A DNA stretch of 64,000 nucleotides from Hoplostethus atlanticus. Its lineage: Eukaryota > Chordata > Actinopteri > Trachichthyiformes > Trachichthyidae. The stretch is taken from contig JAXDDX010000117.1 in the NCBI GenBank assembly GCA_034670405.1, forward strand, positions 1,426,001 through 1,490,000, read 5' to 3'. Each line of letters starts with the position of its first letter. Within the stretch, counting starts at the first letter, position 1. The notes under the pieces are model-generated. The model saw only the letters and a list, made by a program, of their open reading frames with translations, did no database searches and was not told where the DNA came from. The position numbers were made by a program, and so were the translations under genes. Below, one piece after another: positions 1-64,000 of this stretch.

Positions 1-39
1 GTCTCTTCGGGGGCGTGGGTTCGAATCCCACCGCTGCCA
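1..39 (+). tRNA. tRNA-Leu 3' part, cut by window edge
   Basis: The first 39 bases match the variable arm, T arm and acceptor end of the complete tRNA-Leu at 867-948, including GGTTCGAATCCC and the CGCTGCC acceptor strand followed by discriminator A. The 5' half lies outside the window, so it is unknown whether this copy is intact. Confidence 0.75.
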
Positions 40-866
40 ACCTTTGATTTACGGAGAAGTATTTCCACCAAAATGGGCTGCCGTTATTGCTCAGAGAGAT
101 TTGTGTCGCGTGCATCCAGGACCAGATGCTTCCTGCGTCCAGGGGTGTAAATAGTACCGAGAAATTGTACTTAAGTTAAAGTATGGGTACTGCTTCAAAA
201 TCTTACTCAATTACAAGTCAAAGTATCTAGCTAAAAATACACTTGAGTAAAAGCCAAAAAGATTCTACTCTTAAATGTACTCAAGTATTAAAAAGTAAAA
301 AGTGTTGTTTCATTTTAGAATTGTCTATCCATTGCAATAATAAAAAAGCTTAGGGGACACTTTTTTGCATTAAAAATACTTGAGTACATTCAGTAAAGCC
401 AATCGTAACACCACGAAAAACAATTGTGACATAACAAAGGTCAATTGTGACATGACTAAAGCCAATTGTGACATCACAAAAGCCAATGGTAACACCACAA
501 AAGCCAATCATGACATGACTAAAGCCAATCGTGGGAATATCTCTCCTATTGCTTCAACCTGGAAGCGCTCACATTTTCCCGCATTTAGCTCGTTGGGAAG
601 CCCTTGGCCATTGCTAGCTAGCTCCATATCAAAAACCGTGTTAACAAGTTGCTTTTTGGATCATTGACCAGCCAATTAATTCTAGTTGCGAGTAGATAAT
701 CATGACGATCTTTCTTGCGTTACCTTACACTGCCACAACAAGTAAGACTTTTTCTTGCCCCGACTCCCATCTGCTGGAGAAGGAGATTCCATCAGGAGAC
801 ACTGTTTCCATGATTGGGGCACGTCCTGGATCTCTCGCGCACAGAAAGATCCTGCTGAGGAGTTGT

Positions 867-948
867 GGTAGCGTGGCCGAGCGGTCCAAGGCGCTGGATT
901 TAGGCTCCAGTCTCTGCGGAGGCGTGGGTTCGAATCCCACCGCTGCCA
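867..948 (+). tRNA. tRNA-Leu (anticodon TAG)
   Basis: An 82-nt type-II tRNA. The acceptor stem GGTAGCG pairs with CGCTGCC, followed by discriminator A948. The D-arm box A (GTGGCCGAGCGGTC) and T-arm box B (GGTTCGAATCCC) are both consensus. The anticodon stem CTGGA/TCCAG encloses loop TTTAGGC, giving anticodon TAG, and there is a long variable arm. All stems look intact, so this is the only copy in the array that could be functional. It sits in a repeated unit with a hAT-type repeat, so it may be one of many amplified copies. Confidence 0.9.
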
Positions 949-1569
949 ACCTTTGAATTTACGGAGGAGTATTTCACCAAAATGGGCTGCCGTTATTGCT
1001 CAGAGAGATTTGTGTCGCATGCAGTCCTGCGTCCAGGGGTGTAAATAGTACCGAGAAATTATACTTAAGTTAAAGTATGGGTACTGCTTCAAAATCTTAC
1101 TCAATTACAAGTCAAAGTATCTAGCTAAAAATACACTTGAGTAAAAGCCAAAAAGTTTCTACTCTTAAATGTACTCAAGTATTAAAAAGTAAAAAGTGTT
1201 GTTTCATTTTAGAATTGTCTATCCATTGCAATAATAAAAAATAGGGACACTTTTTTGGCATTAAAAAATACTTGAGTACATTCAGTAAAGCCAATCTGAA
1301 CCCCAAACGAAAAACAATTGTGACATAACAAAGGTTCAATTGTGACATGACTAAAATCAATTTGTGACATTCACAAAGGCCAATGTACTCTAAAGCAATC
1401 AGAAAAACTGAAATGCTGTTTTCATGACGTTGAATTACACCTAAATTTCATCGAGTGTCTTTAGAATAGCCCGTGCCGAACCTTGCCATCTGCTCTCAAT
1501 TTAGGAAACGGCCTGAGACATTATTGTGATCCTTGATGCCACTTGGTTGACCACGAGATTTCCTGAGTC

Positions 1570-1642
1570 TCTTCGTACCGGTTCCGCCGCACGGATTTAG
1601 GCTCCATTCTCTCGGGGCCGTGGGTTGAAACCATCCGAACTC
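1570..1642 (+). pseudogene. decayed tRNA-Leu copy
   Basis: This aligns to the tRNA-Leu around the anticodon arm (GGATTTAGGCTCCA is kept) and in part of the T arm. The 5' half, T loop and acceptor end are scrambled by substitutions and indels. Neighbouring unit sequence from about 1280 to 2225 is similarly riddled with small indels, so either decay or poor base accuracy is possible. Confidence 0.6.
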
Positions 1643-2594
1643 CTTTGCCATTTGGGGACGCGGTATTTCCACAAAAAATGGCTGCCAGAGTTGTTGCTGC
1701 AGCAGGATCTGTGCGCTGGATCAGGACCAGATGTTCTGGGGTCCAGGGTTAAATACCTCGAGAAATTGATTATTGAGTTTAAAAGGGTGCTTTATGTTCA
1801 AAGAATCTTTATCCTGCAATTACAGCCCATATGTTCTAGCTAAAGAATACACTAGTGACGAAGTATATAAGCAGAAAGGTAATAATCTACATTCTAAATT
1901 AATCATACTAGCTAAAATAACTTAAGTAAAAAGGTTTTATCTTAATTTAAGAATTAGACTAAAGTCTTTCATATTAAATGCTTAGGGGACACTATTAATG
2001 CATTAGGGAAACTTTTTTGCATTAAAATTATTGCCAATGTAACACCACGAAAACCAATGTGACCATAAAAACAATTGTGACATACAAAGGCAATTGTGAT
2101 TACAAAGCAATTGTGACTACTAAAGCAATTGTGACATCGACAAAAGCCAATTGGTAACACACAAAAGCCAATCGTGAACATGACTAAAGCCAATCGTGGA
2201 CTACTCTATTGCTTCAACCTGGAACTGCTCTACATTTTCCCGCATTTAGCTCGTTGGGAAGCCCTTGGCCATTGCTAGCTAGCTCCATATCAAAAACCAT
2301 GTTAACAAGTTGCTTTTTGGATCATTGACCAGCCAATTAATTCTAGTTGCGAGTAGATAATCATGACGATCTTTCTTGCGTTACCTTACACTGCCACAAC
2401 AAGTAAGACTTTTTCTTGCCCCGACTCCCATCTGCTGGAGAAGGAGATTCCAACCATTAGACACTGTTTCCATGATTGCGGCACGTCCTGGATCTCTCGC
2501 GCTTCCAGGTTGAAGCAATAGGAGATATTCCCACAATTGTCTTTAGTCATGTCACGATTGGCTTTTGTGGTGTTACCATTTGCTGAGGACTTGT

Positions 2595-2652
2595 GGTAGT
2601 GTGGCCGAGTGGCCGAGTGGTCCAAGGCGCTGGATTTAGGCTCCAGTCTCTG
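2595..2652 (+). pseudogene. truncated tRNA-Leu with duplicated D-arm segment
   Basis: The 5' half of the tRNA-Leu through the anticodon arm is present, but GGCCGAGT occurs twice in tandem in the D arm. The copy stops in the variable arm, where it joins directly to repeat sequence (CTCCATTGCAATAATAAAA) that elsewhere lies inside the hAT-like unit. It lacks a T arm and acceptor 3' strand, so it cannot fold into a tRNA. Confidence 0.75.
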
Positions 2653-3300
2653 TCTCCATTGCAATAATAAAAAAGCTTAGGGGACACTTTTTTTGCATTA
2701 AAATTACTTGAGTATATTCACTAAAGCCAATCGTAACACTGCGAAAAACAATTGTGACATAACAAAAGCCAATTGTGACATGAGTAACGCCAATGGTAAC
2801 ACCACAAAAGCCAATTGTGACATGAGTAAAGCCAATGGTAACACCACAAAAGCCAATTGTGACATGACTAAAGACAATCATAACATCACTAAAGTCAATT
2901 GTGACACCACAAAAAGCCATTTCAATATCGCACATCCTAAGGTTCTTGTCAAAACGTATTTTTAAATTGGCACTATGGCTACTGTCCACTGGGAGAATGC
3001 TAGCATTTTGTATCAATGCTAGTGGAAATGAATGGTTTCAAATAGCCAGTATTTACCAAACCAGATACTGGCTAGCTGACCATGGCCATGGGTGGCGATC
3101 GTTTCGTACAGCTGTGGGGTTATCAGTTCAGCCAATGAAAAAAATAATACAAATTTAAAGTTTCTAAAGTTCATTGGACCTGCGAGACTTGTACTTGAAA
3201 GGTCTGAATTTTAAATGTAAGGAGTAAAAAGTTGTTGTTTTGTACAAGTATACAAATTGAATAATACTCAAGTCAAGTACTTTACACCCCTGCCTGTGTC

Positions 3301-3628
3301 CAATCACAGTGCTAGATGTCTGAAATCTTGAACTGCCTCTTCCTGCCTCCAACAAGGAAATCCCTGCTTGTACAGTGAATTGTGAAATTCAAATGTCATG
3401 CATTAATTCAGTGAACAATTCCCAGAGAATGGGTGTGAACTTGTTGTTGCTGCATTCACGTAATGTCTGTCGTGGCAATTTAAGTCAATTGCACTTTGTC
3501 TAGTTGGTGAGATCCGCTCAATAAAGCTATAACACGGCTGAGATTCCATCGGACTGGACAGAAGTGATTGTGTGTCCATTTTTCAATGGTGGGGATCAGG
3601 CTGACCCCAACTGTTACAGATCCATTTC
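3301..3628. other. non-coding; includes a repeat shared with 59323-59388
   Basis: No gene was seen. Positions 3470-3535 (GGCAATTTAAGTCAATTGCA through CAATAAAGCTATAACAC) recur in reverse complement at 59323-59388. The AATAAAGC word would suit an LTR polyadenylation signal, but I cannot find LTR ends, so the class is open. Confidence 0.4.
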
Positions 3629-3692
3629 CATCTAGCCTTGATTTGAACTCGGAACACTGGATTCAGAGTACTAACCATTACACCATGGAACC
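3629..3692 (-). pseudogene. tRNA-Gln-like pseudogene
   Basis: On the minus strand the sequence begins GGTTCCATGGTGTAATGGTT, as in vertebrate tRNA-Gln. It keeps CTGAATCCAG (anticodon CTG region) and the box B-like GTTCAAATC. About 7 nt are missing between the D and anticodon arms, and the acceptor 3' strand no longer pairs. It is a tRNA pseudogene or the head of a tRNA-derived SINE. Confidence 0.6.
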
Positions 3693-3811
3693 TGTTCTAG
3701 GAGTATAGTAAGTCAATCGAACTTTGAAGTAGTTCACCACAAGGCAATATGTTATGTATTATGGCAAGATCCCCACTAGGTACCACAGGAACCTAAGAGT
3801 ACGTCCTACCC

Positions 3812-4100
3812 TAAGCTGTTTACATTTGAAAACGGCATTTTCTGGTCTCACGTTTTCGAAAAGCTCGCCGTCCACAATAGACCACCAAAAACTCGTCCAG
3901 CTCACTCACAACTGGATCAAGTGACAGTCAAACAGTGAAACGTCATCATTTTCGAAATTCTCCATTCTTGCAGTCAACATTACAACAGGGGGGGTCGTGT
4001 TTTTAAATGTATCCACTTGGGAGAGCATTTTCGAAAAGCTCCGTTTTGCGGGAGGGAGGCCAAAAGATATAAGTATGCGTTTTCAAATGTATCTGGCTTA
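3812..4100. mobile_element. MITE with ~23-bp inverted ends
   Basis: TAAGCTGTTTACATTTGAAA at the left is mirrored by TTTCAAATGTATCTGGCTTA at the right, and the internal TTTTCGAAAAGCTC words also occur in both halves. There is no open frame. The family is not identified. Confidence 0.55.
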
Positions 4101-4954
4101 ATGTGGATGTAGCCTAAAGCCTCCTCCCTCTAGCAAGGAGTGATTTTACCCCATTAAACCATCAAAAGTAACACTTTGCAGGTTTGACCAGCCCGCTTGC
4201 TGGTCATTAGCCATTAGGAGATGGGACCAATGAAGGGCCAGGGAAATTTACAGACCCTTTTCATTCAAAGAGCAATAGAAAGCACAAAGAAACTGTAATA
4301 TAAAAATGTACTTTTTGTATGTATGTTCTAATGTTTAAAGTTCACATTCTGTGGTAAATGATGTACTGTGTATTCTCCAGTACCCTCTCCATTATTTGAG
4401 GCACACAGTGTTTATTAAAACTTTTAATTTACTTGTTGTTTTAAAGTAGTAATGTTTGATGTCATATGAATCCATTTGTTGTGAGGTGATCAAAGATGTT
4501 ACTTTCATGCACATGTGATCAAGTGATGTGATGTTTTCTGAACCTGAGCTGTAAATGCAGTTTTAGGAGATTTTGATCCATGGTCATCAGGTTGTAAATC
4601 TGTGACATGCAAATGAGGGAAACACCTCCTTTCCTCACATATGATATAAACTCTCAGTTCTCATCCATGTGGGCGGCCCAAAATCTAATTTGACCAAAAC
4701 CTAAGGAGCCCCAAAGGACGATCCGAAAGCTAAGGAACCTGATGGGTGGGTGGACAAATCCAACAAACTCAGGCGGAAAAACATCAAGAAACATCAAGAA
4801 ACCGTCCTATAACCCATCCTGCAGCCCGTCCTGTAACTGAGTTTGAACCTGGCTCAAAGCTCTTCTCTCAGCTCAACTACCAAACCAGCTCCAGAGTGAA
4901 TCTCACCAAGACGGCCGATTGAGTTCACTCCAGCTAATCCAGAAGCCAACGTCA
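4101..4954. other. non-coding, no recognised feature
   Basis: AT-rich sequence, with a degenerate tandem of CCCATCCTG/CCCGTCCTG words at about 4805-4845. I see no gene, RNA or transposon end before the GAAGCC target duplication at 4955-4960. Confidence 0.4.
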
Positions 4955-4960
4955 GAAGCC
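4955..4960 (+). repeat. 6-bp target site duplication, left copy (GAAGCC)
   Basis: GAAGCC lies immediately outside the left terminus TATGAGGCGCC. The same six bases lie immediately outside the right terminus at 26214-26219. This is the signature of integration by a DDE transposase making 6-bp staggered cuts. Confidence 0.85.
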
Positions 4961-4984
4961 TATGAGGCGCCAAACGTACCCCAC

Positions 4985-5270
4985 TAGATTTCATCCACGA
5001 AATCCATTTTGTGCCACGAAATTCCGTCACACGAAATCCAAAAACACTTTGTTTGATTTCGTCCACGAAATGCATATGGGCGTCTAGTGGATTTCGTCCA
5101 TGAAATTCATTTTGTGCCACGAAATCCATGCCGTCAATTTCGTCCGGCACCAAATCAATTTCGTCGATTTCGTCCGCATTTCGTCGGTTTCGTGCGACAC
5201 GAAAATCACGAAATGACTTTCGTGAAACACGGCACGCATTTCGTGGACGGAAATGCATTCCGTGGACTTA
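4985..5270. repeat. subterminal ACGAAAT/ATTTCGT array, left end
   Basis: More than a dozen copies of ACGAAAT or its complement ATTTCGT lie in both orientations within 310 bp of the tip, often as ATTTCGTCCACGAAAT palindromes. Matching arrays lie at 25965-26190 and, in the internal duplicate, at 23640-23890. Such short motifs near both ends are typical of transposase-binding sites in other DNA transposons. That role here is inference. Confidence 0.7.
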
Positions 5271-7155
5271 AAAGGTATCCTTATGCATATGCTGTCACTG
5301 GCCTACTTTCACTGGCCTATTTTCACTGCCCATTTTCACCCACTAGATGGCGCATAGGTGATGCAGAAAGCTCGGCACACTAAAGTGTTTGGCATATTAC
5401 GGCACTAAATTCATTTAATACTTAATAATTAAGGTTTGAAACCATGGAACAAAGCAAACTTTCTCCAGCAGCAACAACCACTAATTTATTGTGTAACATG
5501 GACAAGCGCCTCACGCTTGAGTAAGCAAAACATCAAAAAGGCGAGGCAGTTAAATGATAAACTGCAATGAAGTATAAGGTATTTAAAAAAAGAAAACATA
5601 TTTCTTCATCATTTTGAATTTACTGCATGGAATTGGAATAAACGTATTATTCACGCACTCGTCTCTCGTCTCCAGAGGGCACAGCATTTCCAGTGTTTGA
5701 TCAATTTAAAATCTCAACGTCCAGTGAAGTCAGCGCATAACCTTTCTAATGTTAACAGACAATTACTCCAAAATACTGTTTTTTAAATGGTTTAAAAGCA
5801 TACGCAATGCATGGGGTTAAAAGTGCGCTTAGGGAAACAAGAGACAAGTGCGTGTGTAACACCCAAGATAGTCAGACAAACTCAGGGTGACACTGTTAAA
5901 GTGAGGGGTTTATTCAGAAAGAATTAATAAATACATAAATAAACCCTATGGATGACTGGCCCCAGTGTCTTATTTAAGATTGTAACTGCCTATTTGCCTA
6001 TAACTGCCTAACAAAACAAGAACGTAACACTATAACATCCATTTATTATTACTTATTCAAGTATCTGTGAAGTATACAGTGCTTCAATTCTATTCCCAAA
6101 TGTATTGAAACGATCTAGCCACTACAAGGTTAGCCTCGTTACCACGACAACTGTAAACAGAGGCTGAGCCTATATAGAGAGACAGTGGCAAATAATACAT
6201 TTGCGGACATTTCAAGAGATGACAACACTCTGGTTAGCACCATTACGAAACGAAATAACATGTTTGAGTGATTGGTCTATATACTTCTGGTTCATTGTTT
6301 GAAATGAAATAAGAGACACATAATTCAGACAGTTTTAACACTGAACATAACTGAATTTAGTAAGGCTATACAAGGCTGAACATACGTGATCTTGATTGCA
6401 TACAATTCTAAAAGGATGAGAGGACAGAGTTCAAACTAGATTATTTTAATGGGAACATTTGGAAATTACAAAATAAAGTGCACAAACAAAGTAAAACCAG
6501 ATTACTCGTCTCTTCTCTGCTGCCTTACCTATGGCCCCACAACTGGCCAAGTAACGATTGTGCAGTTGAGTACAAAAGGAAAATCTGTACTCTCTAATGG
6601 ATATAGTTTGAAATGTAGCAAAGGCAAGTAAAAGTGAAATTACTGACTTACTCAAAAAAGTAAAAACACACAAGAAACTATTCAATTACAGTAACGTGAG
6701 TAAATGAAATAAGTGACTTCCACCCTTGGTAATTTGCCACTATTGCAGTAGCCTAATAGAAAGTACTATACAGTGTAGTTTCCCTAAAAGGGTTGCAGTT
6801 TACTCTCTTAAGCCCCCCAATCACATTCCAACCGTGGTTGGAAGTGGTAGTAGTTTTTTTTCAGTGCAGGTTTTGTGCTCAAATTTGCCGGGTGAATTCA
6901 TTGTGCGCCTTTTTTGTCCAATCAGATACTTGTGCGCCAATTTTATGCCCATGGTCGAGTTTATCTGTCAGATAGTACAACGTTACCAGAGCAGAAAGGG
7001 AGAATAATAAACCACTGGCTTATGTGGCAGGTTCAAGGCTAACGATGGCAAGCAATTGAAATGATTTAGTTCTTGGGGTAAGCAGCAGTTTACGCCTGCT
7101 TGTCGAGGGTTTGACATCCCAGGCTACACCTGTCACAGTCGTTAGGACGGGCACC

Positions 7156-9787
7156 ATGACTTCACCATCCACAAGTAGTCATCAACCTGGACCAGAGACT
7201 TTTCATTTTCCACCATCTGTGCCTGAACCAAACAGTGGACCCAACAGAACCCGGGATCATTCATCACTGGTGAGTAGACTGACCTAGGTAACTGTAAAAT
7301 CTTACCCACAGAATTAGCATTTTTAAGCAGCTATAGTCTATTAAACACAAATACATACACATTCAAATAGCAATTTGGCTATGAAGCCATAACACTAACG
7401 TTAACCAATACCATCAGGAACAATATCGTGGATCGTAGTCAAATTTATGTAGCTAGGTAGCTGTGCAATCAAATGTAAGGCTACTGGCAGTATTCACTTT
7501 GAACTAAGTTACAAAGAAAACAGACGCCTTTTTTTTTTTTAATCCAAAGCGACTTACAATAAGTGTATTTAACGTAGGTAGGCAAGAGAACTACTAATGT
7601 TAGTCACCAAAAATCATAAGCGCATATCCTCCCCATCTAAGAGCACAGCCGTGCCAAAGTAAAAGTGTAATATATATATATTTCTTATTATTTAAACAAA
7701 ACAAATAAGTAAGTGCTAAGAGGAAGACTCGGGGTAGTGTTTCTTGAAGAGGTGGGTTTTCAGCCTGCAGCGAAAGATGGGCAGTGACTCAGCTGTCCTG
7801 ACATCAGTGGGGAGTTCATTCCACCACTGCGGGGCCAGGACAGAGAAGAGCTGTGACCGTGTAGATCGTGTAGTACTACTCTTAAATACATAGCTCTGAT
7901 ACCAAGTATTTTGGTTGTCTTTGGCGTGATGACAGGTCCATTTTGCTTCACAGGCCTTCAGTTAGCGACTCTTTAAGCCTGAGTTTCCAAGTACCCCTGA
8001 CTGCAGTGTGCAGTTCGGCGCCGTGCTCAATATGGCCGGAGTGTTTGACTCCGCCCACATTGAGCACGGCCCCGTAAATTGAACATATCTCTAATATAAT
8101 CAACCCTTATTATTGATCCGATATCCTGAACAGGACCTGCTCCAGAGCAGGTTAGCCGTTTAGCATTAGTTGCTATGGCGACACACTCCGGTAAAAAGTA
8201 AAAGTAAACCACCTTTGTGATACTGAAAACCCTGGATTAATGTTACTTCACTAACCCATAATCCAGATTCGTAGTACAGGACCCTGGGTTTATCCCATAT
8301 TGTCAACAAACTAATCCGGTTAACTGAGTTAGACACATACATGAAACGTGACCCAGCTGAATGTGAGCTTGTGCATTGATAAGAAGAGCAAAACTTTTGT
8401 CAGTCAGGAACTACTTTCATAAAATAGTAATATATGCTTTTATACCACTATTTTATGCTTACATTTTGAGTTTGATATTGTGAATGATATTATGAACGGG
8501 ATTGAATGGCATCTACATGGTAGTAACACCAGTCTCATGTTAGCTAAATAAACAACGGAGGAATCCTATGAGAACAAACCAGTTACTGGTTTCTAAAGTT
8601 TTTAGCAGTTATTTTAAGTCACTCTATACGCAAAATAACTAATTGAATCTATCTTTTTGTAGGCTGATGACCAATTGAAACAACGAATTGAGCAAATGCT
8701 AGCTCTCAGATTGACCATTGCAGACATTGCACAGAATCTTCAAGTCAGCCGCAAGACTGTGTATCAGAAGATAAAGGAGTACAATATTGCTTATCGTCGT
8801 TTTACAGAGATTTCCACAGAAGACCTAAGGAGAGCAGTTGTGGAGATCAAAGCAGGTCATCCAACAGCCGGGGAGGTGTACATTATGGGACATCTCAGAT
8901 CGCGACACATTTTTGTGCAGAGGATGTGCGTCCTCAACATATTGCATGAGATTGAGAGGCATGGGATCACTGCAAGACAAAGTGGCATTATCAATAGACG
9001 AGTCTACTGGTCTCCATGTCCCAACTTTGTGTGGCATATGGATGGCCTCCACAAATTGGTGCGATGGAAATTTGTCATACATGGTGCAATAGATGGGTTT
9101 AGTCGGCTCATTACATTTCTGAAATGTGCAACCAACAACAGAGCTGCAACTGTCCTAAACTCCTTTAATGAAGCCATTGGCGAGTTTGGATGGCCATTAC
9201 ATGTACGGACTGACCATGGCGGAGAAAATGTCGATGTCTGGAGAGCCATGTGTGAGCACCACAACACTACAAAAGCTGCCATGGCAGGGAGCTCCGTGCA
9301 TAACGAAAGAGTTGAGAGAATGTGGCGGGACATAAACCGCATTGTGAGCTCACAATTTAGGCAAGACTTCTACAGTCTTGAAGCAGAGGGAGTCCTGGAC
9401 CCACTAAATGAAGTTGATCTGTTTTGCCTTCACTGGGTCTATCTCAGTCTGATCAACAAGGTGTTGTCTGAACATAAAGGGGCTCACAATCATCACTCTG
9501 TGTCAACCGAGGGTCACTACACACCACTACAGCTATACCACAGCAACCTACATCTCCTGGAGCTACACCATCACGAACCCCAGACAATAACTTTTCCCCC
9601 GCACGAAAGCCATGGCAGATTGAGAGTGGAAAACTTGCTCTTTCAAATACCCAATTCGGTTCTTCAGCACCTGAGACATGAGGTCCCCCAAGAAAATGTC
9701 ACAATGTCAAATGCAAAGGACATGTTCAGGAAAGCAGTGCATTGTGTGGGAATGGAGCTTTTAGATCAGTGGCCTCATCACTATTAG
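7156..9787 (+). CDS. DDE integrase-fold transposase (IS3EU-like), two exons, intact
   Basis: Exons are 7156-7269 and 8663-9787, joined in phase 0 with donor CTG|GTGAGT and acceptor TTTTTGTAG. They encode 412 residues. Residues 1-38, encoded inside the TIR, are Ser/Pro-rich. Residues about 52-77 form a helix-turn-helix (ADIAQNLQVSRKTVYQ), followed by an integrase core. The likely catalytic triad is D165 (HMDGLH), D222 (RTDHGGEN) and E256 in NERVERMWRD. E253 is an alternative. A C-terminal region of about 150 residues follows. The family is widespread in fish genomes, where it is often annotated only as an integrase-core protein. It presumably binds the element ends and catalyses strand transfer. 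No stop or frameshift was seen, so it may be active. Confidence 0.85.
7510..7875 (-). mobile_element. L2-like LINE 3' end inside the left TIR
   Basis: The minus strand reads the end of an L2-type ORF (RWNELPTDVRTAESL, then FRRRLKTHLFKKHY). A 3' UTR follows, with the AAGTCGCTTTGGAT and GCGTCTG words typical of fish L2 tails. The same insertion is in the right arm at 19660-20046, so it was present before the two arms were made identical. Confidence 0.75.
7971..8662. other. transposase intron 1, unique part
   Basis: Intron sequence between the TIR edge and the acceptor at 8661-8662. A hairpin-forming inverted repeat lies at about 8022-8068 (GTGCTCAATATGGCCGGAGT against ACTCCGCCCACATTGAGCAC). 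No coding sequence was recognised. Confidence 0.5.
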
Positions 9788-10278
9788 TTGTACTAAACAT
9801 CTGGGGGAAAAAACTGTCAGTACTCTTGGCATGTGATTTAAACATTAACAACTAGTCAAAGAACTGACTTGTAATTGTTAAACAATTTCTGGTATATGAC
9901 TTCAGGAAATACTCATGGTTAAAATAGTTACTTTAAATTTCACTTTCAAGCCTTTTTTTCATATACATTATGTAGAATCAAGGTCATGTTGCAATAAAGA
10001 CAAATATGGTTATCTAGTTACCATTTCTTGGTTTATTATTGATCATATTAGAAGTCTTTGCTGACTCAACTTGCAAGGGAAGTAGTAACCACATAGATGC
10101 TGCAAGAGTTATAACTAGGTTTTCTGCCATTAAATTAACAGCAAATTATATTTTAAAGTTAAATTGATGGTCTTAACTATAACTTCTCACTTGTTGATTA
10201 TCAGGCAAACTATCACTACTACACAAAATAAATTTTGATCATTTTCATAAAATGTTGTGTGTTTTATTTAACTTAGGG
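9788..10278. other. 3' flank of transposase gene
   Basis: AT-rich, non-coding. The only AATAAA-like words are AATAAAG at 9994 and CAAAATAAATT at 10223, either of which could serve as the transposase polyadenylation signal. Confidence 0.4.
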
Positions 10279-12842
10279 ACATCTGTGGTGTTCCCGGTCA
10301 AAAATGACCGGCTATTGGAAATGCATGGGTGAGACTACAAGTTGAAATTGAGAGTTCAGGAACATGTCCATCCATCAGATGGACACACTGCCACTCCCAG
10401 ACCCCTATATGCATGTGCATGTGTGCGTGCACACACACACAGAGACCTCACCCCGCTTCTTGGGTTTCCCTGGCAACCTGGAACCTTTCCCCAATAGAGC
10501 GCAACAGTGACCGCCCACTTTTTGAACGGCTCCGGTTGTGGAAGTGAATTTCCCATTAATTTACTACATTGACATTTCAGAAAATACGTATATAAAGAGT
10601 TTTAAGCCTGGAACCAAGCCAACCAACTACGAGATGAATCATGACCATAAAACATTTGATTCTGAGCAAAAAAAGATCGGAAAATGGAAAAAAGGCAAAA
10701 GTACAAGACTGTGTACATAATTATTTTAAGAGTGAAGGAACTACTCATCCCATAAACCATTGCGAATGATACTTTTCCAACAACTTCCAACCTAACGATA
10801 GTTTAGTGCGCTTCTTCTTGAATTTAACATTTGTCAATATTATAGTGTTTATATTGTTGTTGTTGTGTGTGTGTGTATATATATAGTGTTTCATATAGTA
10901 TAGTGTATAGTGTTGTCATCGACATGGTACAGTGCTTCGTTCCTGACTGCAATCACCGCTCGGGCGTCCATCAATGCCGGTTCCACCGATTCCCCACCAG
11001 TGTGTTGGTGAAGAACCGGTGGATCAGATATATAAGTTATTAAAATTACTCGTTTTTAATAAATGTGAATTCGATCCAGTTACATTAACGTAGCTAACGT
11101 TATGCTAATATTACGTGAGTTAGTCACAGCTGCATAGGATAAGCAGCTAGCTAGGTTACGTTAGTAGCTAACGTTAACGTTAGCTGACAAGATGTTCGCG
11201 GGTGCAGTAAACATTTCCATGGTAACAGCGAGCTCCACCAATCAGAGACATCGCTGTTACACTTTAGGATTGTGGGTAGTGTAGTACTTCTACATGAAAT
11301 CGCGAATAAAACATGTTTTTCTCAAAACAAGGTTGATATCTTACGGACTTGTGGCTTCTACAGGAGCATACAGCATCGTTTCACAATCTAATAGCTTGTG
11401 GTGAGTCTACCTTGGATGGTTACAACATTATGGCTAATAATCAAAATCCCCATTCAGAATATGAATGAGATTTTCACTTCCGGAACCTCACTGTTGAGCT
11501 CTATAGACTCTTTCCCCCATGGGAACCTTTCAGACAACATATTATAACATTGTTTCAATAATATACAGAAACTTTCCCACAGCTCAGGTATATAAAGCCT
11601 CCGTAGGGCCTTGCTCTTCTGTGGCAGCACAATGACCAAAACTACCCTCTGCCGGATTGGTGAGAGACATAGAAGGGCCAGAACCACAGACAGAAGAGAC
11701 AAAAGGAAGAGATGCACACGGTTCTGTCTCTCCTACTATTGGCACTCACATACGTATTCTGGCGCCCCCTTTTGGCGCAGTTTATGTGCAGTGTCCTGAC
11801 TTAATAAGGTTTTTTAGTTTGAATCTTCCGTTTTTGCTAAGCATTAGATGTGAGACAACGCAGCTTCTTTACTCACTCATCCACCTCTTTCCACTTTGTT
11901 TACGCCCTTGTAAAAGCATAATCTGTGAGTATATTTGTTCAGACACACATTATACATTTTATCCTAGCTCTATTTAGAGAGGATGTCAACTTTGAGATGT
12001 TTATTTACAGTCGTTTGTCATGATGGTTATGTTACGTCTTTCAAGCTACCATGTTAGCGGTTATGCTACAGTAGACTTCAGTAAGCTATGGCATGCTACT
12101 CTAATCACATTTTTAAGCCATGGTATTACACTTACCTTAAATACTTATCTGTTTAGATTTTCCTTGATTGATTATGAAGTAAAGCATTTGTGTATTTGCC
12201 ATTGTGTATCATACATACAGTACCTGTATTCTCTTACTTACCTGTTCATGTATCCTTCTTTGAGTGTTGAGCATATAGCTACAGCATAATTTAGTATCTC
12301 ATAGCTCATTGGTTTGAGTATAGCATTGTGTAATGCTTTCGGCAGTAATTCATATTCTTCCATTCGTATCTTTTATGTGTTTATTTAATCTTCATAGAGA
12401 TCTATTGTTATTATGTGGAACTTACTCATGTCTTTGTACTGTTTTTAGTTTCACACCGCTTCCATTAAAACACCTGAAGTCAGCTTCCGTCTTGGGTACT
12501 GTTTGGAAGAGTGTTTAACTCACTGCATAGTTACGTACGCAAACGCGTAGCGAGGGCAGAAGACACACCGTGTGCACCAAGAGACGTCAAAACGAGCATT
12601 GTGTCTAAAATGCAGTGCACATATTTGCAGGGCACATGCAAAAACCATCACCTGTTGTCAATCATGTGCATGAACCTTATTAGTGTTTCTGTTGTTGTTA
12701 CTCATATTGTTATTGTTACTGTTGTTCTCTAATATGTTCAGTAATGTGGTAAAGTGTTAATGTGTAAATAGTTTTAGGCCTATGACCTTTCTTTACTAAT
12801 AAAGTCACAACGGTCAGTTTTGACCGGTAACACCACAGATGT
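10279..12842. mobile_element. inverted-repeat DNA element with THAP exon
   Basis: ACATCTGTGGTGTTCCCGGT at 10279 and its continuation AAAAATGACCG are mirrored at 12811-12842 with three mismatches over 32 bp. The motif GGTCAAAAATGACC is itself palindromic. A third copy of part of the terminus lies at 13149-13172. No clean target duplication was found, so the superfamily is unresolved. The enclosed THAP motif would suit Kolobok or P-type elements. The interior is AT-rich, with AACGTTAGC runs near 11095-11185, and has no intact transposase. Confidence 0.6.
10924..11031 (+). pseudogene. THAP zinc-finger fragment
   Basis: ATG at 10924 opens MVQCFVPDCNHRSG, continuing to HRFPTSVLVKNRW. This is the C-x4-C start and FP motif of a THAP DNA-binding domain. 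The frame closes soon after, and no matching second half (C-H pair, AVPTIF box) was found nearby. It is probably the first exon of a decayed transposase. Confidence 0.6.
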
Positions 12843-13334
12843 TATTTTGTGCCACTTTTTAAAAAAATTAAAGGGTTTCAAAACAAATGTGCTGTTTAAA
12901 CTTTGATACAAAGTAGTCTGTGATAAATAGTACAATGTTTCCTCTGGTATTGACTATAGTCAAAATAATCCAGAAATTATGCTATTTTTACTCAAAAACT
13001 AGTTGTATAAGATCAGGTCAATGAGGCCTACAGGTCGAAGTAGGAGTGCAAAAGTGCAGAAATACTAGAACTGAAGTTGATAAAAAAGATCTAGTACAAC
13101 ATCAGGTGATAATATATGTATAATGATAGATTTATAAACAGTTATAATGGGTCGGTCATTTTTGACCGGGAACACAAAAGTAGGTAACACGAAACGAACA
13201 CAACACAAGAGTTAAGATTTGTCCAAATTTTATAGCAAACTGTTTAGAAAACTTCAACAAGAACACTCAGCAGGTTGAACAGCATTTTCACAGTATTACC
13301 AATTATCAACAAAGGTATTTATGGACACAAGCCA
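12843..13334. other. non-coding between the THAP element and the HECT-like gene
   Basis: AT-rich. It contains the extra inverted-repeat terminus GGTCATTTTTGACCGGGAAC at 13152-13171. No gene was seen. Confidence 0.4.
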
Positions 13335-13585
13335 TCACAGTTTTCCAAAGCCAACAGAGTCTTTCAGGGCTTGATTGAGCAATCTGGATAGCTCATCCTC
13401 ATTCTCCACTCCTCTTGGCAAGTACAGGATGAGGGCACAGGTAGAGCTGTATGGGATCCTGCATCCCCTACTGTCCTGATCATAAAAGTCAATGGAGCAG
13501 TGTGTGGGGAAACCCAGTGGTGGAATCCTGTCTGTTCCCGTGATGAAGGCCAGTAGCTCCTCGTATGAGACCAGATGTTTTTGTT
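13335..13585 (-). CDS. last HECT-like exon (C lobe)
   Basis: The acceptor CTTGACAG precedes QKHLVSYEELLAFITG. The exon runs through RIPPLGF, FYDQDSRGCR and YSSTCALILYLPRG to the stop TGA at 13337-13335. The motif order RIPPLGF, then T-C-A-L, then a short tail ending GFGKL is that of HECT C lobes, with the conserved Cys as thioester acceptor. The reading frame is undamaged. Confidence 0.8.
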
Positions 13586-13717
13586 CTGTCAAGATAGATA
13601 CCCAAATTAAAGTCATTTGTCAATATTGTATTTTTTATCCTAAATATAAACCTATTTTAATCATAAAAATAGTGCATGTGAAAAATATAAATTTCTATTA
13701 CCTATTACTTCAATAAT

Positions 13718-13925
13718 ACTCTGAGTAGCCCCTCCCAAGGTTTCTCCCATTTTTCCCTATAAGGTTTTGTGGGAGTTTTTCCTTGTCCTCTGTGAGGGTC
13801 TAAGGCTGGGGGATGTCGTGTACTAATCATTTATTATTTTCACATGTTGGGCACTGTGAAGCCCTTAGAGACTGTAACAGTGATTAAGGGCTATACAAAT
13901 AAATGTGATTTGATTTGATTTGATT
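13718..13925 (+). mobile_element. 5'-truncated LINE 3' end inside a HECT-like exon
   Basis: The sequence from TCTGAGTAGCCCCTCCCAAG to a (TGATT)n tail matches the 3' UTRs at 36272-36495 (+) and 63178-63400 (-). It has landed directly after the codons for SWEIF of the HECT-like exon, removing that exon's splice donor. Confidence 0.85.
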
Positions 13926-14283
13926 TAGAAATATTTCCCAACTGAAGATGGTGTCCTCTTCAGCAAATCGCCGGTTGCTGCCCTGCTCACTCCAGTTGAT
14001 TTTGAACAACTCCAGAAACGATTGTTTGGTTATATTATCCGGCGTGTCACAGAACACTGGGATGAACTCCGCCCAGTTGTGCTTCAGGACTTGCCAGAGA
14101 CCTCCACAGGAGTCCAATCCCTCAGTGAACTGATCAGTCATTTTGCTTGTTCTGTCAAAGTAGTGTGAGGAAAAAGTCAGTCAAAATGGATACAATTTCT
14201 TAGGTAAATCTAAATGATATTGGTAGCAGGTGGTAGCCCAGATATCAGACAGTTAGACAGTACTCATTGCATTTTCCTTTGTC

Positions 14284-14455
14284 TCAAAATCTAGTGCAAG
14301 TGGAAGCATGTACAAATTGAATAGAAGGGCACCTAAAACTGAGCCTGGGGGCACCCCGTATGTTACAGCCTCTCGTTCTAATGCAATGGCCAGTTAAGTA
14401 GGACCTGAGCCAGTTTAGGACCGAGCCAGAGAGGCCAATCCATTTGTGTAACCTG
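14284..14455 (-). mobile_element. L2-like LINE reverse-transcriptase fragment
   Basis: The minus strand reads LHKWIGLSGSVLNWLRSYL and, after a frame break, YGVPPGSVLGALLFNLYMLP. These are the palm-domain motifs of L2/CR1-type reverse transcriptase. The fragment sits immediately after the HECT-like exon segment ending KKNPRQ, so it truncates that exon. Confidence 0.8.
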
Positions 14456-17400
14456 TCTGGGGTTTTTCTTCCAGCAGAAGTAGGGCATTTCCAGAGCTTT
14501 GACTGCACTACGCAGAACTTTCCTCCTTCTGATAATGACAGGAGTTTCACTACTGTCAAGGTTGTCTGCTTGAAATTTCTGCAGGACAGTTGCCAGATCT
14601 GCATTATCCTAAAAATATGAAAATATCAAGAGGCATGCATATAAACACAAGCAAAGTTGCACTAGTTGTTTCAAAACATTTCAAAATACATTTATTTGGT
14701 ATTTTTCATCTAAGTTCTATGCAAAGCACTATATTCTATCAAAGTGAAAACAAAAATGTATACATTTATGTGGAAGAATAAAATTAAAAGAACAGAGAAA
14801 TCAAGTTTGCGTAAGTATTGAACTCATTTGCTTTGTTCAGGTTAAGTTGCACACTAGCAAAATTTGTTCAACATTTGGGATTACCGTTACTCAGATGTCG
14901 AATTTAGATTGTTGTTATTATTCTGAACATTGGTTTCCTTTCTGACTTTTTTAAAACTTGTCTTTCTTGCTAACAGCTTGAGACCAAGTCCCTTCACTAT
15001 CATCCATAAATGAACCATATATCCATATCTACTTTCTTTATTCCACCCTACACCCTAAGATCCCATTAGATCTAGGGAAGGGACTTTAAGATGTAGTGAA
15101 GGGACTTGGTCTCCGCTTTGTTATCAAGAAAGGCTAGTTTAAAACAAGTATATTATTATTATATAATATTATATTACGTATATAAATATATGTATATAAT
15201 GTCAACTGGATAAACATTGCCTGGAAATCTGACTCACAATTTCAAGTCCACAAGGAAATCAGTCCTGCATAAAGAATAAGTTTAGTTTGTATGTTAGTTT
15301 AGTTGAGTATGCTTGAGAAACTTAAAATAAAGTAGGGACAGCTCAGTGACTGTGAAAGTAGTAGGTACATACATGGATGGTTGCTGAACAGTATCACTTG
15401 TGGAAACCAGTGAGGGCGTTACCTCCTGTAAACAGCAAAAATGCATTAGCTTGGAACAGTTTAGGGATACATGTAGAATTTTGCAAGCTACAGAACACCA
15501 ACCTCCACTTTGTCCTCTGAATTCCAACTGAATTCATACAGAGTGGTGAACAAAAGCTCCCTACACTCATCATAGCTCACAACTTTGTGTTGTTCACAAA
15601 TCCAATAAGGAAGACATAAAGACATTCAAACACTCACCACAGCAGCTCCAGCAGATTCAGGAGGAGGACCTGTCATTTTATGATACAGAAAAAGGGCCCA
15701 GTTACAGATTCTGTGTGTGTGTGGGGGGGGGGGGGGGGACTAATGTAAAACGATTCAATGGTTGAATTATATCAATGATTGTTGATTGAAACATACCTGA
15801 CTCCTCCACTAGCTGGTCGCTGTCACAGTCCTATTGTGCAGAATTAATCTCCCATTAACATTGTGGGTTTTTTAATAGTACAAGCAAAAAACGTATTCCA
15901 ACAACAAAAACTACAATGGAAATAAGGGGGGGGCATGCCCTATTAAACCAACAGCAATTTGGACTTGTGACTTTACTAATGTGAAAGGGAATTACCAAAA
16001 AGATAAAAAACAGACTAGGACTTGATCTAGCTCTCTTGCATATGCTGCAGGTCCACACCTAAATGATTATTATATCATTAATATAAAATTATAATTAATA
16101 TTTACATGTTAATATCACAGCATCCCAATTTAACAATGTCTCACCTGGCTTTAGTTTGAATTTATCTGCTGTGAACAACATCAGATATCAAGAGAAGAAT
16201 GAGTGTGGATAGAGTTATGGCCCACCAATGAAAGGGATACACCACCAATAATCTTTTATTGTAATGTTATTCTTACACTGAGGTTATCACACGTTGTCAC
16301 TAAATAGAACTAATTTCTCTGTTGCTGCTACAGTCAACACTACAATGCTCATGCAGACAACCTTTGAAAAGGATAATCATATAAGAATACAATTTGTAAA
16401 AGCTGGTGTTATTTTCTATCAAGACCACAAATGGACAGCGTCAGGGTCTGATTTTGTGCACTTGCCTGTTCATCGGAGTCCACCAAAACTTGCTGCTGAC
16501 GTGAGGAAAATCTGAGACGTCTTGGAGGCTGACAAGGGCAAAAAAAGCAAATCAAACAGAAACCATATTAAACAAAAGATTAAAGAACATATAACCTCTG
16601 TAAATAGATGAATCAAATAATGTATGCAGTGTTTAATAGGAAAAATAAGTATACATATTACTGTCTGATTTTGTGCACTTGCCTGCTCTTGATCAGAGTC
16701 CACAATACGTTGCTGCCGTGAGGAAGATCTGAGACGTCTTGGAGAAGGCTGAGTCTGAACAGCAGCATGGCAATAAAAAAAAAATACACCAAAAGATGTT
16801 ACAAACAATACTGACATTTTTATGATTTACAGGCGTATAGCTAAACAGACAAATCCACCCCTGACATTATGGCCTTTCCACATAATGGTTAGAATTCTTC
16901 TTTAATGACAATTATCTGTGCTTGCCTGTTCGTTCAGGAAGATAACGTCATCGTCTGATCCTCTGTCCTAAGAACACAGAGAAAGATTAATGCAAATTAT
17001 TCTTTTTGTAAACCCTTTCTGTAACATGTTTTATTCTTATTAGGTTACATAAAATGCATTATCCAAATGTCCAATGCTTCAAAGTTGTGGGAATTTTAGA
17101 ATTACCTCTGTAGTTGGAAAGTCTTTCTCGCATAAAATGTATAGAGCTCCCTGACCACAAAGGCTTAGGACTTCTGCTCCATTCCATGTGAACAATGCAG
17201 ATGTTTTGGGTTTCATCAAGAAACGAGAGCCTACTAAACACTGTGAAGAAATAGTGGAAAAAACAATATGTGTATTAGTAAGTAGCCTGTATCGCTTAAC
17301 TTACAGAGCAAATAGGTATTATAAACTATTTCAAGATGGGGTTGATTTGATTTACCTGAAGATATGTGAATTGATTATTTTCACAAAACACATCACAAAA

Positions 17401-17773
17401 AAGAGAGCATATTTCTCTTCTCATCTGATCTGGAGACCATGTTGTGTCTATGTGAACTTTGCCCACAAGGCCCCTTGCAGCAAGGTTCTCCCTCTCATTG
17501 CCTCTAGGCACCTTGTATCTTCCAGCCTCTGAGAAGGTGTTACTGGGCAAACAGATGACATCTCTTATGGCAATACGTTGCCTTCCAGCTGTAGATCTCC
17601 TTCTTTTGGCAGGGTTGGACACCCTGTTGCCAATAAATGTAGACGGTAATGGAATTCTCTGTAATGAAACACATTTTGTGAATAAGTATTACAAATACAG
17701 TCCCTGTTTTAGATCAAAGGATATTGCATGAACATATTAATGATGGATTATGATCTTCTAGTATGTTACTTAC

Positions 17774-17803
17774 ATCTGTTGAATTTTCATTTGGAGATTC
17801 ATT
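17774..17803 (-). CDS. HECT-like gene, first recognised internal exon
   Basis: A 30-nt exon (NESPNENSTD) lies between acceptor CCCATCAG and donor GTAAGTAAC, phase 0 on both sides. It has no Met codon. The next exon (17658-17356) also lacks a Met until residue ~80, so a 5' exon must lie further right. The TIR exon at 21539-21426 has the right strand and phase. Confidence 0.6.
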
Positions 17804-18472
17804 CTGATGGGGGGGGGGGGGAGCACACCCATAAATGAATGCAGTGATAGTAGATATTACACTTGATAATACCAAAATAAGGGTAGCCTACACTGTTAAT
17901 GTGCCTGATACTTTGTAAATCATATCTAACCCCCATTACTTCCCTCTAACTTGAGTGACAAAGGCGATAGTTTGGTAGCAATAGTGTTAACTCAATGCAT
18001 GTACGCAAAACAGTATCGTGTAAGCCAAAGTCAGGGATAAATCAGGGAAAAAACAGCCTGGACCTCACTACAAGTGGAGTGAATGGGATTTGCCAAAGTG
18101 ATCTGCTTCCTTTTTTACCTTTTTGACTGAGTCCAGTGTCTCACATTCAGACTAATATATTTTTCCCCCTCAAAAACGCTTATTTGACGTAGGCAAAACA
18201 ACATAAGAGGCCAGATTCATAAAACTCAGCGGTAACAGCATTGCTCGACGTAAAATCTGCGGCACGGTAATATTAGCTCATTCATAAGGGCGTGGCGGCG
18301 ATTAGCTCAGCGGAGACCATTCTCCGCCGTGTCCCAGATGAAAGCCAATGAAAATCAACATGTTAATGAGGTGTTACATATTTAACAGTCGCTAACTGAA
18401 GGCCTGTGAAGCAAAATGGACCTGTCATCACGCCAAAGACAACCAAAATACTCGGTATCAGAGCTATGTATG
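17804..18472. other. intron-like spacer up to the right arm and its hAT insertion
   Basis: Contains a G10 run at 17811-17820 and a tract with GCGGCGATTAGCTCAGCGGA, with inverted ATTCATAA words at about 18214 and 18280 (possibly a MITE). The TIR match starts at 18387. No coding sequence was seen. Confidence 0.4.
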
Positions 18473-18584
18473 CAGTGGCGTTTTTATATGTAAAAAAAAT
18501 GGTGGGGCACCAACCACTTCAATAGATAGGCTACATACCAGGAAAACTACAGTACTCTGTCTTGCAGAGTGGCTTGCTTCTAAC

Positions 18585-18626
<42 letters not shown>

Positions 18627-19654
18627 CCACTGTCACAAACCTAAATTAAGAATGCAATATTTAAGCCGATACAACCAAGCTCAGATCAAATGAGCCTACA
18701 GGCCATACGCGAACAGCAAAGAGCTCAACAGTCAACACCACTGAGGCCACAACGAAGTGCACAACTTTTTGGGGATACAGATCCATTCTATGACAACAAC
18801 AGTATGACAACAACCTTAATAGATAAGCATGGACACACTCGTCACCATCTATATCAATCGATCCAGCACAACAATATGGCCAATGCACGGACCAGCACCA
18901 CAAAGGCAGGATGATACATATGCTTTCACTCACCAAAATGAGTCGATGACTTTGGGGATGAAATCATGTAACGTTAGCTGCTGAATCAGCTGGCTTACGA
19001 TGGATAGCATGGCCAATGCGTTGAGTCGCGGCTGTCCCATGGTATTGCGAGTGAAAGGCACCAAGGCACTTTACTTCCAATTTCTCCTCCAAATTAGTTT
19101 CAAAGTTCAAAGTTTCAGAGTTTCAAACCTGTGCTCGAGTATGTAATCCACTTCGTTCATTTTCTCAAGTTTGTTGGCGTTAGCTAAGCTAAGAAAGTCT
19201 CCCCTCTTCTTACCGACTAATGTTGGAGCCAGACAGAGATAACCAATCAACTCTTCAATATCAGATGACGCTGTAGTGGGGCTCCAGGCTGTCAGCCCCA
19301 CTTGTCACCAAATTCGTGTGATCTACTTGAATACACCAACACTCTGAGCATGCGTATTCCTATCTCCCCTCGTACAATACACATTGCATTGTGAGAGAGG
19401 GGCTAGCCCCACCGAGGCCTACTGCGGACAGAATCGTGAGAACGCAGTCTGAAGCAGCAAGGCAGGGACTAAAATCCTAACACAAATGATATACAATTTA
19501 GGAAGATGCTATATTCATAGATAATAAATTATAGCAGATAAAAAGATTATTATCTGCTATAATTATCTTATTAACATCATTTGTTTGCACAGTTATTTTT
19601 GGTGACAGCAGGTGGGGCTGTGCCCCACTTACCCCTAATGACCAGTCGCCACTG
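18473..19654. mobile_element. hAT-like non-autonomous element, 1,182 bp
   Basis: The ends are CAGTGGCG and CGCCACTG. It is flanked by perfect 8-bp duplications TATGTATG at 18465-18472 and 19655-19662. The left TIR at the equivalent place has no insertion, which confirms the boundaries. Inside are a (GA)n tract (18590-18624) and short frames only, with no recognisable transposase. Confidence 0.85.
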
Positions 19655-19659
19655 TATGT

Positions 19660-20046
19660 ATGTAAGAGTAGTACTACACGATCTACACGGTCACGGCTCT
19701 TCTCTGTCCTGGCCCTGCAGCGGTGGAATGAACTCCCCACTGATGTCAGGACAGCTGAGTCACTGCCCATCTTTCGCCGCAGGCTGAAAACCCACCTCTT
19801 CAAGAAACACTACCCCGAGTCTTCCTCTTAGCACTTGCTTATTTGTTTTGTTTAAATAATAAGAAATATATATATATTACACTTTTACTTTGGCACGGCT
19901 GTGCTCTTAGATGGGGAGGATATGCGCTTACGATTTTTGGTGACTAACGTTAGTAGTTCTCTTGCCTACCTACGTTAAATACACTTATTGTAAGTTGCTT
20001 TGGATAAAAAAAAAAGGCGTCTGCTAAATGACTGGAATGTAATGTA
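19660..20046 (+). mobile_element. L2-like LINE 3' end inside the right arm
   Basis: Plus-strand copy of the same L2 remnant as in the left TIR. It reads RWNELPTDVRTAESLPIFRR and then a 3' UTR ending in GCGTCTGCTAAATGACTGGA and an ATGTAATGTAA tail. Confidence 0.8.
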
Positions 20047-20227
20047 ACTTAGTTCAAAGTGAATACCGCCAGTAGTTTACAGTACATTAGTTGATTGCAC
20101 AGCTACCTAGCTACATAAATTTGACTACTATCCGCGATATCGTTCCTGATGGGATTGGTTAACGTTAGTGTTATGGCTTCATAGCCAAATTGCTATTTGA
20201 ATGTGTATGTATTTGTGTTTAATAGAC

Positions 20228-21351
20228 CAGTGGTTCCCAAACTTTGTCAAACCAAGGCACCCCTTCATAGTCAATTTCTTTTCACGGCACCCCCCCACCC
20301 CCTTTAAGCTAAAAATGAAGCCATGAATATGTTATAAGAATGTATTTTAATGAACTGGCATCAATATGAAGTGAAATAAATGAACTTCTTAAAATGAAAC
20401 ATTATTCTCAACCACTCAGCTAATGATAAGAAAAAATAGATGTCAACCATTTTGATTGACTTGTTTGAACTAAGGCTATATTTGTTGCTGTGTGTGATTT
20501 ATGCAGATTCACAGATCAATGTTTAACTTAAAATAATAATAAATAATTATGTTAATTGGTAAAAAACAAAAAAGTGCATTTATTTTGCTTTGTTCAAAAC
20601 GTAAAATAAGCCTACTTTTTAGGTTAATAAGAAAAACAAAGAACGAAAATGACTCCGCGTATGGAGCTATCAGGCATTTTAGTGGGACGTGTGAGCCTGC
20701 TGTTGAGAGCACAGTCTCTTGATGCAGGGAGAGATGGAAGAGAGCGCAACGCGTAGATCTGACTCCACTGACAGGCGATGCCTTGTCTTGCTTTACACGT
20801 ATGTCAGGGATGAGAAAGCCAGCTCACACAAGTATGATGTTGGGAACGGCAATAGCACACTGATCGCGCAGTTTGCCAGAGATGGATATTCGTGTCCCAC
20901 AAGCAGCCAAAACTTGTCCGACGACATTTCTCCAAACTTCAATTTCAAAGTGCGATCCATTTTCAGTTCTGCAAGTTCTTCCTGGGCTTTGATTGTCAAC
21001 TTCTTTGCTGATTCTGATGATCGGGAGTTGAAAGGATCGCGGATCCAGTCATAGTCTTCATTCTTCGAAGCGGGGAAATAACACTCAAACCTTTCATCGA
21101 GCGTTTTCGGATGCGCCGCTATCCCTTTGAATGCGCATTTTAACAGTTTTTTTTTAATATGAACGATTTCGATGTTTATTGCTTATTTCTTCTGTTTTTA
21201 CAATGACATGTTTCAAATGTAATATAAAATGTAGTTCAAATGTAGCCTATTGTTATGTGATGAAACGTTATTAAATAGACACAATAAAATATGGAAATTA
21301 ACGGCATTACGGCACCCCAGGGTGCCGCGGCACCCACTTTGGGAACCACTG
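20228..21351 (-). mobile_element. hAT (Charlie/Zaphod-type) element, 1,124 bp
   Basis: The ends are CAGTGGTTCCCAAACTTTG and CACTTTGGGAACCACTG, with perfect 8-bp duplications TAATAGAC at 20220-20227 and 21352-21359. The equivalent point in the left arm is empty. It contains a degraded minus-strand transposase remnant. Confidence 0.9.
20793..21060 (-). pseudogene. hAT transposase C-terminal remnant
   Basis: The minus-strand frame reads DWIRDPF, then AQEELAELKMDRTLKLKF, FWLLVGHEYPSLA and LLPFPTSYLCELAFSSL. These are the hAT dimerisation-region motifs of ZBED-like transposases. A stop follows TYV, where the family normally continues, and the N-terminal part is absent. Confidence 0.75.
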
Positions 21352-21425
21352 TAATAGACTATAGCTGCTTAAAAATGCTAATTCTGTGGGTAAGATTTTA
21401 CAGTTACCTAGGTCAGTCTACTCAC

Positions 21426-21539
21426 CAGTGATGAATGATCCCGAGTTCTGTTGGATCCACTGTTTGGTTCAGGCACAGATGGTGGAAAATGAAAAGTCTC
21501 TGGTCCAGGTTGATGACTACTTGTGGATGGCGAAGTCAT
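21426..21539 (-). CDS. second copy of the TIR-encoded 5' exon
   Basis: The mirror of exon 7156-7269. ATG at 21539 opens a 38-codon exon ending HSSL with donor GTGAGT. Only two or three synonymous or conservative changes are visible (for example P to S near residue 31). It points left, toward the HECT-like exons on the same strand, which begin in phase 0. Whether the two are spliced together is inference. Confidence 0.7.
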
Positions 21540-23639
21540 GGTGCCCGTCCTAACGACTGTGACAGGTGTAGCCTGGGATGTCAAACCCTCGACAAGCAGG
21601 CGTAACTGCTGCTTACCCCAAGAACTAAATCATTTCAATTGCTTGCCATCGTTAGCCTTGAACCTGCCACATAAGCCAGTGGTTTATTATTCTCCCTTTC
21701 TGCTCTGGTAACGTTGTACTATCTGACAGATAAACTCGACCATGGGCATAAAATTGGCGCACAAGTATCTGATTGGACAAAAAAGGCGCACAATGAATTC
21801 ACCCGGCAAATTTGAGCACAAAACCTGCACTGAAATAAAAACTACTACCACTTCCAATCACGGTTGGAATGTGATTGGGGGGCTTAAGAGAGTAAACTGC
21901 AACCCTTTTAGGGAAACTACACTGTATAGTACTTTCTATTAGGCTACTGCAATAGTGGCAAATTACCAAGGGTGGAAGTCACTTATTTCATTTACTCACG
22001 TTACTGTAATTGAGTAGTTTCTTGTGTGTTTTTACTTTTTTGAGTAAGTCAGTAATTTCACTTTTACTTGCCTTTGCTACATTTCAAACTATATCCATTA
22101 GAGAGTACAGATTTTCCTTCTGTACTCAACTGCACAATCGTTACTTGGCCAGTTGTGGGGCCACAGGTAAGGCAGCAGAGAAGAGACGAGTAATCTGGTT
22201 TTACTTTGTTTGTGCACTTTATTTTGTAATTTCCAAATGTTCCCATTAAAATAATCTAGTTTGAACTCTGTACTCTCATCCTTTTAGAATTGTATGCAAT
22301 CAAGATCACGTGTAACATGTTCAGCCTTGTACAGCCTTACTAAATTCAGTTATGTTCAGTGTTAAAACTGTCTGAATTATGTGTGTCTTATTTAATTTCA
22401 AACAATGAACCAGAAGTATATAGACCAATCACTCAAACGTGTTATTTCGTTTCGTAATGGTGCTAACCAGAGTGTTGTCATCTCTTGAAATGTCCGCAAA
22501 TGTATTATTTGCCACTGTCTCTCTATATAGGCTCAGCCTCTGTTTACAGTTGTCGTGGTAACGAGGCTAACCTTGTAGTGGCTAGATCGTTTCAATACAT
22601 TTGGGAATAGAATTGAAGCACTGTATACTTCACAGATACTTGAATAAGTAATAATAAATGGATGTTATAGTGTTACGTTCTTGTTTTGTTAGGCAGTTAT
22701 AGGCAAATAGGCTGTTACAATCTTAAATAAGACACTGGGGGCCAGTCATCCATAGGGTTTATTTATGTATTTATTAATTCTTTCTGAATAAACCCCTCAC
22801 TTTAACAGTGTCACCCTGAGTTTGTCTGACTATCTTGGGTGTTACACACGCACTTGTCTCGTTTCCCTAAGCGCACTTGTAACCCCATGCATTGCATATG
22901 CTTTGAAACCATTTAAAAAACAGTATTTTGGAGTAATTGTCTGTTAACATTAGAAATGTTATGGGCTGACTTCACTGGACGTTGAGATTTTAAATTGATC
23001 AAACACTGGAAATGCTATGCCCTCAGGAGACGAGAGACGAGTGCCTGAATAATACGTTTATTCCAATTCCATGCAGTAAATTCAAAATGATGAAGAAATA
23101 TGTTTTCTTTTTTTAAATACCTTATACTTCATTGCAGTTTATCATTTAACTGCCTCGCCTTTTTGATGTTTTGCTTACTCAAGCGTGAGGCGCTTGTCCA
23201 TGTTACACAATAAATTAGTGGTTACACCCCCCACAACCCCACCCCCTCTGGATATATTGTTAAATTTGATTATTCCAAAGAAGGGTTATTAAATTGCTGT
23301 GGATGCCGACATCAGCTGTAACGCTGTGTGGTCTAAAAGCGATTCCCTCACTAAAAGAAATAGGCTAATGACTTTTATGAATGGTAAGCTATGCAACTCT
23401 CTGTGACAGCACTGTTGCTGTTGTTGCTGCTGGAGAAAGTTTGCTTTGTTCCATGGTTTCAAACCTTAATTATTAAGTATTAAATTAATTTAGTGCCGTA
23501 ATATGCCAAACACTTTAGTGTGCCGAGCTTTCTGCATCACCTATGCGCCATCTAATGGGTGAAAATGGGCAGTGAAAATAGGCCAGTGAAAGTAGGCCAG
23601 TGACAGCATATGCATAAGCATAACTTTTAAGTCCACGGA

Positions 23640-23890
23640 ATGCATTTCCGTCCACGAAATGCGTGCCGTGTTTCACGAAAGTCATTTCGTGATTTTCGTG
23701 TCGCACGAAATCGACGAAATTGATTTGGTACCGGACGAAATTGACGAAATGGATTTGGTGCCGGACGAAATTGACGAAATGGATTTGGTGCCGGACGAAA
23801 TGCATGCCGTGTATCACGGTATGGATTTCGTGGCACAAAATGGATTTCGTCAATTTCGTCCGGCACCAAATCCATTTCGTCAAAATGGAC
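23640..23890. repeat. internal ACGAAAT array with 31-bp tandem units
   Basis: GACGAAATTGACGAAATGGA followed by TTTGGTGCCG repeats in tandem, then inverts to TTTCGTCAATTTCGTCCGGC. Both strands give look-alike frames because the unit is nearly palindromic. It marks the former element end, now buried by the duplication. Confidence 0.75.
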
Positions 23891-25964
23891 AGGTGTAGCC
23901 TGGGATGTCAAACCCTCGACAAGCAGGCGTAACTGCTGCTTACCCCAAGAACTAAATCATTTCAATTGCTTGCCATCGTTAGCCTTGAACCTGCCACATA
24001 AGCCAGTGGTTTATTATTCTCCCTTTCTGCTCTGGTAACGTTGTACTATCTGACAGATAAACTCGACCATGGGCATAAAATTGGCGCACAAGTATCTGAT
24101 TGGACAAAAAAGGCGCACAATGAATTCACCCGGCAAATTTGAGCACAAAACCTGCACTGAAAAAAAAACTACTACCACTTCCAATCACGGTTGGAATGTG
24201 ATTGGGGGGCTTAAGAGAGTAAACTGCAACCCTTTTAGGGAAACTACACTGTATAGTACTTTCTATTAGGCTACTGCAATAGTGGCAAATTACCAAGGGT
24301 GGAAGTCACTTATTTCATTTACTCACGTTACTGTAATTGAGTAGTTTCTTGTGTGTTTTTACTTTTTTGAGTAAGTCAGTAATTTCACTTTTACTTGCCT
24401 TTGCTACATTTCAAACTATATCCATTAGAGAGTACAGATTTTCCTTCTGTACTCAACTGCACAATCGTTACTTGGCCAGTTGTGGGGCCACAGGTAAGGC
24501 AGCAGAGAAGAGACGAGTAATCTGGTTTTACTTTGTTTGTGCACTTTATTTTGTAATTTCCAAATGTTCCCATTAAAATAATCTAGTTTGAACTCTGTAC
24601 TCTCATCCTTTTAGAATTGTATGCAATCAAGATCACGTGTAACATGTTCAGCCTTGTACAGCCTTACTAAATTCAGTTATGTTCAGTGTTAAAACTGTCT
24701 GAATTATGTGTGTCTTATTTAATTTCAAACAATGAACCAGAAGTATATAGACCAATCACTCAAACGTGTTATTTCGTTTCGTAATGGCGCTAACCAGAGT
24801 GTTGTCATCTCTTGAAATGTCCGCAAATGTATTATTTGCCACTGTCTCTCTATATAGGCTCAGCCTCTGTTTACAGTTGTCGTGGTAACGAGGCTAACCT
24901 TGTAGTGGCTAGATCGTTTCAATACATTTGGGAATAGAATTGAAGCACTGTATACTTCACAGATACTTGAATAAGTAATAATAAATGGATGTTATAGTGT
25001 TACGTTCTTGTTTTGTTAGGCAGTTATAGGCAAATAGGCTGTTACAATCTTAAATAAGACACTGGGGGCCAGTCATCCATAGGGTTTATTTATGTATTTA
25101 TTAATTCTTTCTGAATAAACCCCTCACTTTAACAGTGTCACCCTGAGTTTGTCTGACTATCTTGGGTGTTACACACGCACTTGTCTCGTTTCCCTAAGCG
25201 CACTTGTAACCCCATGCATTGCATATGCTTTGAAACCATTTAAAAAACAGTATTTTGGAGTAATTGTCTGTTAACATTAGAAATGTTATGGGCTGACTTC
25301 ACTGGACGTTGAGATTTTAAATTGATCAAACACTGGAAATGCTATGCCCTCAGGAGACGAGAGACGAGTGCCTGAATAATACGTTTATTCCAATTCCATG
25401 CAGTAAATTCAAAATGATGAAGAAATATGTTTTCTTTTTTTAAATACCTTATACTTCATTGCAGTTTATCATTTAACTGCCTCGCCTTTTTGATGTTTTG
25501 CTTACTCAAGCGTGAGGCGCTTGTCCATGTTACACAATAAATTAGTGGTTACACCCCCCACAACCCCACCCCCTCTGGATATATTGTTAAATTTGATTAT
25601 TCCAAAGAAGGGTTATTAAATTGCTGTAGATGCCGACATCAGCTGTAACGCTGTGTGGTCTAAAAGCGATTCCCTCACTAAAAGAAATAGGCTAATGACT
25701 TTTATGAATGGTAAGCTATGCAACTCTCTGTGACAGCACTGTTGCTGTTGTTGCTGCTGGAGAAAGTTTGCTTTGTTCCATGGTTTCAAACCTTAATTAT
25801 TAAGTATTAAATTAATTTAGTGCCGTAATATGCCAAACACTTTAGTGTGCCGAGCTTTCTGCATCACCTATGCGCCATCTAATGGGTGAAAATGGGCAGT
25901 GAAAATAGGCCAGTGAAAGTAGGCCAGTGACAGCATATGCATAAGCATAACTTTTAAGTCCACG

Positions 25965-26190
25965 GAATGCATTTCCGTCCACGAAATGCGTGCCGTGTTT
26001 CACGAAAGTCATTTTGTGATTTTCGTGTCGCACGAAATCGACGAAATTGATTTGGTACTGGACGAAATTGACGAAATGGATTTGGTGCCGGACGAAATTG
26101 ACGAAATGGATTTGGTGCCGGACGAAATGCATGCCGTGTATCACGGTATGGATTTCGTGGCACAAAATGGATTTCGTGGACGAAATCTAG
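25965..26190. repeat. subterminal ACGAAAT/ATTTCGT array, right end
   Basis: Counterpart of the array at 4985-5270, ending 23 bp from the right tip. Confidence 0.7.
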
Positions 26191-26213
26191 TGGGTTACGT
26201 TTGGCGCCTCATA

Positions 26214-26219
26214 GAAGCC
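26214..26219 (+). repeat. 6-bp target site duplication, right copy (GAAGCC)
   Basis: Directly abuts the ATA end of the element at 26213. Confidence 0.85.
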
Positions 26220-26469
26220 AGCCGCTACTCTGCTCTATACTCTGAAAGACTTGGGTCGCAGTATCGGCCCATCTCTACAGCAACTGGCATGGCCATACCG
26301 ACACGTGCTTGTGTTTACAAGTCCACTGCAACGGTTGCCACAGCGACAAAGTATACTAATAACTAAAATAATTATCAATTTTTAATAATTGATCAAATAG
26401 TCTCATATTTCATAACGAAGCACACACTACAGCACAATCCTTTATGCTACTGGTCCCTCCCCTGACACT

Positions 26470-27365
26470 GTTCATCGCTCCAGGATAGCTTTCTCCAGGT
26501 CCAACAGGCACTAACCAACCTCAAACTCTCTCTTAACACCACCAAAACAAAAGTTATGTGGTTTAGTAGAAAGGGTGCCCGCTCCAGACCTCAACATCAC
26601 CACCAGTGATATGACCAGGTTGCAGTTCATAAATACTTGGGCATCTGGTTAGACAATTCATTATCCTTCTCCCACCATATTTCTAATCTAAGGTTAAGGC
26701 CAAACTTGGATTTCTGTATAGAAACCACTCCACTTTCACCTCATCCGCCAAACTCACCCTTGTCCAAATGTCCTCCTATCCTCCATGCTTGACTACGGTG
26801 ACATAATCTACGTCTAGGTCTGCATCCAAAGGAACACTTAAAAAGTTTGACACATACCACTGCACTCTTTACTCTCTGGTTAACTGGTCGTCCCTGTACC
26901 TGTCGTATCATCCACTGGTTTACACTTATTTACAAAACCCTCCTTGGTGTATCACCCCTTACTTGTGTCATCTGCTGCATCCAATGTCTACCACATACAA
27001 TACCCGGTCCTCACCCCTTATCTTACTGAAAGTCCCTAAAACCAACAACTCCCTTGGTCATCATTCCAGTGCGCGGCTGCCAGTGACTGGAATGCTCTGC
27101 GGAAAACCCTTAAACTGGACAAACTCATCCCTATTTCCGCTTTCAAGTCTATCATAGACGTTTTTACAGAAACCTGCAAAAAAACTAGTATCCCTACAAT
27201 ACTACCAAAGGACTCACACCCCTGCCCCCTCTGCTTGTTCTGTCATATGTTGCCATTCTCTGTTGTTCCCCTTTTAATATGTTTGCCCCCTAAGTTTCCA
27301 GGCCGCAATTTTAAATAAGAATCTGTTCTTAATGACTTGCCCGGTAAAATAATGGTTAAATAAAT
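26470..27365 (+). mobile_element. LINE remnant (RT C-terminal part and 3' end)
   Basis: Frame-broken translation gives LKLSLNTTKTKVMWFSRKG, then HKYLGIWLDNSLSFSHHI, typical of the region after the reverse-transcriptase core. A fish LINE 3' end follows (CTTAATGACTTGCCCGGTAA, then TAAATAAATG). Several stops and frameshifts are present. Confidence 0.7.
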
Positions 27366-27748
27366 GTTTGTTTTTTTTAAATACCTGAGAAAAGTTGGTA
27401 TTTCCAATCAGAAGCACTTACACTCCTATGGTTGCCTAAGGAACTCGTAAATTAAATTTAAAGGGGACCTATTATGGAAAACGGCTTATTCCTGGCCCTT
27501 ATACATGTTCCACATATTACATTGACTTTAGTAGCCGAAAAAATTTGAAATCTGGAAGTCACCCCCTTTTTCTGTGGTTTCCTTTTCCAAAAAACAGGCC
27601 GTTTTGAAAAGTCCCCTGTTTAGACATCATAACAGGCCACTATTAGCATAATCCAACACCTCTCAGAGCATGCCCACCCCCAGGTGAATAACCACTCCCA
27701 TTTACCTTGGCTCAAAATGCAGCTCCCAGCGCTGCAAGCCATTGCTTA

Positions 27749-28130
27749 TGGTGCATTCCATTGTACTCGGAAGTCGATAATTCCGAGTCGGTATTCTCAA
27801 CTTCCAATCTAAATGTGTTCCAGTGCATCTAGGCTAGTATCGCACGCTAGTAAAGACTTCTATGTCGTAACGTTGAGCTCAAATCATCCGAATTACATTA
27901 CAAATGTAAACTACAAAGTTGTTTCAACATGTTTTCATAACTAAAATAACATATGAAGTAAAAATTGACTGTTCACGGTGTGCGCGGCTATATTGCTGTG
28001 ACGTCAGTTATCAGCGTTGGATCTTGCCCGAGTTTCCGACTGGGAATTCCGACTTGAATGACTGTTCTATTGCACTTTTTCATGTTGGAGGTCGTTTTTT
28101 CCAGAGTTCCGAGTACAATGGAATGCACCA
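27749..28130. mobile_element. nested Harbinger-like MITE, 382 bp
   Basis: TGGTGCATTCCATTGTACTC, continuing GGAA, is mirrored exactly at 28107-28130. The flanks are TTA on both sides (27746-27748 and 28131-28133), the 3-bp duplication expected for PIF/Harbinger. The inverted repeats show no mismatch over 24 bp. Confidence 0.85.
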
Positions 28131-28163
28131 TTAATTTGCGAACATTGGAGCTACAATGACAAC

Positions 28164-28310
28164 ATGTCTAAGGCCAGATCCCAACACTCAAATTGTTCTG
28201 TTGTAGGATGCAGGCAGCAACATAGATCCCTGCACAGTCTCCCAACACACAAAAATGTCAGGACAGAGTGGATTAATTTTATTTTTAACGGCAAGTCCCG
28301 GCTACAGTTA
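28164..28310 (+). pseudogene. THAP-like exon in the Kolobok-like element
   Basis: ATG at 28164 opens MSKARSQHSNCSVVGCRQQH, then RSLHSLP and RTEWINFIFNG. This is a modified THAP start (C-x4-C, Leu-Pro, Trp) seen in fish transposon proteins. No other domain remains. Confidence 0.55.
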
Positions 28311-28655
28311 GCTCATTTTTGTATGTGTGTGATAATCACTTCATGTCGGACTGCTTCAGCAACGATTGGCCGCCCCATGGAGTGAAGCGGCCAATCAGAG
28401 CAGTGCTCATTTACATACCCCTCCATGCCCTCAAAACAGCCTGTTCTTTACAATGGAGAGGTCTTGTAAAGACCCCAGGGAACAGTTTTAAATAGCCAAA
28501 AAAAGAGTAAAATATGTCCCCTTTAAGTTACTTTGCAGTGGTGCCTTCCTTTAAGCTCAAGTGTTGTGCCTTCAATGAAGAGAATCTGATAGTTTACTAT
28601 TGTATGTTACTTATTGTATATTACATAAAATTGCGCCACATGGTATAATAACATA

Positions 28656-29650
28656 GGGCTTCATTCACAAAAAGTGCACATTTGAACGTAAAGCATTGGT
28701 ATGAATGTTTCTATGAACATTCATCATTTTGTTCATATCTGAATTTGTTCGTTGGTACGATCAAAAGTGTTTGAAAACATGCAGGAATGTGTGTATTTGG
28801 AAACATGCGGGAAGACACTTAGAATGCCTTATTCATTTTGCAAAATCATTTACAGTATTGCCAAACCTCATTAACACCAACATTTTTCAGTGGCCTTACA
28901 GAAAAAAACAAACTAATAGTCTACAATGGCGTATTTGCAGAATTGTCCTTATTTGTAACAATACAAGATTATCAAACTTTATCACATGGACTGGACACCT
29001 TACAAATACAATTACATAGTCCTACCATCTGATGAAGATGCAGCCTGGATTTTATCTGTGTCCAACTCCAATGCCGACAACTGACAGTGAGGTCTCTCCA
29101 ATTATGGACCTGATCCTCTCTGATCCATGTCGGATAGTGCCACACCGGCCTGCCCTTCTCCTGTGGCTAATAATATGCACATACTTCCTGTTATTATTTT
29201 TTTGCAATCTAATTTCATGTCGAACCATTTCTTTTTCTCCTCAGCAATGGTGGTTGTTTCTGCTGAAACAGCATTGACAGTGTTAATAATTTCCTGCCAT
29301 GCTTTACTTTTTTTCAGTTCTTGTGACTCCGCTGCTTATGCTTATGTTTTTTTCTCATGCACGCATGCGCACTACACTTACACAATTTCGGACTCCGCAA
29401 AGTTCTTTTACCTCTTTTGGCCATGGTTTACTTGCACACGACCCTTAAGTCTGCATGCCTTTTATGGCATTGAACAGGGCGTTTACCAATGCAGCACACA
29501 CATTCAATTTACGAGCGATTGGCATTCATCGCCTGATACACCTGGGGTACGCACAAATCAAGTTTTCCCCATGTTTGATGAATACCGCGTTACAGTATTT
29601 TTACGCACATGAATACGAAGAATTTAAGAAAAGTTTTGTGAATGAGGCCC
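28656..29650. mobile_element. Harbinger-like element, copy 1 (GGGCTTCATTCACAAA ends)
   Basis: The left end GGGCTTCATTCACAAAA and right end TTTTGTGAATGAGGCCC are inverted repeats. The body matches, in reverse, the element at 52556-53570. No intact transposase. Confidence 0.7.
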
Positions 29651-30896
29651 ATTTACACTGGAATCGGAAAATCTTGGGAAAACAAAATTTAAAAATTGTG
29701 TTTCTGTAATAACACAAACAATTAGCTTGGTTAGTATTGTTATAATTTCCCACATAAACCAAGCTTGCACATGGTAACAAGCCCGATAAGAAGCTGTTGA
29801 GCTGTAGGACAAATGCATAAACTTATTTCACATTGTGACCTAATAAAAAGAAAAAAAAAATTAGCTAGTTCTTTTCAGTGCTTGTTTAACATAAATATAC
29901 AATCTTTCTGATCAGGTCACAGGGGTTAAACAGATTTTGTGTCCCTGTGTAAATCTAGCTACTGATAGTCAGATTATCAAAATACAGTGAGTGTGGAAAC
30001 CCAGCAAAGTCTTATTCTGTTTCTAGTAGCTGTGATTTCAGTTTTAAAGACATAAGACTTTGTATGAACACCTTAATTCAGACTCCAGACTATAAAATGG
30101 GATGCGCATGTATAATGATATTAACTGCATAACACCAATCATTTCTGCATTTACATACATTCACAAAGGTAATTTTCAGATTGCCTGCGTTTTTCCATAT
30201 TTGTGCAGCCACGAATCTTCAATCTTTTGTGCCTGCCCTCACAACTCACACCAGTGGTTTGAGGTGATGGTTGTTTTTTATGAGCACCGCATTTTAATGG
30301 CATGAATTTCTCAAAACTTCAACTTGGGTTTAAAATGTAGCTTTATTATGAGAGCAGTTACAAATACTGAGACAAACCCAGTCTTAAATTGTGATGTTAT
30401 CTTGTTAAAAACAATACATTAATAAAGTTAATATAGAAATGCCTCAGCATTTAACAGAGTCTGCAACAGTATTTTAGCAGAGACCAACGTGGGCCCAAGC
30501 TTTATACTGAAATTTTTGACAACCTCTGAAAAATCTAAATTGACCAGATGTCTGAACAGGTGGGAGAAATAATTTACAAAAGTGGTGATTATACAAAAAT
30601 AGCTATTTTGTGTGCAGTTGCAAATGCACCAAAGCATTTTGACTGCAAAATAGACAGCACAGGGACCCCTGAAATGTCTGGAAGGCATGCTTGATATTTT
30701 GAATGAGAGAATAAGTGATGATAATTCACAACACTTTGTAATCTGTAATCTTAACATTTCACCTGACTAAAAGACCTCCACTCGCTACAGGTTTAGATAA
30801 GCATAGTTCTAATGTAAAGTTTTCCAATGAGAGGAAATGAGAATGGATTGCTGGAGAGGGTATACGTTTTGAGAGGTAAACATTCAGTTGTAGCAT
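29651..30896. other. non-coding; ctu2 3' UTR at the right side
   Basis: No gene before about 30330. Minus-strand AATAAA near 30341-30347 could end the ctu2 transcript, giving a ~560-nt 3' UTR after the stop at 30897-30899. Confidence 0.4.
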
Positions 30897-33800
30897 CTAG
30901 GGCTTTGCTTCTTCCTTCTCTTCCCCGTCGTAATCTTCATCCAGTAGGAACTCACTGATCTCCTCTCTCATCTGAGACCTACAGAACAGAAGAGGAACAA
31001 AACTGTTAAATTGTCTTCATCTTGTGGTGTTTTTGTTTTTGGTGTTTCTCTCCCAGAGATAACCTGTCAATCAAACAGTGTGGCCAGTACTGTGGCATCT
31101 GTTTCTGTGGATTTTCTGTTGATGAAGTTCACAGAAATGGCACATGACTGCTCATGCCAACTACCCAGTTCTTCTATTGATTCCAAACAAACCACCACAT
31201 TTTACTGCTGGCAAAAACATAAGGTTTGCCCTACCCCCTGGAAGCCACAGATATTTGACAACATATTTGAGATTATCCTACTAGCTAGCTAACATTACAC
31301 AATGGAGAGGTAAAAAATATTGGCATGTGATGTTTATTAGTATTGCTACAAGCAAACAAAGTTCCCCACAGATGACACAGCTCAAACTTCTGAAACAAAC
31401 CAAATTTCCCACTTACCTCATCTTCCTCCTCTGGGCCTCTGACAGGATGTAATGAGGGAGAACCTCCACTGAGACCTGGGAAGGGAAAGAAGAGAATGGA
31501 ATAGTAGAGAATAACAGGAGGAGAATGGAACAGGACAGAGGAGTAGCAAACATCTAAATATGCTCTCCTTCATCAGGGAGAGATACAAATACACAATAGG
31601 CTTCTACATGTAGGTAACAAGCAATTATCTGCATATAGGCTGTAGAGAACAAACAACAAATCACAAGAATAGATTTTAATAATTTGAAGAATATTGTTTC
31701 TCTATGGCCTATATGGTTAATTGCTTGTTACCTGCATGTAGAAGCCAACTGACCCATCACTGTTAGCGCCACCTTCCAGGTGGGAGTATTCTCTAGTGTT
31801 TTGGAATTTGCATCTCTCCCTGATCAAGGTGTGTTAGCCAAAACATCTAGGTTTTTAACTGTTCCAAAACGTACTAGCCAGTAATTAAAGACTTTTTAAT
31901 TTGTCATGGACAACATATCAGGCAGGCTATACTATGTGTATGTTTTCACCCACCATGTCTTTGATGGTCAGCTGACAGCTGTAACACAACAACCTCTTCA
32001 GCTCTGTTGTCTCTGGTGCCCTGTAATATGACAATACAGGTAACTCAGTGCAGACCATATAAGTAGACTCTGAAGATGATTACATTTTACTCGATAATGT
32101 AGTGTACATGAAGGTAATTTCAGCATGATTAAATAGCATTGTGCTGGTACTTAGTTCATGGCCTTCACCTATCCCAACGGCTGTATAGGGGAGTTATTTC
32201 TTTATTTCTGTATATTTGGAAGGCTCTGCAATATAAGCTAGGGTTAGACTGCTATATTATTTTTATTTTTTTTATTTATTTATTTTTTTTAAATCAGACC
32301 GATATTGGCCTGTCAATGTCATCCACCTCCAATTTAATGGAGGTTCCTCCCTTTTTTCCCCACTTCAGTGAGTGGCAATCTGTAAAACTGTCAATGAAGC
32401 CTACCTCACCTTGCCTTATAAAGGGGCAATAAGTAAGATTCTACTGCCCCACAGCACAAAATTACCATAATCTATCTGCAGGATAGGGTTGCTAATCAAT
32501 ACCAATTACTCAATGGCCAGGTTATGACATTCCTATATAGATATATTGGGAAGCAAGTGAACAGTAAGTTCTTGAAGTTGATGTGTTGGAAGCAGGAAAA
32601 ATGGGCAAGCATAAGGATCCGAGCGACTATGACAAGGGCCAAATTGTGATTGGGTCAGAGCATCTCCAAAACGGCAGGTCTTGTGGAATGTTCCCAGTAT
32701 GCAGTGGTTAGTACCTACCAAAAGTGGTCCAAGGAAGGACAACCGGTGAACAGCGACAGGGTCATGGGCACCCAAGGCTCATTGATGTGCGTGGGGAGCG
32801 AAGGCTAGCCCGCCTCGTCCGATCCCACAGAAGAGCTACTGTAGCACAAATTGCTGAAAAACTTAATGCTGGCTATGATAGAAAGGTGCCAGAACACAGT
32901 CCATCACAGCTTGCTGCGTATGGGGCTGCATAGCTGCAGACCGGTCAGAGTGCCCATGCTGACCCCTGTCCACCGCCGAAAGCGCCTACAATGGGCACGT
33001 GAGCGTCAGAACTGGACCATGGAGCCATGGAAGAAGGTGGCCTGGTCTGATGAATCACGCTTTCTTTTACATCATGTGGACGGCCGGGTGTGTGTGCGTC
33101 ATTTACCTGGGAAGAGATGGCACCAGGATGCACTATGGAAAGAAGGCAAGCCGGCGGAGGCAGTGTGATGCTCTGGGAAATGTTCTGCTGGGAAACCTTG
33201 GGTCCTGGCATTCATTTGGATGTTACTTTGACACGTACCACCTACCTAAACATTGTTGCACACCAAGTACACCCCTTCATGGCAACGGTATTCCCTGATG
33301 GCAGTGGCCTCTTTCAGCAGGATAATGCGCCCTGCCACACTGCAAAAATTGTTCAGGAATGGTTTGAGGAACATGACAAAGAGTTCAAGGTGTTGACTTG
33401 GCCTCTAAATTCCCCAGATCTCAATCCGATTGAGCATCTGTGGGATGTGCTGGAAAAACAAGCCGATCCATGGAGGCCCCACCTCGCAACTTACAGGACT
33501 TAAAAGGATCTGCTGCTAACGTCTTGGTGCCAGATACCACAGGACACCTTCAGAGGTCTTGTGGAGTACATGTCTCGACGGGTCAGAGCAGTTTTGGCGG
33601 CAGGAGGGGGACCTACACAATATTAGGCAGGTGGTTTTAATGTTATGGCTGATCGGTATAAGTTCTAATTGATGTTGCTGCAGTTCCTAGGGGTCGCCAA
33701 TAGAGGTCGATAAAAGACATAGATTAACTTAATGCCCCTTTAAGGAGCATTAATGCCCCTTTAAGGAGCATGTCAACCCATTAATTCAGATCATTTTACA

Positions 33801-36800
33801 CCCTGACCAAGAATAACATTCTGGAGGAAACACTAAATTCTTCTACTTTTTGGAATCTTTGGGATGAAAATGGTCAAATTTAAATACATGGAATATTGGC
33901 ACAAAATATTGGCCATCAATCCAAAAAGATTGGTATAAGTCTTCAAAAACCCATATCTAATGCATACACACAGTAATGCCGAGCTAGGTGAGCAAAACAT
34001 GGTAACAGGGTACACTTTCATCCTCTGCTCCTAGATTGGCATGGACACCAAGGCACTTTGATGACCACTTTGACTAAAACGGCCCAGACAGGACTTCATC
34101 AGGATGAGATTGACCAAGGCTTGTTAGGGGCACAATGCAAACATAAGACCGGTAATTTTGTCATGCATTTGTTTGTTTCACGTAACAAAATATAGGGGCA
34201 TGGAAAAATATGCCACAATTATTGTTAGAATACAAGAAAAGTTGTGACAGTTTCAGTAGGAAGAGACAGAAAACGTGAATTTTAACATTGACGATAATGG
34301 TGAGTGTCTATTGGGCGTCTTACTTCCTCATCTTTCCACTTGCATCCTTCTCCTCTGAGCATAGGGTTCATTCTTGTATTTAAAAATCTAAAATCTAACC
34401 CATGCCCCTCCCCCGTCCTCATTTAAAGCTAAAGACACTTGAGCTATCTCTCCAAAAACAGTGTTTATATCCAGTAAATGTCCTTGGTGGTCTTTTAAAC
34501 ATCAAAACCACTTTCCCAGAGCTTTGACAACCTATATTAGGCAACAGACCCAGATAATAAATGTGCCGGTGTCTGTTTATCCTCCATACCAACAAAATCT
34601 CTCTTGCAGGCAATAAGAATGATGTGCCACTATTCAAAGTCAAAAGGCACATTACAGAAAAGGTGTGAGAATTAACTCTTCATTCATTCCATTAGGACAT
34701 AAGCTTTTCATAAATTCCAGCTATGTTAACATTTTTATGACTATCTATTCCTGTCAATATCAATACAAATTAAATCAAACTAAACAGTAGCAAGTCAACT
34801 TACGGATTTTTTGTCAAAAAAAAACAACCTATTTGATCCCTTTCAATCTGGCTTTAGATCTTTCCACTCCACTGAAACTGCACTCACAAGTGGTCAATGA
34901 TCTCCTGTTAGCTATTGACTCCAACTCAACCTCAGCACTATTGCTGCTTGACCCGAGTGCAGCCTTCGACACAATTGATCATACGATACTCTTGAACAGT
35001 CTTGAAAATTATATTGGTATCCGGGGATCAGCACTTTCTTGGTTTAGGCCCTATCTACTCGATAGATCACACCGCGTCTTTTACAACAACATGACCTCAG
35101 AGTGTTGCAATATGGACTTTGGTGTGCCACAAAGTTCTGTCCTAGGACCACTACTATTCTCTATCTATATGTTAGCACTCGGTGACATCATTCGCAAATT
35201 TGGCATCAACTTCCACTGTTACGCCGATGACACCCAAATTTACATACCCGTCAAACCAACCGATAACACCCAATTTCAAAAATTAAGAGGCCTGCCTATC
35301 GGAGGTCAAATGTTGGATGACCCTAAATGTAAAATTAAAATTCGACCCTTGCATATTAAGGGGACCACTAAAAGAGCGTTTTATCATCTTGACAATATTG
35401 CCAAGAGTCGACCATGCTAACAGAGGCAGACGCAGAAATTTTAGTACATTCCTTTGTATCATCGAGAATCGACTATTGCAATGTCCTCTTTTCGGACTTA
35501 CCTACTGGGCGCACTAAAAAACTACAACTGGTCCAGAATGCAGCTGCCAAAACTAGGAAATTTGACGATATAACGCCCATCCTATCCTCATTACACTGGT
35601 TACCAATTCAGGCCAGGTGTGACTTCAAGGTGCTTCTACTTACATATAAATCATTACATGGGATGGCACCGTCCTACTTATCAGATCTGATTAAACCATA
35701 TAAACCGCCGCACGTCCTCAGATCACAGGACGCAGGCTACCTGTCTATCCCAGCAGTCAAAAAGAAAACTGCAGGTAACAGCCTTTTCTTACTGGGCTCC
35801 CTATCTCTGGAACAGTCTGCCTGCCTCAATCAGAGAGGCTCTATCGAAGTCTTTAAGTCAAGGCTACAACCCAATTTATTCTCTCTCTCCAGCCTTGAGG
35901 GAGTGGCTAAACCAGTTAGCTCATCCTAGCTCAGGTTCCTGCCGATGGATACTAGCATCCTGCCTACATGTCCTATTCTCCTGGTCTACCTGTTCCTGTC
36001 CACTGACGCTGGTTATGTTTGTCTGTGTGAGTGAGACTGCGTGTATGGGTATGTGTGGGTGTGTCTCCTATCTGCTCAAGGCTGCAGCTCTGCAGAGTTG
36101 GCATCTGCGTGGTCCCCTAGTCCTATGATGACACTGACGGAGCTGCTGTTTGCTGTGATGGCCCACATCAGATATGGATGTCCTACCACAATAAACCTTT
36201 ATGCATTGTGTATACGCTGCTTGCCCAAACTCGGAATCTATTGCACGCCCAACCGTCCTGGTAGGGGGATCCCTCTCTGAGTAGCCCCTCCCGAGGTTTC
36301 TTCCAATTTTCCCCTAAAAAAAAAAAGTTTGTTTTTTGGAACTTTTTCCTTCCTTCCTTTGTCCTCTGTTGAGGGTCCAAGGCTGGGGGATGTCGTGTAC
36401 TAACCATTTATTGTTTCACATGTTGGGCACTGTGAAGCCCTTAGAACTGTAACGGTGATTAGGGGATATACAAATAAATGTAATTTGATTTGGTTATTTA
36501 ATGTTATTTACCAATATGGAAATTAGGCTCCAAACCTAAACTGTACACTTCACATTCAACAGGTTTTAATTCTCATAAAATGTTTCTCAATGTCAGAATT
36601 ACTCTGAGGTAAAAACATAACATCAGAAAAAAATACGCTAAATATGTGTCACTTAAATATAAGTGAGGTGAACCAGTACTTCTGGTATACAGAAAGACGG
36701 GTAGCATTGCGAGAAATTTAGCAGTACCTCACAAGTAACTAGATGGTCTGTGCAGGTCTATACTGGATTGAAATTTATTCCAAGTATAAAACACACAAAT

Positions 36801-39800
36801 CCCTGGCATTGTCTAATATTCAGTTGAAATGTTTTAGATGTTATTAACAAAGCTCCACACATAATATACTGAATACTGTGTATCTGGTTTAAATGGAGGC
36901 CCAAATAACATCGAACTAAGCATTATCTGGGCTAGCGCTGTCACAATAAACAATTTCAACCATTTCTATACTACTTTGATACCACTGTAAGATGTTCAAT
37001 ACTTTGACCAAATGTGTTCTGCAAGCTGAAGTTCTATTTCACCATCACTTCTAGGTTGTATACATCTGGATTGAAATAGTTACAAGATGATTTGAATTAT
37101 CTCAATGTGGAGTTAAATATTTATTAAGTTATTCAAGTAATTGATATTAATGTTGAATTTATGGTGCTCTCCATGATGCTTTTGGTTAAAATAAAGCACA
37201 GCGGATGTTCTGTGACATTACTTAATGTTTTTTCTTGTTTTGCATGGTCTCATAATAGTATCAAACCTTTAGATATTAAATGTCGTACTGGCATCAAAGT
37301 CAAAATTCGGGTATTAATCTGTGCCACCTTTATCATACAATTATGATGACAGATAATCACCCATTACTTAGAATATAAAACACAAATATATTATAGAGCA
37401 CTTACTTGACAAAGGAACAGCAACCTCCTGTTTTTCCGCAGCCCTCTCCTTCCCCAAGGGAGCAGCACTGTCCAGGGGCAGCAGTCAGCCCTGGGACCCT
37501 TGGAGCTAACATGGACCATAAAGGGAACCTCTCATTATGACCAGCAATGCATACAGGCACAAGCATACTTGTCTGTGTTAGGCTACTTTACAGCTGGGCT
37601 ATGGCAAAATTGTACTCACTAGCTAGCATTTGCACTGGAAAATGGTTTGGATATGCCATTAGGCATTATGAAAAATATTCCTGCCATTTTGATAGGTGTG
37701 TAACGAAACAAAATGAACTGAATTCAACAATGTAAGAGGTAAGCAATGGCAGATATACTGGGGCACTAACATCATGAGCTTATGTTTACTAAAATTTTGT
37801 ATCACTACTTATTTACAGATATTTTGGGGTTTGCAAATTGCAAGAATTCCTTGATCAAAATCTCTATATCTTTATTTGAATGCAATTTGATAGAACTGAT
37901 GACATTTTGCAGTTCAAATGATTAAAAGTAAATAAATAATCCATATGGGTACTTTGAAATCTAAGTCTGTTGTTTCATGCCATTACAAAACCAAATTTGT
38001 ATCAGCAATTAATTTTGTTTCAATGACCAACCTTCATATTAAATCCTAATTTTGCTCATATTTCTGAAATCTGTTCCCTGTTGGAATAAAAGGGGTTCTA
38101 CTCCAGAGAGAGAAACTCAAACTCGTCATCACTGTTTTTTTCCCATAGAGGAACAATGAGTATAGACTATTGTGGAAGACAAGACTGGGGGTGAGATCTG
38201 TTAGCTCTTGGAAAACATACCTGGGGTCAATATTGGGATCCCAGGCTTGGTTGCTTCTTGACCTCCTCTCTGGGAGAGTTGCTCTGAGATCAGTGTGGCC
38301 TGAAAAGCTGAGGCCTTCTCTACTAGAAGGAGGAGGGGAGACAAAGGAGAGAGAAAGAGGTGAGAGGATCAAAGTAATTTGGGACTTTACTCATTATAGG
38401 GTAAGGAATACTTTTTATATTCACCAGCCAATAGGAAGGTGTGCACTGCACTGACTAGACATTTTTACAAACAGGAAGTAAACACCATGGGACATGGGAT
38501 CAGCATTCTAGAATGTCCAATTCCCATGCCTCATGCTTTCTGCCCTATAGCTTTGATTTCTTAATCCAACTAGTTGGCCACCATTGTCTTGATCTTGATC
38601 AAAGTGTAAATCTTGGCTAGATCATAGAATACTCACCAACAGTAGTATCCAAGGCGCACAAACAGAGCAGACACTTATTACAGCTGTCAGCGGTAGAGGA
38701 GCCCTGAGAGGGATATGCTGTCTGGAGCTTCTCACTGGTCCTAGAGGACACATGCACACAGTTGTTTGTGATGATGTTTGAAATCATTTTAAGGTTAGGG
38801 TTAGTGTAGCTGTGTTTATACGATTCTGCTTATTTGTAGAAAAGTGCTGCCTCAACCACATTTTGTGCTGATCATTTTTAAAAAAGGAGACATGCACTCC
38901 ACAACACAGCGAATGTGCTCCATACATGATCAGAGCAGCAACTACTACCTACTAACTTTTTTTAAAAATTATTATTACTACTTTCTCCATTTTCATCTGG
39001 TTGTTGTCGTAACCTGTCAGCTGCCCATGTGCTGTGATTGGTCAGCTCACAAAAAAGTGGTTGATGTCATATGGCTGAACGTTTCTCAATTATAGAAAGT
39101 GCTCTACTCAGGCTAAAAAGATGGCAGGCGCAGTGCCTTTCCAAGGTGGACAATTTCCGTCCCATCCTCCCTATAGAGGACAATGACAATTAGTCAGCTG
39201 TAGGGCTGGGGCAACTCATCGACGTAATCGGCGTCATCGATTACAAAAATACGTTGATTTGAATAACGTGCGTCGGCGCGTCGCAATGATGTAAAATGGC
39301 TGCACCCGGTGAAAGCATGGATTCGCCCGGAGAACAAGCTGCAGCTAAAAAACCTCACCCACGATCATCTAAAGTGTGGGAGTATTTTAGACAGAGACCC
39401 AACAATGTGGTGCTCTGTATACTCTGCAAACTAGAAATGTCTTATCACAGCAGTACAACTGCTATGCACGAACACTTGAAGCGAAAGCATCCCGGAGCGC
39501 TTTGCCAAGATGGCTACAAGTAAATCCTGTATCCCGTAAATCCTTTACTTTTTGTCCCCACCCAAGCATGATATATTAGGATTATCAACACGCGGAATGT
39601 GTTTCTGTTAGTAGTAGACACATTGGGTATGCCTAAAAGCTTCGAGTGGGCATGCATATGTGTGTAATTCCCATACTAACCTGTAGATGGTGCTGACAGT
39701 GGAGGGAAAGTCAGCCTGGAGTTTAGCGACAAAGCTTTCAGTAAGACGCTGGATACTGGCCTTATCTGTTGTCTATGGGGAAGACAGAAACATATAAACA

Positions 39801-42800
39801 GTCTCAATATGAGTGAGTGAGTGTGGATAGTGATCCTAGTTCATTTTCACAAGTCATAGAATACTAGGCTGAGACCAATTTTCCACTCACCAGCCCTAGC
39901 AGCACAAAATGATCTTCAAGACGGCAATGTATAGACTAGGGATGCACATTTATATTAGTTTGCAAGGACTGCTGCGATACATTGTACTAACGTACACTGT
40001 AATTTATAATTTCAAGACAACACATAGCCCTGCTATTTCATAATAAATCTCACTGTTGTATCAGCTGTGCAACTATGTATGCAATATGCTATAAGCTAGG
40101 GGTAGGCAGTATATAAGTGTAAAGGTGTATACTGGGATAACTTCATGCCATCATATGAATTTTGACATTTTGTGAATACTGTGATATAATGCTTAGTAAG
40201 TGGCAAAAACCGTGTATGATGTTCAATAAATGTTCAAAAGAAAGTTATGAATTTGCAATAATAATAACCAACTTACAAAGTAAAAATAAGGGATTTTCAT
40301 AAAAAAAAGAACATTTTAATTTAGTGTAATTTATTTTTATATTATTTGTTTTATTATATGGAGAAACCATTTCATTGTGACTTTATTGGATGACACCTTA
40401 CCTTAGTGTCCAAGCTGGGTATGAAGACAGACGATACATTGTACATGCAGTTGTAGAAAGAGATTTCTTTAGCAGAGAAGTCCCTCATTGGCCTCACTGT
40501 TATTATGTCACCGTATCTAGGGTCTGAGAAACCCTGTAGACAGACAGACAGATAACATGTTTAAGGCAAAAATGCTCTGTATAGAGGCTCGGCAGTTGTC
40601 TCACAAATCTTGTATCAACCACATCTGGCTCAATCAATGAAGTCCATTGGAGAACTGGCTGTGGTCGACTAATGTCTGAATGTAACAACCGGGCTAGGAA
40701 ACGAGAGCCATGTGATTGAGATACAAGTTGTGGCTTTGGATCTATCCAATAACATTATAAGTATTATAATTTCAAATGTAGATCACTGTGACACAGCAAA
40801 ATGTCTTGTCTTTAGCCGTAGTCTAGTGCCTAGTGTTAGCTCAGTTAACCTGAACAAACTGTTAGCTAGCTAAATAGCTAGCAGGCTAATGTATCAAAAT
40901 AACTAATGTTAATGTTAACAAGCAACTGCTAGCCACTACTTATGCTAGCTGCTAGCCACGTTGCGTTAATGTTCAAATCAGATGTGTTAACCACAGTTCA
41001 GTGATGATTAGCTGACCAGAAACTATGTGTTATCTAACATTATCTAAACAAAAAATTGATGTATTCGTGATGACATGACCCAGTCAAAAACGGCACAGAA
41101 ATTAACCATGTTATTCAATTCTGTCAGAGTGGAAGTTTAGAAATGCACACACACACACACCTTTATTTTTTTGAAAAGTGATTATTGGCACTCACTGTGT
41201 CCACAGCCAGCTGTGCTCCTCTGCCCAATGATATGCTAGCAAGAAGTTTGACAGCAAGTCTGGTACAGCTGTCTCCTTGCATCACTTTACTGTAGCCTTC
41301 AGTACGAGCTGTATGGACCAGCACATGTTGCCTACAACGAGAAATATTGGCAAATATTAGTTACATTTCATAATGTGTCATTAAGAAAAGTGTTACTATG
41401 AAATGCAAAGGGGAAAAAGGGAAAATAAGAGCAACTTGGAAAGGTGTCCTTCTGAAATGATGAATAAAACCTGTTACTGCGAAATGAAAACTACATTAAA
41501 TATAATCATGTTATTGTGTAATTGCTAATCATTCACTCAATAAATTGTTAAATCATTTTAAAATAGTCAACTCAATATAATTACGCGATAAGACTATTTA
41601 ATATATATTTCAGTCTTTGGTAAAATAATTATTTATTTCATAAAGGCACATTTGTGTATTTAATTTTGACACATCAGGTGCTCCATAACCAATGAGACTG
41701 AGTGTGTCTAACCTTAATGTTTGCAGCAGGTCCTCTTTGGCCGTCAGTGTCTTCACCGTGCCAAACAGTTGTTGCAGTGATTGTGTATGGGACTCCTGGA
41801 TGCTGAGCCCTGACAGGTCAGCTTGTTTGTCCTCGTTGACACAGTGGCTGTGATTGGTCTGAATGAAACAATCTACAGCAGCTTTGTAGGCATTGGCTGG
41901 TCGCTCAGGGGATGAGGAGGCCGCTACCAGGACTGAACTGGGAAGGTCAAAGACCTGACGGGAAGATTGAACACTTTCAGAGTGCATTACATTTGATTTG
42001 ATTGCATTTCTTATGGTCCCAGGAAAGGAACAAAGGGTTTGTGGAAAGGGTGTAAAACCAAGACTGCCCGAAGTAGGACCAAATTTACCCCTCCAAGTTA
42101 AAGTATAAAATATCAATAGCTTTGTTGTAGAGAGCAGTGGTTTCCTCCTTGGTGTCCTCCCATGAACCCATTATTGTGGACTCATGGACACAAATGTTTA
42201 GATGTCTGCAGATCCTTAGCTTTTACCTTATCTTTGCCACCTCATTGACCATTATGCAGCATGCTCTTGCTGTGATCTGACCACTCCGAGGGAGAGTAGC
42301 AATGGTACTGAATTTTCTCCATTTGTAAACAATCTGTCCGACTGTAGGCTGATGGAGGCCCTGGGCGTCAACAACTCTTCCACATATTCTGCATATTCCA
42401 CTTCAACAGATCTCTTTTTGTTAGACTGTTGGTAACCAAACTCTGTGGGGTTTTTAAATTATAGGACACCTCTAACCCACACGTGAATGTCATCTCATTG
42501 ATTGGATCACCTGACTTCAATTAGCCCCTTTCATAGAAGTCATTATCCTTGAGGTTCACATACCTTTTTTCCAGCTTAGGCTGTTAATGTTGGAACAATA
42601 TGTTTAATAAAAATAATATTTTTGTGTTATTTGTTAAACGACATTGTGTTTATCTATTGTTGTGACTTAGAAGATCAGACCATATTTTAGGAGCCATTTA
42701 TGCAGGAATGCAGGTAATTCAAAAGGGTTCACAAACTTTCAAACTGTCTATCTATATTGGAACAATTTCAGTTGGTGCAACCAATACAATTTAATGCATT

Positions 42801-45800
42801 TAATGCAATTTAATGCATAAACTCGGACCCAAACAGACCTGTTCCAGGGGTACAATGTGGTAGGGGAAGCCAGTGGCTTTAAAAACAGACTGCATCTCTG
42901 CCACTGTCTTTTGTCTCTCCTCCATAGACTGACCTAGAGCGCCACCCTCTGGGAAGACACAGACACACACATGTAAGAACATGCACACAGTAAATAGTTA
43001 TAGGCATGCCAATATGCAAAATAACAAAGGTCCTTCAGAACTACTAAGAAGTGGTTAAATTCAAAGATCTATATTACTTGAGAACATCAAATTACCATCA
43101 ATGTAGACAATTCCAGGTATGAATCTCAACTTCTTGTGAGCATTTTGATTCAAACCCTGGGAGAAAGAAAAGGTTTCATTTGCATGTATGATTTGTATGT
43201 GTTTCTGTTATGGGGAATACAGACTGTATTAAATGGATTAATGGATGAATATGCACTATTGTCACTGTGGATTGTAACTGTTCTTTGTCCATTTGACCAT
43301 TTAATATTAAAAGAATACACCAGGTTTTTGGTAGATTGTCCCATTGGCCAACTTAGCCATTAAGAGACCCTAGTAACCAAAATAATTTATGTGTCCCCAG
43401 TAGATTGTTTGCTCCACTGCTCCATGCTAACACTTTAGCATACAGTGTTGTTGAATAATGTTGAATAATAGTAGATTCCATGCTAACACTTTAAGGATAG
43501 TAGGCTCCAGTGTTTCCCATACGATGTTAATATTTGGGCGGCCCACACAGGTAAAGTAACAGCCTGCCAAATAAATTTCTGTTTTGGATTCATTTCAAGT
43601 GCCGTAATGCATGAAGCAAATGTAGTTCTCAAACAACATCAAGATTTAATGCCTGCAACAACATGCCTACAACAGAAGCAATAGACCCTACAATAAAATG
43701 TAAATGATTCACCCATATAAAAAGTTGATGGGCAGGTAAGCTAACCATAATAATCAGCTAGGCACATTATTATAACATCACAGACCAAAATATAACTGTC
43801 ACGCCATATTGATTAGTTATCATTACATTATTATACATTATACATTTTTGACATCTAGTGGATTTACATGGCACAACAACAATGTGCTATGACACAGACT
43901 TGTGATAAGCTACAAGTTAAAACCTAGCAAAGGAAGATAAGTCAGAGTTGACAGTAATAATAATGTCCATAATATGTGCAGAGTATAATATCTGAGACAC
44001 TCTTTGAGTGGCCAACAGTCATGTTTCAGTGGGGAAACAATGAAATTTCTCCCCCTCCATTCCAATACAGTTATTAAAACCCACAGCAAAAGATATGGCA
44101 GGCATAATAGCCAAGCAACCAAGAACAATGGCAAGATCTCAAGCACTAAACAGACTGTCCATTTTGAGGATTTGGAAAGTGACCTGAAATATGCTAAATG
44201 CTATGGAGATAGTGCAATCAACTGACCAGTAGAGGAAATTGCCAAATATTGATGTGAATGAAACTGAATGAGCATCCAAAATTACATTACATTACAGTCA
44301 TTTAGCAGACGCTTTTATCCAAAGCGACTTAAAATAAGTGCATTCAACATAGGTAGGCAAGAGAACTACTAGTCACCAGAAATCGTAAGTGCATTTCCTT
44401 CCTAAACAAGCAACTAAGAGCATAACCAGTGCTAAGATAAAAGTGCAATAAGTTAGCTACCTACTTTTTACTTAAACAAATGAGACAAAATGAAATGGTT
44501 GTTCCCCAAAAAGGTCCTACTTATGGACAAACCACCATATAGTAGTCCTCCACCTAGTGGAAAGCTTAAAAACCACTAACATCTTATTACTAAAAGGTTA
44601 GTCTTATTTTGGATAATACTATCACTCAACATAGCGTATGCTATAGTGTTAGCATGGAGCCTACTATCACTCAACATAGCGTATGCTAAAGTTTTAGCAT
44701 AGAGCCTACTATGACTCAACATAGTGTAGCCAATGATCTACCAGGGATGATTTTGGGGTCGACATTCTAATCATTTTATGTCTAAATTGACAACAAGACA
44801 ATCTAGCAAAGATTTTGTGTTGTCCTTCAACAGTAACACTTCCACCCTCTGAGAGAGAGAATATATTATGACGAGTACAGCATTTGACAGGCAGATGGAC
44901 AGATAGACAGACAGGCAAACCTCTTGGACTTGATTGAGCATGGAGCAGGAGGTGGGACCTCCAGATACAGCTAGCAGGACCTACAAGACAGAAAAAAAAC
45001 CACTCACAGTTCTAGCGACTGGGAAATATGTTGCGCCCTTGTTCTATTAGAGCATTCATGAATGTGTGTGTCACACCATTTAGTTCTGCAAATAACAGCC
45101 TTACTACAAACACAGATAACCAGTCAAGAGAAAAATTAGTTATCATTTCTGGACAAACACTACAGTGTATTTTACACACAACAACTCAGTCAATGGTTGT
45201 TTAGCCTGCTTACTGCAAATACACAAACATACATGCACATACCTACAACTATACACTCATGAAACACACAAACAGCGTACCTTCTCTCCAGGAAAAATGA
45301 TCCTATTTTTGCCCAGCATGGCCCTGAACTTGTGTACAAAGTATTCCTTGAAGCAGCCCCTATTAGCAGATACATTGACACAGAAACAGCTCAATCAGTA
45401 AAATACAGTTAATGTCTCAAACCATGCAATTTTTTGGAAGTTTGCATGAAAATTCACTTCCAACTTGCGATCAGATAAATAAATAGTTACCCTATTATAA
45501 TATACCAGGGGTTGACATTCAGGTCAATTTTCCACTGTTTATCTGGGCCAGTGTTTTTTAAAAGTTACTGCCCAAACACTGAAACTACTGGCTCATTAGC
45601 ATAGGCAATTCTCTGTGTATTTTTATTTAATACCTGGTCTTTTGCCACATCATGCCAAAACCATAGCCATTGTTGTGGCCAGTGAGACTGGGGTCTTTCC
45701 CAATGTGCGTTCTTGTGTCCTTCATGGCACATTTACTTGCCAACCAAGGATGCATCAGATGGTGAGTTGGTTGACAAGAACAGATAGGAGGCCCCAAGCG

Positions 45801-46628
45801 CAACAGTGTACAGTGCTTAGGCAGTTGAAAAGAACGTGACTTGGAACTTGGAAGATCGTTCTCCACAAGGATTGCCTTGGAGTTCTTGGATTTGGTATTC
45901 ACCTTTTGTTTCTGAACTGTACTTCAGCTGTCACATATCACATCAAACAGATCATGGAGGTTACAAGAACGCACACAAGCGTACATTGAGAAAGACCCAC
46001 ACTGTTTTCTGATCACTAGCCAAGCGGGCCACTAGAACTCAATATTTACTGGCCCAGAGCGCTGATAAAACATGGTCAGGCCAACGGGAATGTCTAGCCC
46101 TCCACACAGCAGATACCAGTAAAACAGAGCAGTCCATGCCTTACCTGCAGAATGTATCTCCTGCCCTGATAACCAGAACTGCTGTAGCTTCTTTGCATTT
46201 GACACATTTCTTGGAAACACTGAGAAAGGAAAGAATGACAGGCATCTTGGAAACCCACTTGCATTTACATTATGACACACTGGGACTGAGACATGTACTA
46301 CAATAAGACTTATAGGGCCTAGTGACTACAGTTGGATAACACCGATAACAAACCAATGTTAGATTTCAAATCAAAATAACAAGGGTTATCCCTGTTTGGC
46401 ACTGTAATGTAAATTTGGTTTAAGGATATACCACTATGACCCAGTAGTGAAAAACTGACTTATAAACACACCCTGGTAACACTGGTTGCGTTCGGTGGTG
46501 TTAAGTAGACTAATGAGTTAGCCCTGGCGTGCCGTGCAGTGGACGTTTATTTAATAACCTAGCGTAAGTTACCTGGGAACCTCTGGGCGGTCCAGCTGAT
46601 CATGGTACTCTTCATCCACCTGGCACAT
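30897..46628 (-). CDS. ctu2: cytosolic thiouridylase subunit 2, 16 exons, intact
   Basis: Exons: 46628-46573, 46219-46145, 45359-45281, 44980-44921, 43156-43096, 42948-42839, 41954-41713, 41331-41196, 40533-40402, 39772-39681, 38740-38637, 38322-38221, 37490-37406, 32020-31954, 31475-31417, 30978-30897. All have GT-AG sites and matching phases. They total 1,542 nt, or 513 residues (about 515 in human). It starts MCQVDEEY. CxxC pairs at C24/C27 and C43/C46 are followed by the PP-loop-like SGGPTSCSM (residues 76-84). [23 protein letters not shown] and a second Cys group (C368-C376, C457/C460) follow. CTU2 partners CTU1 to 2-thiolate U34 of cytosolic Lys, Glu and Gln tRNAs, accepting sulfur through URM1. 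No damage was seen. Confidence 0.95.
32225..32300. repeat. T-rich low-complexity tract
   Basis: A (TTTATTTT)n run in a ctu2 intron, with no other feature. Confidence 0.6.
32601..33660 (+). pseudogene. Tc1-like transposase, frameshifted, in a ctu2 intron
   Basis: ATG at 32601 opens [16 protein letters not shown], then breaks frame. Further pieces read [63 protein letters not shown] and [19 protein letters not shown]. The DDE residues ([25 protein letters not shown]) survive in different frames. The right terminus ...GGTGGTTTTAATGTTATGGC then TGATCGGTATA ends at 33660. I could not find its mirror at the left, so the 5' terminus is probably lost. Confidence 0.85.
33661..34821. other. ctu2 intronic sequence
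   Basis: Non-coding. A 20-bp tandem (AATGCCCCTTTAAGGAGCAT) is present twice at 33732-33771. Nothing else was recognised. Confidence 0.5.
34822..36495 (+). mobile_element. L2-like LINE, 5'-truncated, in a ctu2 intron
   Basis: Reverse-transcriptase motifs appear in order: [20 protein letters not shown] (then a frameshift), [46 protein letters not shown] and the catalytic [12 protein letters not shown] deletion follows, then [20 protein letters not shown] and [16 protein letters not shown] to the ORF end. The 3' UTR ends in an ATGTAATTTGATT tail at 36495. It lies antisense to ctu2. Two or more frameshifts make it inactive. Confidence 0.85.
36496..37405. other. ctu2 intronic sequence
   Basis: AT-rich, non-coding, with no recognised repeat. 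Confidence 0.45.
39202..39540 (+). pseudogene. hAT element start with BED-finger exon in a ctu2 intron
   Basis: TAGGGCTGGGGCAACTCATC, followed by GACG, resembles the terminal repeat of an Ac-like fish hAT. ATG at 39296 opens a 75-codon frame with SKVWEYF, CILCKLE and HEHLKRKHP. This is a C2H2 BED zinc finger (W-x-F, CxxC, H-x4-H) that heads hAT transposases. No downstream transposase follows, so it is a truncated copy. Confidence 0.75.
42122..42760 (-). mobile_element. Tc1-like remnant in ctu2 intron 6
   Basis: The sequence TAGAGAGCAGTGGTTTCCTC, through CATTTCTCC-like words, to TTCAAAAGGGTTCACAAAC matches the larger Tc1-like copy at 53630-55860, which shows its minus-strand transposase. Only the 5' half of the element and one terminus are present. 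Confidence 0.65.
43430..44735. repeat. inverted and tandem TAGCATGGAGC-type repeats
   Basis: CCATGCTAACACTTTAGCAT at 43423 and TCCATGCTAACACTTTAAGG at 43476 are mirrored by GTTAGCATGGAGCCTACTAT at 44650. A ~58-bp unit (CACTCAACATAGCGTATGCT) is present 2-3 times at 44620-44730. This suggests a ~1.2-kb inverted-repeat element in a ctu2 intron, family unknown. Confidence 0.45.
44283..44480 (-). mobile_element. L2-like LINE 3' tail fragment
   Basis: ACATTACATTACAGTCATTT, then AGCAGACGCTTTTATCCAAA and GCGACTT, is the minus-strand L2 tail also seen in the TIRs of the giant element. Confidence 0.75.
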
Positions 46629-47000
46629 TGTAAAGCGGGCTAGATATATAGCTAATGGTCAACTAATGCTGTGCAATCAGGTGGCAAGTTAAGTAAGTTA
46701 GTTCTGTAACAATTCAGTTTAGAGAAACACCTTCAATTCAACGTAAAGACACTCTCTTGACATGACAATACAATATTGAATCTTGCGCCCCTCGTCTGTC
46801 CGTCTAGATGCACTTCAGAGACCCTGCCGCTTCTTAGAAATATCACTGACTTACATTATAATGCTGTTAGATATTTAACTTAGCTTTATTCTAGGGAAAT
46901 GCGAATTGCAAAATAGTCTCGTGCAGGACTTTTACACAACCCGGCACTTTTTGATGACGTAGAACGCCTGCACGTCGACGTCATGGACGTCATCCCCATA
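46629..47000 (-). promoter_or_regulatory. probable ctu2 promoter with three CRE-like sites
   Basis: Upstream of the ctu2 ATG lie TGACGT (46955-46960), GACGTCAT (46977-46984) and GACGTCAT (46986-46993), half or near-full cAMP-response elements within 40 bp. They sit in a locally CpG-rich tract just before the LINE 3' end at 47053. Promoter function is inferred from position. Confidence 0.45.
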
Positions 47001-47052
47001 GACATATACATGTCTCTTGTCTTTCTTTTACATTTGGGAGACGCTCCACTGT

Positions 47053-48125
47053 CAGAATCAGAATCAGAATCAGTATCAGTTTTATTGCCAAGAATGTTTT
47101 CACATACAAGGAATTTGACTTAAAAAATAAGAATAAAAAATAAAAGCAAGTACTGTAAAAGGCAACGATCAAGAATACAATATAAAATAGAAAAGTTCAC
47201 ACAAAATATATGAAAAGATATTATAAGGAATGAGAAAAATAATAACAATAAAATAAAAATAATATGTGCCATATATATGTGCAAGGGTATGTGCGTTAAT
47301 GTAACGCATTGAGACATGTGGAGGCTTTTTAACGTGTAGTTTCCATGGGGGGGTCCATGTTAGTGGGGGACCCGGGCCTTGTTCATTAGGCCAGTTGCAC
47401 ATGGGAAGAAACTATTTTTGTGGCGTGAGGTTTTGGTCTTGATGGACCGCAGCCTCCTGCCAGGGGAGGGGAGGGGAGTAACTCAAAGAGTTTGTGTCCA
47501 GGGTGGGAGGGATCGGCTACAATATTACCTGCACACCTCAGGGTCCGGGAGGTATACAGGTCCTGGAGAGATGGCAGATTGCAGCCAATCGCCTTCTCAG
47601 CAGAGCAAATGACACGTTGCAGTCTGCCCTTATCCTTGGCAGTGGCAACAGCATACCAGATGGTGATGGAGGATGGCAGTGTAGAAGTGCTCTATCATTG
47701 ACTTTGGCAGGTTGTACATCTTCAGCTGCCACAGGAAGTACATCCTCTGCTGTGCTTTTTTGGTGATGGAGCTGATGTTCAGCTCCCACTTGAGGTCCTG
47801 GGTGATGATGGTACCCAGGAAGCGGAAGGACTCCACAGTTTTGACTGGGGAGTCACGCAGGGTAATGGGGGCGGGGGGGGTGCTGGGTTCTTCCTGTAAT
47901 CCATTACTATCTCCACTGTCTGCATTGAGCTCCAAGTTGTTCTGGCTGCACCAGGTCACCAGATGGTCAATCTCCCACCTGTAGGCGGACTCATCCCCAC
48001 CAGAGATGAGCCCAATGAGGGTGGTGTCGTCCAAGAACTTCAGGAGCTTGACGGACTGATGACTGGAGGTGCAGCTGTTGGTATACAGGGAGAAGAGTAG
48101 AGGGGAAAGAACGCAGCCTGCCATC
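47053..48125 (-). mobile_element. LINE (RT part and 3' end) between ctu2 and rnf166
   Basis: The minus-strand ORF includes GCVLSPLLFSLYTN, SVKLLKFLDDTTLIGLISGG, WCSQNNLELNA, VESFRFLGTIITQDLKWEL and KKAQQRMYFLWQLKMYNLPK. The usual FADD is FLDD here, though both Asp remain. The 3' end is a (CTGATT)n tail at 47053-47075. It is 5'-truncated at 48125. Frame breaks after HHHLVCCCH make it inactive. Confidence 0.85.
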
Positions 48126-48602
48126 CTCAGGTGAAAAGTATCATTACTCTTGATAATAAAAAATAAATTAGTTAGTTTAGTCAGACTTTGACTTGAGCAT
48201 CTAAGGTAGATGTCCCTCTACAGAATCCACTCTGTGCTCCAGAAAGTATTAAAGTCTGCGTACTACCATCTTTTCCATCCATTTACCTAAGTGAGATGTC
48301 ATGGCTATATGTCTGTAGCTTCCTGCTTTTGCTGGATCTTTACCAGGTTTAACAAAATCCAAAATAAGTGTCTTTTTTCCAACCAACAGGCATCACCCTC
48401 CACATCCTAGTGAATACTTGACTTCCAGCCTTGAGACGTGCATGACATTGTGTTTCTTCTGATGTCAACTCTCTTACTGATCCATTCCCTATAAACTACT
48501 GCGTGCATTAAAATCACCACACAATATCTCACTTCTGACAGTGTTATTAAGTTGCACAGCCACCTCCTTTGTTTATCTACCCTGTTACATCTGACAGCAC
48601 TG
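48126..48602. other. non-coding; further decayed repeat
   Basis: No reliable coding signal. It may continue older LINE sequence. Confidence 0.35.
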
Positions 48603-48880
48603 TGGGAGGGGGGGGGGGGGGGGGGGGGGTTGGCTTTGGTCGAATCGAGAAAATCTTAGACCTGATGCCGAAACGATCGCTGCAGGCCGCGGCCATTCGG
48701 CGCCATTCTGCGCCCTTCCGCGTCCGGTGTGCACAGCCACATTGGTTAACATGGGCGCCGAAAGAATTTTCGGCGCCGTTCCGCATCCGGTGTGAACCCG
48801 GCGTGAGGTGCGTCGGCGGAGGGAGACGGCGCTACCAACTGCCGTCAACACCGGGCCGGGTTTATGGTTGGCGTTAATAA
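48603..48880. repeat. G-run and GC-rich MITE piece
   Basis: A G-run (about 48603-48630) is followed by a CpG-rich tract containing GCGTCCGGTGTGCACAG and CCGGTGTGAACCCGGCGT. The latter is the same end as the MITE at 49905-50211, so this is a related copy. Confidence 0.6.
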
Positions 48881-49904
48881 AACGGCCCTGCTGGCCACTT
48901 GACTCTCCTCATGCCTACGTGTCTCTGTCTGTCACGAACCCCGGTACAGTGGCAACTTGCCACAGTCACATATTTCTGCCCATATGGAATTGTCCAGATA
49001 ATAGAAATCTTTTTCCGCAATCCAGGATCAGAACGATCTCACTGATGTTGAGCCAGTTTCAAAACACTATCAGGTTGGACAATCCTGATCCAAATATCAT
49101 CCATATCATCAAAGCTCAAAATTTCAAAATCCAGATTTTTAATAGTCCTCTATCTTGCCATCTGTCGGACAAATAATGTTACAGAATGTTTAGCAAGACG
49201 AGAAATAATGAATGAACTACATGTAAGAGTATTTCAGTTCCTTTTATTCTCCATCTGCACACTTTTAGAATACAGAACTCAACATCTACACATCTCATAA
49301 AAAAAATCACATTTCTGTGCTTGCTTCTTTCTTTTAAGGAGCATTTTAGAAATTAAGTTAAGAGGGCATATCTCAATTCCTGTCCTGCTGGTCCATCAGG
49401 CAGCAATGGTGGTAGTGGCAGGGCAGGGGCTTCCCTTTGGGGCTGAGGATGATCCCCCCCCTTCCATCATGATGGAGAGGAACCTTGTGCGTTTCTGCTA
49501 TATTGTGAATCTTGTGCTTGTTTTGCCTTTTTTCCTCTCCTTTAGGCTATAATTGTACATTACTATGGTTCAAAATGTGTTTAAAGGTGTGTGATTATCA
49601 GTTGCATACAACATACTGTAAATAAAAACAAAAATAGTTACTTCTCTAAAGACTGACCTACACTCAGTAAGGTGTTTTTTTTTGTGTGTAGTTAAAATTA
49701 AAAAATGCAAAAATACGATGCATTTCTGTAAAAGGTAAGGCCTATCATTTTTCTTAATCTTGAGTTTTTAAAAACGCAAAAACAACATTCAAGATTGATT
49801 AAAGGTAGTATGGATTATCAGATCCTAATTTTCAAGATCAGAATTACTCCCTGCCCCTTACTGCCCCAAGCACTTGCTCCCCTTTATTCACTCTCTTCAG
49901 CATA

Positions 49905-50030
49905 ACGCCCTGTCACACTGGACGCGGAAGGAAAAGTAAGCACCGCGATCGCGCCGATCCAGCAAGAAGGAGTTTGGTTGTTAACACCGGCGCCGAACGG
50001 CGCGCTGGTTTTCTCAATGTAGGGGTTTGG

Positions 50031-50061
<31 letters not shown>

Positions 50062-50111
50062 GCGTGTGCCTGCTCGTCTCTCTCTCTCTCTCTCTCTGCG
50101 TGTGCCTGCTC

Positions 50112-50147
<36 letters not shown>

Positions 50148-50211
50148 TTGTGTGCGTGTGCCTGCTCGTCTCTCTCGCTCTGTTTCACCGCGTCCGGTGT
50201 GAACCCGGCGT
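49905..50211. mobile_element. GC-rich MITE with internal (CT)n arrays
   Basis: ACGCCCTGTCACACTGGACG at the left mirrors CGTCCGGTGTGAACCCGGCG at the right, with TAA flanking the right end and ATA the left. The interior has three (CT)n tracts separated by GCGTGTGCCTGCTCGT repeats (50030-50175). Ser/Leu-rich frames here are artefacts. Confidence 0.65.
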
Positions 50212-51431
50212 AAGAGACCCGATTCTTTACTTTTCTTTACTTTCTACCTCTGATCCTCTTTAACTTCCTTTTGAACTGAGCATCATGTTCACCTCTACAT
50301 TGTGCACATCTTTCTCTCCCCTTTGCACTGTCCTTAATTTAACTTCCATGGGTAAAACATTTTCAAATTAAATCACTACAGATACTGTCTGTCTTTGCCC
50401 CTTGTCTGTAAGTTTGACTTTCTCAATTGCTTTGGAAAGCAATATAATGCCTATATGTATTTTCCACCTCTGTGCAATGTCATGCCTCAAAATGAAATGG
50501 CATAAAACCACTGAAAAAAGCTAGATTTGAAAGTAACATGGGAAGGTCTGGCTTTATAGGCATTTATTGATGAAAATGAACACAAGTGATTTAAATCAGT
50601 TTGGGGTGCTATAGGTTGGTGTTCTAGCAATTTATCATAAAGGCTATCCCTTATATAAAACCCAAACCAATATTAACCAGCAAAACATCACTGGTCTATT
50701 ATTAATGATGTAGCAATTCTGGCTGTTTGGACTAAAAATACAAGATGCAATTTTATACATGCTATATATTCTGTTTTAATATCCCATACAATACATGTGT
50801 GTTGAGTAATTAGAAGTGCGACATTTTGACACATGGCACTGCATTCGGCTACTCTCGCCTATTTTCGACGCGAGACGAAAATCATCTCAAACGAGCCTAG
50901 TGAAAACCTGAGGGCTCAGTAGCGCTTGTTTCATTGGCCCCTGGGATTGCAGTTCTAAACAACCAGAATAGTGAGATTATATTCCCAGTAAGACTTCAAT
51001 ATCCACAAAGCAAAGCGTGTTGAGGGTTTTTGTATCTCTCGTGTTTGTTCGCGAGCGTTCAGTGACGTCTGCGCAAAATCGCTAATCTGGCAACTGCGTG
51101 GCCGCAGTTTTACATGTGAGCAGTGGATTTATAATCCTTTTAAATCGGGTAATTTCCGCAGCACGTCGCTGACACTCGCCAACGAGCACTGTTTCCAATG
51201 TTTACTTCTCCGGCGTGTCCTCTCGAGCCGTCAAAAGAGTAATGCTGTCTTTTATTAGAGCTCATTTTATCGCACGCAGACACAACAACCATCATGTTTG
51301 TACTACAGATATTCACCTTTCTGTACGGATAATGTACTAGGCAGCAGTAGTTTAAATAGCTAAGGTTAGACAGCTTCCTCTCTTTGGCAGCGAGCTGTTG
51401 TCGACAATAGAAGATCCTCTTCGGCTCCATG
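50212..51431 (+). promoter_or_regulatory. upstream region and probable promoter of rnf166
   Basis: Positions 50212-50800 look non-coding. From about 51030 to 51431 the sequence is CpG-richer, with a CRE-like TGACGT at 51063-51068, and leads into the rnf166 start. No TATA box is evident, which suits a housekeeping promoter. Confidence 0.4.
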
Positions 51432-54400
51432 ATGGCGATGTTTCGGAGCTTTGTTTCGGCGAGCGCCCAGCTCCGACAGCAGCAGCAGCAGTCTAACAAC
51501 GGGGCCGGCTCGCTGGCAGCCCCGGCGGAAAGCGTCGAGAGCCAGTTCTCCTGTCCCATCTGCCTGGAGGTCTACCACAAACCTGTCAGCATCGCCAGCT
51601 GTGCTCACACGTAAGTAGTTCTTGTTTTTGTGGATGTACATGTCATCGCTTGAAAAAGGATACTAACATCTTCATTTTGAACAGTCCTGTTCTGTTATTT
51701 GGTTATTTATAATAGCCCAAATTAGAAGTGACATGGGTGGTTAACTTAAATTCACTTCTTTGCTACTGTTTTGTTTTTATGTAACTTTGTTATATCCATA
51801 TGGTAATAGCTCCACCGAGTAATGATGCTGCCATACAGCTAGTAACAGCCGAGTCCTCTTGGTGCCATGCATCATTCATCTACAGTAATGTCACCCAATT
51901 GATAATAGTAGCAGATAAAAAAATAAATAATTGCAGATGACTTCCTGAATGTGCCATAACAACGGATTGTATTGAGTGTCTTGAGTTGTTTTAGCCTCAA
52001 AGAAGGGGTAAATATGCCAGGTGGTATTTAGAAGAGGAGAAGAGACAGACAAAGAGACTGCTGCTTGAAGAGATTTGGAAAAGAATGTCACACACCTCTA
52101 CTGAAGATGACAGGCCTGTAAAGTTAAAAGTATAAACAAGACAACGATAAACATGTCATCCCACACAAATGATGGGCCAATCATTGAATCAGAAACAAAT
52201 GTCACCTTATTATGACCTGTAGTTTTAGCCCCCTTCAACCAGTCACTGTATTTTAGAAAATACAGGAAAGTAGTGATGAGATGCATCATTCCCATTCCTA
52301 ATAAGTGTAATTTTGAAAATGTCCTAATGCAGTGGTGACGCCATGGTGGTTCAGCAAGAGCTCCGTTCTGATTGGAGTTTGCATGTTCTTGCATGCTCCG
52401 GTTTCCTCCCACAGTCTTAAGACATGTAAGTTAGGTGGACTCAGGTGATTGTCCGTCTATGTCTATTTTATGCGCAGTTGTGCTCATACCTGCATAAATG
52501 GCTCATAAAATATGGTCTGATCTTCATCTAAGTCATAAAAATGAATATACACAATGGGCCTCATTCACAAATGTTTTTGTAAATTTGTAAATTTGTAGTG
52601 TTTATGTGTGTACTAAAACACGAACGTGGGATTCATGAAACGTGCGGGAAACCTCGATTTGTTCGTAAAACAGGTGTATATTTGATATATTTGAATGCCA
52701 ATTGTTTGTAAATTGGATGCGCGTGCACGTTGAAGCCCATTTGCATAGGTAAACGCCCTGTTCAACACCGTAAAAGGCTACAGAGGAACTTGGCAGACTC
52801 CGAAATGGAAGTGTTGCGCACATGCGTGCATGAGAAAAAAACAACAGAGTTTTCTGAAGCATCAGCAGCGGAGTCACAAGAACTGATAAAAGTAAAGCAT
52901 GGCAAGAAATTATTAATGCTGTCAATGCTGTTTCAGCAGAAACACACTGCTGAGGTAAAAAAAGAAACAGTTTGACATGAAACTAGATTGCAAAAAAGTA
53001 TAAGGAGAAGTAGTCGCGTATTATCAGCCACAGGAGGACGGCAGCGCACTGAGCCGCTATCCGACATGGATCAGAGGATCAATTAATAATAGGAGAGACC
53101 ACACTGTCGGGTGTCCAGTCAGCATTGGAGTTGGACACAGATCAAATCCAGGCTGCATCTTCATCAGATGTTATTGTATTTGTAAGGCATCCAGTCCATG
53201 TGATCAACCCATTACAAGTTTGATAATCTTGTGTTGTTATGAATGAGGACAGGTTGGCAAATACGCCATTTCAGCCTATTAGGTTTTTTTTCCTACAAGG
53301 CCACTGAAACATCTTGTTGGTAATAAGGTTTGGCACTACTGTAATGGATTTTTCATAAAGAATAAGTTGTTCTAAGAGCCTTCCCGCATGTTTCCAAACA
53401 CATGAACACATTTCTGCATGTTTCCAAGCACACATAGGATTCGATCATACCAAACGAACAAATTCAGATATGAACAAAAAGATGAATCTGACTATGTTCG
53501 TAGAAACGTTAGTACTAACATTATATGTTCAAATCTGATAAATCGTCCGCATGTTTTGTGAATGAGGCCCATTGTGATTTAACAAATGACACACAACATT
53601 TTACTTTTACATGTTGAACATTGTTCAAATGTTAACAGCTTGAATTGGAAAAAGTATGTAAACCATGAAATTTAGCAACTGGTGAAACCTCCTTTAAGCT
53701 TTAGATCACAGACCGTTATCCTGATATTCTTTTGTAGAATTTCCTGATACAATTTGGAATTCATTGTCCCCTCAATAATTGAAGAACAATTAGAATTTGT
53801 TTAGAAAATGCGTAGAAAAGATTTGTAGTTGTAAATGATATGTTGCAAATGTGTGAATCGATTCTACACAAGGACTTTGAATGTGCGAGTGCGTTAACAT
53901 CTGAGAAACGTTTGAGTTGCCTAGTGTCACAGTGTAAAACTACGCACGCTTCTTCCTCTTTGTGTGAACTGTGTTTTGCAACTACGGATTTTTGACCTTG
54001 TTTTGCCTGCAAATTTGACTGACCAATAGGAGCGCTACTTTCGCTACTTTCGCTCCCAAAGACTGTAGCAGTTGCTGTGACGGGCCATCGACCAAATATG
54101 CCCTTCCTTTTCATCGCTAACTTCACTATGATGAGTCACCCGGGCCCGTCAGCAGAAAACTAGGTGAGTTGATTGTTCATTCTTTGACTGCAAAGTCTAT
54201 TGTGTAATAAACCATCATCATTGATTAATGGCATTTAACGTATGTTAGATTTGTAGCGTTCAATGTCAATTCAAGCTTGTAAACCGAAGAGCATTTTAGG
54301 ATAGCTAACGAGTAACGACCATGTTACAGTATAACTTTCAACGCTCGTTACTCCGGAAATCACATTACACCGTAACATGATCGTTACTCCGGGAGCGCGA

Positions 54401-57400
54401 TTTGTAATTTCGATCCACAGTGTTTTGATCCCCAGAAATAGAATGAACTACAACTAAAGTTAGCTAACTCAACTAGCTACCTAGCTGGAATTGACATTGA
54501 ACACTACAAATCTAACGTACATCCACAAATGCCATCAACTCATCTGGTTTTCTGCTGACGGGCCCGGGCGACCCATCATGGTGAAGTTAGCGATGGAAAG
54601 GAAGGAGCATATTTGGTCGATGGACCATCACAGCAACTGCTACAGTCAAACTTGCTACCTGATGTGAGCGGAGGTAGCGCTCCTATTGGTCAGTCAAATT
54701 TGCAGGCAAAACAGGGTAAAAAATCCATAGTTGCTAAACACAGTTTAGCACTCACGTTTACACACTCGCACATTCAAAGTCACTTGTGTAGAATTGATTC
54801 ACACATTTGCAACATATCATTTACAACTACAAATCTTTTCTACACATTTTTTAAACAAATTCTATTTGTTCAAAATGTTTTTACATATTTACACATTCCA
54901 AATAATTTGTGCAAATGTTATTTACATGTGTGCAACTGTTAAAATACAACTGCAGGTTTCCATATATCTGTGAATATCCTTTTACAAGCTCAAAATCTTT
55001 ATGACCCTATCTTGATTCCATATGCTCCCTCCACCATGCTTCACAGTTGGGATGAGGTTTTGCTGTTTGTACCAGTGTTTTTTCTCCTCCAAACATACCG
55101 TTGTGCCCTTTTGCCAAAAAGCTCAAGTTTTGTCTCATCTGTTCACAGAACATTGTTTCAGTAGCTATGTGGAACATCCAGGTGGTCTTTGGCAAACTCG
55201 AGACAGGCAGCAATGTTTTTTGTGGAGAGCAGTGGTTTCCTCCTTCAAGAGATTCCTACAGATCCTTAGCTGTTACCTCAGGGTTCTTTGTCACCTCCTT
55301 GACCGTTATGCGGTGTGCTCTAACTCCTAGGGAGAGTAGCACTGAATTTTCTCCATTTGTTTACAGTATGTCTGACTGTAGACTGATGGAGGCCCAAGTC
55401 TTTGGAATTGCTTTTGTAGCCTTCCCCAGGCTCATGAACCTCAACAACACTTCTCCGGCGGTCTTCTGAAATGTCTTTTGACCAGGGCATATTCCACTTC
55501 AACAGATCTCTTTATTTGGAGAGCAGACTGTTTGTAACCAAACCTTGTGGGGTTTTTATATGACAGGGCACCTCTAACCCACACCATAAATGTCATCTCA
55601 TTGATTGGTTCACCTGACTTCAATTACCTCCTTTCATAGAAGTCATTATCTTAGAGGTTCACATACTTTTTCCCGCTTAGGCTGTTAATATTTCAACAAT
55701 ATGTTCAATAAAAACATGTAAAAGTAAATTCTTCTGCGTATTATTTGTTAAATCACATTGTGTTTCTCTGTTCATCTGATTCAGATGAAGATCAGATCCA
55801 CTTATGCAGGAATGTAATTGAAAAGGGTTCACAGACCTTTTCTAGCAACTGTTTATTCCAATATATTTAGGAATAAGCGTGTATGGAAAATTAATGCAAA
55901 TTAATGGATATCATCAAATCTAATCACCCAGTCGTGTCTGACTGCTTGTACACACTGTGATTGGGTACTCTATTCTTGCCGATTGTGGCCTGTGTTAGAG
56001 GCTCAGATTGCATCTATGGAGTGGCCTAGAGCTACATAGTTTTTGACAGGCAAATCATGTATTTTTCACCGCTTTGGTGTTGCCTTTTTGTTTTGATGAG
56101 TTAACATAGATGGCTAGCAAGCGGCAATTAGACAGCATTAATCAAATTCTAATTAGGTAGCATTAATCAAAATAAACAGGAAAAAAAAACTAAATGAGAG
56201 CTTACCATCAACTCCCAACTATGCACTGTGCTCCAAGCATCATTTTTGAAATGTTTATTCCTGTAGTCTTTCAGATAAAAGTAGAAAACTGGCAGGGAAA
56301 CGAGGAAACTGAAATCTTATTGGCAGTTGACGGCTGAAGACCACGAAAAGTTCAGCCATGGCCAGCTTGTCTCGGTTGACTGTCCACATCGGCCGAGTGT
56401 CCCTGGTCGTTCAACTCTGTAGGAAATTGTTGTTTTTCAACTCTGGACCAAAATTGAGTGTGCACTGCTGTGTCCCAGACTACTCTTGTCATGCGGGGTC
56501 CACCAGAAACAGGCTTGCGACCCATTTTTGGTTCCTGACCGATTATTTAGGTAATGCTGCTATAAGCCATTAGACTGTTTTGGCTAATATTTATTGGATT
56601 TTAACTAGGCTCCACATTATGATTTAAGTGCAGTGGGTGCACATAGTGTGGCTGGCTATGTGATGTTCTTTCGTGTTTTAGTCCAGAGAAGCAGAGCAGA
56701 AATTATTAATGGTGTTTACTCCCCACTCCGAGATCCAGCACACAGCTGATACATGACACAGACACAACTGACTGCAGCAAGCCTTTTAACACAGGAATAC
56801 TTCGCATTTGTGTAGAAATAATAATAATGTAATTCCTTATTGAGCCGGTGGAGAAATTATCTTTTTCTTTCTTGACACCCATTTCATGCTCCACGGACCG
56901 TTTCAACTGGGTCCTGCTTCCAATGCACATAGTGTGAGGATGTATATTGGTAGGCTAAGCCAGTCAAAGTAGAATACTAATTGCACATTTATAGTTTAAA
57001 TTGCTTTATCTTGGTAAATAGTCTTTCGATTAGTAATGACAACAAACATATTGAGGGCAGTAAATCAGTGCAAAACATCAACAACAGCAACGTTTATTCC
57101 TTAAAAGTACCATCTCCCCTTATTCCCCCTCTCTTTTTGAAGTACAAATATTTTAATAGAAAGTTCCAAATGCTATTAAGTGGCTTGTGAAATGTGCTAT
57201 ACAAATAAAGTTAAATTGAATAGAAAAAACTGTTTGAATAATTCTCTCTCATTTATAAATGTATGGTCTTTATGAATTGTGTAGGAAGACTTGATTATCA
57301 AAAAAATAACTTTTGTCCACAATTTGTCCTTCAGAATTGTATAAATTGTTTTTTTTTGGCTGGGTGGTTCATGGGCCAGCAGGTGTTTCACCTGGCTTTT

Positions 57401-60400
57401 CTGTCTTTTGATGGTGTAGGAAACTGTACTCACTGACACCTTGGCTCTGAAATTTACATTATTTTTCAGTTTTTGCTGACCTAAACCTTTTTTTTTTTTT
57501 CAACCTCTAGCAGTTTACTGCTTACCTTTTGTACCATTCCAGGTTATTCACTGGACTGAATTGCTTAAATTTCAATAAAAACTGGAAAAATGTGGGTGTT
57601 CTAAAACTTTTGACCGGTAATGTACATTAGTTGGATGTAGTTATGAATAATGGATGACATTTACAGTTTCCTATTAAGTGTACTGAAATTCTTGCACTCA
57701 TTCCTATCAGCACAGCCCTGGGGGAACAGGAGGCGGACTTTGTGGATAGAAAATCTTTTCACACCCATAATGTATCAATGAAAAGTAGGCCCAGTGCTCA
57801 CTGCTGTATCACACAAAAATGGTCCTAGGGGTGAGCAGTATTTCATTCTGAATCAGTTTGTGGATAGAGTTCTAACTTTTTGCCACTCAGCAGACTCACT
57901 AGGTAACTATTACTAGAGATACTGATTGTACAACTGTTTGGCACACTTGTTCTGCATAATGGAGGCTTCATTAATCACTGCTGCCACCACTGCAAATTGA
58001 AAAGAATGTTTGTTATACAAGTAATGCATTATATTACATTGTACGGTTGTTGGTGCTGTCTGTAACAGATGAAGTCATCAGTTGACATCTCACTTCTTGG
58101 CCTTTTGATCGGGGTAGAGCTTAGGGATGAATGACATTTGGCAAAGACAAAAATGCTTGACCAGAAAGACTAACTTAGGCAACATGCACACATGGGAGCT
58201 TAGCAGTTGACAATAATGTTAGCTCTACCAAGTGGCCTTAGCCACCGTAAAGTAACCCTGCGAGGGGCATCACATATAGCTATACTGGCTAGCCATAGAC
58301 AGCTACAGCCATTCATTTCTTCACTCACCACTAAATGCAGCAGTGGTCTTGCCGAGGACATTGCTGGAGTTAGGTCCAGCTGTTGCAGCAGTGGTCTTGT
58401 TGGCACTGGCAGAACAGGGGTTGGGACTGCAAAAACCCATGTCCACCGCCATGAAATTAGAAAAGCAGTCCCACGCAAAATGGACAGTGCATACTCCAGC
58501 TCTTGGCGGGAGGACTTGGTCTGGTCGTCCCAATGCATTCGGCCACCGACAACTCATTTCTGGGTCTGGCGGAAACCGGTACAGACAGGATTTGTTTTTG
58601 TACATGGGAAAATATCATTTCCAACCCATACTGGCCACGAATAAATCTAGAAGAACTTACTAACGCTAACTACTAGCTAACAACTGACAACTAACATAAA
58701 TACAAAAACATAAAAAAAACACACAACTGACTAGCTAACTACAAAAATTAGTATAGGAAATTATAGGAAAACTATATAAAACTAAAACAAATATAGGAAA
58801 ACTAACTATTGCTATGCTATCAACACTGTATATCACTCAAATCACTCTTGCACTCCTCTCCACAGTCTGATAAATGTGGAGATGTTGGTGTCATGTTATG
58901 GAAAATCATGATGTAAGTGTGCTTTTGATATGCTTAAACTATAAATTGCAATAATATGTATGTATAGTCACAGCAGTGGAAAACTACTGAGAAGAATGTG
59001 TGTCTGTGTGTTCATTTCCTGTGGCCTGGCTGAAAGTTTGACCTAGGATCAAAGAAGGTCAAGTCGTAAAGAGTTGGGCCAGAACTTTTATTGCAGGGGA
59101 GATAACCCCTTCACGGTCGGGTGATGGGGGATGGCCTTGCATATCTTTATTCATTAACCTTTTACTATGTGTGTCTGTAGAACTAGTCATTCATGTGTAT
59201 AAATGTATCTGTGAAACTGAATTCTGGAGCTCATTCTGTATACACCTCGTGTGTGTGGTTTGAGCTCTGCTTGCAAGCATTAAAGGCCTAAGAGATGAGA
59301 GTCTCTGACGAATATTGTGTTATAGCTTTATTGAGCTGATCTCACCAACTAGACAAAGTGCAATTGACTTAAATTGCCACAACAGTCATTGTAGAAAAAG
59401 GTGATTACATGTTGTTTTAACTTCCAAAGTGACTTGGAGTGACCAATCAGCCTATACGTCTATACGATCCAATACTAAAATGTCAAGATTTGGGCCTGAC
59501 TTAATCGCCAACACTACCACATACTCCAATGCATTGGGTTTCAACTGAAAAAGGTGTTTTACACTTACACTTTAAGGCAGTGGTCCTTAAATCTGGCCCT
59601 CTAGGTCCAGAGTACTGCTGGTTTTCTATTCTGCCAGAATAGGCCCCCGAGGACCGGATTTGAGGACCACTGCTTTAAGGTCTTCAATACCTAGAAATCC
59701 TGTAATCTCAGTAAACTGCACACAGCACACTGTTTACCAAGACAATTGGTCCGTGATCACTTCACACCAATGGATACCAAATGGACGAGAGAGGCAAAAG
59801 ATAATTTGTGAGTCCAACTTTCTCTGGACAGAGCATTCACTCAGTGCTGTTTAGGAGACAATTTGTATTTTGTTCACCGAAAAATGAAAATGTAATCATT
59901 ATTTACTCATCCACGTCAGTGGAAATGCCATTGAAGTTCATAGGACCACCAAAGACCTTCTCCATTCAACATGTCGTGCCGCATAATCCAAGTGTACTGT
60001 AATACCACTGCGCTGTGGGTCCCTTACCTCATTATCTCCTTTATTTTCCTTACTGACAATGCTCTGGTGGAAAGGTCTGCTGTTGGTCACTGTACTGTTG
60101 GTCAACAGAACAAAGTATTGTCAGTGAGGATATATATAGGGAATTATATATTAAATATAGGGAAGTCAAATATTAAGCATTTTATTGCCAAAATGTAGGC
60201 CTAAATGCGGTGCCCAGTACGATATGTTTCTACTGCACAAGTGGTGCAGAGTATTTTCTCGTTGACTGGGAATTTCTGCATTTGACAGTATCATTATAAT
60301 ACTAAATAACTAAAAATAACAACCACCAGTGCTACAAAAAATAAGCAGGGAAAACTGGTAAAAGGGACAATTGAATGCTTCTTTACCCCCCCCCCCCCAA

Positions 60401-60475
60401 CTTAAACACTCTGCAGATATTCGAATGACGCTGTTGTTCTGTGCAGATATTTTATTTGTTTACTCCTTCTCTTGT

Positions 60476-60550
<75 letters not shown>

Positions 60551-62727
60551 CTCTTCCTCAGGTTCTGTGGGGAGTGTCTGCAGCCATGTCTTCAGGTGAC
60601 CTCTCCCCTCTGTCCTCTCTGTCGTGTGCCCTTTGACCCCAAGAAAGTGGACAGGTCCTCCAGCATGGAGAAGCAGCTGGGCTCATACAAAGCACCCTGC
60701 CGTGGTTGTAGCAAGAAGGTAGCCGACACACACCGTTATCATGGTTGATCCTGATTGCTGAATTATGACATGTTGAATTCCACAGGCTGAATGGAAACAG
60801 TAACATGTGGCAGAAACATTTTTGTGCTTGCTTGAAGCAGAATTTAAAGTCACAAGGATGAACAGAATTTCGATGGTGCCTTGCTTTAGTAATTCAATAT
60901 ATTACCAGTTGTAATAGGATTTATTTAATTTAGCATTAGTAATTTTAATAAGTAATTTTTCCTCAATTGATTTGTATTGATTGTATTTCCAACTCCATGT
61001 TCTGGTTCTTAAAATTGAGCTATCTAAACTCTTTATTTATTTTCTTGTCTTCATACAAACCTTTGGGCATAGGTCTACATGCCCCATTTTGGCAAATAAC
61101 TCTCACTACATGAAGCTCAAATTTCATATTAATGTATTATATCACATTCACCTTGCATGTGTTCAACTTCCAGTATTGATAGAAAGGTAATTAATAAAAC
61201 ATTAATCGAAGCAATCACTGAAAATACAAATATTTGGGTTGGACAAAGTTGATCTACTTGAATTCATCAAATTCAGATTCACATTCAGTTCGGATTATGA
61301 TAGAAACATTTTTTTTGCATTTATTTATTGTTAAATGTATACACTATATGGCCAAAAGTCAGTGGACACCTGACCATCACACCTATATGAGCTTGCTGGA
61401 CATCCCATTCTAAAACCATGGGCATTAATATGGAGTTGGACCCCCCTTTGCAGCTATAACAGTCGCCACTCTTTTGGGAAGGCTTTCCACAAGCTTTTGG
61501 AGTGTGTCTGTGGGAATTTGTGCCCATTCAGCCAAAAGAGCATTTGTGAGGTCAGGCAGTGATGTTGGACGAGAAGGCCTGGCTCGCAATCGGCGTTCTA
61601 ATTCCTCCCAAAGGTGTTCAATGGGGTTGAGGTCAGGGCTCTGTGCAGGCCAATCGAGTTCCTCCACACCAAACTCGTCTAACCATGTCTTTATGGACCT
61701 CGCTTTATGGACCTCGCTTGTGCACAGGGGCACAGTCATGCTGGAATAGCAAAGGGCCTTCCCCAAACTGTTGCCACAAAGTTGGAAGCGCCCAATTGGC
61801 TAAAATGTCTTCGTATCCTGTAGCATTAAGATTGCGCTTCACTGGAACTAAGGGGCCAAGCCCAAACCCTGAAAAATAGCCCCAGACCATTAATCCTCTT
61901 CCACCAAACTTCACAGTAGGCACTATGCATTCTGGTAGGTAGCGTTCTCCTGGCATCCGCCAAACCCAGATTCGTCCATCAGACTGCCAGATAGTGAAGC
62001 GTGATTCATCACTCCAAAGAACACGTTTCCACTGCTCCAGAGTCCAGTTGCGGCGTGCTTTACACCACTCCAGCCGACGCTTGGCATTGCGCATGGTGAT
62101 GTGAGGCTTGCGTGCAGCTGCTCGGCCATGGAAACCCACTCTGTAGTGAGTGCTGCAACAGATGATTTTTACACACTACGAGCTTCAGCGAGATTGCGTG
62201 GTCTACCACTTCGTGGCTGAGCTGTTGTTGCTCCTAGGCACTTCCACTTCACAATAATAGCTCTTACAGTTGACCAGGGCACATCTAGTAGGGCAGAGAT
62301 TTCACGAAGTGATTTGTGGCAAAGGTGGCATTCTATGACAGTGCCACGTTTAAAGTCACTGAGCTCTTCACGACCCATTCTAAATTCTAAATGTTTGTCT
62401 ATGGAGATTTCATGGCTACGTGCTGGATTTTATGCACCTGTTAGCAATGGGTGTGGCTGAAACACCTGAACTCAGTAATTAGTAGGGGTGTCCACTGACT
62501 TTTGGCTATATAGTGTATGTTATGATGGAGAATTGGCTAACAAGGTGATTTCTTTTTTTATTTCATTGTGCCGAATAACTCTCTCTTTCTCACTATGTCT
62601 CTATCTCCTCCTAGGTGGCTCTGGTAAAGATGAGGTCTCATATTGCTTCCTGTTCTAAGGTTCAGGAGCAGATGGCCAATTGTCCCAAGTTTGTCCCTGT
62701 GGTACCCACTTCACAACCTATACCAAG
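51432..62727 (+). CDS. rnf166: RING finger protein 166, exons 1-3 (partial)
   Basis: Exons: 51432-51610, 60562-60718 and 62615-62727. All have GT-AG sites and consistent phases. The ATG at 51432 gives MAMFRSF as in other vertebrates. ATG at 51429 is one codon earlier. The RING C3HC4 residues are C41, C44, C57, H59, C62, C65, C77 and C80, with intron 1 splitting the motif after H59-T60. A linker and the first C2HC finger follow (CRGCSKK...MRSHIASC), then [17 protein letters not shown]. The rest (a further zinc finger and the ubiquitin-interacting motif) must lie beyond the window. RNF166 is a RING E3 ligase of the RNF114/125/138 group. Intron 1 is ~8.95 kb and full of transposons. Confidence 0.95.
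52556..53570. mobile_element. Harbinger-like element, copy 2 in rnf166 intron 1
   Basis: GGGCCTCATTCACAAA and TTTTGTGAATGAGGCCC form the ends. The body is the reverse complement of 28656-29650. A degenerate plus-strand frame ([15 protein letters not shown]...) resembles the Myb/SANT-like second protein of Harbinger elements. Confidence 0.7.
52730..52975 (+). pseudogene. Myb/SANT-like remnant of the Harbinger-like element
   Basis: Reads [20 protein letters not shown]. Helix 1 of the SANT-like motif (E-x-E-V-L) is recognisable, but the tryptophans and helix 3 are gone. Assignment is tentative. Confidence 0.4.
53630..55860 (-). mobile_element. Tc1-like element with nested foldback insertion
   Basis: The left end GGAAAAAGTATGTAAACC matches, inverted, the right GGTTCACATACTTTTTCCC (55656-55674). 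The minus-strand transposase pieces include [30 protein letters not shown] and, near 55500-55320, [20 protein letters not shown]. These are in broken frames. A foldback element (53778-54880) splits it. Confidence 0.65.
53778..54880. mobile_element. foldback element, long inverted arms
   Basis: Left arm (about 53778-54260) and right arm (about 54500-54878) are inverted copies. Examples are GACCAATAGGAGCGCT against AGCGCTCCTATTGGTC, and CTACAAATC... against GATTTGTAG.... Both arms end near AACAAATTCTA. About 240 bp of unique centre separates them. Confidence 0.7.
55861..57196. other. rnf166 intron 1, no recognised gene
   Basis: AT-rich. A 71-codon frame at 56358-56573 has no recognisable motif. 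Confidence 0.4.
57197..57622. mobile_element. Tc1-like non-autonomous fragment
   Basis: Ends ...GTGTTCTAAAACTTTTGACC then GGTAATGTA. This is the ACCGGTCAAAAGTTT terminus common to a fish Tc1 family. The minus-strand frame gives [16 protein letters not shown], a product of the repeat. The left terminus is not found. Confidence 0.6.
58321..58605 (-). pseudogene. THAP-like domain fragment
   Basis: The minus-strand frame reads [20 protein letters not shown], then [16 protein letters not shown]. This has the FP-x-D-P, W and C-x2-HF spacing of a THAP domain, without the opening C-x2-4-C pair. It may belong to a decayed transposon. Confidence 0.4.
58640..59320. other. rnf166 intron 1, non-coding
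   Basis: AT-rich, with CTAACTA-type words at 58660-58810. From about 59030 the sequence might be part of a decayed LTR (AATAAAGC, inverted, at 59330), but the ends were not found. Confidence 0.35.
59323..59388 (-). repeat. repeat shared with 3470-3535
   Basis: The reverse complement reads GGCAATTTAAGTCAATTGCA and on to CAATAAAGCTATAACAC, matching 3470-3535. The copies diverge after ATAACAC. Confidence 0.6.
59578..59672. mobile_element. 95-bp hAT MITE
   Basis: The ends CAGTGGTCCTTAAATCTGG and CCGGATTTGAGGACCACTG are inverted. Perfect 8-bp duplications CTTTAAGG lie at 59570-59577 and 59673-59680. Confidence 0.9.
60476..60547. repeat. (CT)n just upstream of rnf166 exon 2
   Basis: A ~70-bp (CT)n run ends 14 bp before the acceptor AG at 60560-60561, so it forms the polypyrimidine tract. 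Confidence 0.9.
61342..62515 (-). mobile_element. Tc1-like element with both ends, in rnf166 intron 2
   Basis: CACTATATGGCCAAAAGTCA, followed by GTGGACACC, is mirrored at 62484-62515. TA lies on both sides (61340-61341 and 62516-62517). It carries a damaged minus-strand transposase. Confidence 0.9.
61425..62378 (-). pseudogene. Tc1-like transposase, two frame breaks and a deletion
   Basis: ATG at 62378 opens [15 protein letters not shown] with the HTH ([16 protein letters not shown]). About 60 residues before [10 protein letters not shown] are missing. Then come [16 protein letters not shown] (first Asp), [12 protein letters not shown] (second Asp) and [16 protein letters not shown] (Glu). 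A tandem duplication of ATGGACCTCGCTTT at about 61692-61720 breaks the frame between the last two. All three catalytic residues survive. Confidence 0.85.

Positions 62728-62776
<49 letters not shown>
62728..62776. repeat. (CA)n starting at the exon 3 donor
   Basis: A (CA)n run of ~45 bp begins within the GTACACAC donor of rnf166 exon 3. Confidence 0.9.
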
Positions 62777-62780
<4 letters not shown>

Positions 62781-63177
62781 TCTCCACCTTACAGCCCATC
62801 CCCAGGTACACCCAGAAAAAGGAGGGGTTTTCAAGGGTTCTTTGGTTAGGGTAGTGATTCTACAGCCTGTTAAATCTGTGTACATTTATATATATATTAT
62901 TATAGGAGTATAATTTGTAGTATTAATAAATGCGTAAATGTTTAATTATCAATTGAATGTGGAATTATGTAAAAATTGAATGATATTCTAAAAGTTAAAA
63001 ATGGAAAGCTTATACAGCTTTGTTTTTCAGTATTCTAATAGAATTGTAGTACTACTTTTGAAACACCCAGTATATAGAACCATAATGACTCAAAGAACCA
63101 AAGATTGGTCAAAATGAAAAAGGTATACAACCCAGTATGTAACACAGTACACAAAGGAGGTCTCGCATAAGGTTAGA
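62777..63177. other. rnf166 intron 3, non-coding
   Basis: A short copy of CAGCCCATCCCCAGGTACAC near 62791 resembles the end of exon 3, hinting at a local duplication. Otherwise no feature. Confidence 0.4.
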
Positions 63178-64000
63178 ATCAAATCAAATCAAATCACATT
63201 TATTTGTATAGCCCTTAATCACCGTTACAGTCTCTAAGGGCTTCACAGTGCCCAACATGTGAAAATAATAAATGATTAGTACACGACATCCCCCAGCCTT
63301 AGACCCTCACAGAGGACAAGGAAAAACTCCCACAAAACCTCATAGGGAAAATTGGAAGAAACCTTGGGAGGGGCTACTCAGAGAGGGATCCCCCTACCAG
63401 GACGGTTGGGCGTGCAATAGATGCCGAGTTTGGGCAAGCAGCGTATACACACTATATGAAAGTTTATTTTGGTGGGACATCCAGATCTGATGGGGAGGCA
63501 TCACAGCAACGGCAACTCAGTGAGCGTCATCATAGGACTAGGGGACCATGCAGGCGCCAACACTGCCCAGATAGGAGAGCGCAACGTCCGCTCAGTCAGC
63601 ATCGTCCTAAGAGGGGGGACCACGCAGACGCCAACTCTGCCGGGCTGCAGCCTGGAACAGATAGGAGACTCACCCACACACACACTCTCACTCACACAGA
63701 CAAACATGACCAGCGTCAGTGGACAGGAGCAGGTAGACCAGGAGAATAGGGCATGTAGATAGGATGCTAGTATTCATCGGCAGGACCCTGAGCTAGGATG
63801 AGCTAACTGGTCTAGCCTTACTCTGAGAAGAGACTGAGCCACTCCCTCAAGGCTGGTCAAATGACAGAGAGAATAAATGGGTTTTTAGCCTTGACTTAAA
63901 GACTTCGATAGAGCCTGCCTCTCTGATTGAGGCAGGCAGACTGTTCCAGAGATAGGGAGCCCAATAAGAAAAGGCTCTGTTACCTGCAGTTTTCTTTTTG
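63178..64000 (-). mobile_element. L2-like LINE 3' part, continues past the window
   Basis: Same family as 34822-36495, on the minus strand. It starts with an (AATCA)n tail (63178-63200) and a 3' UTR. From about 63840 the end of the ORF can be read on the minus strand ([22 protein letters not shown]). Confidence 0.85.

Follow-up and report, generated by a model that had tools for sequence, protein, structure and literature searches.

The stretch from 4961 to 26213 of the window (the whole piece of DNA analysed, 64,000 nucleotides; G000:C117:1426001-1490000) is a real mobile DNA element, confirmed as a terminal inverted repeat (TIR) transposon with arms of about 3 kb and a 6-bp target-site duplication. 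Taken as a whole, it is very probably an IS3EU/GingerRoot-type DNA transposon present in few copies, whose Foldback-like arms have been lengthened, and in part kept alike, by arm-to-arm copying.

Termini and copies in the genome

The initial annotation described inverted tips bordered by GAAGCC, and both the tips and the 6-bp duplication proved to be exact (Table 1). Tip to tip, the window copy measures 21,253 bp. Within the window, TATGAGGCGCCAAACGTA occurs at two places only, even with three mismatches allowed; the mean expected by chance is 0.03 (100 shuffles), so the pair is beyond chance. In the assembly from which the window comes (632,777,144 bases, or 633 Mb, in 1161 contigs), the exact tip occurs twice, both times in this element.

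Table 1. Features of the element and their coordinates in the window.
Feature	Position	Strand	Remarks
Left target-site duplication, GAAGCC	4955-4960		exact
Left tip, TATGAGGCGCCAAACGTA	4961-4978	+	exact
Left arm of terminal inverted repeat, ~3.0 kb	4961-7976	+	BLAST; inner boundary recurs in C5 copy
Left subterminal ATTTCGT/ACGAAAT array	4961-5260		13 in 300 bp
Dispersed repeat inside left arm	7538-7868		mirrored at ~19679-20047, also in both C5 arms
Transposase main exon, HTH and DDE integrase core (rva_4/rve)	8663-9787	+	374 codons open
Dispersed repeat, ~1 kb	10492-11504		taken as later insertion; holds weak THAP-like frame
Dispersed repeat, ~0.85 kb	11721-12569		taken as later insertion
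Last HECT exon, model positions 232-304 of 306	13338-13619	-	Pfam E 6.6e-10
Short dispersed repeat, 207 bp	13719-13925		98% to window 63177-63383
Piece like preceding HECT exon	13887-14180	-	by resemblance; no Pfam match
LINE reverse-transcriptase-like fragment inside HECT remnant	14256-14393	-	RVT_1 E 0.1 only
Possible first HECT-region piece	14381-14608	-	by resemblance; no Pfam match
Right arm, with insertions and tandem duplication inside	18381-26213	-	arm proper 18381-18472, 19655-20227, 21352-26213
hAT-like later insertion, ends CAGTGGCG	18473-19654		exact 8-bp duplication TATGTATG; inside right arm
hAT-like later insertion, ends CAGTGGTTCCC	20228-21351		exact 8-bp duplication TAATAGAC; inside right arm
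Tandem duplication of right arm	inner copy 21561-23850, outer copy 23888-26177		2,290 bp, 99.78% identical
Right subterminal array	25914-26213		matches left array; 11 in 300 bp
Right tip, TATGAGGCGCCAAACGTA	26196-26213	-	exact, faces left tip
Right target-site duplication, GAAGCC	26214-26219		exact

The initial annotation called for a search for other copies and made its reading depend on a second locus with the same tip-to-tip structure. Such a locus turned up in this genome, together with shorter relatives. The second large copy (C5:6240714-6267334, 26,621 bp) has inverted arms and its own duplication, TGTTCC, on both sides, and its inner arm boundaries correspond to those of the window copy (window 7976/18381, C5 6244222/6263043). 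Window 8085-8391 and 8545-9196 are common to both copies at 97.4-97.5%, and 17745-18453 at 92.8%. Further shared interior, at 95.9-100% in the parts of the C5 copy compared (those outside 6249421-6260109), lies at window 9195-9314, 14075-14293, 14843-15198, 15445-15523, 15741-16784 and 17217-17744. Window 9315-14074 is missing from the C5 copy (5-bp overlap at the junction), in which about 12.3 kb interrupts the transposase at codons 175-181.

Nine loci with two tips, the window included, measure 21,253, 26,621, 6,270, 893, 1,291, 4,195, 2,007, 5,270 and 690 bp, the seven shorter relatives thus spanning 0.7-6.3 kb. The shorter relatives have the terminal 518 bp in common (40 of 368 candidates scored). 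At six of the nine loci the 6-bp duplication is exact; five of six bases agree at two (C125, C172) and three of six at C14, where the left tip is also altered. Outside this count are C133 and C5:6669 kb, with no left tip found, and C352, C276, C159, C115, C63 and others, of which one end was read. Inverted matches span about 0.13 kb in C125, 0.2 kb in C329, 0.4 kb in C222, 0.6 kb in C172 and 1.0 kb in C133, the member whose left tip is missing; fairly long arms are therefore a family trait, with 3 kb as the upper extreme. A relic at C226 matches the window, within the 3.4 kb compared, at 8632-9068 only, which is transposase sequence, and no arm was found there among the matches listed in the arm search (40 of 368 candidates scored).

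Long, near-identical arms are also a property of segmental palindromes, and the structure might be a segmental inverted duplication or a chance palindrome with no transposon involved. This is extremely improbable, given that the second locus has related tips and shares the inner boundary, its 6-bp duplication being a different one, and that exact duplications occur at six of nine two-tip loci. It is also very unlikely that the element is a composite of two shorter, oppositely oriented family members separated by other DNA. The parts that such a composite would need, shorter relatives ending in the same 518 bp, do exist. However, the inner arm ends carry no tip (two tips in the window at up to three mismatches), the outer tip pair has one duplication in common, and both the inner boundary and much of the interior recur in the C5 copy.

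Arms, later insertions and inherited size

Alignment of the arms bears out the earlier description of a match over about 3 kb, apart from later insertions. The left pieces 4961-5022, 5118-5478, 5476-7343, 7336-7892 and 7886-7976 have counterparts on the right side as far as 18381; identity is 93.1-98.3% (BLAST, gaps counted) or 96.2-98.9% without gaps (second piece from 5150). Left-arm positions 5023-5117 have no good partner on the right side, and the right side carries about 200 bp absent from the left arm. The arm stretch 5657-6275 matches other genomic repeats (C659, C336, C83, C505) at about 75%.

Two of the later insertions lie in the right arm; from their traits, we take them to be hAT-like. 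The same arm contains the 2.3-kb tandem duplication, whose unit excludes the tip itself. At 99.78% identity, this duplication could be an assembly artefact. Together, the two hAT-like inserts, the tandem duplication and three dispersed repeats amount to about 6.7 of 21.25 kb, or about one third (1,132 + 1,190 + 2,327 + 1,013 + 849 + 207 bp). Subtraction leaves about 14.5 kb, which is an upper bound because further insertions may hide in it. The label "giant form" in the initial annotation thus overstates the inherited size, and the element illustrates how tip-to-tip length can be swollen by nested insertions.

When window 9788-13700 was compared with the genome, at least 43 match rows were obtained (from 40 scored candidates out of 585), of which 36 lie on the 1-kb dispersed repeat and its surroundings and six on the 0.85-kb repeat; the remaining row is the window matching itself. 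Rows for the 1-kb repeat are mostly 89-95% identical, and this repeat has inverted ends (ATAGAGCGCAACAGTGA and ATAGAGCTCAACAGTGA) as well as the THAP-like frame. We considered THAP as cargo and rejected it, as the weak frame (E 4.6e-4, below the Pfam cut-off) sits in a dispersed repeat. It should also be noted that the window holds other repeats outside the element: a cluster of mutually similar repeats to its left (1-2919), LINE reverse-transcriptase frames at 34791-35420 and 47630-48217, the second of which additionally matches the Pfam model ALKBH8_N, and a Tc1-like transposase remnant at 61705-62175 (HTH_Tnp_Tc3_2, E 4.2e-6, below the Pfam cut-off).

Coding content and superfamily placement

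An intact transposase gene had been claimed for the element. The 374-codon open frame stands, and it gives weak HTH matches as well as strong matches to rva_4 (E 2.3e-66) and rve (E 1.1e-9) in Pfam. Its intactness is less secure than claimed: the frame starts at a splice-acceptor-like site just upstream, and neither an upstream exon nor a start codon was identified. No zinc N-domain is among the 20 Pfam families listed for the protein. The predicted structure has a pLDDT of 90.7, and in a fold comparison of this model residues 111-304 align with retroviral integrases, TnsB and IstA. A PDB sequence search returned integrases at E ~1.6e-6, plus one row that we take as chance.

The best-scoring named protein relative is from Neogobius, and IMG/VR, from which records of this genome may be excluded, gave no relative by protein, alignment or exact tip. 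In the transposase search of the same genome, which scored 110 of 215 candidates, there were at least 109 matching rows. Besides the window, two loci are clearly of the same family, C5 (87%, 203 aa) and C226 (77%, 135 aa), each with one further short row. Between the window and C5 transposases, dN is ~0.026 and dS ~0.059 over 181 codons, values that only 18 differences underlie. Two clusters of loci with long open frames, some seemingly split by introns (L006-L009 and L010-L012), are seemingly other families of the same transposase type.

The claim of a HECT-like cargo gene did not hold up. What is present is a broken remnant, in which Pfam finds the last exon alone and a LINE-like fragment lies within the rest. 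The two pieces at 13887-14180 and 14381-14608 are possible HECT-region exons by resemblance, with no Pfam match. The LINE-like fragment lies between these pieces; over 22 aa, it and the LINE at 35118-35183 are 64% identical (E 5.7e-6). Of the 13887-14180 piece, the first 35 residues recur at 94% in the C5 copy, where the DNA matches at 99.1% over 219 bp, so the element already contained that part when the copies separated. The last HECT exon falls within the stretch absent from the C5 copy, and the 14381-14608 piece was not found in the parts of that copy compared. A protein search with one HECT-like piece gave two candidates, neither significant. In the open-licence PMC literature, we found no paper on IS3EU together with HECT, nothing on the HECT domain with transposase, Repbase and fish, and an unrelated paper only for HECT with DNA transposon, ubiquitin ligase and teleost.

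IS3EU elements are described, in excerpts of PMC10045372, as having TA..TA ends and usually 6-bp duplications. The initial annotation had named these traits (a 6-bp duplication and TAY ends), and they recur at the two-tip loci. All 18 tips of the nine loci start with TAT, a count from a biased sample because the loci were found by their ends; the start is TATGAGG twice in the window, TATAGGG at one C14 tip and TATGGGG at the other 15. The transposase is of the DDE integrase type without an HHCC module, as judged by Pfam families and fold. By these traits the element fits IS3EU/GingerRoot, and its long arms make it a variant of this kind rather than a new kind.

We also considered a Ginger-type or Polinton-type element instead of IS3EU. 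Integrase-type cores are common to Ginger elements, Polintons and retroviruses, and Polintons also make 6-bp duplications (both from excerpts of PMC10045372); the fold of the transposase likewise matches retroviral integrases. In the same excerpts, however, duplications are 4 bp for Ginger1 and 4 or 5 bp for Ginger2, compared to 6 bp here, and TA..TA ends are reported for IS3EU. Furthermore, no polymerase, capsid or related gene of the Polinton/Maverick set is among the seven Pfam families matched in 104 of 110 listed interior frames (at least 45 aa, 7900-21400), a scan in which strongly decayed genes can be missed. We regard this alternative as decidedly unlikely and retain the IS3EU placement. 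Other weak interior Pfam matches (best E 0.0079 to 0.032) were taken as chance.

Proposed arm-to-arm copying and known long-armed transposons

Near the tips are 30-bp tandem repeats and the ATTTCGT arrays. Elsewhere, ATTTCGT or its complement occurs once in 5300-7900 and is absent from 8000-18300 and 27000-64000. We infer that the arrays are candidate transposase-binding sites. In the corresponding model, which extends to binding, chemistry, repair route and any present activity, the transposase (HTH and DDE integrase core) would bind the arrays near each tip and pair the ends, and cutting at TA..TA would be followed by joining to the target with a 6-bp stagger.

The four arms of the window and C5 copies were aligned over three segments. 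Where two of the four share a variant, the pair belongs to one copy at 29 sites and to one side at three, with none crossed; 61 sites are private to one arm, two are otherwise mixed and 94 columns are gapped. For the first two segments, raw identity agrees with the grouping by copy. In the innermost segment (7344-7868), the window arms are 94.7% alike and the right arm is 96.3 and 96.8% identical to the C5 arms. The 21 private changes of the left arm account for the low identity of the window arms, and shared-variant sites in this segment group by copy at 11 sites versus one by side. Nevertheless, this off-pattern raw identity slightly lowers the odds of arm copying. The dispersed repeat inside the left arm occurs elsewhere in the window and genome and has a mirrored position in all four arms, for which one insertion followed by arm-to-arm copying most simply accounts.

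Transposon ends are in general constrained by transposase binding, so the arms might be alike through selection on both ends, with no copying between them. The failure of raw identity in the innermost segment to pair the window's own arms is compatible with this. Yet the likeness covers 3 kb, with a dispersed repeat mirrored within it, and shared variants favour copy over side by 29 to 3; we consider selection alone unlikely. Arm-to-arm copying, as proposed for Galileo of Drosophila, is the best explanation for the shared-variant pattern and the mirrored repeat. Repair or gene conversion would use one arm as the template for the other, with some tracts continuing into the interior. Before the divergence of the two large copies, such copying may have extended the repeat to its ~3 kb; afterwards it may have preserved, in part, the likeness between the two arms of each copy.

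Mutator-like elements, which belong to another transposase superfamily, include members with long arms. Those with multiple long TIRs (excerpts of PMC3310237) resemble the window element in having long TIRs and more than one per end, but here the duplicated inner arm has no tip. Galileo/Foldback elements are similar in their long, internally repetitive arms, which in Galileo are 98-100% alike within a copy, vary in length by tandem duplication and contain several transposase-binding sites (excerpts of PMC3573991, PMC3688188); the window element has 30-bp tandem repeats, ~3-kb arms and a tandem duplication, its binding sites being candidates only. The Galileo authors discuss repair of one TIR from the other with a tract running inward (PMC3573991, in part). 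In contrast, Galileo has a P-superfamily transposase and 7-bp duplications, with arms of up to ~1.26 kb and no transposase frame in the longest-armed copies (excerpts of PMC3573991, PMC3688188), whereas the window element has an integrase core and a 6-bp duplication, and its arms reach 3 kb in a copy that keeps an open transposase frame.

Among IS3EU/GingerRoot elements, excerpts of PMC10045372 describe the same 6-bp duplication, TA..TA ends, integrase-type DDE transposase without HHCC and N-terminal HTH; the ~3-kb arms set the window element apart. Fungal TET-carrying IS3EU elements are given TIRs longer than 30 bp (PMC12730594, in part), and Styx, which reportedly has coding sequences in common with IS3EU, a 36-bp TIR (PMC10853768, in part). 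No IS3EU element with a long TIR or foldback was among the matches listed from open-licence PMC. Teratorn, the teleost piggyBac-herpesvirus fusion, is likewise a very large teleost DNA transposon, but it is 180 kb long, with a piggyBac-like transposase and herpesvirus genes (excerpts of PMC10175614, PMC5822658); no piggyBac-like or herpesvirus family was found by Pfam among the window-element frames scanned.

It is conceivable, though we put it forward tentatively and as something short of probable, that an IS3EU-type transposon evolved Foldback-like self-copying arms, which extend, homogenise and preserve the ends from their own template, independently of the P-superfamily case in Drosophila. 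The two copies in one genome permit direct examination of arm-to-arm copying. With this element, the transposons in which kilobase arms are known would come to include an integrase-type superfamily, here in a vertebrate. If the proposal is true, DNA repair would have produced long arms convergently in unrelated transposons, and such arms would not be peculiar to a single superfamily.
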